Below are positions 1 through 64,000 of a stretch of 64,000 bases of DNA, piece after piece (the first letter of the stretch is position 1; each line of letters begins with the position of its first letter). The position numbers and the translations under genes were made by a program. The stretch is from Woeseia sp. (GTDB lineage Bacteria > Pseudomonadota > Gammaproteobacteria > Steroidobacterales > Woeseiaceae): assembly GCA_021773015.1 (NCBI GenBank), contig JAJFKW010000001.1, forward strand, positions 2,153,305 through 2,217,304, given 5' to 3'. The notes under the pieces are model-generated. The model saw only the letters and a program-made list of their open reading frames with translations, did not search any database and was not told the origin of the DNA.

Positions 1-111
1 TGGCGCTTGATCGATACGGAGTACGTGCAGCAACAGCAATTGATCGGCGGTCAGGGTGTGAATTCTGTAATACAAAAGAATAGTTATCTATCGCTGGTCA
101 CGCAGATTTAA
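1..111 (+). CDS. C-terminal end of an unidentified protein (5' truncated by window)
   Basis: Frame 1 is open from the first base to a TAA at 109-111 and encodes 36 residues ending in NSYLSLVTQI. The alternating polar/hydrophobic end could be a last beta-strand, for instance of an outer-membrane protein, but there is no terminal Phe and the piece is too short to identify. It could also be chance. It runs convergently towards the XRE gene on the other strand. Confidence 0.4.
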   Translation, partial: WRLIDTEYVQQQQLIGGQGVNSVIQKNSYLSLVTQI

Positions 112-129
112 ACGCTGACGTTAATAGAT

Positions 130-160
130 GAAAAAGCCGGCAGACAACCCGAGTCTGGCG
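130..160 (-). terminator. Possible weak terminator of the XRE gene
   Basis: Read leftward, the sequence downstream of the XRE stop has an imperfect stem (GCCAGAC, loop, GTCT with a bulge, then GGC) followed by five T. The stem is short and bulged, so this is a tentative call. Confidence 0.3.
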
Positions 161-182
161 TATCCTCCTATATATTACGCGA

Positions 183-578
183 TCATTGTCGGGAAGAAGC
201 CCAACCAATAAATGCGCATGACACGCCTGTAACGAGACCGACCAGTCCCATGCCTAACCCGGCCTCATATGCAGATCCGCCACCGGCTACCCAGTTCCAA
301 GTGATAGCAAGCGTGGCGCTTGCGGCGCCGACGATTGCTCCACCATATCCCCAGCGAACACCAATCAACTGCGTTCGCGGCTTCTCCTCCAGATTATGCA
401 TATCCACCTCCAATGCGGCTGCTACTGATTTGATTGAGCTTGTAGATGCTCCACCCTCGGCCTCAAGACGTTGAACGGTTCGGGCGCTTAAATCGGACGC
501 TATTGCAAGCTCTTCTTGGGACCATCCCTTTTCGGCTCGGAGCCGCTTCAGGAGTTCTTTATTAATCGATCGATTCAC
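183..578 (-). CDS. XRE-family HTH regulator with membrane tail
   Basis: This 131-residue protein has an N-terminal XRE/Cro-type helix-turn-helix (about residues 7-62, with the typical KGWSQEELA and RTVQRLEAEG segments). The C-terminal half holds two hydrophobic Gly/Ala-rich stretches (about residues 78-96 and 105-127) that look like membrane helices. It is therefore probably a membrane-tethered DNA-binding protein. The target is unknown; no neighbouring gene is close enough on the same strand to form an operon. HTH assignment is strong, membrane placement is inferred from hydrophobicity. Confidence 0.85.
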   Translation of the reverse strand: MNRSINKELLKRLRAEKGWSQEELAIASDLSARTVQRLEAEGGASTSSIKSVAAALEVDMHNLEEKPRTQLIGVRWGYGGAIVGAASATLAITWNWVAGGGSAYEAGLGMGLVGLVTGVSCAFIGWASSRQ

Positions 579-712
579 GACTTCACTTCTAATTCGGATC
601 TGTTAGAGAATGCCAAACAATTCGCGAATCTAACACGTCAACTAAACGACAGGACACGCCAACCACACGACAATTCGATCAAGCGGGTTCGCCGGACCTT
701 TTTGGTATGGTA

Positions 713-735
713 TCGCGGCTGGAAGCCGCTCCTAC
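713..735. repeat. REP-type palindrome with GTAG head
   Basis: Read on the minus strand, the element begins GTAGGAGCGGCTT and continues CCAGCCGCGA, so GCGGCT and AGCCGC form the stem behind a GTAG tetranucleotide. This is the layout of REP elements mobilised by RAYT-type transposases in Pseudomonas and Xanthomonadales. No RAYT gene is in the window. It abuts the 8-bp tandem repeat. Confidence 0.7.
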
Positions 736-740
736 GGGAT

Positions 741-833
741 CTACGCATCTACGCATCTACGCATCTACGCATCTACGCATCTACGCATCTACGCATCTAC
801 GCATCTACGCATCTACGCATCTACGCATCTACG
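741..833. repeat. 8-bp tandem repeat, 11 full copies
   Basis: Eleven exact copies of CTACGCAT run from 741 to 828, followed by a partial copy CTACG. The last five bases overlap the end of the neighbouring DUF3592 gene, so that its TAG stop (829-831) is part of the repeat. The unit is not a multiple of three, so length changes would shift any reading frame passing through it. This is a likely slippage-prone, polymorphic locus. Confidence 0.95.
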
Positions 834-1200
834 ATTGATGCATGGCTTGCCGCGTCTTGTCTACCAGAGTTTTCAGAGCGTGAATGCTCGGGTTGAAGGG
901 AAGGTAAACGATATCGATTGCTTGACCCTGTGTGTACTGTGAAAACTCGTGCTCCGATACACGCATCTCTCGCGAATAATCGATGCCCGCGGACGATTTG
1001 AACGTATAGCGTACATAGTGATTGTTATCGGTTCTTGATCTGCGGACTTTTCGCACGTCCGTCAGGACACCCTCTATGTCCCGTCCGTTTTTGCAGAGCT
1101 CCGCCAATTCTCTAGCACGTTTCGATAGCCGACGTATTGCCATTACGATACCGGCAATCGCCAGCAGAATTACTGCTGGGAGTATTAAGTCGCTCATCAT
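829..1200 (-). CDS. DUF3592-like membrane-anchored protein
   Basis: This 123-residue protein has one N-terminal hydrophobic helix (about residues 4-22) followed by a basic segment, then a beta-rich domain (about residues 42-115) with the DUF3592 pattern: GVLTDV at the start, a YTF strand and a late VYLPFNPS segment. Function of the family is unknown. It is the last gene of a leftward set and lies 44 nt after the next DUF3592 gene, so the two are probably co-transcribed and may be diverged copies. Two ATG codons (1200 and 1197) can start it; no strong ribosome-binding site distinguishes them. Its stop codon is created by the tandem repeat. Confidence 0.7.
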   Translation of the reverse strand: MMSDLILPAVILLAIAGIVMAIRRLSKRARELAELCKNGRDIEGVLTDVRKVRRSRTDNNHYVRYTFKSSAGIDYSREMRVSEHEFSQYTQGQAIDIVYLPFNPSIHALKTLVDKTRQAMHQS

Positions 1201-1244
1201 GTATCTCGTATTACTCTATTCAATATTTGGCGCCGGCAACTATG

Positions 1245-1667
1245 CTATGTGCCTGAAACAATGACCGACAGCCCAGGATCCGTCGGGTCGTAGCTCACTT
1301 TGATACGTTTGCCTTCTGTATAGAGCTTTGCCCATGACTTTTTCTGCTTTTCTGTTGCTACGACGAATTGCACAGTATCGCCCTCGTAACGCTTATCGTT
1401 CACCGTGAATTCGTAACGAATTTGGAAAATACTGTCATTCCGCCGATTCGTGCTGCGCGTGCCGCGCCTCTGCTTCAATTGCGAATCCACGATGACAGCA
1501 TCTGCTCTAGGCCAGTCCTTGCTCACAAGACTTAGCGTTTCGAAATTTACCCACTCGCCATTGACCAGCTTAACGCCGCCGCCAGCGCAGCTGGGAACGT
1601 TGAGCAAAAAGTATCCAACGCCCGCTAGGCAAAGAATTAGCAGTAGGGTTCTAATTGACTTAGCCAC
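1245..1667 (-). CDS. DUF3592 domain membrane-anchored protein
   Basis: I place the start at the GTG at 1667, giving 140 residues that begin directly with a membrane helix (about residues 4-20). An upstream AGGAG overlapping the stop of the preceding gene supports this; a longer frame to 1919 runs antisense-like through that gene and lacks sense. Residues about 50-137 match DUF3592, with RYEFTVNDKRYEGD in the middle and VSYDPTDPGLSVI near the end. The product is probably anchored in the inner membrane with its domain in the periplasm. Function is unknown. It is 13 nt downstream of the MopE-like gene, suggesting an operon. Confidence 0.75.
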   Translation of the reverse strand: MAKSIRTLLLILCLAGVGYFLLNVPSCAGGGVKLVNGEWVNFETLSLVSKDWPRADAVIVDSQLKQRRGTRSTNRRNDSIFQIRYEFTVNDKRYEGDTVQFVVATEKQKKSWAKLYTEGKRIKVSYDPTDPGLSVIVSGT

Positions 1668-1680
1668 AGATTCACCACTC

Positions 1681-2319
1681 CTATCTGCAAGACGCCGATA
1701 TAAAACCATCCCCATCGTCGTCTTTCCATCCGACGGTCGCAGGGTCGCAATCCTCATCATGCCCCCTGTCATCACAAATTTCCGGGTTGCCTGGATATCG
1801 ATTTGCGTCAGCATCGTCACAGTCGGAACCACCACAGTGAACCGCAGTGACACCATCAATGTCGAGATCGACACATTCGACTGCACAACTGTCGGACTCT
1901 TCAAAACAGACCAAACCATTGCATGGCGGTCGAGTGATCACACAGCCGTTGGCGTTGGCGCCGATGCGATCCGCATCGCATCGCTCCGGTCCGTTGCAGA
2001 ACCTGCCGTCGTCACACTCAGCGTCGCTTGTGCATTGCTGCGTTTCTGGCGCGACCAAGTCGGACCCATTTGAGCAGGCGCATAGCGCAATCTTCAGACC
2101 GGATCGATCGAATTTACCAATACGCGATTCTCCACGGCCACAGGGACATCGTTCCACGCTGCAGTGCTTTCCATTTTGCGCGCTGTAGGTGGCGCACGCC
2201 GCTTCCGCACGCTCCCGCGCATCTGCCGCACTTGCTACCGACCCAGCGCCAATACCAAGCGTCATCAAAACTATAACAATTAGCGAAACGTAGACATTTT
2301 TTTGATCATTGCTGCTCAT
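1681..2319 (-). CDS. Exported Cys-rich protein with MopE-type metal-binding motif
   Basis: The ATG at 2319 overlaps the end of the upstream gene by 14 nt and gives a 212-residue protein. It starts with a signal-peptide-like helix ending around SVASA. The rest is rich in Cys and Asp. About residues 150-200 carry the motif DCDDADANRYPGNPEICDD followed by DEDCDP, which is the MopE-type putative metal-binding module first known from the copper-associated surface protein of Methylococcus. A final DDDGDGF looks like the start of a second Asp-rich unit that is cut off by the stop. Likely secreted or surface-bound; metal identity is unknown. Confidence 0.75.
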   Translation of the reverse strand: MSSNDQKNVYVSLIVIVLMTLGIGAGSVASAADARERAEAACATYSAQNGKHCSVERCPCGRGESRIGKFDRSGLKIALCACSNGSDLVAPETQQCTSDAECDDGRFCNGPERCDADRIGANANGCVITRPPCNGLVCFEESDSCAVECVDLDIDGVTAVHCGGSDCDDADANRYPGNPEICDDRGHDEDCDPATVGWKDDDGDGFISASCR

Positions 2320-3589
2320 TGCAGTTATTCCATTTGTTAGCGTCAAAGTCGTCACAGTCATTGCCGTGAGTCACCATGTAGGCACCCGTTTCTGCGTCGC
2401 GCGTAACCTGCGGGCACAATGATGAACCTGTTGCCGGATCCCCATGCAGATCACCGTCCCTGTCCAGATAGAGTGTTTGAAAGAGCGGCGCGCCCGTCAC
2501 AGGATCGCGATCCGCAGTGCCGTCACAATCGTCGTCAATATAGTTACACTCTTCCGCGGCATTCGGATTGACGCGTCGGTTACTGTCGTCGCAATCGAAC
2601 GGCGTATGCTGCGGATCGTTTTGGCCAAGAAACCCGTCTGTATTGCCTCCACGCGGCGCATCAGCACGGCGCCTCTGCTCTTGCGCCGCCGCGAACATCT
2701 GCTCGCGCCGTCGCATCTCGTCCGCCGAGACGTTATTTCGCACGATTTCGTCGCCGGGTGATTCTGTTGGTGGCAGCGATGAGGTCAGGTCCACAGGTGG
2801 TGTGCCAATATTTGGTGGCATACCATCAGGTACCGTTGTTCCGCTCGCTGCCGAAACAGCCGAAACTTGCCCTTCGGCTTCCTCAGTGCCTAGCACTTCC
2901 TCAGCAGGTAACGAGGGCAAATTGCCTTTAGGCAGGTCTATTCCAGGAATCTCGGTATTCGTCGGCAGGCCGTTGGGGAGTGACGACGTCGCCGGTGTCG
3001 GAGCCGATTCATCAGCTGATCCACTAACTGATGGAGTTGCCCGTGCTGCGTTAACAGCACTCTCCGGAGCCGCTGATTGAGTTGGCGAATTTGCTGCGCC
3101 GGCGGGCCCTGTTAATACGGGCTTGACCAGCAGCTTGCCTCCTGCAGCGATAGCTAAAGCGCGATTTTCGTTTCTCGCATTATCGATTTGTGCCTGCTTC
3201 TCAAAATGCAGCTTTCTATTTTCTGCCAGTTTCTTGTCTTTCTCTTCGGCGATTGCTGTGGTCTTTTCTTTGCGCTCTTCGCGCGAAAGGTCCTGTTCAC
3301 TTATCTCGCGAAATTTTCGCTTCCACTCACCTTGTATCTCCCGCCACTTGCGACTTTTCTCTGCGTTGAGTTCGTTTCGTTGCCGATGCCATTCATCGTT
3401 TATCGCGCGGACTTTTGCCGCGCGCCGTTCGACAGCGACCTGATTCTCGTCAACAGCCTGCTTGTTGGTTGGCGCCACAGACTTTGCCTCCGGCACTTTC
3501 GTTGTTGGATCAGGACTAGCGCTGTTTTGAGCCAGAACGGGACCCGCCAGCAATACTGTCAAGCATGTGAGAACGCCTTTGTTACTCAT
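2306..3589 (-). CDS. Exported coiled-coil protein with C-terminal MopE-type motifs
   Basis: This 427-residue protein has a signal peptide (cleavage after about PVLAQ), a long charged helical region (about residues 48-150, rich in Lys, Glu and Arg) likely to be a coiled coil, a Pro/Ser/Thr/Ala-rich linker (about 165-300), and a C-terminal Asp/Cys-rich part. That part holds NPNAAEECNYIDDDCDG, a calcium-loop-like DRDGDLHGD and a final GNDCDD, all typical of the MopE-type metal-binding family. It heads a leftward operon with the next MopE-like gene, with which it overlaps, so the two are probably made together. I infer an envelope or surface metal-binding pair; nothing shows what it binds. Confidence 0.75.
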   Translation of the reverse strand: MSNKGVLTCLTVLLAGPVLAQNSASPDPTTKVPEAKSVAPTNKQAVDENQVAVERRAAKVRAINDEWHRQRNELNAEKSRKWREIQGEWKRKFREISEQDLSREERKEKTTAIAEEKDKKLAENRKLHFEKQAQIDNARNENRALAIAAGGKLLVKPVLTGPAGAANSPTQSAAPESAVNAARATPSVSGSADESAPTPATSSLPNGLPTNTEIPGIDLPKGNLPSLPAEEVLGTEEAEGQVSAVSAASGTTVPDGMPPNIGTPPVDLTSSLPPTESPGDEIVRNNVSADEMRRREQMFAAAQEQRRRADAPRGGNTDGFLGQNDPQHTPFDCDDSNRRVNPNAAEECNYIDDDCDGTADRDPVTGAPLFQTLYLDRDGDLHGDPATGSSLCPQVTRDAETGAYMVTHGNDCDDFDANKWNNCNEQQ

Positions 3590-3962
3590 GTAGTTAGCCT
3601 TCGAATTGACTCTCTACCCTGTCTATACGCGATTGGTCGTAGAAACCGGCATACCGGGTCATTCGCTCCGCGCTGGCACGTCATGTCATCTAATGCAGTG
3701 ACGCATTTGGGATGAAATTCGACATCAAGATCGAACGCCAAACTTCATTTGAACTCCGAGATTGGGAGTGTTGGAGTTACAATTATGAATTGTAATGACG
3801 TTGAAGATACTTTCTGCTCACGGTCGTCAGTGAAGTGGCCGACTTGCGTAGGACTGTAATCCCAAGACGATCTTAAACATCGAATTAGCTACAAGTACCG
3901 TAATATTTGTGTTCGAAGTTGTAGACCGGCCGGCGTATAGGACTTGGCGTCGTTGATACTTC
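3590..3962. other. Intergenic stretch without recognisable gene
   Basis: I see no supported coding region in these 373 bases. It separates the MopE-like operon from the end of the secretion operon; both are leftward, so the MopE promoter must lie here. A perfect 19-bp palindrome is listed separately. Confidence 0.6.
3777..3795. promoter_or_regulatory. Perfect inverted repeat, operator-like
   Basis: The sequence TTACAATT-ATG-AATTGTAA has 8-bp perfect arms around three bases. It lies about 190 nt upstream of the first MopE-like gene. It has no T-run, so a protein-binding site is more likely than a terminator. The binding protein is unknown. Confidence 0.45.
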
Positions 3963-4715
3963 CTAACGGCTCAGTTCGGTCGGCTGCAGATGCACGGTGC
4001 AGTTCATGCCTGATGGTATGACGTTTCTGGGGTTCGACAATTCGAAGCGGATTCCGAAGGTACCACTCGCGGCATCGATGACTCGGTCAACAACGGCAAT
4101 TTTCACCGTATATTCTCCATTCAGAGGCTCGGCTATTTGTAAGTGCGCGCTGTCGCCTACTGCCACGGATCCGAACAGCCCAACAGGAGCAATTGCCTCG
4201 ACGTTCAATGGATTGATTTGCGCCAACCTCACTATTGGTGTTTCTTGCACATATTCTCCCGGAGACAGGAGCCGCTCGACCACCACTCCCGAGAGCGGGC
4301 TGCGGATGGTTCGCATTTGTAACCTTTCTTCCACTTCCAGCAATTCCAGATCGCTAATCAGGCTCTGCGTCTCGATTTCATCTTTTTCGTGATTTGATAT
4401 TAACTCGTCCCGGTATAGATCGTCATTACGTGCCACTTTACGGCGGTTAAACAGTGCTCTGGCCTCCGCCAACTTGACTGCCGCAGACTCCGCTTCGGAC
4501 TTCAGTTTGGCTATTACCTGACCTTTTCTAACGATGTCACCACGCCCAACATTGACCTCCGCCAGTATGCCGAAAACTGGGCTGCCGACATCAACCTCAA
4601 GATGCGGTTCCAGCAAGCAATCGAGCGACGTAGTAGCAGGCGATTGTCCGAACGCCTGCTGACTTGAGCAGATTATCCCAAGCACGAACATCGGAAACTT
4701 GAAGTTCAATCGCAT
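3963..4715 (-). CDS. Periplasmic adaptor (HlyD/membrane-fusion family)
   Basis: This 250-residue protein has a signal peptide (cleavage around AFGQ), a first lipoyl half (about residues 38-72, with GSPVFGILAEVNVGRGDIV), a short helical hairpin (about 73-125), a second lipoyl half with RSPLSGVVVERLLSPGEYV, and a beta-barrel domain. This is the order of adaptor proteins that link inner-membrane machines to TolC-like channels. It is unusually short and is not followed by an RND or ABC pump. A good Shine-Dalgarno (GGGAG, 7 nt before ATG) lies across the 4-nt gap from the SecA-like gene, making it the last gene of the operon. I infer it bridges the inner-membrane hybrids to the TolC-family protein. 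Confidence 0.85.
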   Translation of the reverse strand: MRLNFKFPMFVLGIICSSQQAFGQSPATTSLDCLLEPHLEVDVGSPVFGILAEVNVGRGDIVRKGQVIAKLKSEAESAAVKLAEARALFNRRKVARNDDLYRDELISNHEKDEIETQSLISDLELLEVEERLQMRTIRSPLSGVVVERLLSPGEYVQETPIVRLAQINPLNVEAIAPVGLFGSVAVGDSAHLQIAEPLNGEYTVKIAVVDRVIDAASGTFGIRFELSNPRNVIPSGMNCTVHLQPTELSR

Positions 4716-4719
4716 CTAT

Positions 4720-6711
4720 TTACTCCCGCATACCCGCAAACGCCAATCGGTTGTTCAATGCTTCGTCGGCACGCAGCAGATCCTGTCGCATCTTCGAATG
4801 TTGTCGTTCTGTTCGCCACTGCGCGAACCTTAGAATCGACGCACCCAAGAGTTGTGCGATATTTGGCTCGCGTTGTCTTGCAATACTGTCCGAAATCAAG
4901 TGCAGGAGCTTGCCGGCATTCTCGACAATCGGATCCTGAAGAGATGCAATCACTTCGTAGCTTCCTGGGTCGCCCTGACGTGCGCATCGTCCGACGAGTT
5001 GTCGATCGATCCTCGCAGCGTCGTGATATTCCGTGAGTATAACGTGCAGGCCACCGAGCTCGGTGACCGCTGGTTGCAGGCAAATATCGGTTCCGCGACC
5101 CGCCATATTGGTTGCCACGGTTATTCTGCCCCGTTCACCAGCGCCAGCAATAATTTCCGCCTCTCTGCTGTCTTGCTTTGCGTTGAGCAATTCATGCGGC
5201 AGCCCGGCATCACGCAATAAACGGCTGACATATTCGGATGTCGCGACGTTACTTGTACCAACCAATACCGGCGTGCCGATCTCGTGCGCATGCGAAACAG
5301 CGGCGGCGACTCGCCGCCATTTTTCGTCCAACGATGGCAGTACGTAACGCCCCTGAAATACCCTTTTTGATGTTTGCCGTGGCGGAACGGTAACGACGTT
5401 CAGTCCGTAAACATTCCACAATTCTCCAGCAACTTCACGCGCCGTACCGGTCATGCCTGACAATGAAAGGTAGCGGCGAAAAAAGGACTGGTAGCTAACG
5501 CGCGCCAACACACTGGGATCCGGTGTAATGTCGCAGTCCTCCTTTGCTTCGACAAATTGATGCATACCCTCACTCCAGGTTCTGCCCGGCATTATCCGAC
5601 CACTATGCTGATCGACGATGAGAACCTTGCCGTCGCGTACGACATAGTGATCGTCACGAATGAAAAGGTACATCGCGGCGATAGCTTGTCGAATTAGCTG
5701 CTCGCCAAGCCGGGTACTTTGCCAGACTCCATCGAGGCCGCCCACCGCAGATGCGACCGCGTCTGCACCTAGCGGCGTTAGGTTGACTTTTAGTAACGCT
5801 TTTTCCAATAAGAAATCACGGCCGGCCAGCAAATTCTGTTGTATCGTCAGTGCCTGACGCACGATTTCGGCTCTTCCATCTTCGCCTCCCGGTGCTGACA
5901 AGATAAGAGGCGTGCGAGTTTCGTCGACAAGCACACTATCCGCTTCGTCGACGATCGCAAATCTTAGGCCATCGAGAAATAGCCTTTGCAAATTTGATCG
6001 CTCACCATACAGTGATTCAAATTGTATGTGCGCTGTGCTGTTGTGACTTCCGAGCGTAAGACGGTCACGCAGATAGTCGAATACGATCTCGTTGTTCGAA
6101 CAGTAGGTGATGTCACTCCTGTAATTCTCGCGACGCCCGTCCGCGTCCGTGGTACTGACTATCTGCCCGACCGACAATCCCAAAAATTCGTAAATCGGTC
6201 GTAGCAACTCGGCATCTCGATGCGCCAGGTAATCGTTGACGGTAATCACGTGTACTGGGACGCCGGACATCGCAACAAGCGCAGCCGGTAATGACACGGC
6301 CAATGTCTTGCCCTCGCCAGTCTGCATCTCCGCAATGGCGCCATCTAGCATTACGAGACCGGCATGAATCTGCGTTTCGTAATGCTGCATGCCAAGCAAA
6401 CGCCTCGATACTTCACGCACCAAGCCGAATCCTGCAGCAACATTTTTCTCGTCAAGCCCGCGAAGTCGACACGCCCGCCTTAGCGTGGCCGCACGTTCCT
6501 GCAATGCCACGTCCGAAAGCGGTTCCAATTCTGCAACACGCTGCATGACCAAGCGCACCAGACGCGCATATCGCTTGTCTGTATGGCGCGCTGTAAACAA
6601 CCGTCTCGCTACGAAACGATGATAAAGACTGTCCAACCCGGTTACTTTCGGGATTATACGTTCCGCATAGGGTTCCGCCGACGCCCGAACTGCGGCAGCA
6701 ACGCTAGACAT
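4720..6711 (-). CDS. Short SecA-like ATPase without wing, finger and zinc tail
   Basis: Starting at the ATG at 6711, which overlaps the end of the M50 gene by 8 nt, the protein has 663 residues against about 900 for E. coli SecA. The motor is intact: Walker A MQTGEGKTL (129-137), DEAD box (255-258), ATNMAGRGTDI (533-543) and arginine-finger motif QLVGRCARQG (571-580). A preprotein-crosslinking-like region lies between the two halves. After motif VI only about 80 residues remain; they align by eye with the beginning of the helical scaffold (RQDLLRADEALNNR resembles RKQLLEYDDVANDQR), then stop. So the helical wing, the two-helix finger that contacts SecY, and the zinc tail are missing. I infer a specialised export motor, not the housekeeping SecA. 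Confidence 0.9.
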   Translation of the reverse strand: MSSVAAAVRASAEPYAERIIPKVTGLDSLYHRFVARRLFTARHTDKRYARLVRLVMQRVAELEPLSDVALQERAATLRRACRLRGLDEKNVAAGFGLVREVSRRLLGMQHYETQIHAGLVMLDGAIAEMQTGEGKTLAVSLPAALVAMSGVPVHVITVNDYLAHRDAELLRPIYEFLGLSVGQIVSTTDADGRRENYRSDITYCSNNEIVFDYLRDRLTLGSHNSTAHIQFESLYGERSNLQRLFLDGLRFAIVDEADSVLVDETRTPLILSAPGGEDGRAEIVRQALTIQQNLLAGRDFLLEKALLKVNLTPLGADAVASAVGGLDGVWQSTRLGEQLIRQAIAAMYLFIRDDHYVVRDGKVLIVDQHSGRIMPGRTWSEGMHQFVEAKEDCDITPDPSVLARVSYQSFFRRYLSLSGMTGTAREVAGELWNVYGLNVVTVPPRQTSKRVFQGRYVLPSLDEKWRRVAAAVSHAHEIGTPVLVGTSNVATSEYVSRLLRDAGLPHELLNAKQDSREAEIIAGAGERGRITVATNMAGRGTDICLQPAVTELGGLHVILTEYHDAARIDRQLVGRCARQGDPGSYEVIASLQDPIVENAGKLLHLISDSIARQREPNIAQLLGASILRFAQWRTERQHSKMRQDLLRADEALNNRLAFAGMRE

Positions 6712-8851
6712 TGAATTTTCTCGACAGCAGTCGCCGTGCATTTCGATACCAGCGAAATGCCAGAGGTTCCCAACCGTGATCGAAGCGCACGAATACACGT
6801 TGGCCAAGACGCTGCGATGCAATTTTACTATCTACTTGCAGGTCAAATTGAAACATTGACTGAAATGCACGCTGCCCGCTGGCTCCGGGGTCAGTCGCAA
6901 TTTGACCGCCGCCTTCAGTACTCAACGCCATACTGGGTAACTCGTCAGTCGCCGCTGGAACTTCACGCTTTACCGATGCACTCAGAACGTTGTCCATCTG
7001 ATCAGATAGCAGGACCGAGACGTCGAGCAGTCGGTGTCGAACGAGATCGACGTCCTTCTGCGGTACGACGACGCGGATCGTCGTGACACTATCGTCGACT
7101 ACAAACGCAACGGCAGTACCACGTGGCAGAAATTGACCGGGTAAATCCAATGGCGATGCATGCAAGAGAAATACACCATCAACCGGGGCGGTAATTGTAA
7201 GGTCGCTAACATCGCGTTGTGCCTCCACCAATCGTTGTTCGGCAAAACTCAACTCTTCGCGAATGGTCGTTGCTGCGACCTGATCGATAATCGCCGCTGC
7301 CGCATACCGTGTCGCAATCTCCGCGACGTCCGCCTGCAGCATCGCAATACGAGCGGATAGCAATGCATCCTCGCTACGGACCAGCACTTGCCCTTCTTTG
7401 ACTGCCTCACCGGGAATCGCCGCCACACCGGTGACAAATCCGCTGGTCGCGGCTCGAACCCAAGACTCCTCAGGAGTCCATACCACACCCTGGGCCAATG
7501 TTCGCAGAGGCATTGGAACCGCCAAAAGCAATAGCGCAATTGCACCAACTAAAACGCCGCTGGCGGTGATCGCAACACTTCGTCTACCAGCAAGCGACGA
7601 ATCCGTGAACAAATAATGTAACTTCTTCAGCAACGGCGCCAGCAATGTCGAATAACCGGCCCAAGCAGCCAGGATGACGCCGAGCACGAAGTATTTACTG
7701 GCCACCATGCTAAGGATGACCAGCATGATAAACATGCGGTAGAGGAATGATGCGACTGAATAGAACAGTAACCACCTCGCCTCACCGGTCGAGGCTTCCG
7801 CTGGTTCTATGTCCTTCACGCGCAACAGTAAGCGACGCGTCAGGTAGCCGAAGTACTGGTTCGAACGAGACGCGAGGTTCGGCATCTCTATCCAATCCAT
7901 GAATATATAGTAACCATCGAAGCGTAACAGCGGATTGCCGTTGAAAAAAAGCGTGGAGACGCCCGCTATGAGCATTGTATTGTAGGCAACGGTTCGCAAC
8001 GTCCCTGGTTCAACGTTGAGCCAAACGAACATCGCGACTGACGCGAGCAATAATTCAAACATCATGCCCGCAGCGCTGACAACTGCCCGCTGGTACTTAT
8101 GACGGAACGCGGATGACTGCGAGGCGTCGACGTAGGGAACTGGCACGAAGACAAGAAGCATTACACCTACTTCGTGCACTTCTCCGCCCCACTTTCGCAC
8201 CGCAAGGGCATGACCTAATTCGTGAAACGCTTTTGCAAACGGAAAAATTAAAGCAATCAGTGCCAAATTTTGGGCGCTTAGGACTTTCTCTGTGACATTT
8301 TCGCTCAATGACGGCCAGTTGATTGCTACTTGAATAGTCGCGTAAGTGACGGCAATCAACCAAAGTATCGCTGTAGCCTTGCTAAATGCGAGGTCCGCTA
8401 ACACCTGTCGCTTGGCCAGCCAGCGCTCGGGGTCAAATAGCGGCACCTTAATCGAAAGCGGGCTGCGCCAACGCGCCGCTCTTTCCTGTTGCTGCCGTTT
8501 TTCGCTCCGACTATTCAGTTCCGCGACATCGGGTGGCGCGCCACTTAACAGCACATCTGCTGCGTGTAGCTGAGTTAGTAGGGATATGATTTCGTCCTGG
8601 GTTGGCGCGTCATCGCCATGACGTTCGAAGCAAAGCGTCCATATTTCATTGACTGTGCGCTTACCGTCAAGCATTCCGATAATGAAGTTGGCCAGCGGAG
8701 AAAAGCGATGAAATCTGCCCGACACATGATCTTGAAGTACAAACCAAATTTCGCCCCGGTAGCGGTGGCGATGGATCCGAACGTGCGACCTGAGGCGTGG
8801 CCGCAACGTTGCTACCCGGTACCAGGAGCTGCTATAGACCGATTCAGACAT
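6704..8851 (-). CDS. PqqD-like / M50 metallopeptidase / HlyD hybrid membrane protein
   Basis: This 715-residue protein combines three parts. Residues about 25-105 resemble PqqD, the small peptide-binding fold also used as RiPP recognition element. A multi-helix membrane region follows with the M50 site-2-protease signature: HELGH at 210-214 and NPLLRFDGYY at 306-315, whose Asp312 would be the third zinc ligand. After further helices, residues about 450-700 form a HlyD-type adaptor with lipoyl halves (SGFVTGVAAIPGEAVKEGQ and TITAPVDGVFLL) around a helical hairpin. Such proteins occur in peptide export loci. It follows the GAF-HlyD gene by 6 nt and overlaps the SecA-like gene. I infer an inner-membrane platform that may bind the cargo N-terminus, cleave it, and connect to TolC. 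Confidence 0.9.
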   Translation of the reverse strand: MSESVYSSSWYRVATLRPRLRSHVRIHRHRYRGEIWFVLQDHVSGRFHRFSPLANFIIGMLDGKRTVNEIWTLCFERHGDDAPTQDEIISLLTQLHAADVLLSGAPPDVAELNSRSEKRQQQERAARWRSPLSIKVPLFDPERWLAKRQVLADLAFSKATAILWLIAVTYATIQVAINWPSLSENVTEKVLSAQNLALIALIFPFAKAFHELGHALAVRKWGGEVHEVGVMLLVFVPVPYVDASQSSAFRHKYQRAVVSAAGMMFELLLASVAMFVWLNVEPGTLRTVAYNTMLIAGVSTLFFNGNPLLRFDGYYIFMDWIEMPNLASRSNQYFGYLTRRLLLRVKDIEPAEASTGEARWLLFYSVASFLYRMFIMLVILSMVASKYFVLGVILAAWAGYSTLLAPLLKKLHYLFTDSSLAGRRSVAITASGVLVGAIALLLLAVPMPLRTLAQGVVWTPEESWVRAATSGFVTGVAAIPGEAVKEGQVLVRSEDALLSARIAMLQADVAEIATRYAAAAIIDQVAATTIREELSFAEQRLVEAQRDVSDLTITAPVDGVFLLHASPLDLPGQFLPRGTAVAFVVDDSVTTIRVVVPQKDVDLVRHRLLDVSVLLSDQMDNVLSASVKREVPAATDELPSMALSTEGGGQIATDPGASGQRAFQSMFQFDLQVDSKIASQRLGQRVFVRFDHGWEPLAFRWYRNARRLLSRKFNV

Positions 8852-8857
8852 CGTGAA

Positions 8858-10690
8858 TTATGGCGTCCATGACCAAAATGCCAATTTGAGCCAGCGCGAT
8901 AGCTGGTGCGTCCAGATCCAAATGAGCCGTCGCTCTTCGATGTCGATTTTCCCAACACCTTCCATACCTGGCCTGACGCCAACCGGCGCGTCCTTTAGAT
9001 TTGCTTCAACTCGAAAGTAATTCACACCTTCCGCACTACTGGCAACGGATGTCAGACGCGTAACTTCGAGCGCCAAGGGTTGATCCGGCAGCGCTGCCAA
9101 CAACAATGAACCTTGCTGCGTCGGCAGCACACTTGCGATATCGTGCTCGTCAACTTCAAGCACGACGCGATAGCGATTCAACGGCGCCAATTCGTAGAGC
9201 ACTTCACCTCGTTCGACAGCCGCCCCCAGCGATTGGCTGAGGTCGCCGCTGATAATGAGACCATCGAACGGCGCCACAACTTTTGTTCGTTGGATTTGTT
9301 CGTCCAGCAGCGCGAGGTGTGCATCTGCTTGCTCAATCTGCGCATTAATAATTTGCACATTGGCACGCTCTCGTTTGGCCATCGCGTCCTGCAGTCGGGC
9401 GGCCATTTGCGCGCGCTCCGAACTAACCTGCACGCGTTCGAGTCGCAAATCACGATCATCGAACTCAAACAAGAGTTTACCCGCATCGACGATGTCGCCC
9501 GGCCGCACGGCAGCACTCGCAATATAACCCTCTATCGGGGCACTGATCACGCGCCGTTCAGCACCTTCGACACGACTTGTCGCTGATACGCGGTACTCGC
9601 CCGTCAGTCCGATCGACAATCCAACGAATAGCAACATCACAATGGCTACAAGCTTTCGTAGCAAATACCCAGGACCGAGAACTCTCCGAACTGCGGTACC
9701 AGCCGCTGCTGCGATCTTGACAAATATCGAGCGGTCCTCGCGGCGCTTCGAATCCAACATCGGACCAATAGCGATCCCGACAGACTTGCAGAGTTCAATT
9801 GTTGTGTCATCGAAACCGATCTCGACGTGGCGTTCCAATGTCATCGCACCGCAAAATTCGCCGGCACTGAGTAGTGGCACACTGAGAATTGCCGATCCGC
9901 CGACCAGCCCTGACAGTTTCTCGTGCTCGCGCGACACAAAATAATCGCTTTTAGCTGCAGCAGGTACAGCGATGACAGAATGTTGGTCGATTGCTTCATC
10001 CATCGCGTTGCCAATTGCGCGAACAAGATTCATGTGGCCGCCAATTTGTGATGAATGCGATACGGCGACGATATCCGCAAACCCCGATTTGACGAACCCC
10101 AGGCTCACTCGATCACATTCAAGCAGCACCGCAAGCTCTGTTACGACGGCCCTCGCCGCATCGAGAAATCGCTCATGGCTTAGCGATGTGGCGATCAGAT
10201 CGAGTACAGTTATCAATCGATCGGTAATCTGTTGCTCGTCGCCAATCGCCGTTCGTCGCATGTGCATATCGAGCCACGCGCTTCCCCACTGCAGCTGCCG
10301 CAGCAATTCGCTGGCGTTGGCCGTGGGCTCCACACCGATTGCAACGACACCCACATTATTGCCGGGCTGACCAAGCGGATAGGCGACCGCCAGCACCTCA
10401 TCGTTTTGGTCGATTTGAGATTTAGCTAGTGTGAGCGTCTCCTCCGCAAGATGCATGACGCCCGGTAGCAACGCGTCTTGCTCCGGCCAAAAGGCAACGG
10501 GCTTATAGTCATCCGAACCATCTTGCCGCAACACAACCACTGCACACTTAACGCCCTTGAGCATAGAACACTGCAGCACCAACCAGGCACGACAGAACTC
10601 GACCACCGATTTTGCGTTGCCAAGTTGCGACCAGAGCAATTGATCGACGAATATCAGGTTGCCACTATCTGTTTCCGCCCGAGTATCCAT
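8858..10690 (-). CDS. GAF-domain / HlyD-adaptor hybrid membrane protein
   Basis: The ATG at 10690 is preferred over an upstream ATG at 10741 that lies inside the preceding gene; it gives 610 residues. The N-terminal half is cytosolic, with a first GAF-like region (about 20-140) and a clearer GAF domain (about 175-320). A single membrane helix (about 355-375, KLVAIVMLLFVGLSIGL) leads to a periplasmic adaptor: lipoyl halves ISAPIEGYIASAAVRPGDIV and VVAPFDGLIISGDLSQSLG flanking a coiled coil, then a beta-barrel. Fusing a GAF sensor to an adaptor is unusual and suggests that export responds to a cytosolic ligand. It lies 10 nt after the DUF3467 gene and 6 nt before the M50 gene. Confidence 0.88.
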   Translation of the reverse strand: MDTRAETDSGNLIFVDQLLWSQLGNAKSVVEFCRAWLVLQCSMLKGVKCAVVVLRQDGSDDYKPVAFWPEQDALLPGVMHLAEETLTLAKSQIDQNDEVLAVAYPLGQPGNNVGVVAIGVEPTANASELLRQLQWGSAWLDMHMRRTAIGDEQQITDRLITVLDLIATSLSHERFLDAARAVVTELAVLLECDRVSLGFVKSGFADIVAVSHSSQIGGHMNLVRAIGNAMDEAIDQHSVIAVPAAAKSDYFVSREHEKLSGLVGGSAILSVPLLSAGEFCGAMTLERHVEIGFDDTTIELCKSVGIAIGPMLDSKRREDRSIFVKIAAAAGTAVRRVLGPGYLLRKLVAIVMLLFVGLSIGLTGEYRVSATSRVEGAERRVISAPIEGYIASAAVRPGDIVDAGKLLFEFDDRDLRLERVQVSSERAQMAARLQDAMAKRERANVQIINAQIEQADAHLALLDEQIQRTKVVAPFDGLIISGDLSQSLGAAVERGEVLYELAPLNRYRVVLEVDEHDIASVLPTQQGSLLLAALPDQPLALEVTRLTSVASSAEGVNYFRVEANLKDAPVGVRPGMEGVGKIDIEERRLIWIWTHQLSRWLKLAFWSWTP

Positions 10691-10700
10691 CTCTGCACGC

Positions 10701-11012
10701 CTACTCCGCCTCTTGACGCTTATCGATAACAATGTCGCCAAATGTCGACTCGTACTTTTTGATCGTCCCGTCCAACAACATGAGCATGCGCTTAGCTGCG
10801 TATGGGCTGAGCATGATACGGTGACTCAGTAGAATCGTCAGATCCTTTTGCCCCGCATGCCACGTTTGATTGGTGCCGAATAACAGCGTCACCTCTTCGC
10901 GAGTACACGATACATTGGCAACATTGGCATAGGCCGCTTCCATGTTCGAATCATCCCAATTGACCTTCCGTGTCGTCTCAGCACCGTTATTTATCTTGTC
11001 TTCTTTTGCCAC
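10701..11012 (-). CDS. DUF3467 family small protein
   Basis: The start is a GTG at 11012, fixed by a strong Shine-Dalgarno (GGGAGGTT, about 4 nt upstream); no ATG is suitably placed. The 103-residue product carries the DUF3467 hallmarks: NWDDSNMEAAYANVANV, TREEVTLLFG and the helix-forming LSPYAAKRMLMLLDG. The family is uncharacterised; it reads as several beta-strands followed by a long helix, with no signal peptide, so it should be cytosolic. It sits between the giant cargo gene (39 nt away) and the GAF-HlyD gene (10 nt). By position I suspect a chaperone or pilot for the giant protein, comparable in role to SecB, but nothing in the sequence proves this. Confidence 0.85.
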   Translation of the reverse strand: MAKEDKINNGAETTRKVNWDDSNMEAAYANVANVSCTREEVTLLFGTNQTWHAGQKDLTILLSHRIMLSPYAAKRMLMLLDGTIKKYESTFGDIVIDKRQEAE

Positions 11013-11051
11013 TTTAACCTCCCTTCAGTTGCCTGCGAACAGGCTGCTGCA

Positions 11052-14000
11052 TTACCAGTGAATTCGTTTTCTTTGTACTGGACTCTGGTTTTGCTGTGAC
11101 GCAAGCCAGCCCGAAAGTCCAAGCAAACCCATTCCCATTGACCCCGTTTCCGGCGCCAGATCATCAATGTGACAGGCAGCCCCACTGTCGAGCTTAATTT
11201 CTACCCTGCGATTCTCGGCGCGACCTTCAGCAGTGTCGTTATTGGCAATCGGCAGTTCTTCGCCATACCCAACCGAGCGCAGGATGTCAGGATTCACACC
11301 GTACTTTTGCAACGCATCTGTAACAGCAATCGCGCGGTCGAGCGATAACTGAAGATTGTGGTTCTCGTCGCCTGCATTATCGGCATGACCGCTAATTTGC
11401 ACGATAAGACCATCGAAGCCCGCAAGAACGGTTGCGGCCCCGATAAGATAGTCGTGCGATGCAGGCGTCAGCATTGCTGAGTTCAGTTCGAATGTCACTT
11501 GCGCCAGGTAGTTTTGACAAACCGCTTCATGAAATTGATTGCCATGTGCGCGACCACCAGTTGATACGCTGATGGTGCTCGCTGATATTGGCGCCCGGTC
11601 GGCGAAAACGTCGCCAACATGATAGGGCGACACCAAAAATCGATCTTTAAGATACAAGCCAAACATCTCGCTAGCCGCAAGATCGAGCGGCTGCTGCCCG
11701 AGCACAACCACGCTGCTGGCAAGGTCGCCGTCGTACAGCACACGACCATATTCGTAGATAAGAATGTCTTCAGATAGCGAGCCGAAAAGCGTATCAAAGC
11801 CGGCGCCACCGATGATGACATCGTTGCCGTCACCCCCTAGCCGTGAAGCATCGTTCATCTGCCCGCCGGCAAGCCGGTCTGCACCGCCGATAAAAAAGTC
11901 GGTTGCTTCGACAGATATCACGTCGCCGTCGTTGAATGTTAGCTGGCCGCCATCGCCGATGACAATGTCATCTCCCGCGCCACCGCTTATGATGTCACCA
12001 TCACTACCGCCGAGAAGCAGATCGTTCGTACTGCCGCCCAACAGTCGATCCGTACCGCCTGCATCTGCCTGCAGCGTTTCTACGCGCACGACCTGCGCAA
12101 GCGAGCGCTCTCGATCCTGATAAGTAACTTCACCCTCATCTCCAAACAAGAATAACGGCGCATTCCAGGCTGCTCCATCGACAATGTCGCTACCCAGTCC
12201 GCCTTCAATCACCAGCAGCCCATCGTCTGCGGAATTGTCGAGGTCCAGCATCGTTATCTGATCGTCCCCGCTATTGGCGTGAAATGTCGTCACGTTATCG
12301 CTGAGCGTGCTGACAAAAGACACGACATCGGAGCCAGAGCCCGCCCAGATGTTGATCCCACCAGCAAATCCGCCGCTTGCCGCATAATTGATCGCGGCGG
12401 GCGCCAACCCACCAATCCGGTTGTCGCTTATAGATACATCGGTATCTGCGACCGCGGACCCGCGATCACTGATATTCAGGGTATTGAAGCCCTCACCGGC
12501 AAAGATGCTAAGTTCACCCTGAACCGCATCAAGAATTCCGCTGAGCGCGCCACGGATCGGTTCGGTAACCGGCGCTGTGTTTGAAACATTGAGTGTATCG
12601 TCGCCATCATTCGTCGCAATCGTCGTCAAAGACGGCCCGTCATCATTCAATGTACCTTGCACATTAAACTCGTCGTTGCCGCTGCCGAGTCCAATATTCA
12701 CATTGTTAGCGCTATCGTAAACAATGCCGGGTACGCCGTCCCCTGGTGCGCCCATACCCAACCCGGTCAGTTCAGCGCGGCCCGTCACATCGTTGATACG
12801 CAAGGTACCGACGTTGTTCGGCTGGATAAGTTGGTTGCTCAGCAGGCCGAGCTCTGTATCGGCCGGATCGTCCGCATCCAGAACGAAACGGACAAAGTCA
12901 CCCGACAGCAATGTCAACATTAATCTGCTCTCGTCGGTATCTATCGCCGCCGAGATGCGATCGCCAACACCGGCGCTCGCAAGTGCGGCGTTGATGTCGG
13001 CTTCGAGGTCCGCAAGACTGTTATTGTCGAATACCGCGACGCTGTTGTTCGAGAATCCAAGCTCGAGTGCCGCTGGATCATCGGCGTCAACCTGCAGGCT
13101 CACGTCGTCGCCTTGCAATGACTCAATGACCAGCGTATCGCCATCGACTCTGGCGATGACCCGCTCGGGCTCCAGGCCAAGCCGATCAAACGCTGTGTTG
13201 ATGTCATCTACAAGATCGTCAGCCGATTGGTTGCTCGCATCTATCGGCACCGTGACTTCGTAGCGTTGTTCGCCAACATCCAAAATAAAGAACGCATCAC
13301 CGCTCAGACGTCCGTTTGCCGCAGCAGCCAAAGGCGCGTCAGCCCGCAAAACGCCAACCTCGGCGACCACTGTGACCGAGACAAACTCGCCATCGCCGAA
13401 GTCAATATCGATGTGTGCGTCGCCGCTCAGCCGGCCATTCGCCTGTGCGGAGCCGCTTAGCTGCGATAATGCCGACGTTGTCATTCCGCCATCGCCGCTA
13501 TCGTCAATATTCAGTGTGTCGATACCCGTGCCGCCCGAAATATCGAGGAGGCCATTGATCAAATTGACAGAACCCGACGCGCCGATACCCGCTGTACTTC
13601 CTACATTAATGAGATCGGCGCCGTCATCGCCGCTGGCCCGGACGTCACCCTGCATTGAGCGAATATCGATGGTGTCGTCTCCGGAATTGCCTACGATCGC
13701 CGCAGTACTACCAAAGTTGCTCGTTTCCAGCAGGATAGAATCGTCTCCGGCTTCACCATCCACTGTGACCATTCCGGAAAGGCTTTGTATGTCGACATCG
13801 TCGTCGCCTATGCCGGCAAATATTTGGCTGCTGCCATCGATCGTACTCTCAATGGTGAAGCGATCACTGCCCGAACCTAACTGCAACGTTAGATCCGCAA
13901 AATCCGAATACTCTATGTTGATCTGCATGCCGAGTCCGCTGAGCACACTGTCTGTGAGCATTCCGTCGTTATTTTCCCCGTCATCAGCATCTGTAAGCGA

Positions 14001-17000
14001 CAATAAATTATTTCCTTCATCACCGTCGATGATGAGCGAGCCAGTTAGCGCGCTGCCCCGTATGCCGTTCAACGTAATAAAATTCGTCTCGCTGTTTTCA
14101 AACCCCCCAACGTCTATCGCGTCGTCACCGAGCCCGCCGCTAATGCTGACTGACGTGCGACTGTTTGTGCTGCCGATCTGAATCGTGTCAGCACCTGCGA
14201 GCGCAGTGACCTCCACCGCCTCAATTCCACTGCCTTGCGATACGTTTTCTACGGTAATGGTTGCATTGCCGCCCATAGCTAGCGCGTTAAGCGTTACGGT
14301 CGAATTATCGTTGATGGCCTCAACCTGACCCGCAAGTTCACTGTCGTTAATTGCGTCGTTTAATGCGTCGACAAGATCACCGACGGATTGTGGGTCATCA
14401 ACATCCTCGGGCTGAACGATGAGTAGTACTGCTTCTGTATCACCAATACTCAACAACAAGCGCGCATCTCGATCAAGCACGCCTGACGCCAAGCTGGTAT
14501 CTGCGGTCAGTGTTCCCTCAGCACTGTCGCCTGACTGAAATCCGAGAACAACGTTCGGTTCACCGTAACTAAATCGAGGATTGTCGCTGCTGTCTGCGTC
14601 GAGCACCGTCACAATATTGGTATTGTCGATTTCCAACATGTCGGCGCTTTGCGAACCGAAGAATAGTGCAACATCCGTATCCCAGAAATCCCCGGTGTCG
14701 AACAACCGCGTATTTGCGGTGGCGCCCTGTCCGACGCGCGATTCGACCGCATGCGCAGTATAGGTATCCGACCCGGCTCCGCCGTCGAGCACAATAGTCT
14801 GCGAGCCAGTCTGAAATATGTTGAAGTTGTCACCACCGCGACTGCCAATGATAGTTTCAACGCCGTAACCGTTGTGCGACACCGAATTGCCAACGGATGC
14901 GGCATGCGTGTTATTCAACTGCCAGACAGCGGTCGCCGCATCGATGGACGCGGGCAGCAGGCCAGCAAATTCGTCAGCAACCGAAATCTCAAAACTGCTG
15001 TCGGTAACTGCCGTTACAGTGAATTTATTGTTCAGTGCATTCGCGTCCACGACCGCATCATCGATATTGCTGCCAAACACAGCAATTTCATCGCCGAAGG
15101 AAAGACCGTGTCCTATCGATTGGATCTCGACAAATACACCGACTCCGTCATCACGAATCGTCACACCTTCGATAATTCCCGTGCCGCTCTCGTTACGCTG
15201 TACAAACGCGTCGTCGAATAAGAAGGGAGGATCGGAGAATGTCGTTCCATCTAAATTGAAGGTGCGTGAGTCAACAACCGTAACGGTGTATTCAACACCC
15301 TCCAGAACTGTCTCACCGCTGACGGGGTCGACGCCGCCTACAAACACCGTATCGCCACTTTGCAGCCTATGCCTAAGAGACGTTTCGATTTGAATTGGCA
15401 TCTCCGAACCGTCTGGATCAGCCGCTCGAAATTCGTCAACAATGAGCGCGCTTCGATCAAGCTGAAAAATACCACCCTCGACATAAGTTAGTTCATCAGG
15501 CAGACCGGAAACAATCACTGTAAAGGCGTCCGGGTCCGCAGGATCGACACTCACCGTAAAATTCTGGTTTACATCAACTAGTGTGCCGGGATTGCTGCTG
15601 TCTTCGACTTCAGCGCCGGTGAGCGTAATTTGGTCACCGTTTTGCAGTCCATGCCGCGTTGACGTCACACGTAACCCATTTGGCGTGGCGACAATATTTT
15701 CAATAGCGCCTACTCCGACGTCGCTGCCCAGTTGGAAATTGATATCCGTCGTCGCATCTGAAAAATCCCAGGTATCCACGCCGCCGGACGGCGCAGCCAG
15801 GCCTAGGAGATCGGTTTCCTCATCGACTTCGTCGTTACCCCAGTTGCTACTGAATCGATAGGTGTCATCACCGTCCCCACCGACGATAGTGTCGTCGCCA
15901 GTTCCACCTTCGATGTCGTCATCGCCATCGCCACCGGCAATCGTATCGTTGCCAGCTCCGCCGAATATCAGATCAGCACCACGGCCACCTGTAATCTGGT
16001 CATTACCGTCCCCTCCGTCTATCTCATTCGCGACCGCAGTGGCTGAAACGCCGCCGACTCGAATAATGTCATTCCCTTCGTCGCCAAAAATGACATTGCG
16101 TATACCCGCAGCACCAATAATGGTGTCATCGCCCGTCCCACCTCGCACTTCAACTTCGATCCCGGATCCAGCCAGCCCCTCCAAATTGATCATGTCATCG
16201 CCTGCACCCGCATTTACAGTAATCTTGTCGACACCGATAAAGCGTTGTTCGGGTCCGTTCTCCGTAGCACTGACAAAGACACTCCCGCTATCGAATCGCA
16301 CGTAGACGCTCTCGTTGCCGTCTGCCAGCGACCCATGAATGCGATTTTCGCTGGCCGTTCCCATGTTCAGCTGCAATACGCCACTGCCAAGATCCTGCGC
16401 CAATATTGGCGGCCGCTCGAACGGAATATCGAAACTAGCCAGCGTCACTCTGCCAATTTCGTATTCGTCAGACCACAGCCCGAATAACACTTCGACATAC
16501 GCGCGCAAAAAAGCATCGATCCTGCCGCTGGTATCGAAAATCGCCAACGGATTGAAGTCGTTAAGCAATATATTGCCTAACATTTCGCCGAGCCGAACTT
16601 TAGTGTCTTGGTTCGGATCGTTCAGATTGAACAGGATGCTCGCGTTTATTCCACCTTCGACGCCGGCGGATGCAACACCCGCGTCGAGCGATGCGCCTGC
16701 GGCAATACCGCCCTGCAATGTAACCTCGGGTATGTCCACACCGTCAGCATCGACATCGGTAATGAAAAATCCGTTAACCAGGTCGAGCGGGTTGTCACTT
16801 GCGAGGAATTGATTCAATCCGAGCGTATCGTAGCCAAAGCCCAAGTCGACTGTGGCGCTGAAGAAGCCGCGCAGGGTTGCAAACAGTGGCGGAAATATCG
16901 GAAAGCGCTGCAGGTATTCAAAATCGAAACCAAACGGCGGTAGGTCATACGTAATCAAATTAACGTCGGGTTTGCCTAACAGCAAATCGACAATGTTGCC

Positions 17001-20000
17001 TGGCTGCAGTATGTCGAAGCTGACCGTGCCGTTACCCGGTCGCGTCACGTTACGCGTAAAGTTCTGCGTGGCCGGCGTGCTGCTGTTGGGATCGTCGTTG
17101 AAAGTGTCGCTGGCACCCTGATTGAGCGAACCGATGTCAGGGCTCGCGTCCGCCAGGCTTTGCCCATTGGATTGCAGCGCATTAAGATTGTCTAGAGAAA
17201 TCGTGCCAAATTCGAGTAACAAAGAACCGCCGCTCGCATCGGCTTCTGCTGCCGCATCGCTCACAAGATCGATCAGAAAATAGATCTGCTCGACCGCATT
17301 CAAGAATGGGGTGATCCGATTTTGGGTATCCAGAAGTTCCGCAAGCTGTTTCAACGTAACCGTCTCGCCCGCCAGATCCGAAATCACCGGCAGACGCTGG
17401 TACAGCAATCCGCTTTGACGGTCCAGAAGGAAGTCTAGCGGCTCCAGGAGTGCACCGATGTCGCTCAGGAATGGACCAGCAAAATCACTGATAAATGAGC
17501 CCAGGTCGAGTGTGATGTCGCGGAAGTCAACATCCGGCGCAAGGATCTCACCGCCGTCCGCGGAACTGAACGACACGGTCCAATCGATAAGCAGATCCGT
17601 GCTGATCGCCGGCAGGAACGATGAATCCAATCCGAGCCCGTCGAAGTTAACGGTCAAGCCGAGGTTGACCATTGCATTGCCGGTTGCTTCAGCAACGATA
17701 ATGTCACTGAGCTGGGTACTCGACGCACTAATTTCAGAAAAACTTAGGCGTCCATCTTGCGACGACCCGGTACCAGGATCCATGATATCGACAATAATCT
17801 CGATGCCTAGTCCAGTGTATTCCCCAGCCTCTTCGAGATCGATGGCATCGATAGCAAGATAACCGAAGCGGCCCGAAACATTCGCAGTATCAAAAATCAC
17901 TAGTGAGGACCCATCGGCGGCACGCAATCGCAGTTTACCTGTCGAGTCGCCATTGGCATCGAGCGCCATCTCCGCCGTCACCAAATTCGCGACACCTAAC
18001 GCTGCGTCGATTGATCGTTGAATATCGGCGACCAAGTCGAGAGCACTCATATTTTCACTGGTATCGCTTGCAGCGATTAATATATTGTCGAAGGGTTGGC
18101 CGCCCACTTCCAATGCAAACACAACGTCGCCCGTTAGCTGCCCGTCGCTAGGCAACTCAGTCGTCGCAAGCAATTCAACTGGACCGTCTGCCGGTTCGAC
18201 ACCCATACCTGTACCAGGTGAAAACCCAAGGATGCCAAGCAAACTAACGTCCAGGCTGATAATCAGTTCGGCGGTTCTGCCCGGAGTCAGCATGGATTCT
18301 GGCGCCAGGGCGGAATCGGAAACAAAGTAGAAGCCGTCGGTCTGGCTAACACCGAAGCCAAAACCCAGCTCCCAGCCAAGTTCAAGCTCCACACCAGCAT
18401 CAAGATCGAAATCGAGAATAGGTAAACCGAGATCGAAGTCCAATGACTCCCCAAAGACTGTTTCTTGCCCTAGCAGAAAATCGAATTGACCAAATTCATC
18501 GAACAGGCCGAAACCCGTTTTCATGATGTCGTTGATGTCTACAATGCCCTCGGGACCAACAGCATTTTTCAGAAAATCTAGCGCGCCAACACTCAGTCCA
18601 AACAAATCCAATGCGATCGCGCCAGCCGTCTCAATCACGATCAGGTCCGCGGCTTCAGTCGCCGTAAACGTAATCTGGAAGCCACCATCGACATCGACGA
18701 ATCCGGCAGTAACCTGCTCCGCCAACCCACGCCCATCGAGCGAATTATTGATCGCTTCGACCAGCGCCTCCGGCGTGTCGTCAGCGATGTCGTCGGCGAA
18801 AACCACGATACGGGTTGTATCTTCATTACCGACGGTAATATTCAATTCGGCGTTTCGATCCAACATGCCAGTCGTCAGCACTCCAGCTGCCACGAGCGTT
18901 CCGTCGGCGCTCACATCCGGCTCAAAGCCCAGAACGCGGACGGCTGCCGGATCACCGTCGTCGGCACCAGCAAAAATATTGTAGAGCGTTTCCTGAACAA
19001 GCGTGACCGGATTAAGTCCGCCCTCGCGAAGCTTGAGACTCAGATACGCGAGTACGTCTTCGCGGAAATCGGCAACGAACTGCCCGGCGGGTGCCAGGCC
19101 GTCACCGATAAGCGGCATATCGATGCCGTAAACTTCGCCGTCGAGCGCATCCTGGATCGACAGCAGAATCGAATCGAGCCCGTCGATTATGAACTCCGGG
19201 TTGCTGAGCATGCCGATTAGCGTTGGCGTCGGGAATGCCGTGAGGTCGGGCGCTTGTATACCAACCGAGCCTTCGGTTCGGTCTACGCCACCACTGCCAT
19301 TGTCCTCGCCTAGAAAACCAAGTAGCTCCGGAATTGAAATAACTAACGTATTGTCTTGATCGCCTACCGGTATCGATTCTGTCGGAAAAAATAATGGCAA
19401 TTCCGCAATTGCGCTTCCCTCAACCTGCGGGGTCGCGAGCGCGATTTCGTCGCCGTTTGCACCCAAATAAGTGCGCCCATCCATCTCGCCGGTATCTTCC
19501 AACGATAGTTGAAAACTGGCATCGAGATTGGCAGTGCCATCGATAACAAAGAAGCCAAACGGCCCAACCTGTGCGGTAAACTCTAGATTTTCGCCATTCG
19601 CCCCAGCATTGAGCAGCAATGCAGTGCCATCCGAGCCGTTATAAAGAAACGGTCGGATGACTTGAGTCACTGAGCGTATTTCCAGTTCTACTCCAGGATC
19701 GGTCGAAAATTCGAGCCGCGAAATATCGTCACTGCTACTGGTTCGCAGCGAAACTGTCACCGGTGGACTAACGGTTCCGGCAAGCGCAGCATCTACAGCC
19801 TGTTGCAGGTCGTTGACGAGTCCACCGGTATCCGCCGATGCATCAGTACGCAGTTCTCTACCCGCTATTATCTGGTCACCGTTGTCATCGGATCCCGCCA
19901 AGCCGAGTCTGCTAGCCGCATTAGACGTGCCAAGATCGCTCACCGAAAAAACGCCACCCAGCGTCAATGTTAAGCGGGTTCCGATACCTTCTCCGGTGCC

Positions 20001-23000
20001 TTGCAACGTCAGCCTGCCGGCGACAAATGTGGCATCTACAACAGCGTCCGCGACCGGATTTAGTTGACCGGCATCGACCATCGCCTGACGAATCGCCTCA
20101 TCAATCGCTGCAAGCCATTGTGCTCGTGTAGCGCTCAACATTTCGTCAACGGAAACCAATACCGGCGGATTTTCCTGAACTCCGAGTTCCAGGTAAAACT
20201 GCAAGGCCTGTCCTTGGGTAACACCGGTTTGCGTCACAAAAACACCGGACTGAGTGGTGCCCGCGGTCGCAGTGCTTGTATCTTCAATCTCTACGCGCTG
20301 CAATTCCTCGTTAAAAGAAGCCTGCAGGCCAGCATTTGCATTAATCGCATCAATGGCGTCATCAATTGTTGTCGTTGCCGCATCGGGACCCAAATCTATG
20401 TCGACCGTCGTACCGTCGGCAAGCGTAACCTGGATGTCAGCGCCGACGTCCAACATCAGAGCATCTGTCAAATCGCTGAGCAGGGTTGTCAACCCAACCT
20501 CTACTGGGCCCGACGTTTGATCGCCCGCCGTGACAGTCACCCTAAAGACTTCACCATCGACAACCAAATCGAATTCGACATCCTGATCAACCAATCTGTC
20601 CGCTGCGACCTGCGCGTCACCATTGGCAGTCAACAGACCGCCATCGGACATTGCACCATCTTTAAATCCCAGCGCTTCTGCCGAGCCATTGCCACTGCCC
20701 AACGCGATGCCGAAGCTAAGCCGGACGGTACCGTCCACTCCGACACTCAAGTCACCGGTCGAACTAACGCCGACGAGACTTGTAACACCGTCGAGCAGGT
20801 CGCGCGCGGCCGAATCTGGATCTGTCAATCCGACCAGATCCTCAATGTTGAGATCTAGGCCGAATGACTCTTGTATGCCTGCGTTGAATTGCAAGTCGAC
20901 GCGCAGCGCAAGACCGTCATCAAAATCCAACGCCAGCGTGACCAATTCATCGGGAACACCAAGTAGATCCTCAAGCATTGATTCAAGCTGGCCTAAAGAG
21001 CCCGCCGGATTCGCGATGACTTCATCGACCAGAGCAGCAAACTGATCGGCAACCAGCAAGAGTTCTGAAGGGCTTTGATTCAGTAACGGCAGCGGCTGGT
21101 CGAGTATCGTTGCAAGTCCGCCTTCGCCGTCGCCGTCGCCTTGCAATTCACGCAGAAATTCCACGATCTGTTGTAGCGCATCGACAACGTCCGAGAATGT
21201 GAGATTGCTGAGTGCATCGTAAATATTGAGATCGAGACCCGTGATATTGACTGACAAACCGTTTTCGAGGCTCGCATCATCTAACGATGGTGGACTACTC
21301 AACCAGTCGCTCAGTTCGAGGCCGATATCGATCAACGCTGGTTCAATTGGTGTACGTATCGGAAGGACGGGTGCTACGTTAAGGTCGATGTCGACGCCAC
21401 CCGTGATATCCGCGGCAACAATTTCCGATATTGGGCTGTCGATGTCGCCGCCAAGATGTTCCCAGAGCGTTCCCAAACTCAAGCGCGTCTCGTCGGCATC
21501 GCCGGGCGCGGCATCTGGATTGATCAGCGAAATAGCGACGTCACCAAAAATGCCACCCGTGCTGTCGATAACTTCTACGCCAAGACCAACACCGCCCTCT
21601 CCACCCAGGCCAACCACGGCGGTGGCCTCGATATTCGTTGCATCGAGATTTAGGCCGCCCGAAAGCGTTGCATCCTCAATGAAAAACTCCGCACTTTGGA
21701 TGCGTGCGCTGTATTCGTCCTCCGTGCTAAAACCGAGCTGATCGACAGCCGCATTGGGCGCATTTCCAGGCGTTAACAGCGCCGATACCGCAGGCAATGC
21801 GAGCGACTGAATGCCACTCAATGTTGCCGTTGCAAATTCAATTCGATTGCCTTCCGTACTCATGTCTTCAGTGAGCATCACCCTGCGTGCGAAAACGTCG
21901 TTATCGCCGATCGCTGCAACTAGCGCGTCATTGATGTCGGCGATGAGGTCGTCGACGCTATTGTTGCTGACGGTGTCAATCTCGCTGACCGTGATGTCGT
22001 ACACCACATCGTCAATAGCAACTTGAAATACCGCGTCGCTGCCCAACCTGCCGTTGCCCGGAATCGGTGAACTCAAGAGTCCTAGTTCCATTAACGCGGG
22101 ATCATTGAGATTATCGACCACGATACTACGCGCCAGGAGCCGCCCCGGGCCGGCGTTATCGGGCTGCGCTAAGAAAGCGGTCGCGTAAAGGCTGAACCGC
22201 TGATCGTTGAATTCGGCAATAACAGCTGGTGTAACAAAATGCAGTCTGATGTCGTCACCATTGGCGTTCGCCACGGCGACAGCGTAGTCCAATCGCTGCG
22301 ACGACTGTGCATTGACGAAGACCTCAGCATCAGGATCGCCGATAGCTGCGTTAATCGCATCCTGCACATCCTGCGCAAGTGCCGCAATCGGATCGGGCTC
22401 GTCATCGTTCTCCTGCTCATTGTCGATTGTAGCATCAGCGCTGAGGACACCGCGAAATGTTTCCGTACCGATGACAACTTCAAAATAGACGTCACGTACT
22501 AGGACACCGTTTTCCGGCACCGGGATATCACCGATCACTGCAGCGCCACTCGCCGACAATACGACTGGACCGGTTAATCCAAGCGACGTATCGTCAGTTC
22601 GTTCTAATTCGGCGTCGTCAGTTGCCTGGTCGACCGCGTTTTGAATGTCCTGCAATAAATCATCAAGCGACTGATTCTGGGTATCGCGTGCAACCGACAC
22701 GTCGGCAAAATCAGCGACCGCGAACTCATCTTCCGTTACAAGCCGCAGCTGATAGCCGTCAAAACCTGTACCGGATGCCTCAATCTCAAAGCTGTCCGCG
22801 CTAGCATTGCTAATGGTTACCTGTAGACCAGCAAATCTGGGCTCATCGAGTGCACTCGATATCGCACTCTCAAGATCGCCAGCGAGATCGTCGAAACCTG
22901 TGCCATCGTCCGCGTTCTCAAGTGTATTAAAACTAAGCAACACGGCATCCACGAAGGTACGCTCACCTTCGTCATCGGTTATTTCAATGAAAAACAACTG

Positions 23001-26000
23001 ATCCCGTTCCGGGTCGTCGTTACTATCTACCACGCGGCCCGACACCGGCGCTGCCCAGGCCACCATCGCCGTTGCGCCGGTGTTTGCCACGATAGTCCAA
23101 TCGCTCACTTGGAGGGTTGAACCGCTCAGTCGCTCATTCTCCTCAAAATTTTCTTGCAACAGCGTCACATCGAACGACGCTGTATCGGAGAGTTGCCCGA
23201 GGTCCGGTAGTTGTGGAACGACAACCGGCGGCGCAACCACCAGCGACACGGCAGGCGTCAGGTCCACGCCGAATGTAAAGGCCAACTGCGCATCCGCTGT
23301 AACAGCGAGGTCGGACATGCTTTCAATGTCGATGAACTCGCCGAGATCGACCGAAAGATCGATCGGTAACGACGCGATATCAAACTCGCGCTCAAGTGCA
23401 ACCGTGAAGCTCATTTCGGAGTTGGCAACGTCGAAATTAACCGTCACGCCGGTGACAAACTCAGCGAGTATCTCATTCAGTTGATTGGCCAAATCTTGTG
23501 CACTGACAAAACTGGCGGCCTCAACACCGAGACTGAGCAGGCCGTCAACCAGCGAAGATGATTGACGAACGTTCACTAGCGCGACGCCGCCTATGGGAAC
23601 ACTTGGGTCAGTGACCAGGGTTGCTCCCGGAGCAACATCGAACACCAATTGCCTTGTCGCCGAATCGTCATTTGCTACGGTAATACCGTCGAATACTGTC
23701 GCCAGCTGATCGTTGATCTCCGCAATGAGATCGTCGATATCTCTGACGTCGTCGCCGGAACCCGTTGAACTGTTCGGATCAGTAATACGGCTAACGGTAA
23801 AGACGTGCTCTTCGCCGTCGGCGTTTAGCGTGAACTGCAACTCATGGCCGAGCACTCCGGATTCCACAACGGCGGTCGGCACAACCAGTCGATTGCCGTC
23901 AAACCCAAGCGACTCATTGCCAACTGATGGCAACGAGACACCAAGCACTGCGGTCGCGTCTAACTGTGGTCGGAATCCGATGCGACCTTCTTCTAGAAAT
24001 ACTTCAACTTCAGCGGCATCGGCGGCACCGATGACTGGGATCAGCGCAGCTATTACCGCGTTCTCAATATCCAGTCTTAGGTTTTCGGCGGGACTATTGG
24101 GGCCTATCCCGTTGTCCGAAGTAACCGTCGGATTGAGCGTCACGACAACAATCTGTGGCTCACTGCCTGCCATTTCCACTTCGATACTGAATTCGACGAG
24201 ATCGCTACCTGGCAAAACACCGCTCGCCAGCAAGTCCGCGGACAAGCGCAAGCCATCATGGTGCACCAACGATCGCAACAGGCTTTCGCCAAACGCCTCA
24301 CCGAAATCGATCAGGTCACCGATGGTTGTGTTCCCGGCGAACGGAACACTCAAATTCAGAATTTCAGATTGTGCAAGCCCGCCCAACCAGGCCCCGAGTT
24401 GGTCCAGCATATTGAGCAATTCGTTCGGTGTAATCAGTGTGAAGTCGGCCGATTGGCCAGGCAACACGACTGTCAGGTCCTCCGTCAGGAAATTCATACT
24501 AGCCAGATCGATAGTGCCGTTGCCAAGATCTGCTATGGCTGATTCAAATCCCGTATCCGTGGTAAAGAATAAGTTGGATGTAATTGAACCGTCTTCACTG
24601 GCAACACTAAAAGGATTGCTCGCCGCTAATTCGTCCACGGTCCAGCGGCCATCGGAAGCAATTAGCTCGACGTCCGCGGATGCGTGCAATTCCGACAGTT
24701 CGCCATCGATACTGCCCCCCATAAAACCGATTAGCGCGTCTGTGAAAACGTTGACAGGTGAGCTTTGAGCAAGTGAGGCACTGGAAGACAATTGCAACGC
24801 CTCGTCAACAAAAAAACTTCCTGGAGCCGTTTCTATACCACTCAAGCCGAAGCTAAAGTCAAGCTGAAACCCGCTCAACAGATCGAATAGCGTCTCTCGC
24901 TCTACTTCTACGCCCGCGTCACGAAGCGTTTCGGACAGAAAGAGATCCATGCTGCTATCGCGGGTACTGCTCAACTGCTGCACGAAGCGCAAATCCTGGG
25001 TGCTGCCGTTGACGACAATTTGATCGTTGGCTGCGAGCGTGTTGGCAAGCCACGCTATCGTGCCGGAAATATCTTCGGCTGAACCGACCACGTCCACATG
25101 ATTTGCCAGATCCACCATCCAACCAGCAAGAAAATCGGTAACGTGAGCACTGCTAGCACCGCCAGGAAACGCGGTATCCAAGCCGTCAACAAATTCCTGA
25201 AACTCATCAACCAGTTCCTGCAGTACACGCCCAAAATTCTGCAATTCGCCGAAGCTCACGCCAAGCGGATCCGCAAGCGGAATCGAACTTGCGAAACCAT
25301 CAATCGATTCGAGTTCGTTGAAGCGATCAGCGAGAGCCTGCAGACCGTCCACCAACGCCTGGACCTGGCCCGTTTCAAGCGCGACTGGAGAGTTTTCGAC
25401 CAGCACGTTTTCTACTGCGCCGTGCATGATCGTTGGCGTGGCGCTATTGCTGAAAGTGAGCGTCGTACCGTCGCTGCTGGTTAGCACCTCGGTGTTGCCG
25501 TCAACCACCAATGTGTCCTCGCCATCGCCGCCGTTGATAGTGGTCATCAAAGCGCCTGCCGCAACAAAGAACTGATTTGCATCAGCTGTACCAGTCAGCG
25601 TGTCACCGCGCCCGGCGCCAATACCGAAGCCAGTACCGATAACATTCTCAAAGTCGGACGCTGTTTCAGTTTCGGTAGCATTGCCGAAGATATCTTGAGG
25701 TCCAACAATCCCAAGATCGAAAGTTACGGCCGATTGGGCGGTCGCGAAACTAATTGTGTCAATTCCACCGCCACCGATTAGAACATCGTTACCCGCACCG
25801 CCAGCGAAGATGTTGTCCTCGTTGTCGCCGGTAATTGTGTCATCCTGCGACCCACCGAGGACATTTTCGATGTTACTGATGGAAGTTGTTGCGCTCGCTG
25901 TATCTACGCTGAGGTCGACTGCAATGCTAGTGGTAACGCTCGAATAGTCGAGTGTGTCGCTGCCGCCGCTGCCATCAAGCGTACCAATGATGGCGCCATC

Positions 26001-27854
26001 TTGGAAAATGAAGGCGTCGTTACCTTGACCGCCAACCAGATTATCGACAATTCCGTTGCTCGTCAGCGTGATTGCGCCGTCGGTAATAGTGACCGTGCCG
26101 TCAAGATTTATCGTGAACGTCAGATCGGTCGTGAGCGGCGAAAAGTCGAGTGTGTCGCTACCGCCACCGGTATCGATTGTTGCTGTGACCAAGTTGACGT
26201 CATTGAACATAAAGACGTCGTCACCGGCTCCACCAATCAGATTTTCTAGACTGGCCCCAACGGCAACGCTGGTAGCAGCGATATAGCGAGAATAGTCGAG
26301 CGTATCGTTGCCACCACGACCATCGATAGTGCCTGCCAAAGTCGCACCGTCTTCGAATACAAATAGATCGTCGCCTTGACCACCGACCAGGTTTTCAATA
26401 TTGGCACTTGCAGAAAGTGTATTGACGCCGTCGCTGACGTCGATGGTGCCATCGATACTAATCGTGAACGTAAGATTGGACGTGACCGCAGAAAAATCAA
26501 GCGTATCGACACCCTCGGCTGCCACCTCCACGACGCCATCGTCACCCCAGTTATCGCCAAACAGGTACCGATCATCCCCCGCAGTACCAAAGAAATTGTT
26601 GCTATTTGCGCTATTTTCGAAGGTATCGTCCCCGCCGGTTCCAGATGTGTCGGAATCGTCGGTCGGCGGTCGTATCAGCGCAAGAGAAACAACCGCGTCT
26701 GCATCGTATATGGCCTTGCCAAAGCGATCGTTGAAGAAATCTGCGCGACCATAACGCGAAACGAAATTCTCTTCCGCATCAGTACTAGTTCCGATTTGCT
26801 CTGGCGAATCGATTGCGAAGCCCTGAAGATCAAAGCCCGAATCGCGTTGCTCGCCAAATTGGCTAGGTTCAACGACACCAATATCTGACAACTCTGCCGC
26901 GGCACCAACATGCTTGTCGAATTGACCGACTTGCTCGTTGAAAAAGTCCGCACTACCGTATCGTGAAGTCAGATCTTCGTTTACAGCAGTATGCGCATCG
27001 TTCTGCTCCGAGACCGTAACGACAGACCCGGGCGAAACAAATCCTGGTTCGCGTGGCTCTGCAAAATAGCTCGACTGGTCCTCAATGACATCCGACGACC
27101 CCGTAGTGGTTTCATCATCCCCGCCAAATTTACCGGTTCGGTCGCTAACAAAGTCCCCTCTACCATACCTTGAAATCAGATTGTCGCCGGCGGCAAAGCT
27201 CGTTTCGGTTTGCTCCGGCATATCAGTTGCAACGCCCGGAACATTCAAATTCGGATCTTGCAATTGCATATACTGGCTGGGCTCGATTCTATCGATGTCG
27301 AGCGACCACAAAGAGAACGCGGTGCCCGCCGAATAAAGTTGATCGACCTGCAGATCGAATTCAGGAAGTAAGGGTGCAATATCATCGCGATGCCAGACCT
27401 GCGGACCATCTTCGACCTCAAAATTACCTACAGTTACTTTGATTGGTAATTTGAATTGCGGCTGAATGTCGTCCAATTTTTCAAGCCGGTCGGGAAAATA
27501 TCCATCGACAACATGGCGACCCGGATCTATCAGCGGCACGATCGAACTCATCGGTGCGACCGGCAAACGTTCGCTAACGGGTAAATTCTCGGGCTGCACC
27601 TGCGGCGCAAGGAATGGCGCGTTGCTGCCGCCATCTACGTGCGGAAACTGATTGGAATTCGCCCATCGGGTTTCAATTGCAGCGAACTTGTCTTTAGCAA
27701 GCACATCGATAAACGGGTCATTCGGCGGAATTCCGATTTCGCCTGAAAGCAGGATTCGAGATTCTAGTGGCTCGAACTGCAGGCGTTTTCTGGACGCCAC
27801 AGGCGCGACCTGTTGCGCTTTCGCCTTCACTTCAGATCGCCATGGGTAGCTCAT
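11052..27854 (-). CDS. Giant 5600-residue LEPR-XLL / RTX / OmpA-like surface protein
   Basis: The N-terminus has no classical signal peptide but carries FEPLESRILLSGE (residues 27-39), the LEPR-XLL-type motif found at the start of very large secreted proteins. Next come three copies of a roughly 70-residue unit with SRYGxxDF, a first RTX-like block (about residues 400-700), a very long central region of repeated beta-rich modules of about 100 residues (often GxLxxDAxFxLxVG then DDLIxDINxAL), further RTX-like blocks with GGxGxD motifs, and an OmpA-like peptidoglycan-binding domain near the C-terminus. The last 35 residues are LAPETG, a short hydrophobic stretch and a basic RKR tail. Its ATG overlaps the TolC-family stop by 4 nt. 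I infer a calcium-binding surface filament or adhesin, anchored through OmpA. Confidence 0.92.
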   Translation of the reverse strand: MSYPWRSEVKAKAQQVAPVASRKRLQFEPLESRILLSGEIGIPPNDPFIDVLAKDKFAAIETRWANSNQFPHVDGGSNAPFLAPQVQPENLPVSERLPVAPMSSIVPLIDPGRHVVDGYFPDRLEKLDDIQPQFKLPIKVTVGNFEVEDGPQVWHRDDIAPLLPEFDLQVDQLYSAGTAFSLWSLDIDRIEPSQYMQLQDPNLNVPGVATDMPEQTETSFAAGDNLISRYGRGDFVSDRTGKFGGDDETTTGSSDVIEDQSSYFAEPREPGFVSPGSVVTVSEQNDAHTAVNEDLTSRYGSADFFNEQVGQFDKHVGAAAELSDIGVVEPSQFGEQRDSGFDLQGFAIDSPEQIGTSTDAEENFVSRYGRADFFNDRFGKAIYDADAVVSLALIRPPTDDSDTSGTGGDDTFENSANSNNFFGTAGDDRYLFGDNWGDDGVVEVAAEGVDTLDFSAVTSNLTFTISIDGTIDVSDGVNTLSASANIENLVGGQGDDLFVFEDGATLAGTIDGRGGNDTLDYSRYIAATSVAVGASLENLIGGAGDDVFMFNDVNLVTATIDTGGGSDTLDFSPLTTDLTFTINLDGTVTITDGAITLTSNGIVDNLVGGQGNDAFIFQDGAIIGTLDGSGGSDTLDYSSVTTSIAVDLSVDTASATTSISNIENVLGGSQDDTITGDNEDNIFAGGAGNDVLIGGGGIDTISFATAQSAVTFDLGIVGPQDIFGNATETETASDFENVIGTGFGIGAGRGDTLTGTADANQFFVAAGALMTTINGGDGEDTLVVDGNTEVLTSSDGTTLTFSNSATPTIMHGAVENVLVENSPVALETGQVQALVDGLQALADRFNELESIDGFASSIPLADPLGVSFGELQNFGRVLQELVDEFQEFVDGLDTAFPGGASSAHVTDFLAGWMVDLANHVDVVGSAEDISGTIAWLANTLAANDQIVVNGSTQDLRFVQQLSSTRDSSMDLFLSETLRDAGVEVERETLFDLLSGFQLDFSFGLSGIETAPGSFFVDEALQLSSSASLAQSSPVNVFTDALIGFMGGSIDGELSELHASADVELIASDGRWTVDELAASNPFSVASEDGSITSNLFFTTDTGFESAIADLGNGTIDLASMNFLTEDLTVVLPGQSADFTLITPNELLNMLDQLGAWLGGLAQSEILNLSVPFAGNTTIGDLIDFGEAFGESLLRSLVHHDGLRLSADLLASGVLPGSDLVEFSIEVEMAGSEPQIVVVTLNPTVTSDNGIGPNSPAENLRLDIENAVIAALIPVIGAADAAEVEVFLEEGRIGFRPQLDATAVLGVSLPSVGNESLGFDGNRLVVPTAVVESGVLGHELQFTLNADGEEHVFTVSRITDPNSSTGSGDDVRDIDDLIAEINDQLATVFDGITVANDDSATRQLVFDVAPGATLVTDPSVPIGGVALVNVRQSSSLVDGLLSLGVEAASFVSAQDLANQLNEILAEFVTGVTVNFDVANSEMSFTVALEREFDIASLPIDLSVDLGEFIDIESMSDLAVTADAQLAFTFGVDLTPAVSLVVAPPVVVPQLPDLGQLSDTASFDVTLLQENFEENERLSGSTLQVSDWTIVANTGATAMVAWAAPVSGRVVDSNDDPERDQLFFIEITDDEGERTFVDAVLLSFNTLENADDGTGFDDLAGDLESAISSALDEPRFAGLQVTISNASADSFEIEASGTGFDGYQLRLVTEDEFAVADFADVSVARDTQNQSLDDLLQDIQNAVDQATDDAELERTDDTSLGLTGPVVLSASGAAVIGDIPVPENGVLVRDVYFEVVIGTETFRGVLSADATIDNEQENDDEPDPIAALAQDVQDAINAAIGDPDAEVFVNAQSSQRLDYAVAVANANGDDIRLHFVTPAVIAEFNDQRFSLYATAFLAQPDNAGPGRLLARSIVVDNLNDPALMELGLLSSPIPGNGRLGSDAVFQVAIDDVVYDITVSEIDTVSNNSVDDLIADINDALVAAIGDNDVFARRVMLTEDMSTEGNRIEFATATLSGIQSLALPAVSALLTPGNAPNAAVDQLGFSTEDEYSARIQSAEFFIEDATLSGGLNLDATNIEATAVVGLGGEGGVGLGVEVIDSTGGIFGDVAISLINPDAAPGDADETRLSLGTLWEHLGGDIDSPISEIVAADITGGVDIDLNVAPVLPIRTPIEPALIDIGLELSDWLSSPPSLDDASLENGLSVNITGLDLNIYDALSNLTFSDVVDALQQIVEFLRELQGDGDGEGGLATILDQPLPLLNQSPSELLLVADQFAALVDEVIANPAGSLGQLESMLEDLLGVPDELVTLALDFDDGLALRVDLQFNAGIQESFGLDLNIEDLVGLTDPDSAARDLLDGVTSLVGVSSTGDLSVGVDGTVRLSFGIALGSGNGSAEALGFKDGAMSDGGLLTANGDAQVAADRLVDQDVEFDLVVDGEVFRVTVTAGDQTSGPVEVGLTTLLSDLTDALMLDVGADIQVTLADGTTVDIDLGPDAATTTIDDAIDAINANAGLQASFNEELQRVEIEDTSTATAGTTQSGVFVTQTGVTQGQALQFYLELGVQENPPVLVSVDEMLSATRAQWLAAIDEAIRQAMVDAGQLNPVADAVVDATFVAGRLTLQGTGEGIGTRLTLTLGGVFSVSDLGTSNAASRLGLAGSDDNGDQIIAGRELRTDASADTGGLVNDLQQAVDAALAGTVSPPVTVSLRTSSSDDISRLEFSTDPGVELEIRSVTQVIRPFLYNGSDGTALLLNAGANGENLEFTAQVGPFGFFVIDGTANLDASFQLSLEDTGEMDGRTYLGANGDEIALATPQVEGSAIAELPLFFPTESIPVGDQDNTLVISIPELLGFLGEDNGSGGVDRTEGSVGIQAPDLTAFPTPTLIGMLSNPEFIIDGLDSILLSIQDALDGEVYGIDMPLIGDGLAPAGQFVADFREDVLAYLSLKLREGGLNPVTLVQETLYNIFAGADDGDPAAVRVLGFEPDVSADGTLVAAGVLTTGMLDRNAELNITVGNEDTTRIVVFADDIADDTPEALVEAINNSLDGRGLAEQVTAGFVDVDGGFQITFTATEAADLIVIETAGAIALDLFGLSVGALDFLKNAVGPEGIVDINDIMKTGFGLFDEFGQFDFLLGQETVFGESLDFDLGLPILDFDLDAGVELELGWELGFGFGVSQTDGFYFVSDSALAPESMLTPGRTAELIISLDVSLLGILGFSPGTGMGVEPADGPVELLATTELPSDGQLTGDVVFALEVGGQPFDNILIAASDTSENMSALDLVADIQRSIDAALGVANLVTAEMALDANGDSTGKLRLRAADGSSLVIFDTANVSGRFGYLAIDAIDLEEAGEYTGLGIEIIVDIMDPGTGSSQDGRLSFSEISASSTQLSDIIVAEATGNAMVNLGLTVNFDGLGLDSSFLPAISTDLLIDWTVSFSSADGGEILAPDVDFRDITLDLGSFISDFAGPFLSDIGALLEPLDFLLDRQSGLLYQRLPVISDLAGETVTLKQLAELLDTQNRITPFLNAVEQIYFLIDLVSDAAAEADASGGSLLLEFGTISLDNLNALQSNGQSLADASPDIGSLNQGASDTFNDDPNSSTPATQNFTRNVTRPGNGTVSFDILQPGNIVDLLLGKPDVNLITYDLPPFGFDFEYLQRFPIFPPLFATLRGFFSATVDLGFGYDTLGLNQFLASDNPLDLVNGFFITDVDADGVDIPEVTLQGGIAAGASLDAGVASAGVEGGINASILFNLNDPNQDTKVRLGEMLGNILLNDFNPLAIFDTSGRIDAFLRAYVEVLFGLWSDEYEIGRVTLASFDIPFERPPILAQDLGSGVLQLNMGTASENRIHGSLADGNESVYVRFDSGSVFVSATENGPEQRFIGVDKITVNAGAGDDMINLEGLAGSGIEVEVRGGTGDDTIIGAAGIRNVIFGDEGNDIIRVGGVSATAVANEIDGGDGNDQITGGRGADLIFGGAGNDTIAGGDGDDDIEGGTGDDTIVGGDGDDTYRFSSNWGNDEVDEETDLLGLAAPSGGVDTWDFSDATTDINFQLGSDVGVGAIENIVATPNGLRVTSTRHGLQNGDQITLTGAEVEDSSNPGTLVDVNQNFTVSVDPADPDAFTVIVSGLPDELTYVEGGIFQLDRSALIVDEFRAADPDGSEMPIQIETSLRHRLQSGDTVFVGGVDPVSGETVLEGVEYTVTVVDSRTFNLDGTTFSDPPFLFDDAFVQRNESGTGIIEGVTIRDDGVGVFVEIQSIGHGLSFGDEIAVFGSNIDDAVVDANALNNKFTVTAVTDSSFEISVADEFAGLLPASIDAATAVWQLNNTHAASVGNSVSHNGYGVETIIGSRGGDNFNIFQTGSQTIVLDGGAGSDTYTAHAVESRVGQGATANTRLFDTGDFWDTDVALFFGSQSADMLEIDNTNIVTVLDADSSDNPRFSYGEPNVVLGFQSGDSAEGTLTADTSLASGVLDRDARLLLSIGDTEAVLLIVQPEDVDDPQSVGDLVDALNDAINDSELAGQVEAINDNSTVTLNALAMGGNATITVENVSQGSGIEAVEVTALAGADTIQIGSTNSRTSVSISGGLGDDAIDVGGFENSETNFITLNGIRGSALTGSLIIDGDEGNNLLSLTDADDGENNDGMLTDSVLSGLGMQINIEYSDFADLTLQLGSGSDRFTIESTIDGSSQIFAGIGDDDVDIQSLSGMVTVDGEAGDDSILLETSNFGSTAAIVGNSGDDTIDIRSMQGDVRASGDDGADLINVGSTAGIGASGSVNLINGLLDISGGTGIDTLNIDDSGDGGMTTSALSQLSGSAQANGRLSGDAHIDIDFGDGEFVSVTVVAEVGVLRADAPLAAAANGRLSGDAFFILDVGEQRYEVTVPIDASNQSADDLVDDINTAFDRLGLEPERVIARVDGDTLVIESLQGDDVSLQVDADDPAALELGFSNNSVAVFDNNSLADLEADINAALASAGVGDRISAAIDTDESRLMLTLLSGDFVRFVLDADDPADTELGLLSNQLIQPNNVGTLRINDVTGRAELTGLGMGAPGDGVPGIVYDSANNVNIGLGSGNDEFNVQGTLNDDGPSLTTIATNDGDDTLNVSNTAPVTEPIRGALSGILDAVQGELSIFAGEGFNTLNISDRGSAVADTDVSISDNRIGGLAPAAINYAASGGFAGGINIWAGSGSDVVSFVSTLSDNVTTFHANSGDDQITMLDLDNSADDGLLVIEGGLGSDIVDGAAWNAPLFLFGDEGEVTYQDRERSLAQVVRVETLQADAGGTDRLLGGSTNDLLLGGSDGDIISGGAGDDIVIGDGGQLTFNDGDVISVEATDFFIGGADRLAGGQMNDASRLGGDGNDVIIGGAGFDTLFGSLSEDILIYEYGRVLYDGDLASSVVVLGQQPLDLAASEMFGLYLKDRFLVSPYHVGDVFADRAPISASTISVSTGGRAHGNQFHEAVCQNYLAQVTFELNSAMLTPASHDYLIGAATVLAGFDGLIVQISGHADNAGDENHNLQLSLDRAIAVTDALQKYGVNPDILRSVGYGEELPIANNDTAEGRAENRRVEIKLDSGAACHIDDLAPETGSMGMGLLGLSGWLASQQNQSPVQRKRIHW
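11055..11159 (-). other. LPXTG-like tripartite C-terminal tail of the giant protein
   Basis: The final 35 residues read LAPETG, then about 14 mostly hydrophobic residues (MGMGLLGLSGWLA), then a polar piece ending RKRIHW. This copies the motif-hydrophobic-basic order of sortase-type and other C-terminal sorting tails, but with an Ala inserted in the motif and a short hydrophobic core. No sortase or exosortase gene is in the window. Confidence 0.4.
11185..11515 (-). other. OmpA-like domain of the giant protein
   Basis: About 110 residues follow the OmpA-C pattern: VTFELNSAMLTP, then ISGHADNAGDENHNLQLS, LDRAIAVTDALQKYGV, SVGYGEELPIANN and GRAENRRVEIKL. The Asp of GHADN and the Arg of LDRA, which bind diaminopimelate in OmpA, are both present, so peptidoglycan binding is plausible. 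Confidence 0.88.
11755..12205 (-). repeat. C-terminal RTX-like nonapeptide block
   Basis: Encodes repeated GGxGxDxxx-type motifs such as GGSDGDIISGGAGDDIVIG and GGDGNDVIIGGAGFDTLFG, the calcium-binding beta-roll pattern. It lies just before the OmpA-like domain. Confidence 0.85.
12850..24000 (-). repeat. Degenerate ~100-residue modules in the central region
   Basis: At least seven related modules can be picked out, starting with LGF or LGL near about 23925, 22580, 22085, 20670, 18920, 18235 and 14545, with shorter relatives near 13320-13450. Each has GxLxxDAxFxLxVG, a strand pair, an acidic helix (DDLIADINDAL) and a closing strand. The helix pattern recalls flagellin/hook IN-type insertions, but I cannot prove a family link by eye. 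Confidence 0.6.
15840..16240 (-). repeat. Central RTX-like nonapeptide block
   Basis: Encodes the densest run of calcium-binding-type motifs in the protein, including GGDGNDQITGGRGADLIFGG and GGAGNDTIAGGDGDDDIEGG, ending with DGDDTYRFSSNWG. Confidence 0.9.
25745..26645 (-). repeat. N-terminal RTX-like block
   Basis: Encodes four or five units in which GGxGDDxFxF alternates with a DTLDFSxxTxxLTFTIxxDG segment, ending with GGAGNDVLIGGGGIDTISF. The spacing is wider than in typical RTX arrays. Confidence 0.8.
26700..27290 (-). repeat. Three SRYG repeats near the N-terminus of the giant protein
   Basis: Three imperfect copies, about 70 residues (210 nt) apart, centre on SRYGRGDF, SRYGSADF and SRYGRADF. 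Each is preceded by a Glu/Ser/Gln-rich piece with EQ and followed by a Gly-Lys/Gln-Phe-type end. I do not recognise the unit from any named family. Confidence 0.75.
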
Positions 27855-29194
27855 TCTTGTCGGCTATTCGTCAGCATGTTGTTGATGCTTTCTAAATCAG
27901 ACTCCTGCAGCACACCTGCCGCGCTTTTCAAGCGCAACATGCTAAGCAAATAGTCGTAACGTGCTTGAGCATAGTCCCTCTTTGTCAGGTATAAATCGCG
28001 CTCTGCATCAAGCACGTGAAGAGCCGTATTAATTCCAGACTGATAACCACGTCGCTTTGCGTCGAGCGCGCTTTGCTGAGCGGTGACCGACTCCTCAAGA
28101 GCACTAACTCTGCTGACGCCACTGATAACGCCAAGATAGGCACCTCGTGACTCACGCGTCACCTGCAGTTGTTCAAGTTTCAGCTCTTGCATAGCGCGAA
28201 GATTCTCAAACCTCGCTTGTCTGACGCGCGAATTTGTTCGACCACCCTTAAATAGCGGCAAATTAAATTGTAATGCGATGTCCGCTGTCTCAACTTCGCT
28301 GCCACCGCCGAATAGACTGCCACTCGTGTCTCTGTTGTCCAGCCGGCCCACCAGATCCAGAGTCGGGTAGCGATCCGACTTTTGCCGGTCAATTTCCTTT
28401 TTGGAGACCAACACCGCCTGCCTGCGGCTCTCCAGTGCATGATTTTGTAGCAATGATTGTTCAACCCACTGTTCGATATTTGCCGGTTCCGGCATTCGCA
28501 ACTCGATATTGCCATCGAGAGGTTTCAAATTGACGATGAGTTCGCCGGTCGTTTCTAGGAGCGCCTGCTGTGCATCTGCCAAGCGATTCTGCGCGTCGAT
28601 TTCATTGCTTGAGATCAACGCGAATCGTGCTCGAGCGTCGTATTCATCAGTACGCGTAGCAAGCCCGCTTTGGCGACGTCGTTCGGCGAGTTGCAACTGC
28701 TGCTCTACTGCTGTTTTTTCCGCGCGGGCAAATTCAAGGTCGTCTTGCGCTGCTAGAACACCAAGGTACAACTGCGACACACGCAGCATGTGTTCCTGCC
28801 GTTCTCCGGTTAGCTCTGCGACGGCCTGCGCCACTCTGGCGTGCGCCTGCTTGAGATTCTGCCAATCGCCAAATCGAAAAATAGGCTGGCTGAGCACGAG
28901 TCCATAGGTGCTGGTTGGAAAATTTGTGCTACCCGAACCAAACACAGTGTTGTCGCTGCTCTTAATATCCTGATTTGTCTCCAGATACTCGTAATTGAAA
29001 CTCAAATCCGGAAACAAAGACGCCTTCGCCTGAGGGACAGACTCCTTTGCCGCTTCGTATTGGTACATGGCCGCTTGTAGTTTCGGATCATGCGCTGCAC
29101 TCAACCGAAAAATCTCCAGCAAGTCAGCCGCAAGCAGCGGCGCCGCCGGCCAGACTAGGACTGCAAACACCCCAAAAGCTCGATGAAATCGCAT
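27851..29194 (-). CDS. TolC-family outer-membrane channel
   Basis: The ATG at 29194 with AAGGGG 9 nt upstream is preferred to the TTG just before it. The 447-residue protein has a signal peptide (cleavage around LLAA) and two homologous halves of long helices and short strands, as in TolC; segments such as DLLEIFRLSAAHDPKLQAA, YGLVLSQPIFRFGDW and DIALQFNLPLFKGGRTNSRV are typical. The length fits the family. It is the first gene of the seven-gene operon and overlaps the giant gene by ATGA, so channel and cargo are translationally coupled. I infer that it is the outer-membrane exit for the giant protein. Confidence 0.93.
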   Translation of the reverse strand: MRFHRAFGVFAVLVWPAAPLLAADLLEIFRLSAAHDPKLQAAMYQYEAAKESVPQAKASLFPDLSFNYEYLETNQDIKSSDNTVFGSGSTNFPTSTYGLVLSQPIFRFGDWQNLKQAHARVAQAVAELTGERQEHMLRVSQLYLGVLAAQDDLEFARAEKTAVEQQLQLAERRRQSGLATRTDEYDARARFALISSNEIDAQNRLADAQQALLETTGELIVNLKPLDGNIELRMPEPANIEQWVEQSLLQNHALESRRQAVLVSKKEIDRQKSDRYPTLDLVGRLDNRDTSGSLFGGGSEVETADIALQFNLPLFKGGRTNSRVRQARFENLRAMQELKLEQLQVTRESRGAYLGVISGVSRVSALEESVTAQQSALDAKRRGYQSGINTALHVLDAERDLYLTKRDYAQARYDYLLSMLRLKSAAGVLQESDLESINNMLTNSRQE

Positions 29195-29720
29195 CAATCT
29201 GTTCCCCTTACCAACGTTTCTGAATCAAAGGTCGCCAGGTCACGCCGCGCTTAGACGGTACTTTTTGTCCGCCTATTTGTTATAGCGAGGAAACCGAGCA
29301 TTTCCACCCATATTTATTCTCATATTGGCTACAGACACCGGGCTACCGCCGCAGAGTCGTTAACATCACGCGGGCAACAATTTGGAAGCGGCAACGAATG
29401 GCCTCCCTTTGCCGCTCCGACGTATCCGTTGCTGGCGTACATCGCTAAGTCTGATTGCTTAGTAAACGAATCGAACCGTGCTTGGTTATATTTTGGTTGC
29501 ACGTCTGATCTCATAGTCGCCCAATTTTGTGGCAAATACCAGCGACGATGGCGCTTCCCGTCGGACACGGAGGGAGGCACGCCCAGCCTCGATTGGACCT
29601 GTCTAAACTGTGGCATCCCGTAGACATTTACATGGTCAGCCCTGAGTTGATTATGAATATGAACTGGATCGATCGGGTGTTTTTCACCCACCCAATTCTC
29701 TATAGCGACATACAATGCTA

Positions 29721-29757
29721 TGTTTGCCCAAATTTGTGGATCCTGTGTGGGCAAACA
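29721..29757. repeat. 10-bp inverted repeat
   Basis: TGTTTGCCCA (29721-29730) and TGGGCAAACA (29748-29757) are perfect inverted copies separated by 17 bases. No T-run follows. It could be an operator or the remains of a small mobile repeat. Confidence 0.6.
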
Positions 29758-29837
29758 CCGGAACTATTCTCGCTATATTGTGATGAGCATAAATTTTTCT
29801 TTGCCTTAGCTGCATATTTTGCAGAACAACTTTGCGA

Positions 29838-29871
29838 TTGTGCGTTCCAGAGATAGATATCAAACGCACAA
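29838..29871. promoter_or_regulatory. 9-bp inverted repeat upstream of the GFA gene
   Basis: TTGTGCGTT (29838-29846) and AACGCACAA (29863-29871) are perfect inverted copies with a 16-base spacer, ending 54 nt before the GFA start. The position suits an operator, or a hairpin in the 5' leader. Confidence 0.45.
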
Positions 29872-29925
29872 CGAAGGGGTGCAGCACTAATCGTGGTTTG
29901 GCTAATTCCGCCACAATGGAGAAGA

Positions 29926-30774
29926 ATGTTGAGCAATCCAGGAAGATGCCTATGCGGCAGTGTGACGTGGGAAATCACTGAAAAGCCATTTCAGGCATAC
30001 AATTGCCACTGCAAAATGTGCCGCAAAGCACATGGCGCTGCATTTGGTACCTACTGGTTCGTCCGAACAAATCAATTTCGTTGGACAAGCTCCATGGATA
30101 CTGTGGTCAACTATCGATCTTCACCATTGGTGTCCCGCAATTTCTGCGTGAACTGCGGTTCCGTAGTGCCGTACGCCAGCGAACAAAGCGGCGAAGTGGT
30201 GGCGCCCGGCGGTTGTCACGATGACGGATCAAGCTCGGACTGCGAAATCTTCGTAGCGCACTGCGCACCGTGGTACAACATTACCAGCAACTTACCGCGA
30301 CACGATGACTATCCACCAGAGACAGGGTATGCACGTGTTGAAGAAGCGCCGGACCCAGGAGGTCCTGCTGGCATCGTACGCGGCAGTTGCTTGTGCGGTG
30401 AAATCGAATTCCAGGTTACTGAACCGTTCAAGGACGCGCACAATTGTCATTGCTTGCGTTGTCGGCGAGCGCGGGCTGCTGCTCACGCCAGCAACGGTTT
30501 TACCTCGATGGGTGGCGTAAAATTTACGACGGGCGAGAACCATCTAAGATCTTACAAGTTGCCAGACGCGAAATTCTTTACCCAGGTTTTTTGCGACGTA
30601 TGCGGCTCAAAGATGCCGCGAATTGACCCTAGCCGAAAAATTGCGGTTATACCGTTTGGCAGCCTAGACGACGACCCAGGAATAAGACCCGCCGATCACC
30701 TATTTGCGGCTTACAAAGCGAACTGGCACGAAATCACTGACGACCTACCGGTATATCAAGAGTATCCGTCATAG
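29926..30774 (+). CDS. Double GFA-domain protein (formaldehyde-activating/CENP-V fold)
   Basis: I choose the ATG at 29926 (GGAG just upstream) over a GTG at 29893 because the longer N-terminus is not family-like; the product has 282 residues. It contains two complete GFA domains in tandem. Each has the zinc-binding set: CLCG then NCHCKMCRKAHG then FCVNCGS in the first (about residues 8-90), and CLCG then NCHCLRCRRA then FCDVCGS in the second (about 145-230). Family members bind zinc and some use glutathione-linked formaldehyde; most annotations are unproven. The usual protein has one domain, so this is a duplication. No partner gene is adjacent on the same strand. Confidence 0.88.
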   Translation: MLSNPGRCLCGSVTWEITEKPFQAYNCHCKMCRKAHGAAFGTYWFVRTNQFRWTSSMDTVVNYRSSPLVSRNFCVNCGSVVPYASEQSGEVVAPGGCHDDGSSSDCEIFVAHCAPWYNITSNLPRHDDYPPETGYARVEEAPDPGGPAGIVRGSCLCGEIEFQVTEPFKDAHNCHCLRCRRARAAAHASNGFTSMGGVKFTTGENHLRSYKLPDAKFFTQVFCDVCGSKMPRIDPSRKIAVIPFGSLDDDPGIRPADHLFAAYKANWHEITDDLPVYQEYPS

Positions 30775-30804
30775 TCAGACGCTACGACCATAAATAATCG
30801 GCGA

Positions 30805-31311
30805 CTAGTCAACCTGCTTGCCTTCCGCAAGAATATTCTCGATTTCCTCATTAAAACTGGTTCTTGCGCCGGCGACGTCCAACGCCTGCCAGGTGGGTGC
30901 CAAACGCCTTACGCGTTCCCGAAACGAATCCCGATAATATTCCTCATCGATAAATCCTTGTTGGTACTGGAAATACATGTTGTCCCAGTGCGTCTGTTGC
31001 GCTATCTGCCATTGCCGAAAGCGGCCCCGATCTTCCGTCGACAGATGATCGAGCGCGCTGATGTCATCCGGATAACCTAGGCTTGTGAGTTTCGTAATGA
31101 TCGGCCCGATGTACTCGGAGTCTGCCGCCCGAACCAACATCATTTGCAATGCGTCGGATCTCATCTGATACGTTTGCGCAAGCGCGAGCTTCCTGCTTTC
31201 TTCCATAGATCGCGTGTTTTGCCGAACTTGGACGGACAAGTAGACCAATGTGGCCAGCACCACAATGGAGCCGACAAATTCGCCAAGCGCACCTAGCTCT
31301 AAAATACTCAC
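30805..31311 (-). CDS. Conserved membrane-anchored protein of unknown function
   Basis: A GTG at 31311 with an excellent Shine-Dalgarno (AAGGAGG, 7 nt upstream) sets the start, giving 168 residues; an ATG at 31362 would lack such a site. One N-terminal membrane helix (about residues 8-28, FVGSIVVLATLVYLSVQVRQ) is followed by a mostly helical cytosolic part with many aromatic and charged residues. Proteins with this N-terminal pattern (GEFVGSIVVLATLVYL then RQNT) are common and uncharacterised in Gammaproteobacteria. No function can be assigned. It converges with the GFA gene, 30 nt apart. Confidence 0.75.
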   Translation of the reverse strand: MSILELGALGEFVGSIVVLATLVYLSVQVRQNTRSMEESRKLALAQTYQMRSDALQMMLVRAADSEYIGPIITKLTSLGYPDDISALDHLSTEDRGRFRQWQIAQQTHWDNMYFQYQQGFIDEEYYRDSFRERVRRLAPTWQALDVAGARTSFNEEIENILAEGKQVD

Positions 31312-31482
31312 CTCTTTACCTCCTTGCGGCATGCAGCGATATGGCAGCCAGCGGAATTGCACGCACGCTGATCCCGCGTTTGTTCAGTTCCTGACAAATA
31401 AAGACCAGGAACCGATACCAGCCGGCCACTGATTCACGGCATGACGGATTGGCCGTTAATCTGCCAGGATACATGGTGGCAA

Positions 31483-31624
31483 TTACTTCTTCTGAGTTTG
31501 CTGCACAGGGGTGGCACTATCAACGAATGATCGATAAATAGGAGATTTGCTAACAGTACTTGGAGGTGTAATTTCTGAAGGAGTTTTGGATTTCGCTTCG
31601 ACCAGTCGATTACTTTCGATTTTT
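31483..31624 (-). other. Coding-like +1-frame extension behind the HEAT-repeat gene
   Basis: Directly behind a run of five A (minus strand, 31620-31624) the +1 frame stays open for about 46 codons to a TAA at 31483, reading RLVEAKSKTPSEITPPSTVS and so on, but has no start codon. It looks like a Ser/Thr/Pro tail that belonged to the HEAT protein before a one-base change, or that is reached by frameshifting. It may also be chance. Confidence 0.3.
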
Positions 31625-32584
31625 CAATAGCAACAGTGACTCGTCGAGCGAATCGGCCACATCCGAATCCTCATCCGACCGCGCCTGCGTCAACGTCTGA
31701 AACGCGACCTCTCCACCAATCTCTTCGAGGGATTCAATTGCCTGCATTCTAACGTCTGAATTGTCGTCTTTTAGCGCCCGACTGAGAGCGGCCACCGCTT
31801 GTTCACTTGGCACAGAGCCGAACGGCACATCAGCCAATGCCTCTATAGCCGTTACGCGAACGCGGGGATCCGGATCATTGAGAGCCAACGTCAAATAGCG
31901 GGCGGAAGTCTCACCGTCACCGGCTGCCAGCGCCGCAATTGCTTCACCGCGCACGCGCGGATCACTGTCCATAACGGCACTCGCTATTGCAGCCAAAGCC
32001 TCTTGGCTCGCAATACTTTCCAGCGCCTCAAACGCCGTGTTGCGTATTGTTTGACTGTCATCGCTTAACGCCAAACTCAACGCCCGGACAGCCTCCGTAT
32101 TACCAAGCCTGCGTAGTTCTCTGATAGCCTCTTTCTTTTCCTGAAAGTCGCCCTGATAAAAAACTGCTTCGAGAAAAAGTGTTGCTGCCGGCGCAACCGA
32201 CGAGCCTTCGGAAAAGACCCACAGCGTACCTGGGATAACGTCGCTGCCTCGATCCTGTGCACCGGACATCGCCTGATACAACTGATAGCTTTCGCCTTCA
32301 AGAATTTCGGCAAGCGCCACATGCAGCGGCTGCGCGCCAATGTCTAAGCTAATTGATCGCTCAAGACTGACATACTGCACAAGCCTGAGGTCGCACTGCG
32401 CCGCGACTTCCCGAATAACATCTTGTCTCGGCACGTCGTGCGCCAATACGCTGACCAAGCCATCGTTAAATTCAACGGACAACCCCTCTTCTAGCGCCTC
32501 GCTCATGCCCCCAAAAGTCGGGGCGAGACCGCCAAACAACAGCGGTCCCGCCCACAGGGGGAAACAAATCGCTCGCTTAAGCAT
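31610..32584 (-). CDS. HEAT-repeat protein, membrane-anchored or exported
   Basis: The ATG at 32584 overlaps the upstream stop by 8 nt and gives 324 residues; a longer frame runs back through the upstream gene and is not used. A hydrophobic N-terminus (about residues 6-28) serves as signal or anchor. Residues about 45-110 resemble a secretin-type short N domain (ARG-rich, VSVLAHDVPRQDVIREVAAQ then QPLHVALAEIL). From about 155 to 310 there are five or six HEAT repeats (for example DPRVRGEAIAALAAGDG and DPRVRVTAIEALADV), a protein-binding scaffold. Partner is unknown; the acidic exported protein encoded upstream is the obvious candidate. Confidence 0.8.
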   Translation of the reverse strand: MLKRAICFPLWAGPLLFGGLAPTFGGMSEALEEGLSVEFNDGLVSVLAHDVPRQDVIREVAAQCDLRLVQYVSLERSISLDIGAQPLHVALAEILEGESYQLYQAMSGAQDRGSDVIPGTLWVFSEGSSVAPAATLFLEAVFYQGDFQEKKEAIRELRRLGNTEAVRALSLALSDDSQTIRNTAFEALESIASQEALAAIASAVMDSDPRVRGEAIAALAAGDGETSARYLTLALNDPDPRVRVTAIEALADVPFGSVPSEQAVAALSRALKDDNSDVRMQAIESLEEIGGEVAFQTLTQARSDEDSDVADSLDESLLLLKNRK

Positions 32585-33539
32585 CCTCGTCTTCGTCGAT
32601 TTCGAAACCACAACCATCAACCAGATCTTCTTCGTTTTCGTCATTTTCATTGACGCATATTTCATCAATTTCAGTGAATGTTGCATTGTCATCGAAGCCG
32701 ATAGCACCGATTTCAATCTTTACCGGCGTATTGTCAGGAAGCGTTTCGAGGTAATCGGAAGGGATCTCGACTTCCAAGTCTATGTCATCGCTATTTTCGA
32801 GCCGAACGGTATGTTTGAGGCTTAGCGCTGCCCTTGGGTCGTCTTCAGAAAACTCGGGCTCAAATACGACGTCCCACGCGGCTACATCAACATCCTCCGG
32901 GTGCTCATCGAGCAGGTGAAGCACGTCAGCGAGATTGGGAATGTTTGGATCGTCGTCCTCACTTGCGCTTTCGGCACAGTTGCCCAAATCGTTGCCCGGC
33001 TCCCAGGAAATTTCGCCTACGACCTCGACTTCGCCATCCGCATCCTTTTCTTCCTCCTCTTCGTATTCAAGCTCTCGTGGTGCTGCCGGCAATTTGAAAG
33101 TCAATTCACTTTCGCCGAAGGCCAGGTCCCAGTCGTCGTTGATGCCGACGAAATGATAGTCACCGGGCTTCCATCGCTGCAGGAAATCCCCCAGTGTGAC
33201 AACATCTTCAGGGTCTTCTTCTGGATCAAACCAACACAACGGCTCTGCGCTTTCTGCAAAGGTCTCCGTAAGCGTTTGTCGGCGCAGCTCGCGTCGCGTT
33301 GAGTATGCAAAGATGCTGCGCCAACGTGGATTGTAGATAGCGGCCCGTAGAAGATCGTCACCGTCCATCAGAAAATGAAACCCAACATCACCGTCCGATG
33401 AATTTATTTCTACTAGGACCTTACACTCACCAAAGTCATCACATGGTTCGGTTGCGTTTACGGCAGCGAACCCAAAGCCGAAAAACATGACGGCAAAAAG
33501 CGCCGACAATTTTTTCAGAAAATAATTGTTCAATTTCAT
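32577..33539 (-). CDS. Exported, very acidic protein of unknown function
   Basis: This 320-residue protein has a clear signal peptide (about residues 9-29, ending AAVNA) and a Shine-Dalgarno GGGAG 9 nt before the ATG. The mature part is strongly acidic, with runs of Glu/Asp around residues 155-170 and at the C-terminus (EIDEDEDA), and a few Cys residues (PCDDFGEC, ENDEN...GCGF) that may pair in the periplasm. Acidic patches may bind cations. I recognise no domain. It is translationally coupled to the HEAT-repeat gene, so the two probably act together. Confidence 0.75.
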   Translation of the reverse strand: MKLNNYFLKKLSALFAVMFFGFGFAAVNATEPCDDFGECKVLVEINSSDGDVGFHFLMDGDDLLRAAIYNPRWRSIFAYSTRRELRRQTLTETFAESAEPLCWFDPEEDPEDVVTLGDFLQRWKPGDYHFVGINDDWDLAFGESELTFKLPAAPRELEYEEEEEKDADGEVEVVGEISWEPGNDLGNCAESASEDDDPNIPNLADVLHLLDEHPEDVDVAAWDVVFEPEFSEDDPRAALSLKHTVRLENSDDIDLEVEIPSDYLETLPDNTPVKIEIGAIGFDDNATFTEIDEICVNENDENEEDLVDGCGFEIDEDEDA

Positions 33540-33778
33540 ATCGCAGATCTCCCGCTAGATATTCACCAATAGAGCGCGCGTCCGAATGAGCGCATTTCAT
33601 GTTGTTGTATGTGTTTAGACGGCTACAACGGAATTTATCGGTCGTCGACGGCCAGGGAATAAAATTCGCCGAGTCACTCATGGATCTGCGCATTGTCTAA
33701 TCGAGTGCAAATTTCAATGGTGACATCGTCAGAATAAAGCTGGATACTGCGCCGCCCAGTCAATCAGAACGAAGAAAA

Positions 33779-34666
33779 ATGTTCCGTAACGTACGTTATT
33801 ACCGTATTGAAGGTACCTGGCCCGAGAGCGAGCAGGACTTGTCGCAGAAACTACAGCAAGCGGGTTTCGAACCTTGTGGGCCGCTAACCGAGCGCAGCTC
33901 AGGTTGGATGCCGGTTGATGCGGATTCCAGCGATTTACTGGCACGGCGCGTGAGCGGAGCTGATCTGATTCGCCTACGTAGCCAGTCCCGTGTGCTTCCG
34001 AGCTCAGTTATTACCGAAGAATTGGAGGCACGTATTGAGGAGTATCGTCGGCGCACGAAGGAATCGCCAAGTCCGAGGGAAAAACGCAGAATCAAGACCG
34101 AGGCGCGTGATGAGTTGCTGCCAAAGGCCATGCTCAAGTCCGATAAGATTTGGGGATACATTGATCTCAAGGAAAAGATAGTTGGCATCGACAGCGCTTT
34201 AGATTCGGTCGCAGAAAGGTTTCTGCGCCGCCTTCAAGAACCGTTTGACGACTTGAATATTCGAGCGTTGCAATTCAAACAGCCGGTAGACGAGTTGCTG
34301 ACAGGAATTTTTCTCGGTGGTGCGCCCGATCAGTTTGCGCTTGGTCGCGAATGCAAAATGCAGGACCCAGCCGATACAGGATCGACAGTGCGTTGGAACG
34401 ACTTCGACCTGAGCGATCGAACAATACGCGAGCATGTTGCTGGCGGAATGCGGCTAACGCATCTTGGGATCGTCTACGATAATATAATGGGTTGCGTGTT
34501 AAACGAAAACGGTGTGATCACTAAATTGCGTTTTCTCGGCATGGACGATGACGTCGACGATCACAATGACTCGCTCGCCCGAATGGACGCAGAGTTTGTG
34601 CTCATTACTGGCACACTGCGCAGGCTGCTAGCGGATCTAAAGAAATCGCTAGGCGGCTTCGCGTAA
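33779..34666 (+). CDS. rdgC: Recombination-associated protein RdgC
   Basis: The 295-residue protein matches RdgC throughout (family about 300 residues): the N-terminal MFRNVRYYRIE, the GWMPV segment, and the C-terminal LTHLGIVYDNIMGCVLNENGVITKLRF. RdgC forms a ring-shaped dimer on double-stranded DNA and limits RecA loading. It is nucleoid-associated and cytosolic. A purine-rich GAAGAAAA just before the ATG can serve as ribosome-binding site. It is a single gene here, with no operon partner. Confidence 0.95.
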   Translation: MFRNVRYYRIEGTWPESEQDLSQKLQQAGFEPCGPLTERSSGWMPVDADSSDLLARRVSGADLIRLRSQSRVLPSSVITEELEARIEEYRRRTKESPSPREKRRIKTEARDELLPKAMLKSDKIWGYIDLKEKIVGIDSALDSVAERFLRRLQEPFDDLNIRALQFKQPVDELLTGIFLGGAPDQFALGRECKMQDPADTGSTVRWNDFDLSDRTIREHVAGGMRLTHLGIVYDNIMGCVLNENGVITKLRFLGMDDDVDDHNDSLARMDAEFVLITGTLRRLLADLKKSLGGFA

Positions 34667-34751
34667 TCCTGCCAGTCAGCTAGCATTGACCCGCGCGTCT
34701 GCCAACGGCCGTGCGTAAGCGCAAATTTTCAGCGGAAATACGCCATTCTAG

Positions 34752-35663
34752 TTAACCATTGAAGCCTTTAGACGATTTTGGCGCTTGCGGCGCTAACTCA
34801 CGCTCAAGTAATGCCAACAGTCGGCTCCATGCCCGTTCCGCTTGAGCTTCGTTGTGTACCGCTGAATCGGGAGGGCACCAGCCGTGCTGCGTTCCCTCAT
34901 ACACTTCGATCTCAGCACTCAGACCCGCAGTTTGGTAAGCCTCGCGCAGTCGACCCTGCTCTTCCGGATAACGCTCATGATCATTTTCGGCGATCGCAAT
35001 CAGAAAGCCTGCTTTCATTTGTGGCACTAGGAGATGCGGACTATCCTCTTCATCGGTCGCGAGGCCGCCGCCATGAAACGAGCCACCTGCGCCTATGCGA
35101 TCTGGAATCGCGGCCGCCAAGCGCATCGTGTACGAGCCGGTCATACAATATCCTGTGGTACCAATTTTACGACTGGTATCGACGACCGATTGTTGATCGA
35201 GATATTTTACAAATGCACGACCGTCAGTAACACAAGTCTCCGGCGACAATGAACGCGCATGCGGCATCAGCAAGTCGCGAATTCCAGGATCGCGAAACGT
35301 CTTGCCCTCCGGGACGACGGCGCCTTTTGCGGTTCGATAGTAAGGATTGACCACCAAAACAGAATAGCCCGACTCCGCCAGACGTTTGCCCATCGCCCGA
35401 AAGGCCGGGCGAATGCCAACAATATCCGGCCAGACAATAACCGCCGCGTGGCTGCCTTCAGCCGGATGTACGAAATAGCAATCCGCCATGCCGTCCGGCG
35501 TTTCCACCAAAACGTCCTGTTCAACAACGTCGAGTGCATTTGCAACAGCCGGAAGCAACATCGCCAGCGCGACACCCGCTCCTTGTTTATTAAAGTCGCG
35601 GCGCGTGATTTCTTTGCCCCGTAAATACTTCTCAGCGTCTTTAGCGGTTAGGTCATCACACAT
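34752..35663 (-). CDS. Tat-exported dienelactone-hydrolase-family protein
   Basis: I use the ATG at 35663, which has GGAG 6 nt upstream; a TTG at 35675 lies inside that site. The 303-residue protein begins with a near-perfect twin-arginine motif TRRDFNK (about residues 20-26) followed by a hydrophobic stretch, so export by Tat to the periplasm is likely. The rest is an alpha/beta hydrolase of the dienelactone hydrolase family with the Cys nucleophile in GYCMTGS, an Asp in IAENDHERYP and a His in GTQHGW. Substrate is unknown. The family usually lacks a Tat signal in its cytosolic members; exported members with a TRR-DF motif are common in environmental proteobacteria. Confidence 0.88.
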   Translation of the reverse strand: MCDDLTAKDAEKYLRGKEITRRDFNKQGAGVALAMLLPAVANALDVVEQDVLVETPDGMADCYFVHPAEGSHAAVIVWPDIVGIRPAFRAMGKRLAESGYSVLVVNPYYRTAKGAVVPEGKTFRDPGIRDLLMPHARSLSPETCVTDGRAFVKYLDQQSVVDTSRKIGTTGYCMTGSYTMRLAAAIPDRIGAGGSFHGGGLATDEEDSPHLLVPQMKAGFLIAIAENDHERYPEEQGRLREAYQTAGLSAEIEVYEGTQHGWCPPDSAVHNEAQAERAWSRLLALLERELAPQAPKSSKGFNG

Positions 35664-35700
35664 GGCGTTCTCCAAATCTTAGCGGCGGCGGTGATGCTAT

Positions 35701-35712
35701 ATAGTTAACTAT
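35701..35712. promoter_or_regulatory. Perfect 12-bp palindrome upstream of the hydrolase gene
   Basis: ATAGTTAACTAT is a perfect palindrome 38 nt upstream of the start codon, in an AT-rich context that could include the promoter. A regulator-binding site is possible. Confidence 0.3.
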
Positions 35713-35955
35713 TCGCAACTGGGACTCAAGGTTTTGCAGGTTATTGAACAGCTAGCGATGGCAAGTCGTCTAGCTTTGATTGTCGACCCTAAATCGAGCG
35801 GGCATGGTAGGCCAATGTGGCGTTCCAGAAGTACGCTAGACGTCGAAAAATCAGCCTAACCATGTAACCGATGTGCTGCATCCAACGGTCGAATCCGCAC
35901 CCCGAAACGGATATTACCAAGCATTGCGACCCAACTAGTTCTATAGTGTGGACGA

Positions 35956-36246
35956 ATGACTGAAGAAACCTCAGAAGCGCGATTATCCTACGAAATGGTA
36001 TCCGTTCGGCGAGCAGAGCCCCCACCCGGCGCCGAAGGCACCAACTGGTATCGCTATGTGATCGCGTTTGGTGGCAGTAACAACATCCAGGGCTGCCGGC
36101 AAGGGAGTCTCAACGTAGTGACCGAGGCGGTGGAGGAGATTGTTGCCCAATTGAACGAACGGCATAGAGGCAAACACGGTCGCGTCCATCTCGTGCCAAC
36201 ACCGAAGAAAGTACCCGCGAGTAACGATCGATCAAAATTGTCGTAG
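35956..36246 (+). CDS. Small conserved hypothetical protein
   Basis: A 96-residue soluble protein with the segment TNWYRYVIAFGGSNNIQGCRQGS followed by an amphipathic helix (VTEAVEEIVAQLNERH) and a basic tail. I do not recognise a named domain, but the composition and the central motif look like a real small cytosolic protein and it does not overlap another gene. No operon partner is visible. The 292 bases upstream hold no gene. Confidence 0.65.
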   Translation: MTEETSEARLSYEMVSVRRAEPPPGAEGTNWYRYVIAFGGSNNIQGCRQGSLNVVTEAVEEIVAQLNERHRGKHGRVHLVPTPKKVPASNDRSKLS

Positions 36247-36436
36247 GTGCGACACCCTCACTACGACACTTCCTCGACGGCTTCCGGCCAACTCATATGG
36301 TCGATTTCTGACCGTTGGATTGCCGCTGTTATCGTTGTTCGAACGTCTGCTTTCAATAAACTCAATTTCCTAAAACCAATCGATTTGGATGCTGCCAGTA
36401 CGGTTTAGCCTGGGCTTTCACGCCATACCCACCCGA

Positions 36437-37621
36437 TCAGCCGTATTTTTGAAAAAGCAGTTCTTTAGCTTGCCCTATCCAATCATCCTGCTCCATACGA
36501 CCTTTGAATTCCTTGAGTTGCAGATTTACGCGTGCAATATCTGACATATCGAAATTCGCGATTTGCCGAAAACTCACTACCCCGAGATTATTCAGCGTTT
36601 GCTCAAACGCCTTACCGACACCGACTATCTCCTTTAGATCATCATGTTCCTGCGGCGGCGGTGTAGCACCATTTGTCGTTTGAGCTGACGCATCGCGGGC
36701 ATCTTTCAAAGCCTGACGCTGCTGTATTTCCATTTCTGCGAAATTTTTCTCAACTTCATCCAATCGAATTTGCAATGTTTCGGATTGATGTTCGTTTTGG
36801 TCTGCGTGCGTGCGATAGCGCTTGGCATCTGCCTCATACTGATTGCGGCTTGCTTCCATTGACCTGATGCAGTGCGTCAGTTCGCTGTTTTGAACTTTAA
36901 GTTCGTTCAGCTCCATAACATCACGCTGCAACACTTCGATTTCCTGCTTGGCCAAAGACTCATCGTGTCGCAATTGTGCATTTTCAGCTTCTAGCTTAAT
37001 GACAGTTTGCTCGAGGTCATCCAGGTTAGCGAGTCGATTCTGCGCCGATGCGAGCATCCTATTAGCCGACTCATGCTCTGACCGCGAAGCGGTCAGAAGA
37101 TTGTTGAACGACTCGTGCTCCAACCTCGCGTTGTTCATATTTACCTCTAACGATTTACGCTTTTCAAATGCCTTTGCAAGTTCACGCTTGTAAAACTCGC
37201 GCGACTTGACAAACTCTGACTCAAGATCCGAAGAATGCTGCTTTACAGACACTAACGCATTCTGAAATTGAGCAAGCTTATTCTTGAATTCCTCGCGCTC
37301 CCCGCGAAGATTGAATATGTTTTGGGACATCATTTTTTCTTTGGCGTACGCAGACTCCAGGTCAGTGCGCAATTTGGCCGCTGCAGTCTCATGCTTATTG
37401 ATGTCAGCCTGTTGCGATTCAATTCTCGAGCGCAGGCTGTCGATTTCGTTGGTCAGGCGATTTTTTTGCCGGTCTACACCATCAAACTTTAACTGCCACT
37501 TGTCGTTTAAACTTTCGATTCGACGTTTGCCCGCTGCACCATGGATGAGCCAGCCGGCGAGCAAACCGAGCACAGCAGTTGCCAGTGGCAACAGCGCAGA
37601 TTGAAGAATCGAGCCGTCCAT
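36437..37621 (-). CDS. Membrane-anchored coiled-coil protein with C-terminal helix-hairpin-helix-like domain
   Basis: The 394-residue protein starts with a membrane helix (about residues 7-29), then has a very long coiled coil (about 35-310) rich in Gln, Glu, Lys and Leu, as in filament-like or spacer proteins. The last 70 residues (DDLKEIVGVGKAFEQTLNNLGV then FRQIANFDMSDIARVN, then DWIGQAKEL) match the helix-hairpin-helix-type domain found in several membrane-bound and NADH dehydrogenase-linked proteins of unknown role. A strong Shine-Dalgarno AGGAGG lies 8 nt before the ATG. Function is not known; the architecture suggests a structural link between membrane and a nucleic acid or protein partner. 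Confidence 0.8.
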   Translation of the reverse strand: MDGSILQSALLPLATAVLGLLAGWLIHGAAGKRRIESLNDKWQLKFDGVDRQKNRLTNEIDSLRSRIESQQADINKHETAAAKLRTDLESAYAKEKMMSQNIFNLRGEREEFKNKLAQFQNALVSVKQHSSDLESEFVKSREFYKRELAKAFEKRKSLEVNMNNARLEHESFNNLLTASRSEHESANRMLASAQNRLANLDDLEQTVIKLEAENAQLRHDESLAKQEIEVLQRDVMELNELKVQNSELTHCIRSMEASRNQYEADAKRYRTHADQNEHQSETLQIRLDEVEKNFAEMEIQQRQALKDARDASAQTTNGATPPPQEHDDLKEIVGVGKAFEQTLNNLGVVSFRQIANFDMSDIARVNLQLKEFKGRMEQDDWIGQAKELLFQKYG

Positions 37622-37640
37622 CGTGCATGCCTCCTAGTAA

Positions 37641-37673
37641 CGCAAGAAACAGATGAAGTGTCTGATTCTTGCG
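37641..37673. promoter_or_regulatory. Hairpin just upstream of the coiled-coil gene
   Basis: CGCAAGAAACAGA and TCTGATTCTTGCG form a 13-bp stem with one mismatch around a 7-base loop. It ends about 5 nt before the Shine-Dalgarno of the leftward gene, so it would be in the leader or overlap the promoter. Operator or translational control element. Confidence 0.45.
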
Positions 37674-37863
37674 AGTATGGCCGACGTACACGTTATGGAA
37701 TATGATGAATCGCACAAAATCGATACTGACTGCGCATTGGCGGCCAATTTTGCCACGATCAAGTCATACACGACCCGGCTAAGGGAGATTTTCCAGCCGA
37801 ATTGCTGGCGACCGGCACCCCGGTCTCGACTAGCAATATACCGTCAGATTGCCAATTGCCGAG

Positions 37864-38610
37864 TTAGCCGATTGCAGCCAGGTAGATGAAGTTCGCAATC
37901 ATCAAAATAGTCAGACCGTCGATGATCGCCCTGTGCTCGGCATCACGCATACGGTCAAGCAACAGTCGTCCAATCCAATTGCCGGGGATTGTGACCAGCC
38001 CTATCGCCACTCCGAGCAACAACAGATGCCAGGTCATCAGATCGGTCACGCCAAACACCGACAGCTTCACAATGTTCATTGCCAAGGTGATTGCCGCCAT
38101 TGTTCCTACGAAGGTCAGTCGGCTCATTCCTGTTCCCAAGAGGAACGGTGCCAGAAAAAAACCGGGTCCTATGACGTTGCCAGCGAGCATGCCCCATACA
38201 CCACTTGCTGCAGACAGCAGACGCGCACTTGTTTGAATCCGCCGTACCTTGGCCCAGTATTTAACTGGGAACGAAACAATCAAAAATACTGCAAATACTA
38301 CGGCGATTGCCGTGGCGCTGATTTTACCGAAAATGACCGCACCCAGGATAATCGTTGGACTACCGAATGCCAGCACGCGGCCGACAACTGACCAATCGGT
38401 GCTCTTGAAAAACATTATTGCACGACTGAGATGACTGAAAATTAGCGCAACGGTCATTACCGGCACCGCCGCTTTGATGCCAAGCATGTGCGCCAGAATG
38501 GAGGCCATAATAATACCGCCCGCCATTCCGGTCGCACCGTGGACTACCCCGGTTAGAAATGCAGCACCGGCAATCAAGACTGCTAGCCAAGGTGTAAGAT
38601 CTTGCAACAT
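37864..38610 (-). CDS. TSUP-family (TauE/SafE) permease
   Basis: A 248-residue protein made of about eight membrane helices with the TSUP pattern: an N-terminal GVVHGATGMAGGIIMASIL and a second repeat GMLAGNVIGPGFFLAPFLL. The family exports or imports sulfonates, sulfite or small organosulfur anions; the exact substrate cannot be told from sequence. The length is typical. It stands alone: the next leftward gene starts at 37621. Confidence 0.88.
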   Translation of the reverse strand: MLQDLTPWLAVLIAGAAFLTGVVHGATGMAGGIIMASILAHMLGIKAAVPVMTVALIFSHLSRAIMFFKSTDWSVVGRVLAFGSPTIILGAVIFGKISATAIAVVFAVFLIVSFPVKYWAKVRRIQTSARLLSAASGVWGMLAGNVIGPGFFLAPFLLGTGMSRLTFVGTMAAITLAMNIVKLSVFGVTDLMTWHLLLLGVAIGLVTIPGNWIGRLLLDRMRDAEHRAIIDGLTILMIANFIYLAAIG

Positions 38611-38735
38611 TATTTTGCCTATAGCCGTGCAGCGCGAAGTTCTACCGGCCCGACATCATAACGACAAATCCTTGTGTTAGGACATCGACAGTCATCGAGC
38701 CGTAGCCTCACGATGGTTGCGTTAGGGCACAACTA

Positions 38736-38762
38736 GTGCGCCGATTTGGCGAATTGGCGCAC
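38736..38762. promoter_or_regulatory. 7-bp inverted repeat upstream of the EAL operon
   Basis: GTGCGCC (38736-38742) and GGCGCAC (38756-38762) are perfect inverted copies with a 13-base spacer, 37 nt before the first GGDEF/EAL gene. Operator-like placement; regulator unknown. Confidence 0.35.
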
Positions 38763-38798
38763 AAAGTTTGACCCACGTCTCACTCTTGAGAGTTTTAT

Positions 38799-40577
38799 AT
38801 GACTAGCGGTTATTTCGGGGTCGATAATTGCCCAAATCGCTTATGCAACGGACTCTCGAGGATGGTCACGAATACCGCAACTACATCTGAATCACTGCGG
38901 ATAACGGGCCGAAATACGGTTCTTTTAGTCTCACAGAGTGGCATATTGACCGGCGCGCAAGAGGGGCCTGATGCGTTACGCGACGCCATTTCATCAGCTG
39001 ACGAACAGCTGACGATCGACGACCTTTGGCCGCCGCGACCGGCCCAAACCATTCGAGAGTCGGTGAAACGAGCGTTACGCACGCGTTCGACACAGAGTGA
39101 TGAGATTGATGACGCAGCGGACGGCATCAGCCACGAATTCATCTATATCCCGCAAGGCCCAGACCGCGTGATATTGATCGTACGCGATCTGTCGGAACAG
39201 AAACTTGCTCTTACACGAGTGAAGCACCTTGCCTATACCGACGAGGCAACCGGCTTGCCAAATCGCGAGTTTCTATTCAGGGAACTGCAGAAAATCACCG
39301 ACATTCAACGTTTGAAGGAAGGCCGGGCGGCGATGATATGTCTTCATGTTGGGCAGTTCGACGACCAAGGCTATGTACTGAACTCGACTCAACAAGACGA
39401 TGTTCTAAAGCAGCTTGCATTGCGACTAACCAGTAATTTACGTGGCTCGAACGATGAAAACGTTTCTGACTACGAGCGCTACTCAGTCGCTGCGCGAACC
39501 GATTTTCGACAGTTTTGTGTCGTACTACCGACGATTGAAGACGGAGAAGATGCTGAGGCCGTCGTACAACGTTTGGTTAACGATTTGAAACAGCCTGTGA
39601 CAGTCGCAACGCGTACTGTTTCTGTACGCATCTACGGCGGTGTCGCGTTATTTCCGCAGGATGGTATGGATCCTGCGGCATTGTTCGAAAACGCCGCCGC
39701 TGCTATGGAGGATGCACGCACTGATTTATCGTCCTCTTACAAGTTTCACTCTGGAACCGTACGACTGCGCGCACTACAACGACAGGATCTAGAAGTAGAG
39801 CTCAAGTCAGCGCTGGATCGCAAAGAGTACGCGCTAAACTTTCTACCAATCGTGGACAATGTGTCCGGTAGAGCGGTGACCATGGAGGCGTTGTTACGTT
39901 GGCCTGATACGATCCTCGGCTTACAACCAACGCGTAAGATCGTTCGCGTCGCAGAACGTACTGGCCTGATCATACCAATCGGAGAGTGGGTCCTACGACA
40001 TGCATGCGAGCAGTTGCAATCCTGGCGACGGGCCGGACATACTGACGTACGAGTGGCGGTCAATCTGTCGCTACATGAATTGGTGAGTGACGGAGTCGTC
40101 GAGCGTATCGCGCGGATACTCGCTGAATCGGGGACCGATCCAAGCGACCTTGACCTGGAACTCAAGGAACATATGCTCGTTCGCGAAGTACTAACAGACT
40201 ACGCGACATGTAAGAAGCTTAACGACCTTGGAATTCGAATTGTCATCGATGACTACGGCATAGGTGCGTGTTCTCTCGCACATCTTTCGCAATGCCCAGT
40301 CGCTGCGATTAAAATCGATAATACCTTTGTTGCCAACCTTGAAATCTCTGAACGCGATCGAGCGGCCTGTGGCGCCGCCATCGCCATGGCTAACAAACTC
40401 GGAATCGACGTGATTGCCGAGGGCGTTGAAACTGAGGCTCAGGCACAAATTCTGACAGACCAAGGTTGCCGCTACCTGCAGGGGTTCTGGTTCAGCCAGC
40501 CGATGAACCGCAGCCAAGCACTAGACTATCTGCATTCGACCGATCATCAAGATCGGGACCTGAGAAGCAGTCGATGA
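38799..40577 (+). CDS. c-di-GMP phosphodiesterase with degenerate GGDEF and intact EAL domain
   Basis: This 592-residue cytosolic protein has a PAS-like N-terminal part (about 35-130), a GGDEF domain (about 145-320) in which the GGDEF signature is replaced by TDFRQF, and an EAL domain (about 330-580). The EAL domain keeps the catalytic set: MEALLRW (Glu363), NLSL, IDDYG with both Asp, IKID and AEGVETEAQ. It should therefore hydrolyse c-di-GMP, with the GGDEF part possibly sensing GTP. It overlaps the next gene by ATGA, so both are translationally coupled. An upstream GAGAG supports the ATG at 38799; an internal ATG at 38862 is less well placed. Confidence 0.9.
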   Translation: MTSGYFGVDNCPNRLCNGLSRMVTNTATTSESLRITGRNTVLLVSQSGILTGAQEGPDALRDAISSADEQLTIDDLWPPRPAQTIRESVKRALRTRSTQSDEIDDAADGISHEFIYIPQGPDRVILIVRDLSEQKLALTRVKHLAYTDEATGLPNREFLFRELQKITDIQRLKEGRAAMICLHVGQFDDQGYVLNSTQQDDVLKQLALRLTSNLRGSNDENVSDYERYSVAARTDFRQFCVVLPTIEDGEDAEAVVQRLVNDLKQPVTVATRTVSVRIYGGVALFPQDGMDPAALFENAAAAMEDARTDLSSSYKFHSGTVRLRALQRQDLEVELKSALDRKEYALNFLPIVDNVSGRAVTMEALLRWPDTILGLQPTRKIVRVAERTGLIIPIGEWVLRHACEQLQSWRRAGHTDVRVAVNLSLHELVSDGVVERIARILAESGTDPSDLDLELKEHMLVREVLTDYATCKKLNDLGIRIVIDDYGIGACSLAHLSQCPVAAIKIDNTFVANLEISERDRAACGAAIAMANKLGIDVIAEGVETEAQAQILTDQGCRYLQGFWFSQPMNRSQALDYLHSTDHQDRDLRSSR

Positions 40578-42463
40578 GTGGCTCTCCAGCAAAGACCAAG
40601 GTCGATGATGCCGTCGACCTAACACAGACAATCAAGAAGCTGTCGATACCTATCGACACACTGGGCGATGTATTCGAAGAACCGAGCGGTACCGCCCTAC
40701 TCATATGCCGTGACAATGACGCGGCAAAATGGGGGCCGCGCTGGCTGAGCCGGTCGGACCTCGAGGCAACTGTCATCTCTGACCCGAGTAAAGCCCTGCA
40801 GTTTATCGAATCTACAATGCCAGACATTATGCTGATAGAGGCGTCGCTCGCGGGAGCCGACGGCGTCGCAATATACAAGACGATGTTGGAAGCCAAAGAT
40901 CTGGACTCGGCCGTTGTCGTGCTATGCAGCAATGCGCGCGAGATCTCGTTGGCTCTAGACGCCGGTGCATTCGACATTGCACGCAAACCATATGACTGGC
41001 AGGTTATCAGCAACCGGGCAAGACATGCGCTGCTGCTAAAAAATCGACAAACATCGCTCGATGCGAGCACGATGGCATTACAAGAAGCACTTGAAATTGC
41101 CAACACCGCGCGTGAACGGTTGCGCAGCCAAGAGTCATTCGAACCGGTGACGGGCTTGCCCAACAAGAGCAAGTTCGTCGATCTCTTACGGCGCGGCATG
41201 CGCGCAGTCAATCGCGAATCCAGCAGCCTTGCTGTTATTGTTATTGGCTTTACCCGATTTCGCCTTGTTATCGAAGCGATGGGGCAGGAGCACGCTGATC
41301 GAATCCTCACGGAGATCGGACGTCGCCTCCAGGACTGCGTGCGCAATGCGGCGGATATCCTCGATCCGGTGGATCGCGGGCTTCGAACGGCGGCGATCGC
41401 TAGTTTGGATCAATTTCGATTCGCATTGATGATCACGAGCTCAGGTACGAGTGACACACTAGCGCCGCTGCAGCAACAGCTGCTTGATACATTGTCCCGG
41501 CCCATTCAAATTTCTGGACAGACGGTATATCTGTCCACGTGTCTTGGCGTCGCCCTGTATCCGCAGGACGCCGATGATGTGGACAGCCTTCTGCAGCGTG
41601 CCGACAATGCGATGCGCGACGCACAGAGCCGCGGCGGTGGGTTTAAGTACTATTGCTCCGAAATGGACGCGGCGGCAGCTCGCAAACTACGCATAGAGCA
41701 TCTGTTGCATGAGGCGTTGGATCGCGACGAACTTTCCCTTGTGTACCAGCCAATTGTGGACGTTGTCAGCGGTGAAATAACGGCCGCCGAGGCATTGTTG
41801 CGCTGGCAGCAGCCCGACGGTAGCTATGTACAGCCTGAGGAGTTTGTCGTCGTCGCCGAAGAATCGGGCCTCATGATTCGTACCGGAAACTTCGCACTAA
41901 ATCAGGCATGCGAGCAACTTGCACAGTGGCGGCAACGAGGCCTGTTATTGCCACGAATTTGCGTCAACGTTGCCAAAGTTCAGCTGATGAGTAGTGGCTT
42001 TGCCCGGTCTGTTATGCGCATCCTGAAAGTACACGGCCTAATGCCCGCCGATCTTGAGCTTGAAATTAGCGAGCGTGGCGTCTTATCGGGCGACTATGGT
42101 GTCATCAATGAATTACAGGAACTGAAAAACCTTGGCGTTAGTCTATCTATCGACGACTTCGGCACCGGCGACTCGGCAATTGCGTATTTAAAGGAATTGC
42201 CAGTGGACGTATTGAAGATAGACAGGTCATACGTCGCTGGTATTATCGAGGACAGCAAAGATGCGGTAATCGCATCGGCAATGGTGGCGCTAGGGCAGCG
42301 GCTGAAGTTGCAAGTCATCGCCGAAGGGGTCGAAACGGAAGAACAATTGAACGTCCTCCGAGAACTTGGTTGCGATGCGTACCAGGGCTATCTATGCTCG
42401 AAACCATTGTCCGCAGAGCGTTTCGCTGCCCAGTTTGAAAATTCTCGCAACGTGAATGACTGA
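40574..42463 (+). CDS. Receiver-like / degenerate GGDEF / EAL phosphodiesterase
   Basis: From the overlapping ATG at 40574 the protein has 629 residues. The N-terminus (about 30-155) has the fold pattern of a response-regulator receiver but the usual phospho-acceptor signature is weak (PDIMLIEASLAG instead of PDlvllDl). A GGDEF domain follows with the signature replaced by SLDQF, then an EAL domain with AAEALLRW (Glu406), SIDDFGTGDSA, LKIDRSYV and AEGVETEEQ, all as in active phosphodiesterases. The protein is a relative of its upstream partner with a different input domain. I infer that the pair lowers c-di-GMP in response to two signals. Confidence 0.9.
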   Translation: MSGSPAKTKVDDAVDLTQTIKKLSIPIDTLGDVFEEPSGTALLICRDNDAAKWGPRWLSRSDLEATVISDPSKALQFIESTMPDIMLIEASLAGADGVAIYKTMLEAKDLDSAVVVLCSNAREISLALDAGAFDIARKPYDWQVISNRARHALLLKNRQTSLDASTMALQEALEIANTARERLRSQESFEPVTGLPNKSKFVDLLRRGMRAVNRESSSLAVIVIGFTRFRLVIEAMGQEHADRILTEIGRRLQDCVRNAADILDPVDRGLRTAAIASLDQFRFALMITSSGTSDTLAPLQQQLLDTLSRPIQISGQTVYLSTCLGVALYPQDADDVDSLLQRADNAMRDAQSRGGGFKYYCSEMDAAAARKLRIEHLLHEALDRDELSLVYQPIVDVVSGEITAAEALLRWQQPDGSYVQPEEFVVVAEESGLMIRTGNFALNQACEQLAQWRQRGLLLPRICVNVAKVQLMSSGFARSVMRILKVHGLMPADLELEISERGVLSGDYGVINELQELKNLGVSLSIDDFGTGDSAIAYLKELPVDVLKIDRSYVAGIIEDSKDAVIASAMVALGQRLKLQVIAEGVETEEQLNVLRELGCDAYQGYLCSKPLSAERFAAQFENSRNVND

Positions 42464-42525
42464 CTAGAATAGTCCGAAAAAGAGCCATTCCCTCACGCAA
42501 TGGCCGCCGTTTAACCGAACCGTTA

Positions 42526-42541
42526 TGTGAGCCACGTCACA
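42526..42541. promoter_or_regulatory. CRP/Clp-type binding site
   Basis: TGTGA-GCCACG-TCACA matches the CRP consensus TGTGA-N6-TCACA in all ten fixed positions. It lies 121 nt upstream of the propeller-GGDEF gene, a usual distance for activation of a promoter near the TATTAA at about 42588. In Xanthomonadales the CRP homologue Clp uses this site and is inhibited by c-di-GMP; in most other Gammaproteobacteria cAMP is the ligand. Confidence 0.7.
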
Positions 42542-42661
42542 TTCTCAACCTCACCGCGTGGACCGCAGTCACCGCCGTTTCCTCTGTATTAATCCCTAAT
42601 AGGCATCCTGCTAAAGAGGGAGAGTTGGCGTGCAGAACGATACAGCGAATGGAGTGCTGGG

Positions 42662-45600
42662 GTGAGATTGACGCGAATCAGATTGCTGCGCGACGCCGTG
42701 ATATCCACCGCGTTATTTTTGTTAACCGCAGGCTTAGCACAAGCAACTACCGGCCAAGCCAGCCACCCAATGCGCTTCGATCATCTATCGCTCGACGACG
42801 GGCTGTCACAAAGTAATGTGCTAAGCGTGTTGCAGGATTCAGACGGCATGATGTGGTTCGGCACCGAGAATGGTCTGAATCGGTTTGACGGCTACGAATT
42901 CAATCACTACAGACGCGAACGCGGTAACCCGAACGCGCTTAGCAGCGACTTTGTTTTCGATATCGCCGAGGATGCCGATGGCAATCTTTGGCTGGCGACG
43001 AATGGCGGTGGCCTGACCATGTTCGATCGCGCCACCGGCAAGGCGACGAATTACCGAAACGACCCCAACAATACGAATAGCGTTTCTAGCAACAATATTC
43101 GAAGTTTGCTCATCGACGACTCGGGCACCATATGGGTAGGCACGCGTGGAGCAGGGCTTGATCGTTTCGATCCGATCGCCAAGACATTTACTCAAGTCAA
43201 CATCGCCGCCACGGTTGGCACCATATTTTCCCTACACATCGATTCAACGGGATTTCTCTGGGTCGGAGGTGATCACGGCCTGACGCGATTCAATACCGAA
43301 TCGGATGAAGCATTCACCTATACCAACGACGGCGAAGATAAGTCGTCAATCAGTGCGCACAGCGTACGTGCAATCTTTGAAGATTCGGAGGGACAATTAT
43401 GGATAGGAACCTTTGGCGGTGGGTTAAGCCTGCTAAACCAGAAAACCAGCTCGTTCCAGCACCTCGTTCACGACGCCAACGACACGACGACGATCTCGGG
43501 CAATCAAGTATCGAGTATTTTCGAGGATCGCAGCGGCAGGCTTTGGGTCGGAACCACTGAAGGACTGAATCTTGTCGACAAATCTTCAGGATCAGCAACT
43601 CGGTATGTCGCGGATAGCGCTGATAGATCGAGTTTGCGCGACGGCAATATCACGACGATCTACCAGGACCGAAGCGGTCTCATGTGGTTTGGCACAAAGT
43701 GGCAGGGTGTTAGCAAGTGGAATCCGCGAACTTGGTATTACGGTCACGAGCCGGCGAAGGAAATCACCGCCGATGAGAAAAGCCAGCCGAATGTCATGTC
43801 GATTATCGACGACGGCGCGGACACGCTGTGGATCGGGACGTTTGGTGAAGGCCTCAATGCAGTAAATCGGCAAACCGGCGAAATCATCCGTTATCGCGAC
43901 GATCCAAACAGCGAGTTTTTTGTTAACGACAATCGCATCATGAGCTTGATGCGCGATAGCCACGGCAAAATTTGGGTCGGCACGATGGCAAACGGCATCA
44001 CACGACTGGATCCAACCAATGGCGAACGCGAGACCTTCCGCCACGACCCCGAAAGCGATGACACCTTGAGCGCTAACGGGGTTATGCGCATGTATGAGGA
44101 TCGTGCCGGTGATGTATGGGTGGGCACATTCGGTGGAGGCATCAGTCGCTATAACCCGGAAGCAAACCGTTTTACGCGTTATGCGACGGACGTCAACGAT
44201 CCCTATTCGCTCAGTAGTGACAGAGTTACAAGCTTTGCGGAAGACCAAGGCGGTCGTTTGTGGATAGGAACGGATTCTGGCGGACTGAATCTTTTTGATC
44301 CGAAAACCGAGCGCTTTCATCGCTTTAGCCACGATCCGGACGATCCGAAGACACTCGCTGCCGACACGGTGTATTCGATCAACATCGATGCCAAAGGCAC
44401 AGTATGGATAGGTACACAAGGCGGCGGTCTCGATCGCGTAGTTGGCGGCAGCCAATCGCCGGACGATATTTACTTTCAAAATACATCGCAGCTTGACGGA
44501 CTCGCGAACGACGTAGTCTACGGCTTGCAGTTCGACGACGCTGGCTGGATTTGGATGAGTACTAATTACGGCATCAGTCGTTTTCATCCAGAGACTGGCC
44601 AAATCAAGAACCTGCACCGCAAAGACGGTCTGCAGTCAGAAGAATTCAACTTCGGTGCGCACCATCGCAGTGAATCCGGTGAGCTTTTCTTTGGTGGACA
44701 CAACGGATTTAACGCCTTCAAGCCAGAAGAAATTCGCACCAGCACTGTCGTTCCATTGATGGCACTTACGGGCTTCTTCAATCAAGGCGATGCAACAAAA
44801 TCCGAGTTACCTGAAGATGCCACTGACGCCGTTGAAATCAGCTGGAAAGATGACTCTGTCGCTTTCGAATTTGCCGTAATGGACTACGTCGATCCGGGCC
44901 AGAACCAGTATATGTATAAACTCGAGGGCTTTGATCGCAACTGGGTCGACCTCGGCAACCGTCGCCGAATTACTTACACCGACCTCAATGACGGAAATTA
45001 TTTGTTACGCGTCAAGGCTGCGAACAGTGAAGGCGTCTGGAACGAGTCCGGTGTTTCGATTCCAGTACACGTGTCTGCAGCCCCTTGGGACACCTGGTGG
45101 GCATATCTCGGCTATGTCGCCTTGTTCGCGCAAATAGTGACCGGTCTCTGGCTTGGTCATCGCCGCAAACTTCGCCGCGAGGAAGAGTACAGCCACAGAC
45201 TCGAACTGGAAGTGAATTCGCGCACCGAGAAGTTGTTGGACAAGAACCAGCAATTACGAGTTCTCAATCAGGCATTACAAGAAAGCAGCCTCAGCGACCC
45301 GTTGACGGGCCTCAGGAACCGTCGTTTTGTATTTGAAGAGGTATCGCGCGATCTTGATGTGATACAGCGGCGCCTAGCCGATGAACGAGAGGGCGCCGAC
45401 AAGAGTGACACGTCCGAACTCGTATTCATGATGATCGATCTTGATAACTTCAAGCCCATCAACGACACATACGGGCACGCCGCTGGCGATAAGATGCTCA
45501 TCGAACTTCGCGACGTGCTACTCGGCATTTGCCGCCGGTCAGATTTCGTGATTCGTTGGGGCGGTGACGAATTCGTCGTCATTGCCAAGCAAGCGAGTTC

Positions 45601-45982
45601 GCATGAAGCGAATGCACTGGCTGAACGGATCAGATCTCGGATCGCCGGCCACAATTTTAGTTTGAACGATGGTCAGATCGTGCGCACAACCTGCTCGATC
45701 GGTTTTGCTGCCTACCCATTGTTCCGCACGCAAGCCGATGAATCCGGTCTTGACCAGATTATAAGTTTGGCGGACGGGTTGATGTACGAGGCGAAAAAAG
45801 TACGCAACGCGTGGGTCGGCATGCACGGACCGAATGAAGCAACGACCAGCTTCGAGTATGACCACGAAACGATCGAATCAACGTCATTATTGTTCCGTGC
45901 GCGCCGCGCCGGAAACTTAAATAACTTCTCGTCCGAAGCTGACGAGGGACATGCTCCCATACGTTTAAGCAGCGCAGGCTAG
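42662..45982 (+). CDS. Two-propeller sensor diguanylate cyclase
   Basis: The start is a GTG at 42662 with GGAG 8 nt upstream. The 1106-residue protein has a signal peptide (about residues 10-28), then fourteen Reg_prop blades (WFGTENGLNRF, LWIGTFGGGLSLL and similar) that should make two seven-bladed periplasmic propellers, a Y_Y_Y-type immunoglobulin-like domain (about 740-800), a membrane helix (about 815-838), a coiled coil and a GGDEF domain. The active site RWGGDEF is intact (Gly967) and is preceded by RRSD, an inhibitory I-site at the right spacing. It should make c-di-GMP in response to a periplasmic ligand. Hybrid sensors of this layout usually end in a kinase; the GGDEF ending is less common. 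Confidence 0.95.
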   Translation: MRLTRIRLLRDAVISTALFLLTAGLAQATTGQASHPMRFDHLSLDDGLSQSNVLSVLQDSDGMMWFGTENGLNRFDGYEFNHYRRERGNPNALSSDFVFDIAEDADGNLWLATNGGGLTMFDRATGKATNYRNDPNNTNSVSSNNIRSLLIDDSGTIWVGTRGAGLDRFDPIAKTFTQVNIAATVGTIFSLHIDSTGFLWVGGDHGLTRFNTESDEAFTYTNDGEDKSSISAHSVRAIFEDSEGQLWIGTFGGGLSLLNQKTSSFQHLVHDANDTTTISGNQVSSIFEDRSGRLWVGTTEGLNLVDKSSGSATRYVADSADRSSLRDGNITTIYQDRSGLMWFGTKWQGVSKWNPRTWYYGHEPAKEITADEKSQPNVMSIIDDGADTLWIGTFGEGLNAVNRQTGEIIRYRDDPNSEFFVNDNRIMSLMRDSHGKIWVGTMANGITRLDPTNGERETFRHDPESDDTLSANGVMRMYEDRAGDVWVGTFGGGISRYNPEANRFTRYATDVNDPYSLSSDRVTSFAEDQGGRLWIGTDSGGLNLFDPKTERFHRFSHDPDDPKTLAADTVYSINIDAKGTVWIGTQGGGLDRVVGGSQSPDDIYFQNTSQLDGLANDVVYGLQFDDAGWIWMSTNYGISRFHPETGQIKNLHRKDGLQSEEFNFGAHHRSESGELFFGGHNGFNAFKPEEIRTSTVVPLMALTGFFNQGDATKSELPEDATDAVEISWKDDSVAFEFAVMDYVDPGQNQYMYKLEGFDRNWVDLGNRRRITYTDLNDGNYLLRVKAANSEGVWNESGVSIPVHVSAAPWDTWWAYLGYVALFAQIVTGLWLGHRRKLRREEEYSHRLELEVNSRTEKLLDKNQQLRVLNQALQESSLSDPLTGLRNRRFVFEEVSRDLDVIQRRLADEREGADKSDTSELVFMMIDLDNFKPINDTYGHAAGDKMLIELRDVLLGICRRSDFVIRWGGDEFVVIAKQASSHEANALAERIRSRIAGHNFSLNDGQIVRTTCSIGFAAYPLFRTQADESGLDQIISLADGLMYEAKKVRNAWVGMHGPNEATTSFEYDHETIESTSLLFRARRAGNLNNFSSEADEGHAPIRLSSAG

Positions 45983-45998
45983 TGCGAGGAAGACGAAT

Positions 45999-48029
45999 AT
46001 GAAAGCCTCAAAAAACAACTTGAAATGTCAGACCAATGACAAGGCACATCCCATGACAATCAAAAGCAAAGCCTTATTTACGGCTATTACAATCGGCGTA
46101 CTGATCGGCGCCTCAACACTCGTCGATCACAGTGATGAGCGATTACTTGTTAGTCAGCTAAATAGTGCCGATGACGCTAGAGTCGCATTGCAGCTGCCAG
46201 TTGAGCTCGCAGGCAATGATAAAAATGCTGACAGCAACGTAGGCACACAACCGATGTTTGTGGCGCTGGTTGACGCAAATGCCGAAACCCTTGCATCGTA
46301 TAGTGGCGATATTTCAGATACGGGGCCTGCGCGTACTCTAGTCGGCCCACCACGCCCGACCGTGGACGAAACCAAAAAACAAAATAATGCGACCGATACA
46401 GCGCCACGCGACAAAATGAGTGGTCGCGTCGCCTCGCTCGCAGCGGCCGGTGGCACTGGCATCGTCGAAATTGTCGTTCGATACGGTCAACATCCCGCGC
46501 TTTTTGACGATGAATACGTCGAGGCGTTGGGTGGCGAAGTCACGCGCACATTCAAGACTCTCGATATGCGGGCAATTAACATTCCTGCGCAAGCGCTTGA
46601 ATCGCTTGCCACAGATGAGAACATCGAGTGGTTATCAGTCGATGACCCAATTTCCGCAACATCCGTCGCATCGCGTGGCGCGGCCAACCTACCGACCGGC
46701 GCGTCAGCTAACATTGCATACAGCGGGTCCAGCGTTGGCATTGCAGTCTTAGATACCGGCGTTGCGCAACACGCAGATCTTGGCAGCAACATAGTCCAAT
46801 ACTCGTTCCTTAACGGCGCTTATCCCGTACCGGAAATTCTAAACGGTGAGATCGTCACGGCCAATGACAGCATTAGGGACGACGGCTTTGGTCACGGTAC
46901 GCACGTCGCAGGAATTCTCAATGGCAGTGGCGTTGATTCTGACAACGATTACAAGGGCTCCGCAAATGGCGCGGCCCTGTTATCGCTCCAAGTACTGAAT
47001 CAAGATGGCGGCGGTTCCATGTCGGACGTTATGGCCGCATTGGACTGGCTGTTAGTTTACGGCAGTCATTTCGACATTCGTGTTGTCAACTTGTCGCTTG
47101 GCAAAGGCATCTCCGAATCGAACGAAACGGATCCGTTGGTTATTGCGGTAGAAAACCTGTGGGATTCCGGCATCGTTGTCGTGGTAGCGGCGGGTAACGC
47201 CGGTTACGACGGCAGCATGACCATAACGAGTCCCGGCAACTCACGAAAAGTCATTACAGTTGGGTCGCTGACGGACAACGGGACTGGTGTAGATTTCTCT
47301 GACGACTATGTTTCTTCATTCTCATCGACCGGCCCAACCGTTGGGGACCTAGTGTTAAAACCGGATCTCGTGGCACCAGGAAATCGGATTGTCGCATCGA
47401 TACCGTCAACTTCAACCCTCGCCACTTTACTCCCCGGACGGATCGTAGATTGTACCAAGAGCGATTGTACAAGCGACTACCTGGAAATGTCCGGAACCAG
47501 CATGGCGGCGCCGATAGTTAGCGCTGCTGCCGCTCTGATGCTTGACAAGAATCCGTTGCTCGCACCCGCAACCGTAAAAGCGCGGTTGATGCGTTCAGCA
47601 CGAAAAATGGAGGCAAATCCTGCCGCCGCAGGTGCCGGCCTGCTTGATGTCGATGCGGCGATGAACGATACCGGCACCGTCATTGGTGACGCTCTATCGC
47701 CCCTGATGATTCGTGACGACATGACCAACGGAGTCCTCATCGAAGATACGGCTGTGCTGTGGGGCGACGAACTATGGGGATCCGGCTATCTGTTCAACGA
47801 TGGCTTTGATTGGGCCAGTGGCGCTACCTGGGTCGATGAAAACGGCGTCGCAGCCAGTGGCTATTTATGGACAGACGCTGAAGTCTGGGCGAAGGGATAC
47901 GGCTGGACCGACGGTAGCGTTAGCGCGAAGGGCTACGGCTGGACCGACGGCGTCAGAGCAAAGACGTTGCTCAGCGACGACGACGGTTCAGGGATGCTGC
48001 TTAACGACGACCCGTTACCGGCAGAGTAG
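45999..48029 (+). CDS. Exported subtilisin-like serine protease (S8) with Trp-rich tail repeats
   Basis: The 676-residue protein starts 16 nt after the diguanylate cyclase gene, with GAGG 9 nt before the ATG; an ATG 18 codons on is an alternative start. A hydrophobic segment (about residues 25-42) acts as signal or anchor, followed by a propeptide-like region. The S8 triad is intact: Asp252 in AVLDTG, His299 in GHGTHVAG and Ser501 in SGTSMAAP. The C-terminus (about 590-660) has short repeats ending in W, such as AKGYGWTDG twice and SGYLWTDAEVW. Similar Gly/Trp repeats occur at the ends of other proteobacterial S8 proteases. The likely operon with the propeller sensor suggests a linked role. 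Confidence 0.93.
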   Translation: MKASKNNLKCQTNDKAHPMTIKSKALFTAITIGVLIGASTLVDHSDERLLVSQLNSADDARVALQLPVELAGNDKNADSNVGTQPMFVALVDANAETLASYSGDISDTGPARTLVGPPRPTVDETKKQNNATDTAPRDKMSGRVASLAAAGGTGIVEIVVRYGQHPALFDDEYVEALGGEVTRTFKTLDMRAINIPAQALESLATDENIEWLSVDDPISATSVASRGAANLPTGASANIAYSGSSVGIAVLDTGVAQHADLGSNIVQYSFLNGAYPVPEILNGEIVTANDSIRDDGFGHGTHVAGILNGSGVDSDNDYKGSANGAALLSLQVLNQDGGGSMSDVMAALDWLLVYGSHFDIRVVNLSLGKGISESNETDPLVIAVENLWDSGIVVVVAAGNAGYDGSMTITSPGNSRKVITVGSLTDNGTGVDFSDDYVSSFSSTGPTVGDLVLKPDLVAPGNRIVASIPSTSTLATLLPGRIVDCTKSDCTSDYLEMSGTSMAAPIVSAAAALMLDKNPLLAPATVKARLMRSARKMEANPAAAGAGLLDVDAAMNDTGTVIGDALSPLMIRDDMTNGVLIEDTAVLWGDELWGSGYLFNDGFDWASGATWVDENGVAASGYLWTDAEVWAKGYGWTDGSVSAKGYGWTDGVRAKTLLSDDDGSGMLLNDDPLPAE

Positions 48030-48040
48030 CGACTACTTGC

Positions 48041-48070
48041 CTACTTCGCTTTCGTCTACTTCGCTTTCGC
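48041..48070. repeat. 15-bp tandem duplication at the end of lpxA
   Basis: CTACTTCGCTTTCGT (48041-48055) and CTACTTCGCTTTCGC (48056-48070) are adjacent and differ by one base. On the minus strand the lpxA end AAA GCG AAG TAG is thus repeated just after the stop, a recent slippage or duplication event. Confidence 0.9.
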
Positions 48071-48829
48071 GAATCCGTAGTAGCCGAATTTGGACTTGAC
48101 GTTCACCCATTCGCGAAGATGGCGCACCTCGTCCGTATCCGCTACATTCGAAAATTGCTTATCGCCATCACGTAAAGCACGGAATGCGGCTTCCAACGCT
48201 CTATAGCGTTCTCTTTCGATACCCGCTCGACGTAAGCCGATGGTATTGAGCCGGTAGTGGCAAATCGGTTCACCACCAATGATTGCGTAGGGAAGTGCGT
48301 CCTTACGCAGTGGTATGTAACCTGCCACCATGCTGTATGCACCGACGCGTAGAAATTGATGCGCTCCAGCATAGCCACCCATGATTGCATTTCGGCCGAC
48401 ATCCACGTGCCCGCCCAAAACAACGCCGTTAGTTAGAATTACGTTGTCAGCGACGTCACAATCGTGGCCGACGTGTGCGCCGGCCATGAAATAGCAACCG
48501 GAGCCAACCTTCGTTGTCGCTCCAGGCAAGTAGGCACGATTGACTGTGACGCCCTCACGCATTTTGTTGTTGTTGCCGATAATGACCCAGGTTTCCGACC
48601 CATCGAAAGCGGTGTGTTGTGGGTGGCCGCCAATAACCGCGCCGGAGTCGATACTGTTGTTCTTTCCAATTCGCGAAAATTGACGAATACTGACGTGCGA
48701 TCCAAGCACCGTTCCCGTGCCGATTTGTACATCGCCCTCGACGACGGTATACGGTCCGATCTCGACGTTGTCGTCGATATCTGCGTCATCGGCGATGATG
48801 GCGGTTTCGTGAATGAGTGACTTTGACAT
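48056..48829 (-). CDS. lpxA: UDP-N-acetylglucosamine acyltransferase LpxA (solitary copy)
   Basis: From the ATG at 48829 the protein has 257 residues, the LpxA length. The N-terminal two thirds are hexapeptide repeats of a left-handed beta-helix (VEIGPYTVVEGDVQIGTGT and so on); the catalytic His is His122 in HVGHDCDV, close to His125 of E. coli; a helical C-terminal domain follows (GLRRAGIERERYRALEAAF). LpxA adds the first acyl chain of lipid A. The usual partners lpxD, fabZ and lpxB are absent here. It may be the only copy in a rearranged genome or a second, diverged paralogue. No strong ribosome-binding site is visible; longer frames to 48874 look spurious. Confidence 0.85.
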   Translation of the reverse strand: MSKSLIHETAIIADDADIDDNVEIGPYTVVEGDVQIGTGTVLGSHVSIRQFSRIGKNNSIDSGAVIGGHPQHTAFDGSETWVIIGNNNKMREGVTVNRAYLPGATTKVGSGCYFMAGAHVGHDCDVADNVILTNGVVLGGHVDVGRNAIMGGYAGAHQFLRVGAYSMVAGYIPLRKDALPYAIIGGEPICHYRLNTIGLRRAGIERERYRALEAAFRALRDGDKQFSNVADTDEVRHLREWVNVKSKFGYYGFAKAK

Positions 48830-49004
48830 AGGCAATTGATGACAATCGATGATGGACTTATGCTGATATAACAATGGATCTCAACGCATAATGCAAACAA
48901 TAACCGGGTCTGAGTGACATCGCGGCCCGTTGCAAAAAGTACCATCGTGGTTTGACCTAAACTTGCACCACCGAATTTCCAGATTAGTTCACGGGAGTCT
49001 GAAC

Positions 49005-49508
49005 ATGGGACGTTGGCGCCCACCCGCCCCGCTTACCTCGCCGTATATCACCCCAACAGGGTTTGCGGCGTTGCAGAAAGAGCTCGAAGACATTTGGCTT
49101 CGTCGCCGTGATGTCGTCAAGGCGCTTGCGGAAGCAGCAGCCGAAGGTGATCGGTCGGAAAATGCCGAGTACATATATCGCAAGAAGGAGCTTGGGGGAC
49201 TCGACAGACGCATCCGATACCTACAAAAGCGTCTCCCAGCATTGAATGTGGTTCGAGAATCGCCGAACGGAGAAGCAATTTTCTTTGGCGCTTATGTCGA
49301 GGTAAGCGACGCTAACGGGGATGTCTCTCGTTATCGAATTGTCGGGCCCGATGAAACCGATGCAAAAACCTCGGCCATTAGTATCGACTCGCCGCTTGCG
49401 AAAGCACTGCTGTCGAAACGAATAGATGACGATGCGTCCCTGGATATAGGTGGCCAAACGACAACGGTCACCGTGACTTCTATCCGCTACGATGGCCCGC
49501 AAGATTGA
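49005..49508 (+). CDS. greB: Transcription elongation factor GreB
   Basis: The ATG at 49005 with GGGAG 7 nt upstream gives 167 residues, the GreB length. The N-terminal coiled coil carries the acidic tip EGDRSENAEYIYRKKEL, and the following DRRIRYLQKRL matches GreB rather than GreA. The C-terminal FKBP-like domain has FFGAYVEVSD, YRIVGPDE and SIDSPLAKALL. GreB binds the RNA polymerase secondary channel and stimulates cleavage of backtracked transcripts. An earlier ATG-like start at 48930 adds a piece not seen in the family. Confidence 0.95.
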   Translation: MGRWRPPAPLTSPYITPTGFAALQKELEDIWLRRRDVVKALAEAAAEGDRSENAEYIYRKKELGGLDRRIRYLQKRLPALNVVRESPNGEAIFFGAYVEVSDANGDVSRYRIVGPDETDAKTSAISIDSPLAKALLSKRIDDDASLDIGGQTTTVTVTSIRYDGPQD

Positions 49509-49524
49509 GGTGACCGCGTGGCAT

Positions 49525-49551
49525 GAGGGATCCCGAAACTCGGGACCCCTC
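49525..49551. terminator. Hairpin between converging greB and DUF5666 genes
   Basis: GAGGGATCCCGA-AAC-TCGGGACCCCTC forms a 12-bp stem with one mismatch and a three-base loop. It lies 17 nt after the greB stop and 44 nt after the end of the opposite gene. There is no clear T-run, but the position between converging genes suits a two-way terminator. Confidence 0.6.
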
Positions 49552-49594
49552 TACGTCAGCATACGCTAACCGACAATCTCAAGACTTTGGAAGC

Positions 49595-51067
49595 CTAGAA
49601 TTCTACTTCGAATTCCACTTCCGTCGCGGTAATTGCCATACTCGACACTTCTGTGCCATCTGCTTTGACCAGTGAGTTCACCGCAACTCGATTGAAAAAG
49701 TCTGCTTCTGATATCACCAAGTCATTTTCGTCACGAAAAACAGTACCGCCGTTCGTGTTGATGGTGACACCGAGTACCGTATACGACGTAGCACCGACCG
49801 TTTCCACAAATCCCTGCAGTTCAGCTTCGTTGTCTGGATCCTCGCGTTCAAGAATTGTCGCCAATACTCCACCGCTGCCCGCCGGAAATTCGTCTCCGCG
49901 AACTTCGATGTAGTCGCCAGCATTGATGGCGGCTAAGGTCAGTGGTTCAACATCGGCGTTACTCTTGTCTTCGAGCCGTGTCAACGCATCGACTGTCACC
50001 GTGATGCCCAAGACCACCAGCGAGTCATTTGCGGCGTCAACGGAATCTACATTCGCTGTCGCGCGGACCGCCTTAGCTCTCCTGATGTCGATCTTAGTCG
50101 CAACCAACACACCATTGCTGTCGATGTCACCTTCGGCTTCAACTTTTATGTTCAAACCAAGATCTCCGGCCACACCACCTTCAAACACGGTCGAAGCCGT
50201 GGTCGTGACAGGGAAGCCCGCAACGTCGAAATCTGTTGCTGATACAAAGCGGGTGATGAACCCTTCGATTTCCAGCCTATCGCCATCATTGCCGCCCGGC
50301 ACCAGTGCCTCGAGCTCGACGCGAGCAGCGACCAATTCGCCGTTGGCGTTTAGCATTAGGCCCTTCGCTTCGACAAAGTCGCCGTCGCTTATCTGCCCAC
50401 CGGGGAAGTTGTCGAGCATCGCGTTGGTAAAATCGACAACCAGGTCGCGAAGATTAAAACGCATATTTGTATTATCGAGACTCGCAACCGTGCCATGGAC
50501 TTCAAACTGAGTTCCAGCGGGTTTCGGTTCTATACGCGTCGCGACGATGTCGCCGTTTGCATTGATCTGCCCACTGACCTCAACAATCTGCCCAATGCTG
50601 ACACCCTCAAGCGACGCTGGACTGAAACTATCGTCGAAGGACGTCTCAGGGCTTACCAACACAAGCTGACCGAGGACGGTTAAAGTGTTGCCCGGCAGAT
50701 CAATACTTTCGACCGGCCCTGTGACAAGATCATCGAAGAGCACGGTGTCCGCAGTACCCGTTAAGCCGTCGTCGTCGATCGTACCAACAACCACCACCAC
50801 GTCACCAACGCTTAGATCCGCCTGAGTTCCAGGCGCATCATTAATCGTGAAGGCTGCTGCATCGGTATTGTAAGTAACGCCGTTGACAATGATGCTGCCG
50901 AAATTCGAGACAGGACCAACGGCAAATCCGTTGCGTCCTATCCCACCGGTTGGCGGTTGCGGTGGATTCGCGGCTAGGCCAGCACCATCTCCGCCACCAC
51001 CACAGGCACCTAGGCCTGCAAGCACGGCTAAGATCGCAGTTGTAACTGTTATTCGGAGCGCGTTCAT
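49595..51067 (-). CDS. DUF5666-repeat lipoprotein
   Basis: This 490-residue protein has a lipoprotein signal with lipobox LGAC (Cys about residue 22) followed by a Gly-rich linker, so it is lipid-anchored in the envelope. The rest is a series of about six beta-rich repeats of 65-70 residues of the DUF5666 type, each with a GxVxxID or VEGxI-like start and a DGxxVEARG- or DYIEVRG-like strand. The repeats resemble small OB-like barrels. Function is not known. It overlaps the DUF6502 gene by ATGA; the two genes are found together in many Gamma- and Betaproteobacteria. Confidence 0.88.
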   Translation of the reverse strand: MNALRITVTTAILAVLAGLGACGGGGDGAGLAANPPQPPTGGIGRNGFAVGPVSNFGSIIVNGVTYNTDAAAFTINDAPGTQADLSVGDVVVVVGTIDDDGLTGTADTVLFDDLVTGPVESIDLPGNTLTVLGQLVLVSPETSFDDSFSPASLEGVSIGQIVEVSGQINANGDIVATRIEPKPAGTQFEVHGTVASLDNTNMRFNLRDLVVDFTNAMLDNFPGGQISDGDFVEAKGLMLNANGELVAARVELEALVPGGNDGDRLEIEGFITRFVSATDFDVAGFPVTTTASTVFEGGVAGDLGLNIKVEAEGDIDSNGVLVATKIDIRRAKAVRATANVDSVDAANDSLVVLGITVTVDALTRLEDKSNADVEPLTLAAINAGDYIEVRGDEFPAGSGGVLATILEREDPDNEAELQGFVETVGATSYTVLGVTINTNGGTVFRDENDLVISEADFFNRVAVNSLVKADGTEVSSMAITATEVEFEVEF

Positions 51068-51891
51068 TGGGTCTTCTCCTTGGAAATTCTTTCTTCCGTT
51101 GCAAATAAGCTAATGCCCACCCGGGCAGAATTCGTGTTCATTTGGTTGTCAGGTTTCGCGTGTTTAGTAAGCCAGTCATCGATTTCTTCGAGAAATTCCT
51201 GGCCACGTTTGTCTATGTATTCGCGGAAAGCTGGAATTGCAGAAACGGGAATCGATGCGTTGTCGGCGAAACCACCAAAGCGCGGCTCACCGGAGTCATT
51301 TAGAAAAACGTTGTTATTCATTGTCTCGATCACATCGTGAATGCGATCTACCGCGAATCGAATATTTTCGTCGTCTGCAATCGACGGTTGGTAGTAACGG
51401 CGCAGCACTTGCAATTCTCCGGATGGCAGTCGCTCGATGGCTTTTGACTTAAGCAGCTCTTTCAGCATTGTCGCCATCGCAATGTCGCCACTGTATGCCG
51501 CGCAAAGGCTCTCGAAACTCGGGACTGGTCCAGCTTCCTTCAATTGAAGTGGTTTTGATTCGTCATCAAGATACCGCGTATCTTGAAACCATCCGGAGAG
51601 CACCCGCGTCGCGTCGGTGGTTTTACCTTTCACATCCGGTTCATCGTCATCCAGCAAATCTCTCTGTCGTTTAACTTCCTTGCGACTTACTCCGGTCAAA
51701 ATTGACACTCGGGAAGTATTCGTAGGCCTACCGTTGATGCCGAATTCTTCGGTAGCCGCTTGTACGAATATCGATTTGGACAATTCCGAAAACTCCCGCC
51801 AGGTCATACCGCAACGCAGCAACATCGATGCAAGCGGGCGCAGTACCCTGCGACAAGCAGAATGAATCACTGTTTTACGACGATCTTCCAT
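51064..51891 (-). CDS. DUF6502 family protein, probably DNA-binding
   Basis: The ATG at 51891 gives 275 residues; an in-frame start at 51912 would lie inside the palindrome and lacks family similarity. The N-terminal third has ACRRVLRPLASMLLRCGMTWREF and NTSRVSILTGVSRKEVKR, the latter reading as a helix-turn-helix recognition segment. The C-terminal part is helical with a motif-poor middle. The family is uncharacterised and regularly coupled to DUF5666 proteins, as here. I infer a regulator that may act on its own promoter, given the palindrome two bases before the start codon. Confidence 0.82.
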   Translation of the reverse strand: MEDRRKTVIHSACRRVLRPLASMLLRCGMTWREFSELSKSIFVQAATEEFGINGRPTNTSRVSILTGVSRKEVKRQRDLLDDDEPDVKGKTTDATRVLSGWFQDTRYLDDESKPLQLKEAGPVPSFESLCAAYSGDIAMATMLKELLKSKAIERLPSGELQVLRRYYQPSIADDENIRFAVDRIHDVIETMNNNVFLNDSGEPRFGGFADNASIPVSAIPAFREYIDKRGQEFLEEIDDWLTKHAKPDNQMNTNSARVGISLFATEERISKEKTQ

Positions 51892-51893
51892 AG

Positions 51894-51928
51894 TTGGGTA
51901 AATTATACCCAATTGTGCTATTAGTCAA
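51894..51928 (-). promoter_or_regulatory. Promoter with overlapping palindrome, near-leaderless
   Basis: On the minus strand TTGACT (51923-51928), 15 bases, and a perfect TATAAT (51902-51907) form a promoter whose transcript would begin only a few bases before the DUF6502 ATG. A perfect inverted repeat TTGGGTA-AATTA-TACCCAA (51894-51912) covers the -10 box. A protein bound there would block transcription; the mRNA has no room for a Shine-Dalgarno. Confidence 0.55.
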
Positions 51929-52020
51929 CTCGTGTAAACGTCAATGTGCAGGACTGCTGGCGCCCAGCGAGCAAATTCAGGCCACCCTACTGATGCTTTT
52001 TGTAGTAAAAAGATACGCTT

Positions 52021-53625
52021 ATGATGCGATTACTGACCGCAAGCGGATTTCTCATCTGCGCAATTTTAGGTGCAGCCGGGTGCACCGACTCCGCCAAGAA
52101 TACAGATTCTGTTAACCAACGAGATGTGATCCGTCGCGGTAACATAGAGCCCGCAGAAACGCTTGATCCGGCGCTTGCTGAGCAGGTGCACACATTCAAC
52201 ATTCTCATAGACCTGTACGAAGGCCTGGTCGCAGAAGCAGCGGATGGTCAGATCGTGCCGGGCGTTGCCGAGTCTTGGTCGGTTAGCGAAGACGGGCTGG
52301 TATACACCTTCAAATTGCGAGCCGCAGCCCGTTGGTCGAACGGCGAACGGCTCATCGCCAATGACTTTGTAAACGGGTTACGTCGTGTTGCGTCATCCTC
52401 AACGCCGTCCGGTTTCGCATTCTTATTGGAGCCTATTGTAAACTTCGCGCGCGTAAAATCCGGCGATCTACCGGTCACCGATCTTGGCGTTTCTGCGATT
52501 GATGAATCAACTTTAGCTATTCGGTTATCAAAGCCCACTGGCTATTTCCTAGGCGTGCTCGCGATGCCGATCGCATTTCCGCTTTATGGAGATGGCTCGA
52601 ATCAACTGCATTTTCAAGAACCAAGGAAATTCATCGGCAACGGCGCTTACGTCTTAGCGGAACATAGCATTGGCGGCCCTAGCCGCCTCAAACGGAACGA
52701 TCTTTATTGGGAGGCACATTCAGTAGAGATTTCTGAGGTGGTTTATTTTCCTGTGGTGGACGAGGTTGCCGAGCTAAACATGTATCGGTCAGGCGAGCTG
52801 GACATTACAGCCTCGATTCCGCCCAACCACATCGCCATTGCCAGAAAAGAAAATCCGGACGAAATCAGAATCGCACCATCGCTTGCCCTTTACTATCTCG
52901 CTTTCGATCTCACGGAACCGCCATTCGACAATATCGAGCTACGCCAAGCACTATCGATCGCGATTGATCGCGAACAACTAACCGCACTGTTAGGTCGAGG
53001 AGAACAACCGGCATTTGGTATCGTTCCAGAGGGTGTCGCAAATTACCGCGGGCCGAAATACGCATGGCAGAGCGCGACGCAAGAAGAGCGGCACGACATC
53101 GCACGAGAACTATATGAATTCGCCGGTTATACCGCTAAAAACCCGTTACGTATGAAATTGACCTACGACGTCGGCAGTATTCACGAACAAGTTGCTTTGG
53201 CCGTCAGCGCAATGTGGAAGGAAGTCCTCGGCGTGGAAACAGAACTCGACAAAAAGGAATGGAAGTACTTTCTCGACACGCGAGAAAATCGGTCAGCTTG
53301 GCAAGTCATGCGATTTAGTTGGTTTGGCGACTACAATGACGCGACAACCTTTTCAGACATCTTTTATTCAGCAAGCGCGCAAAACCTGCCGCGTTACGCA
53401 AACGCCGAATACGATCGTCTAATAAGCGACGCTACAGTACAAACGAACATTGCAAAACGTGCAGTTTTGCTTCAGCAAGCGGAACAGTTGCTCTTGGACG
53501 ACTACCCGATAGCACCTCTATATTTTTACGTTAGCAAGCATATGGTAAAGCCATACGTGATTGGTTTTGAAGGCAATATTTTAGACAGACACCCGAGCAA
53601 GTATTTGCGTTTTGAGAGGCGGTAA
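52021..53625 (+). CDS. Peptide-binding lipoprotein (OppA/SBP_bac_5 family)
   Basis: The 534-residue protein has a lipoprotein-type signal ending AAGC (Cys21) and the family pattern of periplasmic oligopeptide receptors: NIEPAETLDPALA at the mature start, SVSEDGLVYTFKLR, RWSNGERLIANDFVNGLRR (the SBP_bac_5 signature), and ELRQALSIAIDREQL. These receptors deliver peptides to Opp/Dpp ABC importers. No permease or ATPase gene is next to it, so it is an orphan receptor here. Two adjacent ATGs could start it. It is divergent from the DUF6502 gene. Confidence 0.92.
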   Translation: MMRLLTASGFLICAILGAAGCTDSAKNTDSVNQRDVIRRGNIEPAETLDPALAEQVHTFNILIDLYEGLVAEAADGQIVPGVAESWSVSEDGLVYTFKLRAAARWSNGERLIANDFVNGLRRVASSSTPSGFAFLLEPIVNFARVKSGDLPVTDLGVSAIDESTLAIRLSKPTGYFLGVLAMPIAFPLYGDGSNQLHFQEPRKFIGNGAYVLAEHSIGGPSRLKRNDLYWEAHSVEISEVVYFPVVDEVAELNMYRSGELDITASIPPNHIAIARKENPDEIRIAPSLALYYLAFDLTEPPFDNIELRQALSIAIDREQLTALLGRGEQPAFGIVPEGVANYRGPKYAWQSATQEERHDIARELYEFAGYTAKNPLRMKLTYDVGSIHEQVALAVSAMWKEVLGVETELDKKEWKYFLDTRENRSAWQVMRFSWFGDYNDATTFSDIFYSASAQNLPRYANAEYDRLISDATVQTNIAKRAVLLQQAEQLLLDDYPIAPLYFYVSKHMVKPYVIGFEGNILDRHPSKYLRFERR

Positions 53626-53759
53626 TTAGCGAATACCCAATTTCGTTACAAGATGATATACCGTTGCCCGAATGATGAAATTCGCAATGTATCGATTCCC
53701 TCACCACACATCGCGGTAGCATGCAGCGATGATTCACCAATGTTTGGAATAGGACCTAT

Positions 53760-54593
53760 ATGCCACGCATACTTGATTTCAATGGACAGGACGTTACTCG
53801 CACCGTCACCGTCGCATCGATAATTGATTCCAAAAACGGCGATGCGCAACTGACTCAGGTTACCGCAGGAACGGCTGACGAAGCCGCAGCCGCGGAAGCT
53901 GCTGGAATTGAAATGGTTGCTTGCATGGCGCAAAGCGTTGCGACGGTACGGCAAGGGTCGAGACAGATATTTGTTACGGCCGCGATCGACTTTTCTGGCG
54001 CGGTCAGTGACGACGAATTATTAGGTGTCGCTTTTACGGCACTCGCTGACGGCGCAGATGCCGTCATTACTGCACGTCATCCAAAGTGCGTAAAAAGACT
54101 TACTGATGAAGACGTTCCGACAATGGGACACCTGGGTTTCATCCCGAAAAAGTCGACATTGTATGGCGGTGTTCGGGCGGTCGGCAAGACCGCAACCGAG
54201 GCTATTGAGCTTTGGGATCAGTTTCGACGTCTCGAAGATGCCGGCGCTTTTGCAGTGGAGTGTGAGCTGATTCCCGAGCAAGTTATGACGGAAATATATG
54301 AGCGCACCGGCCTAGTGACTATTTCACTGGGATCTGGGCGCAATGCTGACGTCATATTTCTTTTCACTTCCGACATATGCGGTGAAAGCCCACGCGTGCC
54401 TCGGCATGCTCGCGCTTATGCGGATCTTGCCGCGTTGCACGCAAAAATTGTTGAGGGACGAATCCTTGCGTTGTCTGGGTTCCGAGCTGACGTCATCGCG
54501 AAAAGGTACCCGTCTGATGCTGAAATTTCGGGTATTGACTCGAACGAGTTTGCCCGCTTTCTGGAAATGCTGGGCAAGAACAATCAATTGTAG
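53760..54593 (+). CDS. PanB-like (ketopantoate hydroxymethyltransferase family) protein, divergent
   Basis: A 277-residue TIM-barrel protein with AGGA 6 nt before the ATG. The C-terminal half matches PanB well: VPTMGHLGFIPKKSTLYGG, VRAVGKTATEA, DAGAFAVECELIPEQV and ERTGLVTISLGSGRNADV. The N-terminal third differs: the usual AYDYP and GDSLGM segments that hold magnesium-binding Asp residues are replaced by SIIDSKNGDA and ACMAQSVATV. So the reaction may differ from pantothenate synthesis; another aldol-type C-C bond reaction is plausible. No panC or panD is near. It is followed by a convergent NTF2-like gene. Confidence 0.8.
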   Translation: MPRILDFNGQDVTRTVTVASIIDSKNGDAQLTQVTAGTADEAAAAEAAGIEMVACMAQSVATVRQGSRQIFVTAAIDFSGAVSDDELLGVAFTALADGADAVITARHPKCVKRLTDEDVPTMGHLGFIPKKSTLYGGVRAVGKTATEAIELWDQFRRLEDAGAFAVECELIPEQVMTEIYERTGLVTISLGSGRNADVIFLFTSDICGESPRVPRHARAYADLAALHAKIVEGRILALSGFRADVIAKRYPSDAEISGIDSNEFARFLEMLGKNNQL

Positions 54594-54625
54594 CTTTTCA
54601 CGGATCTCGCAGCCGCCCGACTCTG

Positions 54626-55654
54626 CTATGCGTCCGCAACTTGTTCGGCAAGGCGTTCGAAAAGGTCGACACCAAACTGACGAAACAGATGAACCATATC
54701 CACGAATACCCAATTTTCGATGTAACGATCGTTCTCAAGTTTCCAGACATCGATGCCATTGAACTCAATCGGTCGGCCAGTGGCTTGGCAATCGAGATAC
54801 TGACCAGTATGCGTCGCTAGGACGCCAGCCCAGCCGGGCCCGCCACTGTAGCTACCTTCTGCGATAAGTGCGTCTAGATCCTGAACTTGTCTGTCCGGAT
54901 AAGCGCGTAGCCAATGCTTCTGATGGTTATTTTCGAAGTCCTTGAAACTCAAACAGGCACCAATGCCACCAGGGCCGTACCAGTGTACTTTTGGATCGAA
55001 GTAGTCCGCCATGCCCATACTTTGCAGATCGGCTTGATCATAGTTGTTAAGTCCGTCAAAAATAAAATCGCGAATGTGTTGTAGCGTGTGGGCGGAGATG
55101 TCAGCGTCCTGTGGCCCAAGCAGAATGCCATCGTCTGCTGAAGGGGGCGGATAGAGGCCATCGATGCCGCGGCTCGGTGGAAGCACTTCAAATCCAGCTT
55201 GCTGCATCAGATCAATTTGATCAATTAGGAAATAAGTCTCGACAAATACACCGTCCTCAAGCCGGCAAAATTCGCCCCAGCGAATACTGACCTTCTGCTT
55301 ATTGGCGGGAATCGTCAGGTAGTCTCTTGTGAATGTAGCGTTGAAATAGCCAGTTCCGCAGACCCACATCCGACCGTCCCGCAACCCGTCAACCCGACCG
55401 CTAGATTTGCCACCGAAAAAGACGTGCGTTTGGCGTTGCATGTCTGGGAATGAATGCAATAGCGGCAGCCAATAGCGCTTCGCAAAAGCCTCCCGGCCTT
55501 GCAGATTATTTATGGGATCGGGGCCGTGCCAAACATGGTCAGGGTGCAGATTTCGTTCGACAGCGGTTTGTACGTCGCGATCGGGTGCGGCTTCCAGGGA
55601 CTGCCAGAAGTCCCAGACCTGGCGTTTGTTTTGTTGATTTTGGTCGTGGCTCAC
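54626..55654 (-). CDS. Double NTF2/SnoaL-like protein
   Basis: The start is a GTG at 55654; no strong Shine-Dalgarno is visible. The 342-residue protein contains two NTF2-like (SnoaL) cone domains in tandem, about residues 10-150 and 190-335. Each has a HPDHVWHGPDPIN- or DPKVHWYGPGGIG-like strand and ends with ETYFLIDQIDLMQQAG or ENWVFVDMVHLFRQFG. SnoaL-like folds serve as small-molecule cyclases, isomerases or dehydratases, and as binding proteins. Two fused domains of this length match the protein at 58442-59476, so they are paralogues. Substrate unknown. Confidence 0.85.
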   Translation of the reverse strand: MSHDQNQQNKRQVWDFWQSLEAAPDRDVQTAVERNLHPDHVWHGPDPINNLQGREAFAKRYWLPLLHSFPDMQRQTHVFFGGKSSGRVDGLRDGRMWVCGTGYFNATFTRDYLTIPANKQKVSIRWGEFCRLEDGVFVETYFLIDQIDLMQQAGFEVLPPSRGIDGLYPPPSADDGILLGPQDADISAHTLQHIRDFIFDGLNNYDQADLQSMGMADYFDPKVHWYGPGGIGACLSFKDFENNHQKHWLRAYPDRQVQDLDALIAEGSYSGGPGWAGVLATHTGQYLDCQATGRPIEFNGIDVWKLENDRYIENWVFVDMVHLFRQFGVDLFERLAEQVADA

Positions 55655-55855
55655 AGGAAACGCATCCTTATTGGCGGCTGAGAAATTGACGACTAGCGCG
55701 GCGCATTTTCATTCATTTTGACTTCGAATGCAAAGCACAGTACAAGAGATATGGAAACGGCATTTTTCGATTTCAGATCAGCAGGCCGGGTCGTTGCCAG
55801 ACAGCAACGATCAGTGTATTGCTAAAGCCAAAGAGTGCGGAATGACGTTGAGCAG

Positions 55856-57721
55856 ATGACAGATCACAAATTGTGGCAGACGGCGAGTAGCGAAATTTTT
55901 TGGTACCAGTCGCCCACCAAATTGTTGGACGCTAACCGTCCACCGTTCTACCGCTGGTTTCCGGATGGCGTAACCAACGCTTGCTTTAATGCGCTGGATA
56001 TTCATGTGCAAAATGGCCGCGGCGATCAACTGGCATTGATCTACGACAGTCCGGTTACCGGCGCTAGATCTACATTTACTTACGCTGAACTTCTCAACAC
56101 CGTGGCGCGTTTTGCGGGTGTCCTTGCATCGCTTGGTGTGACAACGGGCGATCGCGTTTTGGTTTACATGCCGATGGTTGCGGAATCAGTAGTCACCATG
56201 CTTGCCTGCGCACGTCTCGGCGCGATTCATTCCGTGGTATTCGGCGGCTTCGCGAGCAACGAACTTGCAGTACGTATCGATGACGCGACCCCAAAAGTAA
56301 TTGTGTCGGCATCGTGTGGTATCGAACCGGCGCGCATCGTTGCATACAAACCACTGCTCGATAAGGCATTGAAGCTAGCAACACACCAGCCCAAACACTG
56401 CGTGATACTGCAGCGACCGCAGCACGCTGCGGCGCTTATTTCCGAGCGAGATGTTGATTGGGCAACTGCTGTCAAGAATGCGAACACGGTTGGCTGCGTG
56501 CCGGTCGCTGCCAACCACCCGTTATACATTCTCTATACTTCTGGCACTACCGGACAGCCAAAGGGCGTAGTTCGTGACACTGGCGGCAGCATTGTCTCCT
56601 TGAAGCGAAGCATGTCGCAGATTTACGGCGTAGAACCGGGAGATGTGTTTTGGGCAGCGTCGGATGTCGGTTGGGTAGTGGGTCATTCGTATATCGTTTA
56701 CGGCCCGTTATTTAACGGTAACACCACGATTATTTATGAAGGCAAGCCAGTCGGCACACCGGACGCCGGCGCGTTCTGGCGTGTTATTTCGGAACACCGT
56801 GTAAATGTGTTGTTCACCGCGCCGACCGCCTTTCGTGCGATCAAGAAAGAAGACCCGACCGGCAGCTTGATCAAACACTACGATTTGAGCAACTTGAAGG
56901 CGCTATTTCTCGCGGGAGAACGCTGCGATCCGGACACGCTGCATTGGGCTGAGGAAAAACTCGGGGTCCCCGTGATAGACCACTGGTGGCAGACAGAAAC
57001 GGGTTGGCCAATCTGCAGCAATTGTTTGGGCGACGGGATGATCCCGGTTGTACCTGGCTCGCCGGCCCGACCCGTAGCGGGTTATGACGTCCAAGTATTG
57101 CAAGAAAACGGAACGCCGGCGGCCACTGGAGAAATAGGCGCTCTTGTCGTAAAAAACCCATTGCCACCCGGAACCTTCACAACGCTTTGGAATGCCGACG
57201 AACGCTTCGAGCGGGCTTACTTCATGACTTATCCTGGCTACTACGAAACGGGTGACGCTGGCTTCATTGACGAAAACGGTTACGTTTTTGTTATGGCGCG
57301 AACCGACGATGTCATCAATGTCGCCGGACATCGTCTGTCCACTGGCGCTATCGAAGAAGTTCTTACCGCACACTCGGACGTAGCGGAATGCGCGGTGATA
57401 GGTGTGTTCGACACCATGAAAGGGCAGTTGCCGCTTGGACTTTTGGTCCTCAACAACGACGTCGCAAGATCAGATCAAGTGGTCGTTGCCGAGGTCATAC
57501 AGAAAGTCCGCGACGAAATCGGTCCGGTTGCCGCATTTCGCCTATGCGCCATCGTCGAGCGTTTGCCGAAAACTCGGTCTGGCAAGATATTGCGTGGCAC
57601 GATGCGCAGTATTGCCGACGGCAAACCATGGAAGATGCCAGCCACGATCGACGAGCCCGCAATATTGGACGAAATCACAAAAGTCTTGATCGAGCTCGGT
57701 TTTGCAGAACAGACTGTGTGA
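55856..57721 (+). CDS. prpE: Propionyl-CoA synthetase PrpE
   Basis: The ATG at 55856 gives 621 residues, the length of PrpE. The acyl-adenylate-forming motifs are present: YTSGTTGQPKGV, WWQTETGWP, and KTRSGKILRG with the catalytic Lys577. The N-terminal FYRWFPDGVTNACFNALD and VSASCGIEPARIVAYKPLLD point to PrpE rather than acetyl-CoA synthetase. It makes propionyl-CoA from propionate, ATP and CoA in the cytosol. It is a single gene here, without the prpBCD cluster, but lies in the putative catabolic region, where propionate might be a product. The GTG at 55835 is an alternative start. Confidence 0.93.
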   Translation: MTDHKLWQTASSEIFWYQSPTKLLDANRPPFYRWFPDGVTNACFNALDIHVQNGRGDQLALIYDSPVTGARSTFTYAELLNTVARFAGVLASLGVTTGDRVLVYMPMVAESVVTMLACARLGAIHSVVFGGFASNELAVRIDDATPKVIVSASCGIEPARIVAYKPLLDKALKLATHQPKHCVILQRPQHAAALISERDVDWATAVKNANTVGCVPVAANHPLYILYTSGTTGQPKGVVRDTGGSIVSLKRSMSQIYGVEPGDVFWAASDVGWVVGHSYIVYGPLFNGNTTIIYEGKPVGTPDAGAFWRVISEHRVNVLFTAPTAFRAIKKEDPTGSLIKHYDLSNLKALFLAGERCDPDTLHWAEEKLGVPVIDHWWQTETGWPICSNCLGDGMIPVVPGSPARPVAGYDVQVLQENGTPAATGEIGALVVKNPLPPGTFTTLWNADERFERAYFMTYPGYYETGDAGFIDENGYVFVMARTDDVINVAGHRLSTGAIEEVLTAHSDVAECAVIGVFDTMKGQLPLGLLVLNNDVARSDQVVVAEVIQKVRDEIGPVAAFRLCAIVERLPKTRSGKILRGTMRSIADGKPWKMPATIDEPAILDEITKVLIELGFAEQTV

Positions 57722-57785
57722 AAGCCCTTGCAAAATACGTCGGCGCGCCTATCGCACCGATGCTTGCTTTAGCTGAGCCTGCGTT

Positions 57786-58325
57786 CTAATCGGTTGGATC
57801 AAACTTCTCCCAGCCGTGCCCGTCAAAAGGGTCCGTACCTAGCTGACGCATCACGTGCGGAAAATCGACCATCACCCAGTTATCGACTATTTTTCCATCT
57901 ACCACTTTCCAGAAATCCATATAACGAATTTCAACGCGTTTGCCGGTGGCTTCGATACCCATAAACTCGCCACTATGCAGGGCCTCTTGGCGTCCAAACG
58001 CAGCGCACCACTCGCCCTGTGTTACACGCGCTTCGTCTATACAAACTTTATCTGAAAACGCCGCTTGAAAAGGCCGTTGCCAGTTATCTTTAAACTCGTT
58101 TAGCCCATTCTTCATTCCACAACCGGCATTGCCCATCCAGCGAAATGAATCACTAAAGAAGCGTCCCATGTTTTCGATGTCATGATCATTCAAGCCCTGG
58201 ACCATGGCGTCGATCGTATTTTCGGTTTCCTGGGTCTTGTCGAGATGGTTGTCTTGCGTTAGCACACCTTGCACTGGCCCTATTTCTGTCATGATCACGT
58301 CCACAGCCTCAACATTGCTATTCAT
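57786..58325 (-). CDS. Single NTF2/SnoaL-like protein
   Basis: About 179 residues if started at the ATG at 58325; an ATG at 58292 is equally possible and neither has a clear ribosome-binding site. One SnoaL-like domain covers about residues 40-165, with the strand DSFRWMGNAGCG, the segment VRYMDFWKVVDGKIVDNWV-like near the end (here RYMDFWKVVDGKIVDNWV) and FPHVMRQLG. It looks like a half of the double-domain neighbours. Function unknown; the neighbourhood suggests a part in the same catabolic route. Confidence 0.8.
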   Translation of the reverse strand: MNSNVEAVDVIMTEIGPVQGVLTQDNHLDKTQETENTIDAMVQGLNDHDIENMGRFFSDSFRWMGNAGCGMKNGLNEFKDNWQRPFQAAFSDKVCIDEARVTQGEWCAAFGRQEALHSGEFMGIEATGKRVEIRYMDFWKVVDGKIVDNWVMVDFPHVMRQLGTDPFDGHGWEKFDPTD

Positions 58326-58441
58326 TAACAAAGTGCAGACAGTTGCACTGCTAGCACCTGCACATCGTTTGAGGATTATGCATTGCATTCGAAGTCAAAT
58401 ACAATAAACTGCGCTAATTTGCAGCGAAGAAAAGAATCAGA

Positions 58442-59476
58442 ATGACCCCAAACGAGATACAGTCCGCAAAAGACGTTGTCCGGAAGTACCAAGCAGCAAT
58501 TGATTCTGCCAGCGACGCTACTTTCGCCGAAGAGCTCCGGTTGCACACGAGCAATGACTTTTTTTGGCGTGGCATGCATCCATTTTACGAACAAAGAGGT
58601 GCACACGACGTTGCTGAAGTGTTTTGGCTACCACTCAGAAAATCACTGGCACGAATGCAACGACGCGAGGACATATTTTTCGCGGGCGACAACATTGCCG
58701 AAGAGGCAGATGCCCAAAACAGCACAGGATTCTGGGTCGTCAGCATGGGCCATATGATGGGCCTGTTTGATCACGACTGGCTCGGCATTCCAGCAAATCA
58801 CAAATTAACGTTTCTCCGCTACGCTGAATTCAACCTAGTTGAGAACAATAATATTACCGAGTCTGCATTTTTCTGCGACGTTCTGGGCGTGATGCAACAA
58901 GCCGGACATTATCCGCTGCCAGCACAGACTGGTGCTGCGATTATGCCGCCCGGACCTAGCACCCACGATGGCATTTTGCTGCAACAGCAACCTGCGGCAG
59001 ATACAGAAAAGACGAGCGCGCTGGTCAATCGCATGATAGACGATCTCAACGAGCTAAACATCAGTGGTAATGATCGTTGCCCGCCTGAATTGCTGGCTCG
59101 CTCCTGGCACGATGACATGGTCTGGCACGGACCGGCAGGAATTGGATCTACGTATACGATTCCACGCTATCAAGAACAACATCAACATCCGTTTCGTGAA
59201 CAACTTAAGGAAAAGGTATTCAACGGACACGTCGCCCGAATTGCGGAAGGCCACTTCGCTGGTTTTTTCGGCTGGTCAAATTTAACAAACACGCCTACCG
59301 GCGGTTTCCTCGGCTTACCCGGCAACGACACACGCGCCGACATGCGCGTTGTAGACATCTATCGCCGCGCTGGCGATAAGCTTGCAGAGAATTGGGTATT
59401 CATTGATCTGCTACACTGGCTATCAATGCAGGGCCTCGATGTATTAGGTCGCATTAAAGAACATGATAAGTCCTGA
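58442..59476 (+). CDS. Double NTF2/SnoaL-like protein
   Basis: A 344-residue protein with two SnoaL-like domains, about residues 8-150 and 195-335. The first has SNDFFWRGMHPFYEQ and AFFCDVLGVMQQAG; the second has HDDMVWHGPAGIGSTYTIPR and ENWVFIDLLHWLSMQG. The layout and length match the protein at 54626-55654. It overlaps the RraA-like gene by 14 nt, so the two are co-translated and likely act in sequence. Substrate unknown; an acid-base or dehydratase role is a guess from the fold. Confidence 0.85.
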   Translation: MTPNEIQSAKDVVRKYQAAIDSASDATFAEELRLHTSNDFFWRGMHPFYEQRGAHDVAEVFWLPLRKSLARMQRREDIFFAGDNIAEEADAQNSTGFWVVSMGHMMGLFDHDWLGIPANHKLTFLRYAEFNLVENNNITESAFFCDVLGVMQQAGHYPLPAQTGAAIMPPGPSTHDGILLQQQPAADTEKTSALVNRMIDDLNELNISGNDRCPPELLARSWHDDMVWHGPAGIGSTYTIPRYQEQHQHPFREQLKEKVFNGHVARIAEGHFAGFFGWSNLTNTPTGGFLGLPGNDTRADMRVVDIYRRAGDKLAENWVFIDLLHWLSMQGLDVLGRIKEHDKS

Positions 59477-60173
59477 AATCGATATTGATTTGATCGAGTC
59501 GTTGCGGCGCTACGATACGCCAACTATGTGTAATGCCATCGAAGTTGCACAAGGAAAGCGGGGATTCAACGCATTCACCAAAAAAGCCGTATTGTGTTCG
59601 TCTCCGTCAGCCGCGCCGATTGTCGGCTACGCTCGGACCGCAAAAATCGCGGGTGCCTGCCCGCCGAACATTGCAGCGGAGAAAATCCGTGCAACCCGAC
59701 TGGACTATTTTCGCCACATGGCCGCCGGACCACGCCCTGGCGTCGCAGTCGTTGAAGACGAAGACGGTCCAGAGTGTGTCGCGGCTTGGTGGGGTGAAGT
59801 GCACGCCGCGGTCCACAAAGGCCTGGGGGTTGCCGGAGCGATTACCAACGGCCTAATGCGAGACCTGGATGATATGGATGCAGATTTCCCAGTACTAGCA
59901 GGCTCCATAGGTCCGAGTCATGCTCATTGTCACGTTACCGCAATTGGCAACGGCGTTGAGGTGTTTGGGCTAAGTGTCAATGATGGCGATTTGATTCATG
60001 CGGACCGGCATGGTGCCATCATCATACCTAACGAAGTCATTCCTGAATTGAACGGTGCTTTGGCCCGCTTGCTGGACAGCGAGCAAATTGTCTTGGGCCC
60101 AGCGCGCGAACCGGGTTTTGACATACACAAGCTCGAGGCCGCCTGGGCCAAATTCGAAAAAGCGCGGACCTAA
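59463..60173 (+). CDS. RraA-like / HMG aldolase-family protein
   Basis: A 236-residue protein of the RraA fold, longer than the RNase E regulator RraA (about 160). The aldolase-type site is present: GVAGAITNGLMRDLDDM has the Arg-Asp pair that binds substrate and metal in 4-hydroxy-4-methyl-2-oxoglutarate aldolases, and GLSVNDGDLIHADRHGAIIIP follows. So a divalent-metal class II pyruvate or oxoacid aldolase, or a related decarboxylase, is more likely than an RNase regulator. Its overlap with the SnoaL-like gene ties it to the same pathway. It ends 12 nt from the opposite symporter gene. Confidence 0.85.
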   Translation: MISPEIDIDLIESLRRYDTPTMCNAIEVAQGKRGFNAFTKKAVLCSSPSAAPIVGYARTAKIAGACPPNIAAEKIRATRLDYFRHMAAGPRPGVAVVEDEDGPECVAAWWGEVHAAVHKGLGVAGAITNGLMRDLDDMDADFPVLAGSIGPSHAHCHVTAIGNGVEVFGLSVNDGDLIHADRHGAIIIPNEVIPELNGALARLLDSEQIVLGPAREPGFDIHKLEAAWAKFEKART

Positions 60174-60185
60174 TCCAATGCCGCG

Positions 60186-61793
60186 CTAAATCAGCGCTTC
60201 AAACAAATACAGAAAGATCAGCGTCAGAGCAAAAAACACTAATAGCAGGTAAGACACGCTGTCGACCTTGCCCGGCACGAGATACCAGCCGTTGTCCTTT
60301 TCTGGCAGCCCCTGCTCTTTGAACTTTCGTTGTTGACCCGTGATGGAATACTCAGACCACTCTGTTTGCCTACCGTCGATCAGCAAACTCGCAAGCATTG
60401 AAACCACGATGTTGACGGTGCCACCGATTAGGCAATACCAAGGCCACGCGATATCCGTTTCCGTTGCCACATACCAAATCACACCGAATCCAACTGCTAC
60501 ACCCACCAGCAGTCCTTTTTCTGTCGTTTGCCTTGAGAAAAAACCCAGACCGAACATGCTCAGCTTCGCGCCGACGAAATATGAGCCGATTTTACTGAGC
60601 GTTTGCAGAATGGAGCCTTCGCTGTCGACATAGATAAAGGCCGGCACAATGATAACCAACGCCCATACTGCAGTGAATATTCGCGAGACCTTCAGATAAT
60701 GCTCGGGCGATCCATCGGTACGATAGTATTTCTGATAAAAATCCACGGTAGAAACGGTCGCCAGCGAGTTAAACGACGAGTCCAGCGAGGACATCGACGC
60801 TGCAACAATCGCCGCCGCGATGACACCCATAAGCCCTGGCATTCCGTAGTCGGAAGCAAATGTCAAAATGATCGTGTTGCCGTTCTCGAACTCCCGACCC
60901 CCAAAATACGCGAATAACAGAATGCCGAGGACAAAAAATAAGAAATAGATGAAGAACGCTGTAAATCCCATCAGCAAGAACGATTTTTTCGCATCACCGA
61001 TATTTTTCGCCGCTAGCGTCCGCTGCACCATCATTTGGTTGGCACCGTAGACAGTCACGTGAAAAATTGTCATTGCGATTACGCCGGACCAAAGGGTCGC
61101 CTCGGCAGTCCAATCGAATGAAAAATCAAGCGGATTGGTTTTCCCTTGCGCTTTGAGGTCTGCAAGCACCTCCCCTATCGGTGCGGGCATTTGCTCTAAC
61201 AGCGCAAAGAAAATTATGAAAGCGCCAACAAACAGCACGCCGGCTTGAATGACGTCGGTCCAAATTACCGCGGCGATACCGCCCATCATCGTATAAATCA
61301 ACGCGATGACAGTAACAATGACGATGGCCACCCGAACGTCGATACCCGTGATGAACTGTATGACAAGCGACGTTGCGTAGAGAATCGCAGCCGACGTCAG
61401 CGCCTGCGATACTAGAAATATAATGGATATGACGGTCCGCGATGTTGGTCCGAAGCGCTGTTCGATGTAGTCGTAAATCGATGCAACGCCACTATTGAAG
61501 AAGAATGGCAAAAATAGCGTGACCACCAGAAATACCACGATGGGGTAATTCAGGTGGATGGCAATGACAGCAAGGCTGTTGGAATACGACCAGGCAGGCC
61601 CGCCGAGAAACGACAATGCGCTAACGTAGGTTGCGATCACAGAAATGCCGATGGCCCACCACGGTGTGGTGCGCCGGCCAAGATAAAAGTCCTCGGCTGT
61701 TTCCACCCGCTTGCTCAGCACAAACCCAAGCAGCAAATTCAACAAGATGTAGCCGACCAATATCGACCAGTTTAGTGTTCCAAAGTTTGCCAT
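60186..61793 (-). CDS. Sodium/solute symporter (SSS family)
   Basis: A 535-residue protein with about 13-14 membrane helices and the SSS pattern: FYLGRRTTPWWAIGISVIATYVSALSF near the N-terminus, MMGGIAAVIWTDVIQAGV, and SLDSSFNSLATV, which contains sodium-site Ser residues. A Shine-Dalgarno GGGGG lies 6 nt before the ATG. The family takes up sugars, carboxylates or amino acids with sodium. It follows the SDR gene by 156 nt on the same strand, so the two probably share the LacI-type regulator encoded next door; the substrate is probably the compound degraded by this cluster. Confidence 0.93.
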   Translation of the reverse strand: MANFGTLNWSILVGYILLNLLLGFVLSKRVETAEDFYLGRRTTPWWAIGISVIATYVSALSFLGGPAWSYSNSLAVIAIHLNYPIVVFLVVTLFLPFFFNSGVASIYDYIEQRFGPTSRTVISIIFLVSQALTSAAILYATSLVIQFITGIDVRVAIVIVTVIALIYTMMGGIAAVIWTDVIQAGVLFVGAFIIFFALLEQMPAPIGEVLADLKAQGKTNPLDFSFDWTAEATLWSGVIAMTIFHVTVYGANQMMVQRTLAAKNIGDAKKSFLLMGFTAFFIYFLFFVLGILLFAYFGGREFENGNTIILTFASDYGMPGLMGVIAAAIVAASMSSLDSSFNSLATVSTVDFYQKYYRTDGSPEHYLKVSRIFTAVWALVIIVPAFIYVDSEGSILQTLSKIGSYFVGAKLSMFGLGFFSRQTTEKGLLVGVAVGFGVIWYVATETDIAWPWYCLIGGTVNIVVSMLASLLIDGRQTEWSEYSITGQQRKFKEQGLPEKDNGWYLVPGKVDSVSYLLLVFFALTLIFLYLFEALI

Positions 61794-61949
61794 TGCTTGC
61801 CCCCAGGTCTTGGCCGCCGGCGCCTATTTTTTAACGGCGTTCAATAGCTGCCGCTTTTCGCTTTAAATGGCACCGTATTGGCCTGACAAGTGAAATGTAC
61901 TTCGAATGCAAGCCAAGGGCAATGATTGGCCGAAAATGGCGTAAATGGC

Positions 61950-62684
61950 TTACTGGGCGGTCCAGCCGCCGTCCACCTTTAAGCTCTGCCCGGTCACGAT
62001 GCTGGCGCCTGCAGATACCAGGTACATCACCGCGGCAACCACGTTTTCAATCGATGCCAACCTGCGCATCGGTATCATATTGAAAACAAAAGAATTAAAT
62101 TCGGGATCGTCCAACATTGGTTTGGTCAGCGGGGTCTCAACGAAGGTCGGCGCTACCGTGTTGACGCGAATATCGTTGGTTGCCAATTCCACCGCCATTG
62201 CTTTCGTCAGGCCCTCGATCGCGTGTTTGGTCATGCAGTAAACGGTGCGCTTCGGTGAGCCGACATGGCCCATTTGCGAGGACATATTGATGATCGAGCC
62301 ACCTGCGCCGCGCACCAGCATCGATCTTGCCGCTGCTTGCGCAACCCGAAAAGCCGCCCGCACATTGATGTTCAGCACGAAGTCCAGCGCCTCGATGTCC
62401 ACGTCGACAAACGGTTGCGGCCGGTTCGCGCCCGCATTGTTGACTAGGATACTCAGACCTTCGACTGCCTCAATTCGGCCCAGAATCTCGTCGCCGGTCA
62501 CGTCAGCGGTCCAGCCCTCGATTCGGCCGGAAGGATGTTGTTCAAGGGAAGCCAGGTCCTTTTCAGTGCGGGCAACCGCGATAACTCGCGCGCCAGCAGC
62601 CGCCAGCGCTTCGGCGCAGCCGCGCCCGATGCCGCGCCCAGCACCAGTAACCAGCGCAACTTGTCCGTCAAGCGAGTCCGCCAT
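61950..62684 (-). CDS. Short-chain dehydrogenase/reductase (SDR)
   Basis: The ATG at 62684 (GGAGG 5 nt upstream) gives 244 residues; an ATG at 62702 lies before this ribosome-binding site and is less likely. The classical SDR motifs are all there: TGAGRGIGRG for cofactor binding, NNAGA, the catalytic Ser in NMSSQMG and YCMTK, and a C-terminal VTGQSLKVDGGWTAQ. It oxidises a hydroxyl or reduces a carbonyl with NAD(P). It is divergent from the LacI regulator and upstream of the symporter, as expected for a regulated sugar- or hydroxyacid-use operon. Confidence 0.93.
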   Translation of the reverse strand: MADSLDGQVALVTGAGRGIGRGCAEALAAAGARVIAVARTEKDLASLEQHPSGRIEGWTADVTGDEILGRIEAVEGLSILVNNAGANRPQPFVDVDIEALDFVLNINVRAAFRVAQAAARSMLVRGAGGSIINMSSQMGHVGSPKRTVYCMTKHAIEGLTKAMAVELATNDIRVNTVAPTFVETPLTKPMLDDPEFNSFVFNMIPMRRLASIENVVAAVMYLVSAGASIVTGQSLKVDGGWTAQ

Positions 62685-62717
62685 ATCTTCCTCCAATTGC
62701 ATGCGGATTCATTATTG

Positions 62718-62730
62718 CCTAGCATCTAGG
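62718..62730. promoter_or_regulatory. Short inverted repeat in the SDR/LacI divergent region
   Basis: CCTAG-CAT-CTAGG has 5-bp perfect arms. It sits between the two divergent starts (62684 and 62771), where a LacI-family operator is expected, but it lacks the usual central CG. Tentative. Confidence 0.35.
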
Positions 62731-62770
62731 ACGATTGGAAGTATCAGCCGCGACTTTGAAGGAGTGATCC

Positions 62771-63826
62771 GTGAGCAAGCTGGTAGGTATAGATAAGAAC
62801 ATCGACAAACTTGACCGCCGGCGCGCGACATCTTACGACGTTGCGAAACTTGCTGGCGTATCGCAATCAGCCGTATCACGAGTATTTCAGCAAGGCGCAA
62901 GTGCATCCAAGGCGATGCGCGACCGGGTGCTGCATGCGGCGGACGAACTGGGCTATCGGCCGAACGCAATCGCGCGCGGCTTGATCACACAACGCTCCAA
63001 CATGGTCGCTGTCATTATTTCGAAGCTGACCAACCTTTATTACCCTGAGGTTTTGGTGCAACTCACCCAGCGATTCTCAGAGCATGGCGTGCGCGTGCTG
63101 CTTTTTGCTCTCGAACATGAGGGCGATATCGAATCTATCTTGGAACAAACGTTGCAGTATCAGGTCGACGGCATTCTCACCGCGGCGATGATGACACCAG
63201 CGCAACTCCGAACTGTTGATCGCATTGGCATCCCCGTCGTCTTTTACAATCGAAGTTACAACGACGAGCTCGTCAACTCAGTGCGATGTGATCAAGAAGA
63301 AGGAGAGCGCTGGCTAGTCGGCGAATTGGTCAAGGCAGGACATAAGAGTTTTGGCATTGTCGAAGGCCCAGAGGACTCTGTGGTCAGTGCGGAACGCACC
63401 GCCGGTGCGCGTCGGAAGCTTCGCGAAATGAATATTACGGACATTACGTCAGTCAGTGGCGACTACGGATATGACACGGGACGACGTTGTTTCGCAAAAC
63501 TTGTTGCGCAGCGCGGTAGCGCTCCCGATGCGACTATCGCAGCGAACGATGTGATGGCGATCGGCTGCATTGACGAAGCACGTGAAGGATTCGGATTGGA
63601 TGTGCCCGGCGACATTTCAATTGTCGGCTTTGATGGTGTGGGACCGGCAAGTTATGCAGCATATGACGTTACTACTGTTCGCCAGCCGGTTGGCAGAATG
63701 ACGGAAGCGGCGATCTCCATGCTGCTTGAACGTATCGAGAACCCCGATCTCTCTCCAGAAAAACGCGCGTTTTCGGGTCTCCGTGTACGCGGCGGTTCGG
63801 CGCGGCTTTTATCCGACGAAACCTGA
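62771..63826 (+). CDS. LacI-family transcriptional regulator
   Basis: The start is a GTG with AAGGAG 6 nt upstream. The 351-residue protein has an N-terminal LacI helix-turn-helix (about residues 17-72: YDVAKLAGVSQSAVSRVFQQ, then a hinge helix YRPNAIARGL) and a periplasmic-binding-protein-like effector domain (about 75-345), with IVGFDGVGPASYAAYDVTTVRQP near the end. It likely binds a small carbohydrate-type effector and controls the divergent SDR and symporter genes. The hydrolase gene starting right behind it may be co-transcribed. Confidence 0.95.
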   Translation: MSKLVGIDKNIDKLDRRRATSYDVAKLAGVSQSAVSRVFQQGASASKAMRDRVLHAADELGYRPNAIARGLITQRSNMVAVIISKLTNLYYPEVLVQLTQRFSEHGVRVLLFALEHEGDIESILEQTLQYQVDGILTAAMMTPAQLRTVDRIGIPVVFYNRSYNDELVNSVRCDQEEGERWLVGELVKAGHKSFGIVEGPEDSVVSAERTAGARRKLREMNITDITSVSGDYGYDTGRRCFAKLVAQRGSAPDATIAANDVMAIGCIDEAREGFGLDVPGDISIVGFDGVGPASYAAYDVTTVRQPVGRMTEAAISMLLERIENPDLSPEKRAFSGLRVRGGSARLLSDET

Positions 63827-63837
63827 GCACTAGTTCG

Positions 63838-64000
63838 TTGTCTGCAACGCATGCTGTACTTTTACCCGGCATGATGTGTGATCGACGGCTTTGGACTGCG
63901 CAAATTGACGCGCTGGATATACCCGTTATGGTCGCTGACCTAAGTCGCGCCGACAATTTTCCGGCAATGGCGACAGCGATACTTGCCGATGCACCCGATC
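63838..64000 (+). CDS. Alpha/beta hydrolase, N-terminal part (cut by window end)
   Basis: The frame is open to the last base and reads SATHAVLLPGMMCDRRLWTA, then IPVMVADLSRADNFPAMATA. The LLPGMMCDRRLW segment is the oxyanion-hole region typical of alpha/beta hydrolases. The start is not certain: a TTG at 63838 fits the family length, since no ATG is close enough upstream; the frame is also open into the LacI gene end. The substrate is unknown and the nucleophile region lies outside the window. Confidence 0.7.
   Translation, partial: MSATHAVLLPGMMCDRRLWTAQIDALDIPVMVADLSRADNFPAMATAILADAPD

Follow-up and report, generated by a model that had tools for sequence, protein, structure and literature searches.

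A tandem GAF-HlyD adaptor in a candidate ABC-less export module that accompanies LEPR-XLL giant proteins

How surface proteins of 3,000–19,000 residues are exported without a Sec signal peptide is a question that bears on an operon of Woeseia sp. in which an HlyD-type periplasmic adaptor is fused to GAF domains. What do GAF domains do on such an adaptor, and what does the adaptor serve? The operon lies in the window analysed here, a stretch of 64,000 nucleotides of contig JAJFKW010000001.1 (assembly GCA_021773015.1). The ORF of the fusion protein, referred to below as GAF-HlyD, starts with an ATG at 10690 and stops at 8858 on the minus strand, encoding 610 aa; all further features lie on this strand unless marked (+). 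A plus-strand reading of 8858–10690, as the coordinates alone would imply, contains 14 stops and was discarded. Homologues with 27–45% identity were found in several phyla.

Based on Pfam, GAF (PF01590, E 1.5e-6 for the whole protein) and GAF_3 (2.5e-6) matched only the second of two N-terminal units, with PF01590 spanning residues 177–307, while HlyD_3 (2.3e-16) and HlyD_D23 (1e-11) were both located C-terminal to it. The first 125 residues had no Pfam match. The GAF assignment is not a chance hit, because 38 of the 41 family members score with Pfam GAF. An AlphaFold model computed from an alignment of 12 family members reached a mean pLDDT of 81 and a pTM of 0.37, and the N-terminal part modelled alone had a pLDDT of 80. 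In the model, GAF1 (residues about 25–125, 10316..10618), which is less conserved, displays a GAF-like alternating order of helices and strands and resembles GAF2 (residues about 172–312, 9755..10177). The two are joined by a long linker helix (residues 126–171, 10178..10315), and a second long helix leads from GAF2 towards the membrane helix. A Foldseek search of the PDB with residues 1–338 returned the tandem GAF-A/GAF-B units of PDE6, PDE5A and PDE2A and the GAF-PHY units of phytochromes (best E 2.9e-10). Comparison of the GAF1 and GAF2 profiles revealed no clear sequence homology, so GAF1 was rejected as a sequence-level duplicate of GAF2, and the count of two GAFs rests on the fold in the case of GAF1.

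The whole model matched MacA, EmrA and MexA through its HlyD half (best E 2.5e-15). This half (residues 363–588, 8927..9604) has the barrel-sandwich, the alpha-hairpin (residues 413–469) and the beta-barrel part of these adaptors, and is preceded by a single K/R-flanked transmembrane helix (residues 343–361, 9608..9664; hydropathy 2.15), so that GAF-HlyD falls into the HlyD/MFP family. It differs from MacA, EmrA and MexA by its tandem GAF, by a hairpin tip without the RLS motif and by a Trp-rich C-terminal helix (residues 589–608, 8867..8926), seen in the model and the most conserved segment of the protein. Since residues 343–361 form the one strong hydrophobic segment, the GAFs and the HlyD part lie on opposite sides of the membrane; by analogy with adaptor topology, the GAF side is probably the cytosol. 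The sequence-only reading had proposed a GAF sensory-type part fused to a periplasmic adaptor, with two GAF-like regions on the cytosolic side, and had suggested structure prediction as a check. The tandem GAF fold obtained agrees with that proposal, GAF2 by both Pfam and fold and GAF1 by fold. The fusion itself had already been published in 2015, and it is common, GAF-HlyD being present in 35 of the 299 genomes of the phylum. A precedent for a cytosolic domain on HlyD sought in the accessible part of PMC8277102 gave no match.

The sequence-only reading had also proposed that a small molecule gates export: a metabolite or nucleotide would bind to GAF2, and only in this state would the signalling helix open or assemble the exporter. 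The nearest structural matches, the tandem GAFs of PDE5/6/2A and of phytochromes, do bind ligands, and long helices link GAF1, GAF2 and the membrane helix. As in the tandem GAFs of PDE2/5/6 and CyaB2, two GAF folds are separated by a long helix and a further helix enters the output domain; here the output is a membrane adaptor and not an enzyme. Positions S211, E232 and P272 of GAF2 are invariant in 41 sequences, and the polar residues H212, D235, Q236, H256, C192 and R194 are highly conserved. A sensory role was also suggested in the accessible text of Kamneva 2015 (PMC4452313). However, the NKxnFx3DE motif of cyclic-nucleotide-binding GAFs is absent from all 40 GAF-HlyD sequences tested, which sets them apart from cyclic-nucleotide-binding tandem GAFs. 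Furthermore, the fold match covers the whole GAF class and not one ligand type, and a GAF unit that is near-universal in the family is equally expected of a structural part. The conserved polar residues of GAF2 could line a pocket or form an interface, and the retention of GAF2 in almost every member is compatible with a structural or docking role too. We consider gating by a small molecule possible but rather doubtful.

The neighbouring genes give the adaptor a context. Directly upstream of it, a small DUF3467 protein is encoded (10701..11012; PF11950, 9e-21), and such a gene recurs just upstream of GAF-HlyD in many loci. Downstream lies a gene for a 715-aa membrane protein combining PqqD, M50 protease and HlyD parts (M50-HlyD, 6704..8851). 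Its residues H210, E211, H214 and D312 are invariant among 19 sequences, and HExxH, which reads HELGH here, is kept in 28 of 29 sequences. A PqqD match, N-terminal in the protein of this locus, was obtained for 11 of the 19 M50 proteins. The protein with its PqqD-like N-terminus also resembles daptide intramembrane metalloproteases (NF041824, 3e-44, below the cut-off), a likeness that suggests RiPP-like recognition of the N-terminus of a cargo. The next gene encodes a SecA-like ATPase with DEAD, PP-bind and P-loop parts (4720..6822; the true start may be downstream of the TTG at 6822), followed by a small HlyD adaptor (3963..4715). The order DUF3467, GAF-HlyD, M50-HlyD, SecA-like, HlyD is kept in Gammaproteobacteria, Nitrospira, Rokubacteria, Acidobacteria and Rhodobacteraceae, with single parts absent in some.

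The SecA-like protein shares with SecA the nucleotide-binding folds, with GEGKT and DEAD kept, and the preprotein cross-linking domain. In contrast to SecA, it is 650–730 aa long in most relatives and shows similarity to SecA only as far as residue about 605, so that, going by the established anatomy of SecA, it has no helical scaffold/wing and no two-helix finger. Such a protein is probably unable to act on SecYEG as SecA normally does. The canonical SecA is encoded elsewhere in the genome.

These genes correspond to the secondary SecA_DEAD/type I secretion-related module of Kamneva, Poudel and Ward (2015), who described GAF-HlyD proteins together with M50-HlyD, a secondary SecA_DEAD protein, HlyD and sometimes OEP, without an ABC transporter and in a gene order shared with Methylobacterium extorquens AM1 (PMC4452313, accessible text). 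Both the GAF-adaptor fusion and its suggested sensory role are thus already published there. The Woeseia locus agrees in having a SecA_DEAD protein apart from the canonical SecA, adjoining M50-HlyD, GAF-HlyD and HlyD genes, and no ABC transporter. It differs by DUF3467, which that text does not mention; PqqD, a two-GAF protein and a LEPR-XLL cargo are likewise not described in it. The present analysis also adds single-GAF modules without SecA.

Which of the adaptors meets the outer membrane channel? The channel itself, of the TolC family, is encoded at 27851..29197 (TIGR01844, 1.1e-88). Adaptors dock on TolC through an RLS motif, RxxxLxxxxxxS, at the hairpin (PMC3391258). The small HlyD carries it at its hairpin (RNDDLYRDELIS), and it is recognisable in most relatives, with the last position varying. 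In the GAF-HlyD family no RLS or RLT motif was found at the hairpin tip; matches to the regular expression RxxxLx6[ST] lie mostly at the base of the hairpin's first helix, while the tip has none, and GAF-HlyD was rejected as the TolC-docking adaptor. Its place in the HlyD/MFP family stands, as not all members carry the motif. With a GAF-HlyD tip free of RLS and a separate small HlyD that has it, it becomes less likely that GAF-HlyD directly gates the outer duct.

Between the channel gene and the operon, directly upstream of the latter, lies a giant ORF (11052..27854) of 5600 aa, whose start is overlapped by the TolC-family gene. Based on profile matches, the protein has an N-terminal LEPR-XLL motif, RTX repeats and a C-terminal OmpA domain, which may anchor it to peptidoglycan. 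The LEPR-XLL motif occupies residues 25–47 (27714..27782) and scores 29.1 bits with NF012209 against a cut-off of 17; this is the sole LEPR-8K protein above the cut-off in its genome. A hydropathy profile around the motif showed no hydrophobic signal peptide. The same holds for LEPR giants elsewhere, which often have 3,000–15,000 aa: readable N-termini have a basic stretch and, some 16–100 residues after the first ATG, LEPRxLLSG/AD, but lack the hydrophobic core of a signal peptide.

To place this neighbourhood in the phylum, LEPR-8K was compared with the module across the 299 genomes. LEPR-8K was found in 50 of them: in 32 of the 35 genomes with GAF-HlyD versus 18 of the 264 others. Both were present in 32 genomes, GAF-HlyD alone in 3, LEPR alone in 18 and neither in 246 (Fisher p 8.5e-27); for M50-HlyD relatives the corresponding counts were 48, 36, 2 and 213 (p 6e-30), both p-values being descriptive because the genomes are related and independence is overstated. 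An M50-HlyD relative thus accompanies LEPR-8K in 48 of 50 genomes. In 33 of 62 cases the giant ORF lies within 10 kb of M50-HlyD; most other giants have no M50-HlyD match on the same contig, and many of the assemblies are fragmented. From these gene neighbours in many bacteria, the cargo of the module is likely the giant LEPR-XLL surface protein. A literature search, with most subscription papers outside its reach, found no published link between LEPR-XLL and an exporter.

The HlyD half resembles RND/MacA adaptors, and GAF-HlyD might accordingly serve a common efflux pump, with GAF as an incidental addition and no relation to the giant protein. No pump gene occurs among the neighbouring genes examined, the operon holds a protease and a SecA-like ATPase, and the co-occurrence with LEPR giants speaks strongly against such independence. 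We regard an efflux role as very improbable. A classical type I system (HlyB-HlyD-TolC) is another related system, with which the locus shares an HlyD-type adaptor, a TolC-family channel and an RTX-bearing cargo gene next to the transporter genes. The differences lie in three HlyD-like proteins, a SecA-like motor, an intramembrane M50 protease, an N-terminal LEPR-XLL tag on the cargo and the missing ABC energiser. The ABC_tran profile had no match inside the window, and a local ABC ATPase as energiser was therefore excluded.

More distant M50-HlyD modules show which part of the adaptor is shared. They have an HlyD of 440–510 aa in the GAF-HlyD position and no SecA-like gene, and most adjoin LEPR giants; in some, OEP and a small HlyD are present as well. 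Loci L067–L077 are variants of this kind (OEP, HlyD, single-GAF HlyD, M50-HlyD), mostly beside LEPR giants and without a visible energiser. Using hhalign, the N-terminal 170 residues of the distant HlyD aligned with GAF2 (E 4.6e-7) and its HlyD part with that of GAF-HlyD (E 1e-27), while nothing aligned with GAF1. The idea that these modules wholly lack GAF was rejected on the GAF2 alignment and because one of the proteins scores with Pfam GAF. Eight genomes with single-GAF modules have only the canonical SecA, whereas tandem-GAF genomes (G000, G019, G159 and G287) have a second SecA; an exception is G186, with the longer GAF-HlyD and no accessory SecA. GAF2-TM-HlyD is thus the shared core, and GAF1 goes with the SecA-like motor, the latter link being an association and not a proof because the pattern follows two clades. 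Modules with the same core and no SecA exist, so the motor is not universal.

This distribution would also suit a pure cytosolic scaffold, in which the GAFs make the adaptor multimeric and keep the SecA-like motor and the M50 protein in place, without sensing anything. GAF folds often dimerise, GAF2-TM-HlyD is kept in the single-GAF modules, and GAF1 is found where the SecA-like protein is found. On the other hand, the strictly conserved polar residues of GAF2 exceed the needs of a scaffold, and we hold a purely structural role to be unlikely.

Based on the directly observed domain make-up, fold class, gene order and genome-wide link with LEPR-XLL, we infer the following for the cargo, assembly and coupling of the system. 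GAF-HlyD is probably, though by no means certainly, the inner-membrane adaptor of an ABC-less type I-like exporter for the LEPR-XLL giant and couples a cytosolic state to the duct. The exporter would consist of TolC, the small HlyD, GAF-GAF-HlyD, PqqD-M50-HlyD, the SecA-like ATPase and DUF3467, and its cargo would be the neighbouring 5600-aa surface protein. GAF-HlyD and M50-HlyD would form the base at the inner membrane, and the small HlyD would dock TolC via its RLS hairpin. The cytosolic tandem GAF, which a long helix connects to the membrane helix, could couple a cytosolic event to the periplasmic ring. This event would most likely be the docking of the truncated SecA motor and/or of the substrate, whether or not a small ligand takes part. 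If the exporter reading is correct, docking and coupling through protein contacts has about an even chance of being the role of the tandem GAF, small-molecule gating is clearly less likely, and a pure scaffold is less likely still. We therefore favour motor or substrate docking coupled to the adaptor ring over ligand gating.

PqqD-type domains bind leader peptides in RiPP systems, and by this analogy the LEPR tag may be read by the PqqD part of the M50 protein. A more specific proposal, which we put forward tentatively and at somewhat less than even chance, is a distinct secretion system. In it, the PqqD-like domain recognises LEPR-XLL as an export tag, which M50 possibly cleaves, a SecA without the parts that push on SecYEG moves the chain through an M50/HlyD-based port in the inner membrane, and the tandem-GAF adaptor acts as the cytosolic gate of this port. 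Against an exporter, the joint inheritance of LEPR giants and modules could have another cause, e.g., M50 processing at the surface, and some giants lie far from any module (610 kb in G019).

Some other ORFs of the window were noted. Two downstream of the operon (1681–3589) contain Cys/Asp-rich DxDxDG repeats, MopE-like by eye, and possibly encode secreted metal-binding proteins. ORF 516–896 (+), otherwise unremarkable, has about four copies of a short tandem repeat, RIYASTHL. ORF 38799–40577 (+), 9.6 kb from the operon, reads by its motifs, as judged by eye, like a GGDEF-EAL protein, which might supply a second messenger close to the GAF system.

With respect to the literature searched, the new elements are that the module tracks LEPR-XLL giants, that GAF2-TM-HlyD is its shared core with GAF1 accompanying the motor, and that the RLS motif resides in the small HlyD. 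The co-occurrence gives the orphan module of 2015 a concrete candidate cargo and a candidate tag. Seen in this context, the GAF-adaptor fusion is frequent and widely distributed, and the GAF next to its membrane helix belongs to the core machinery.
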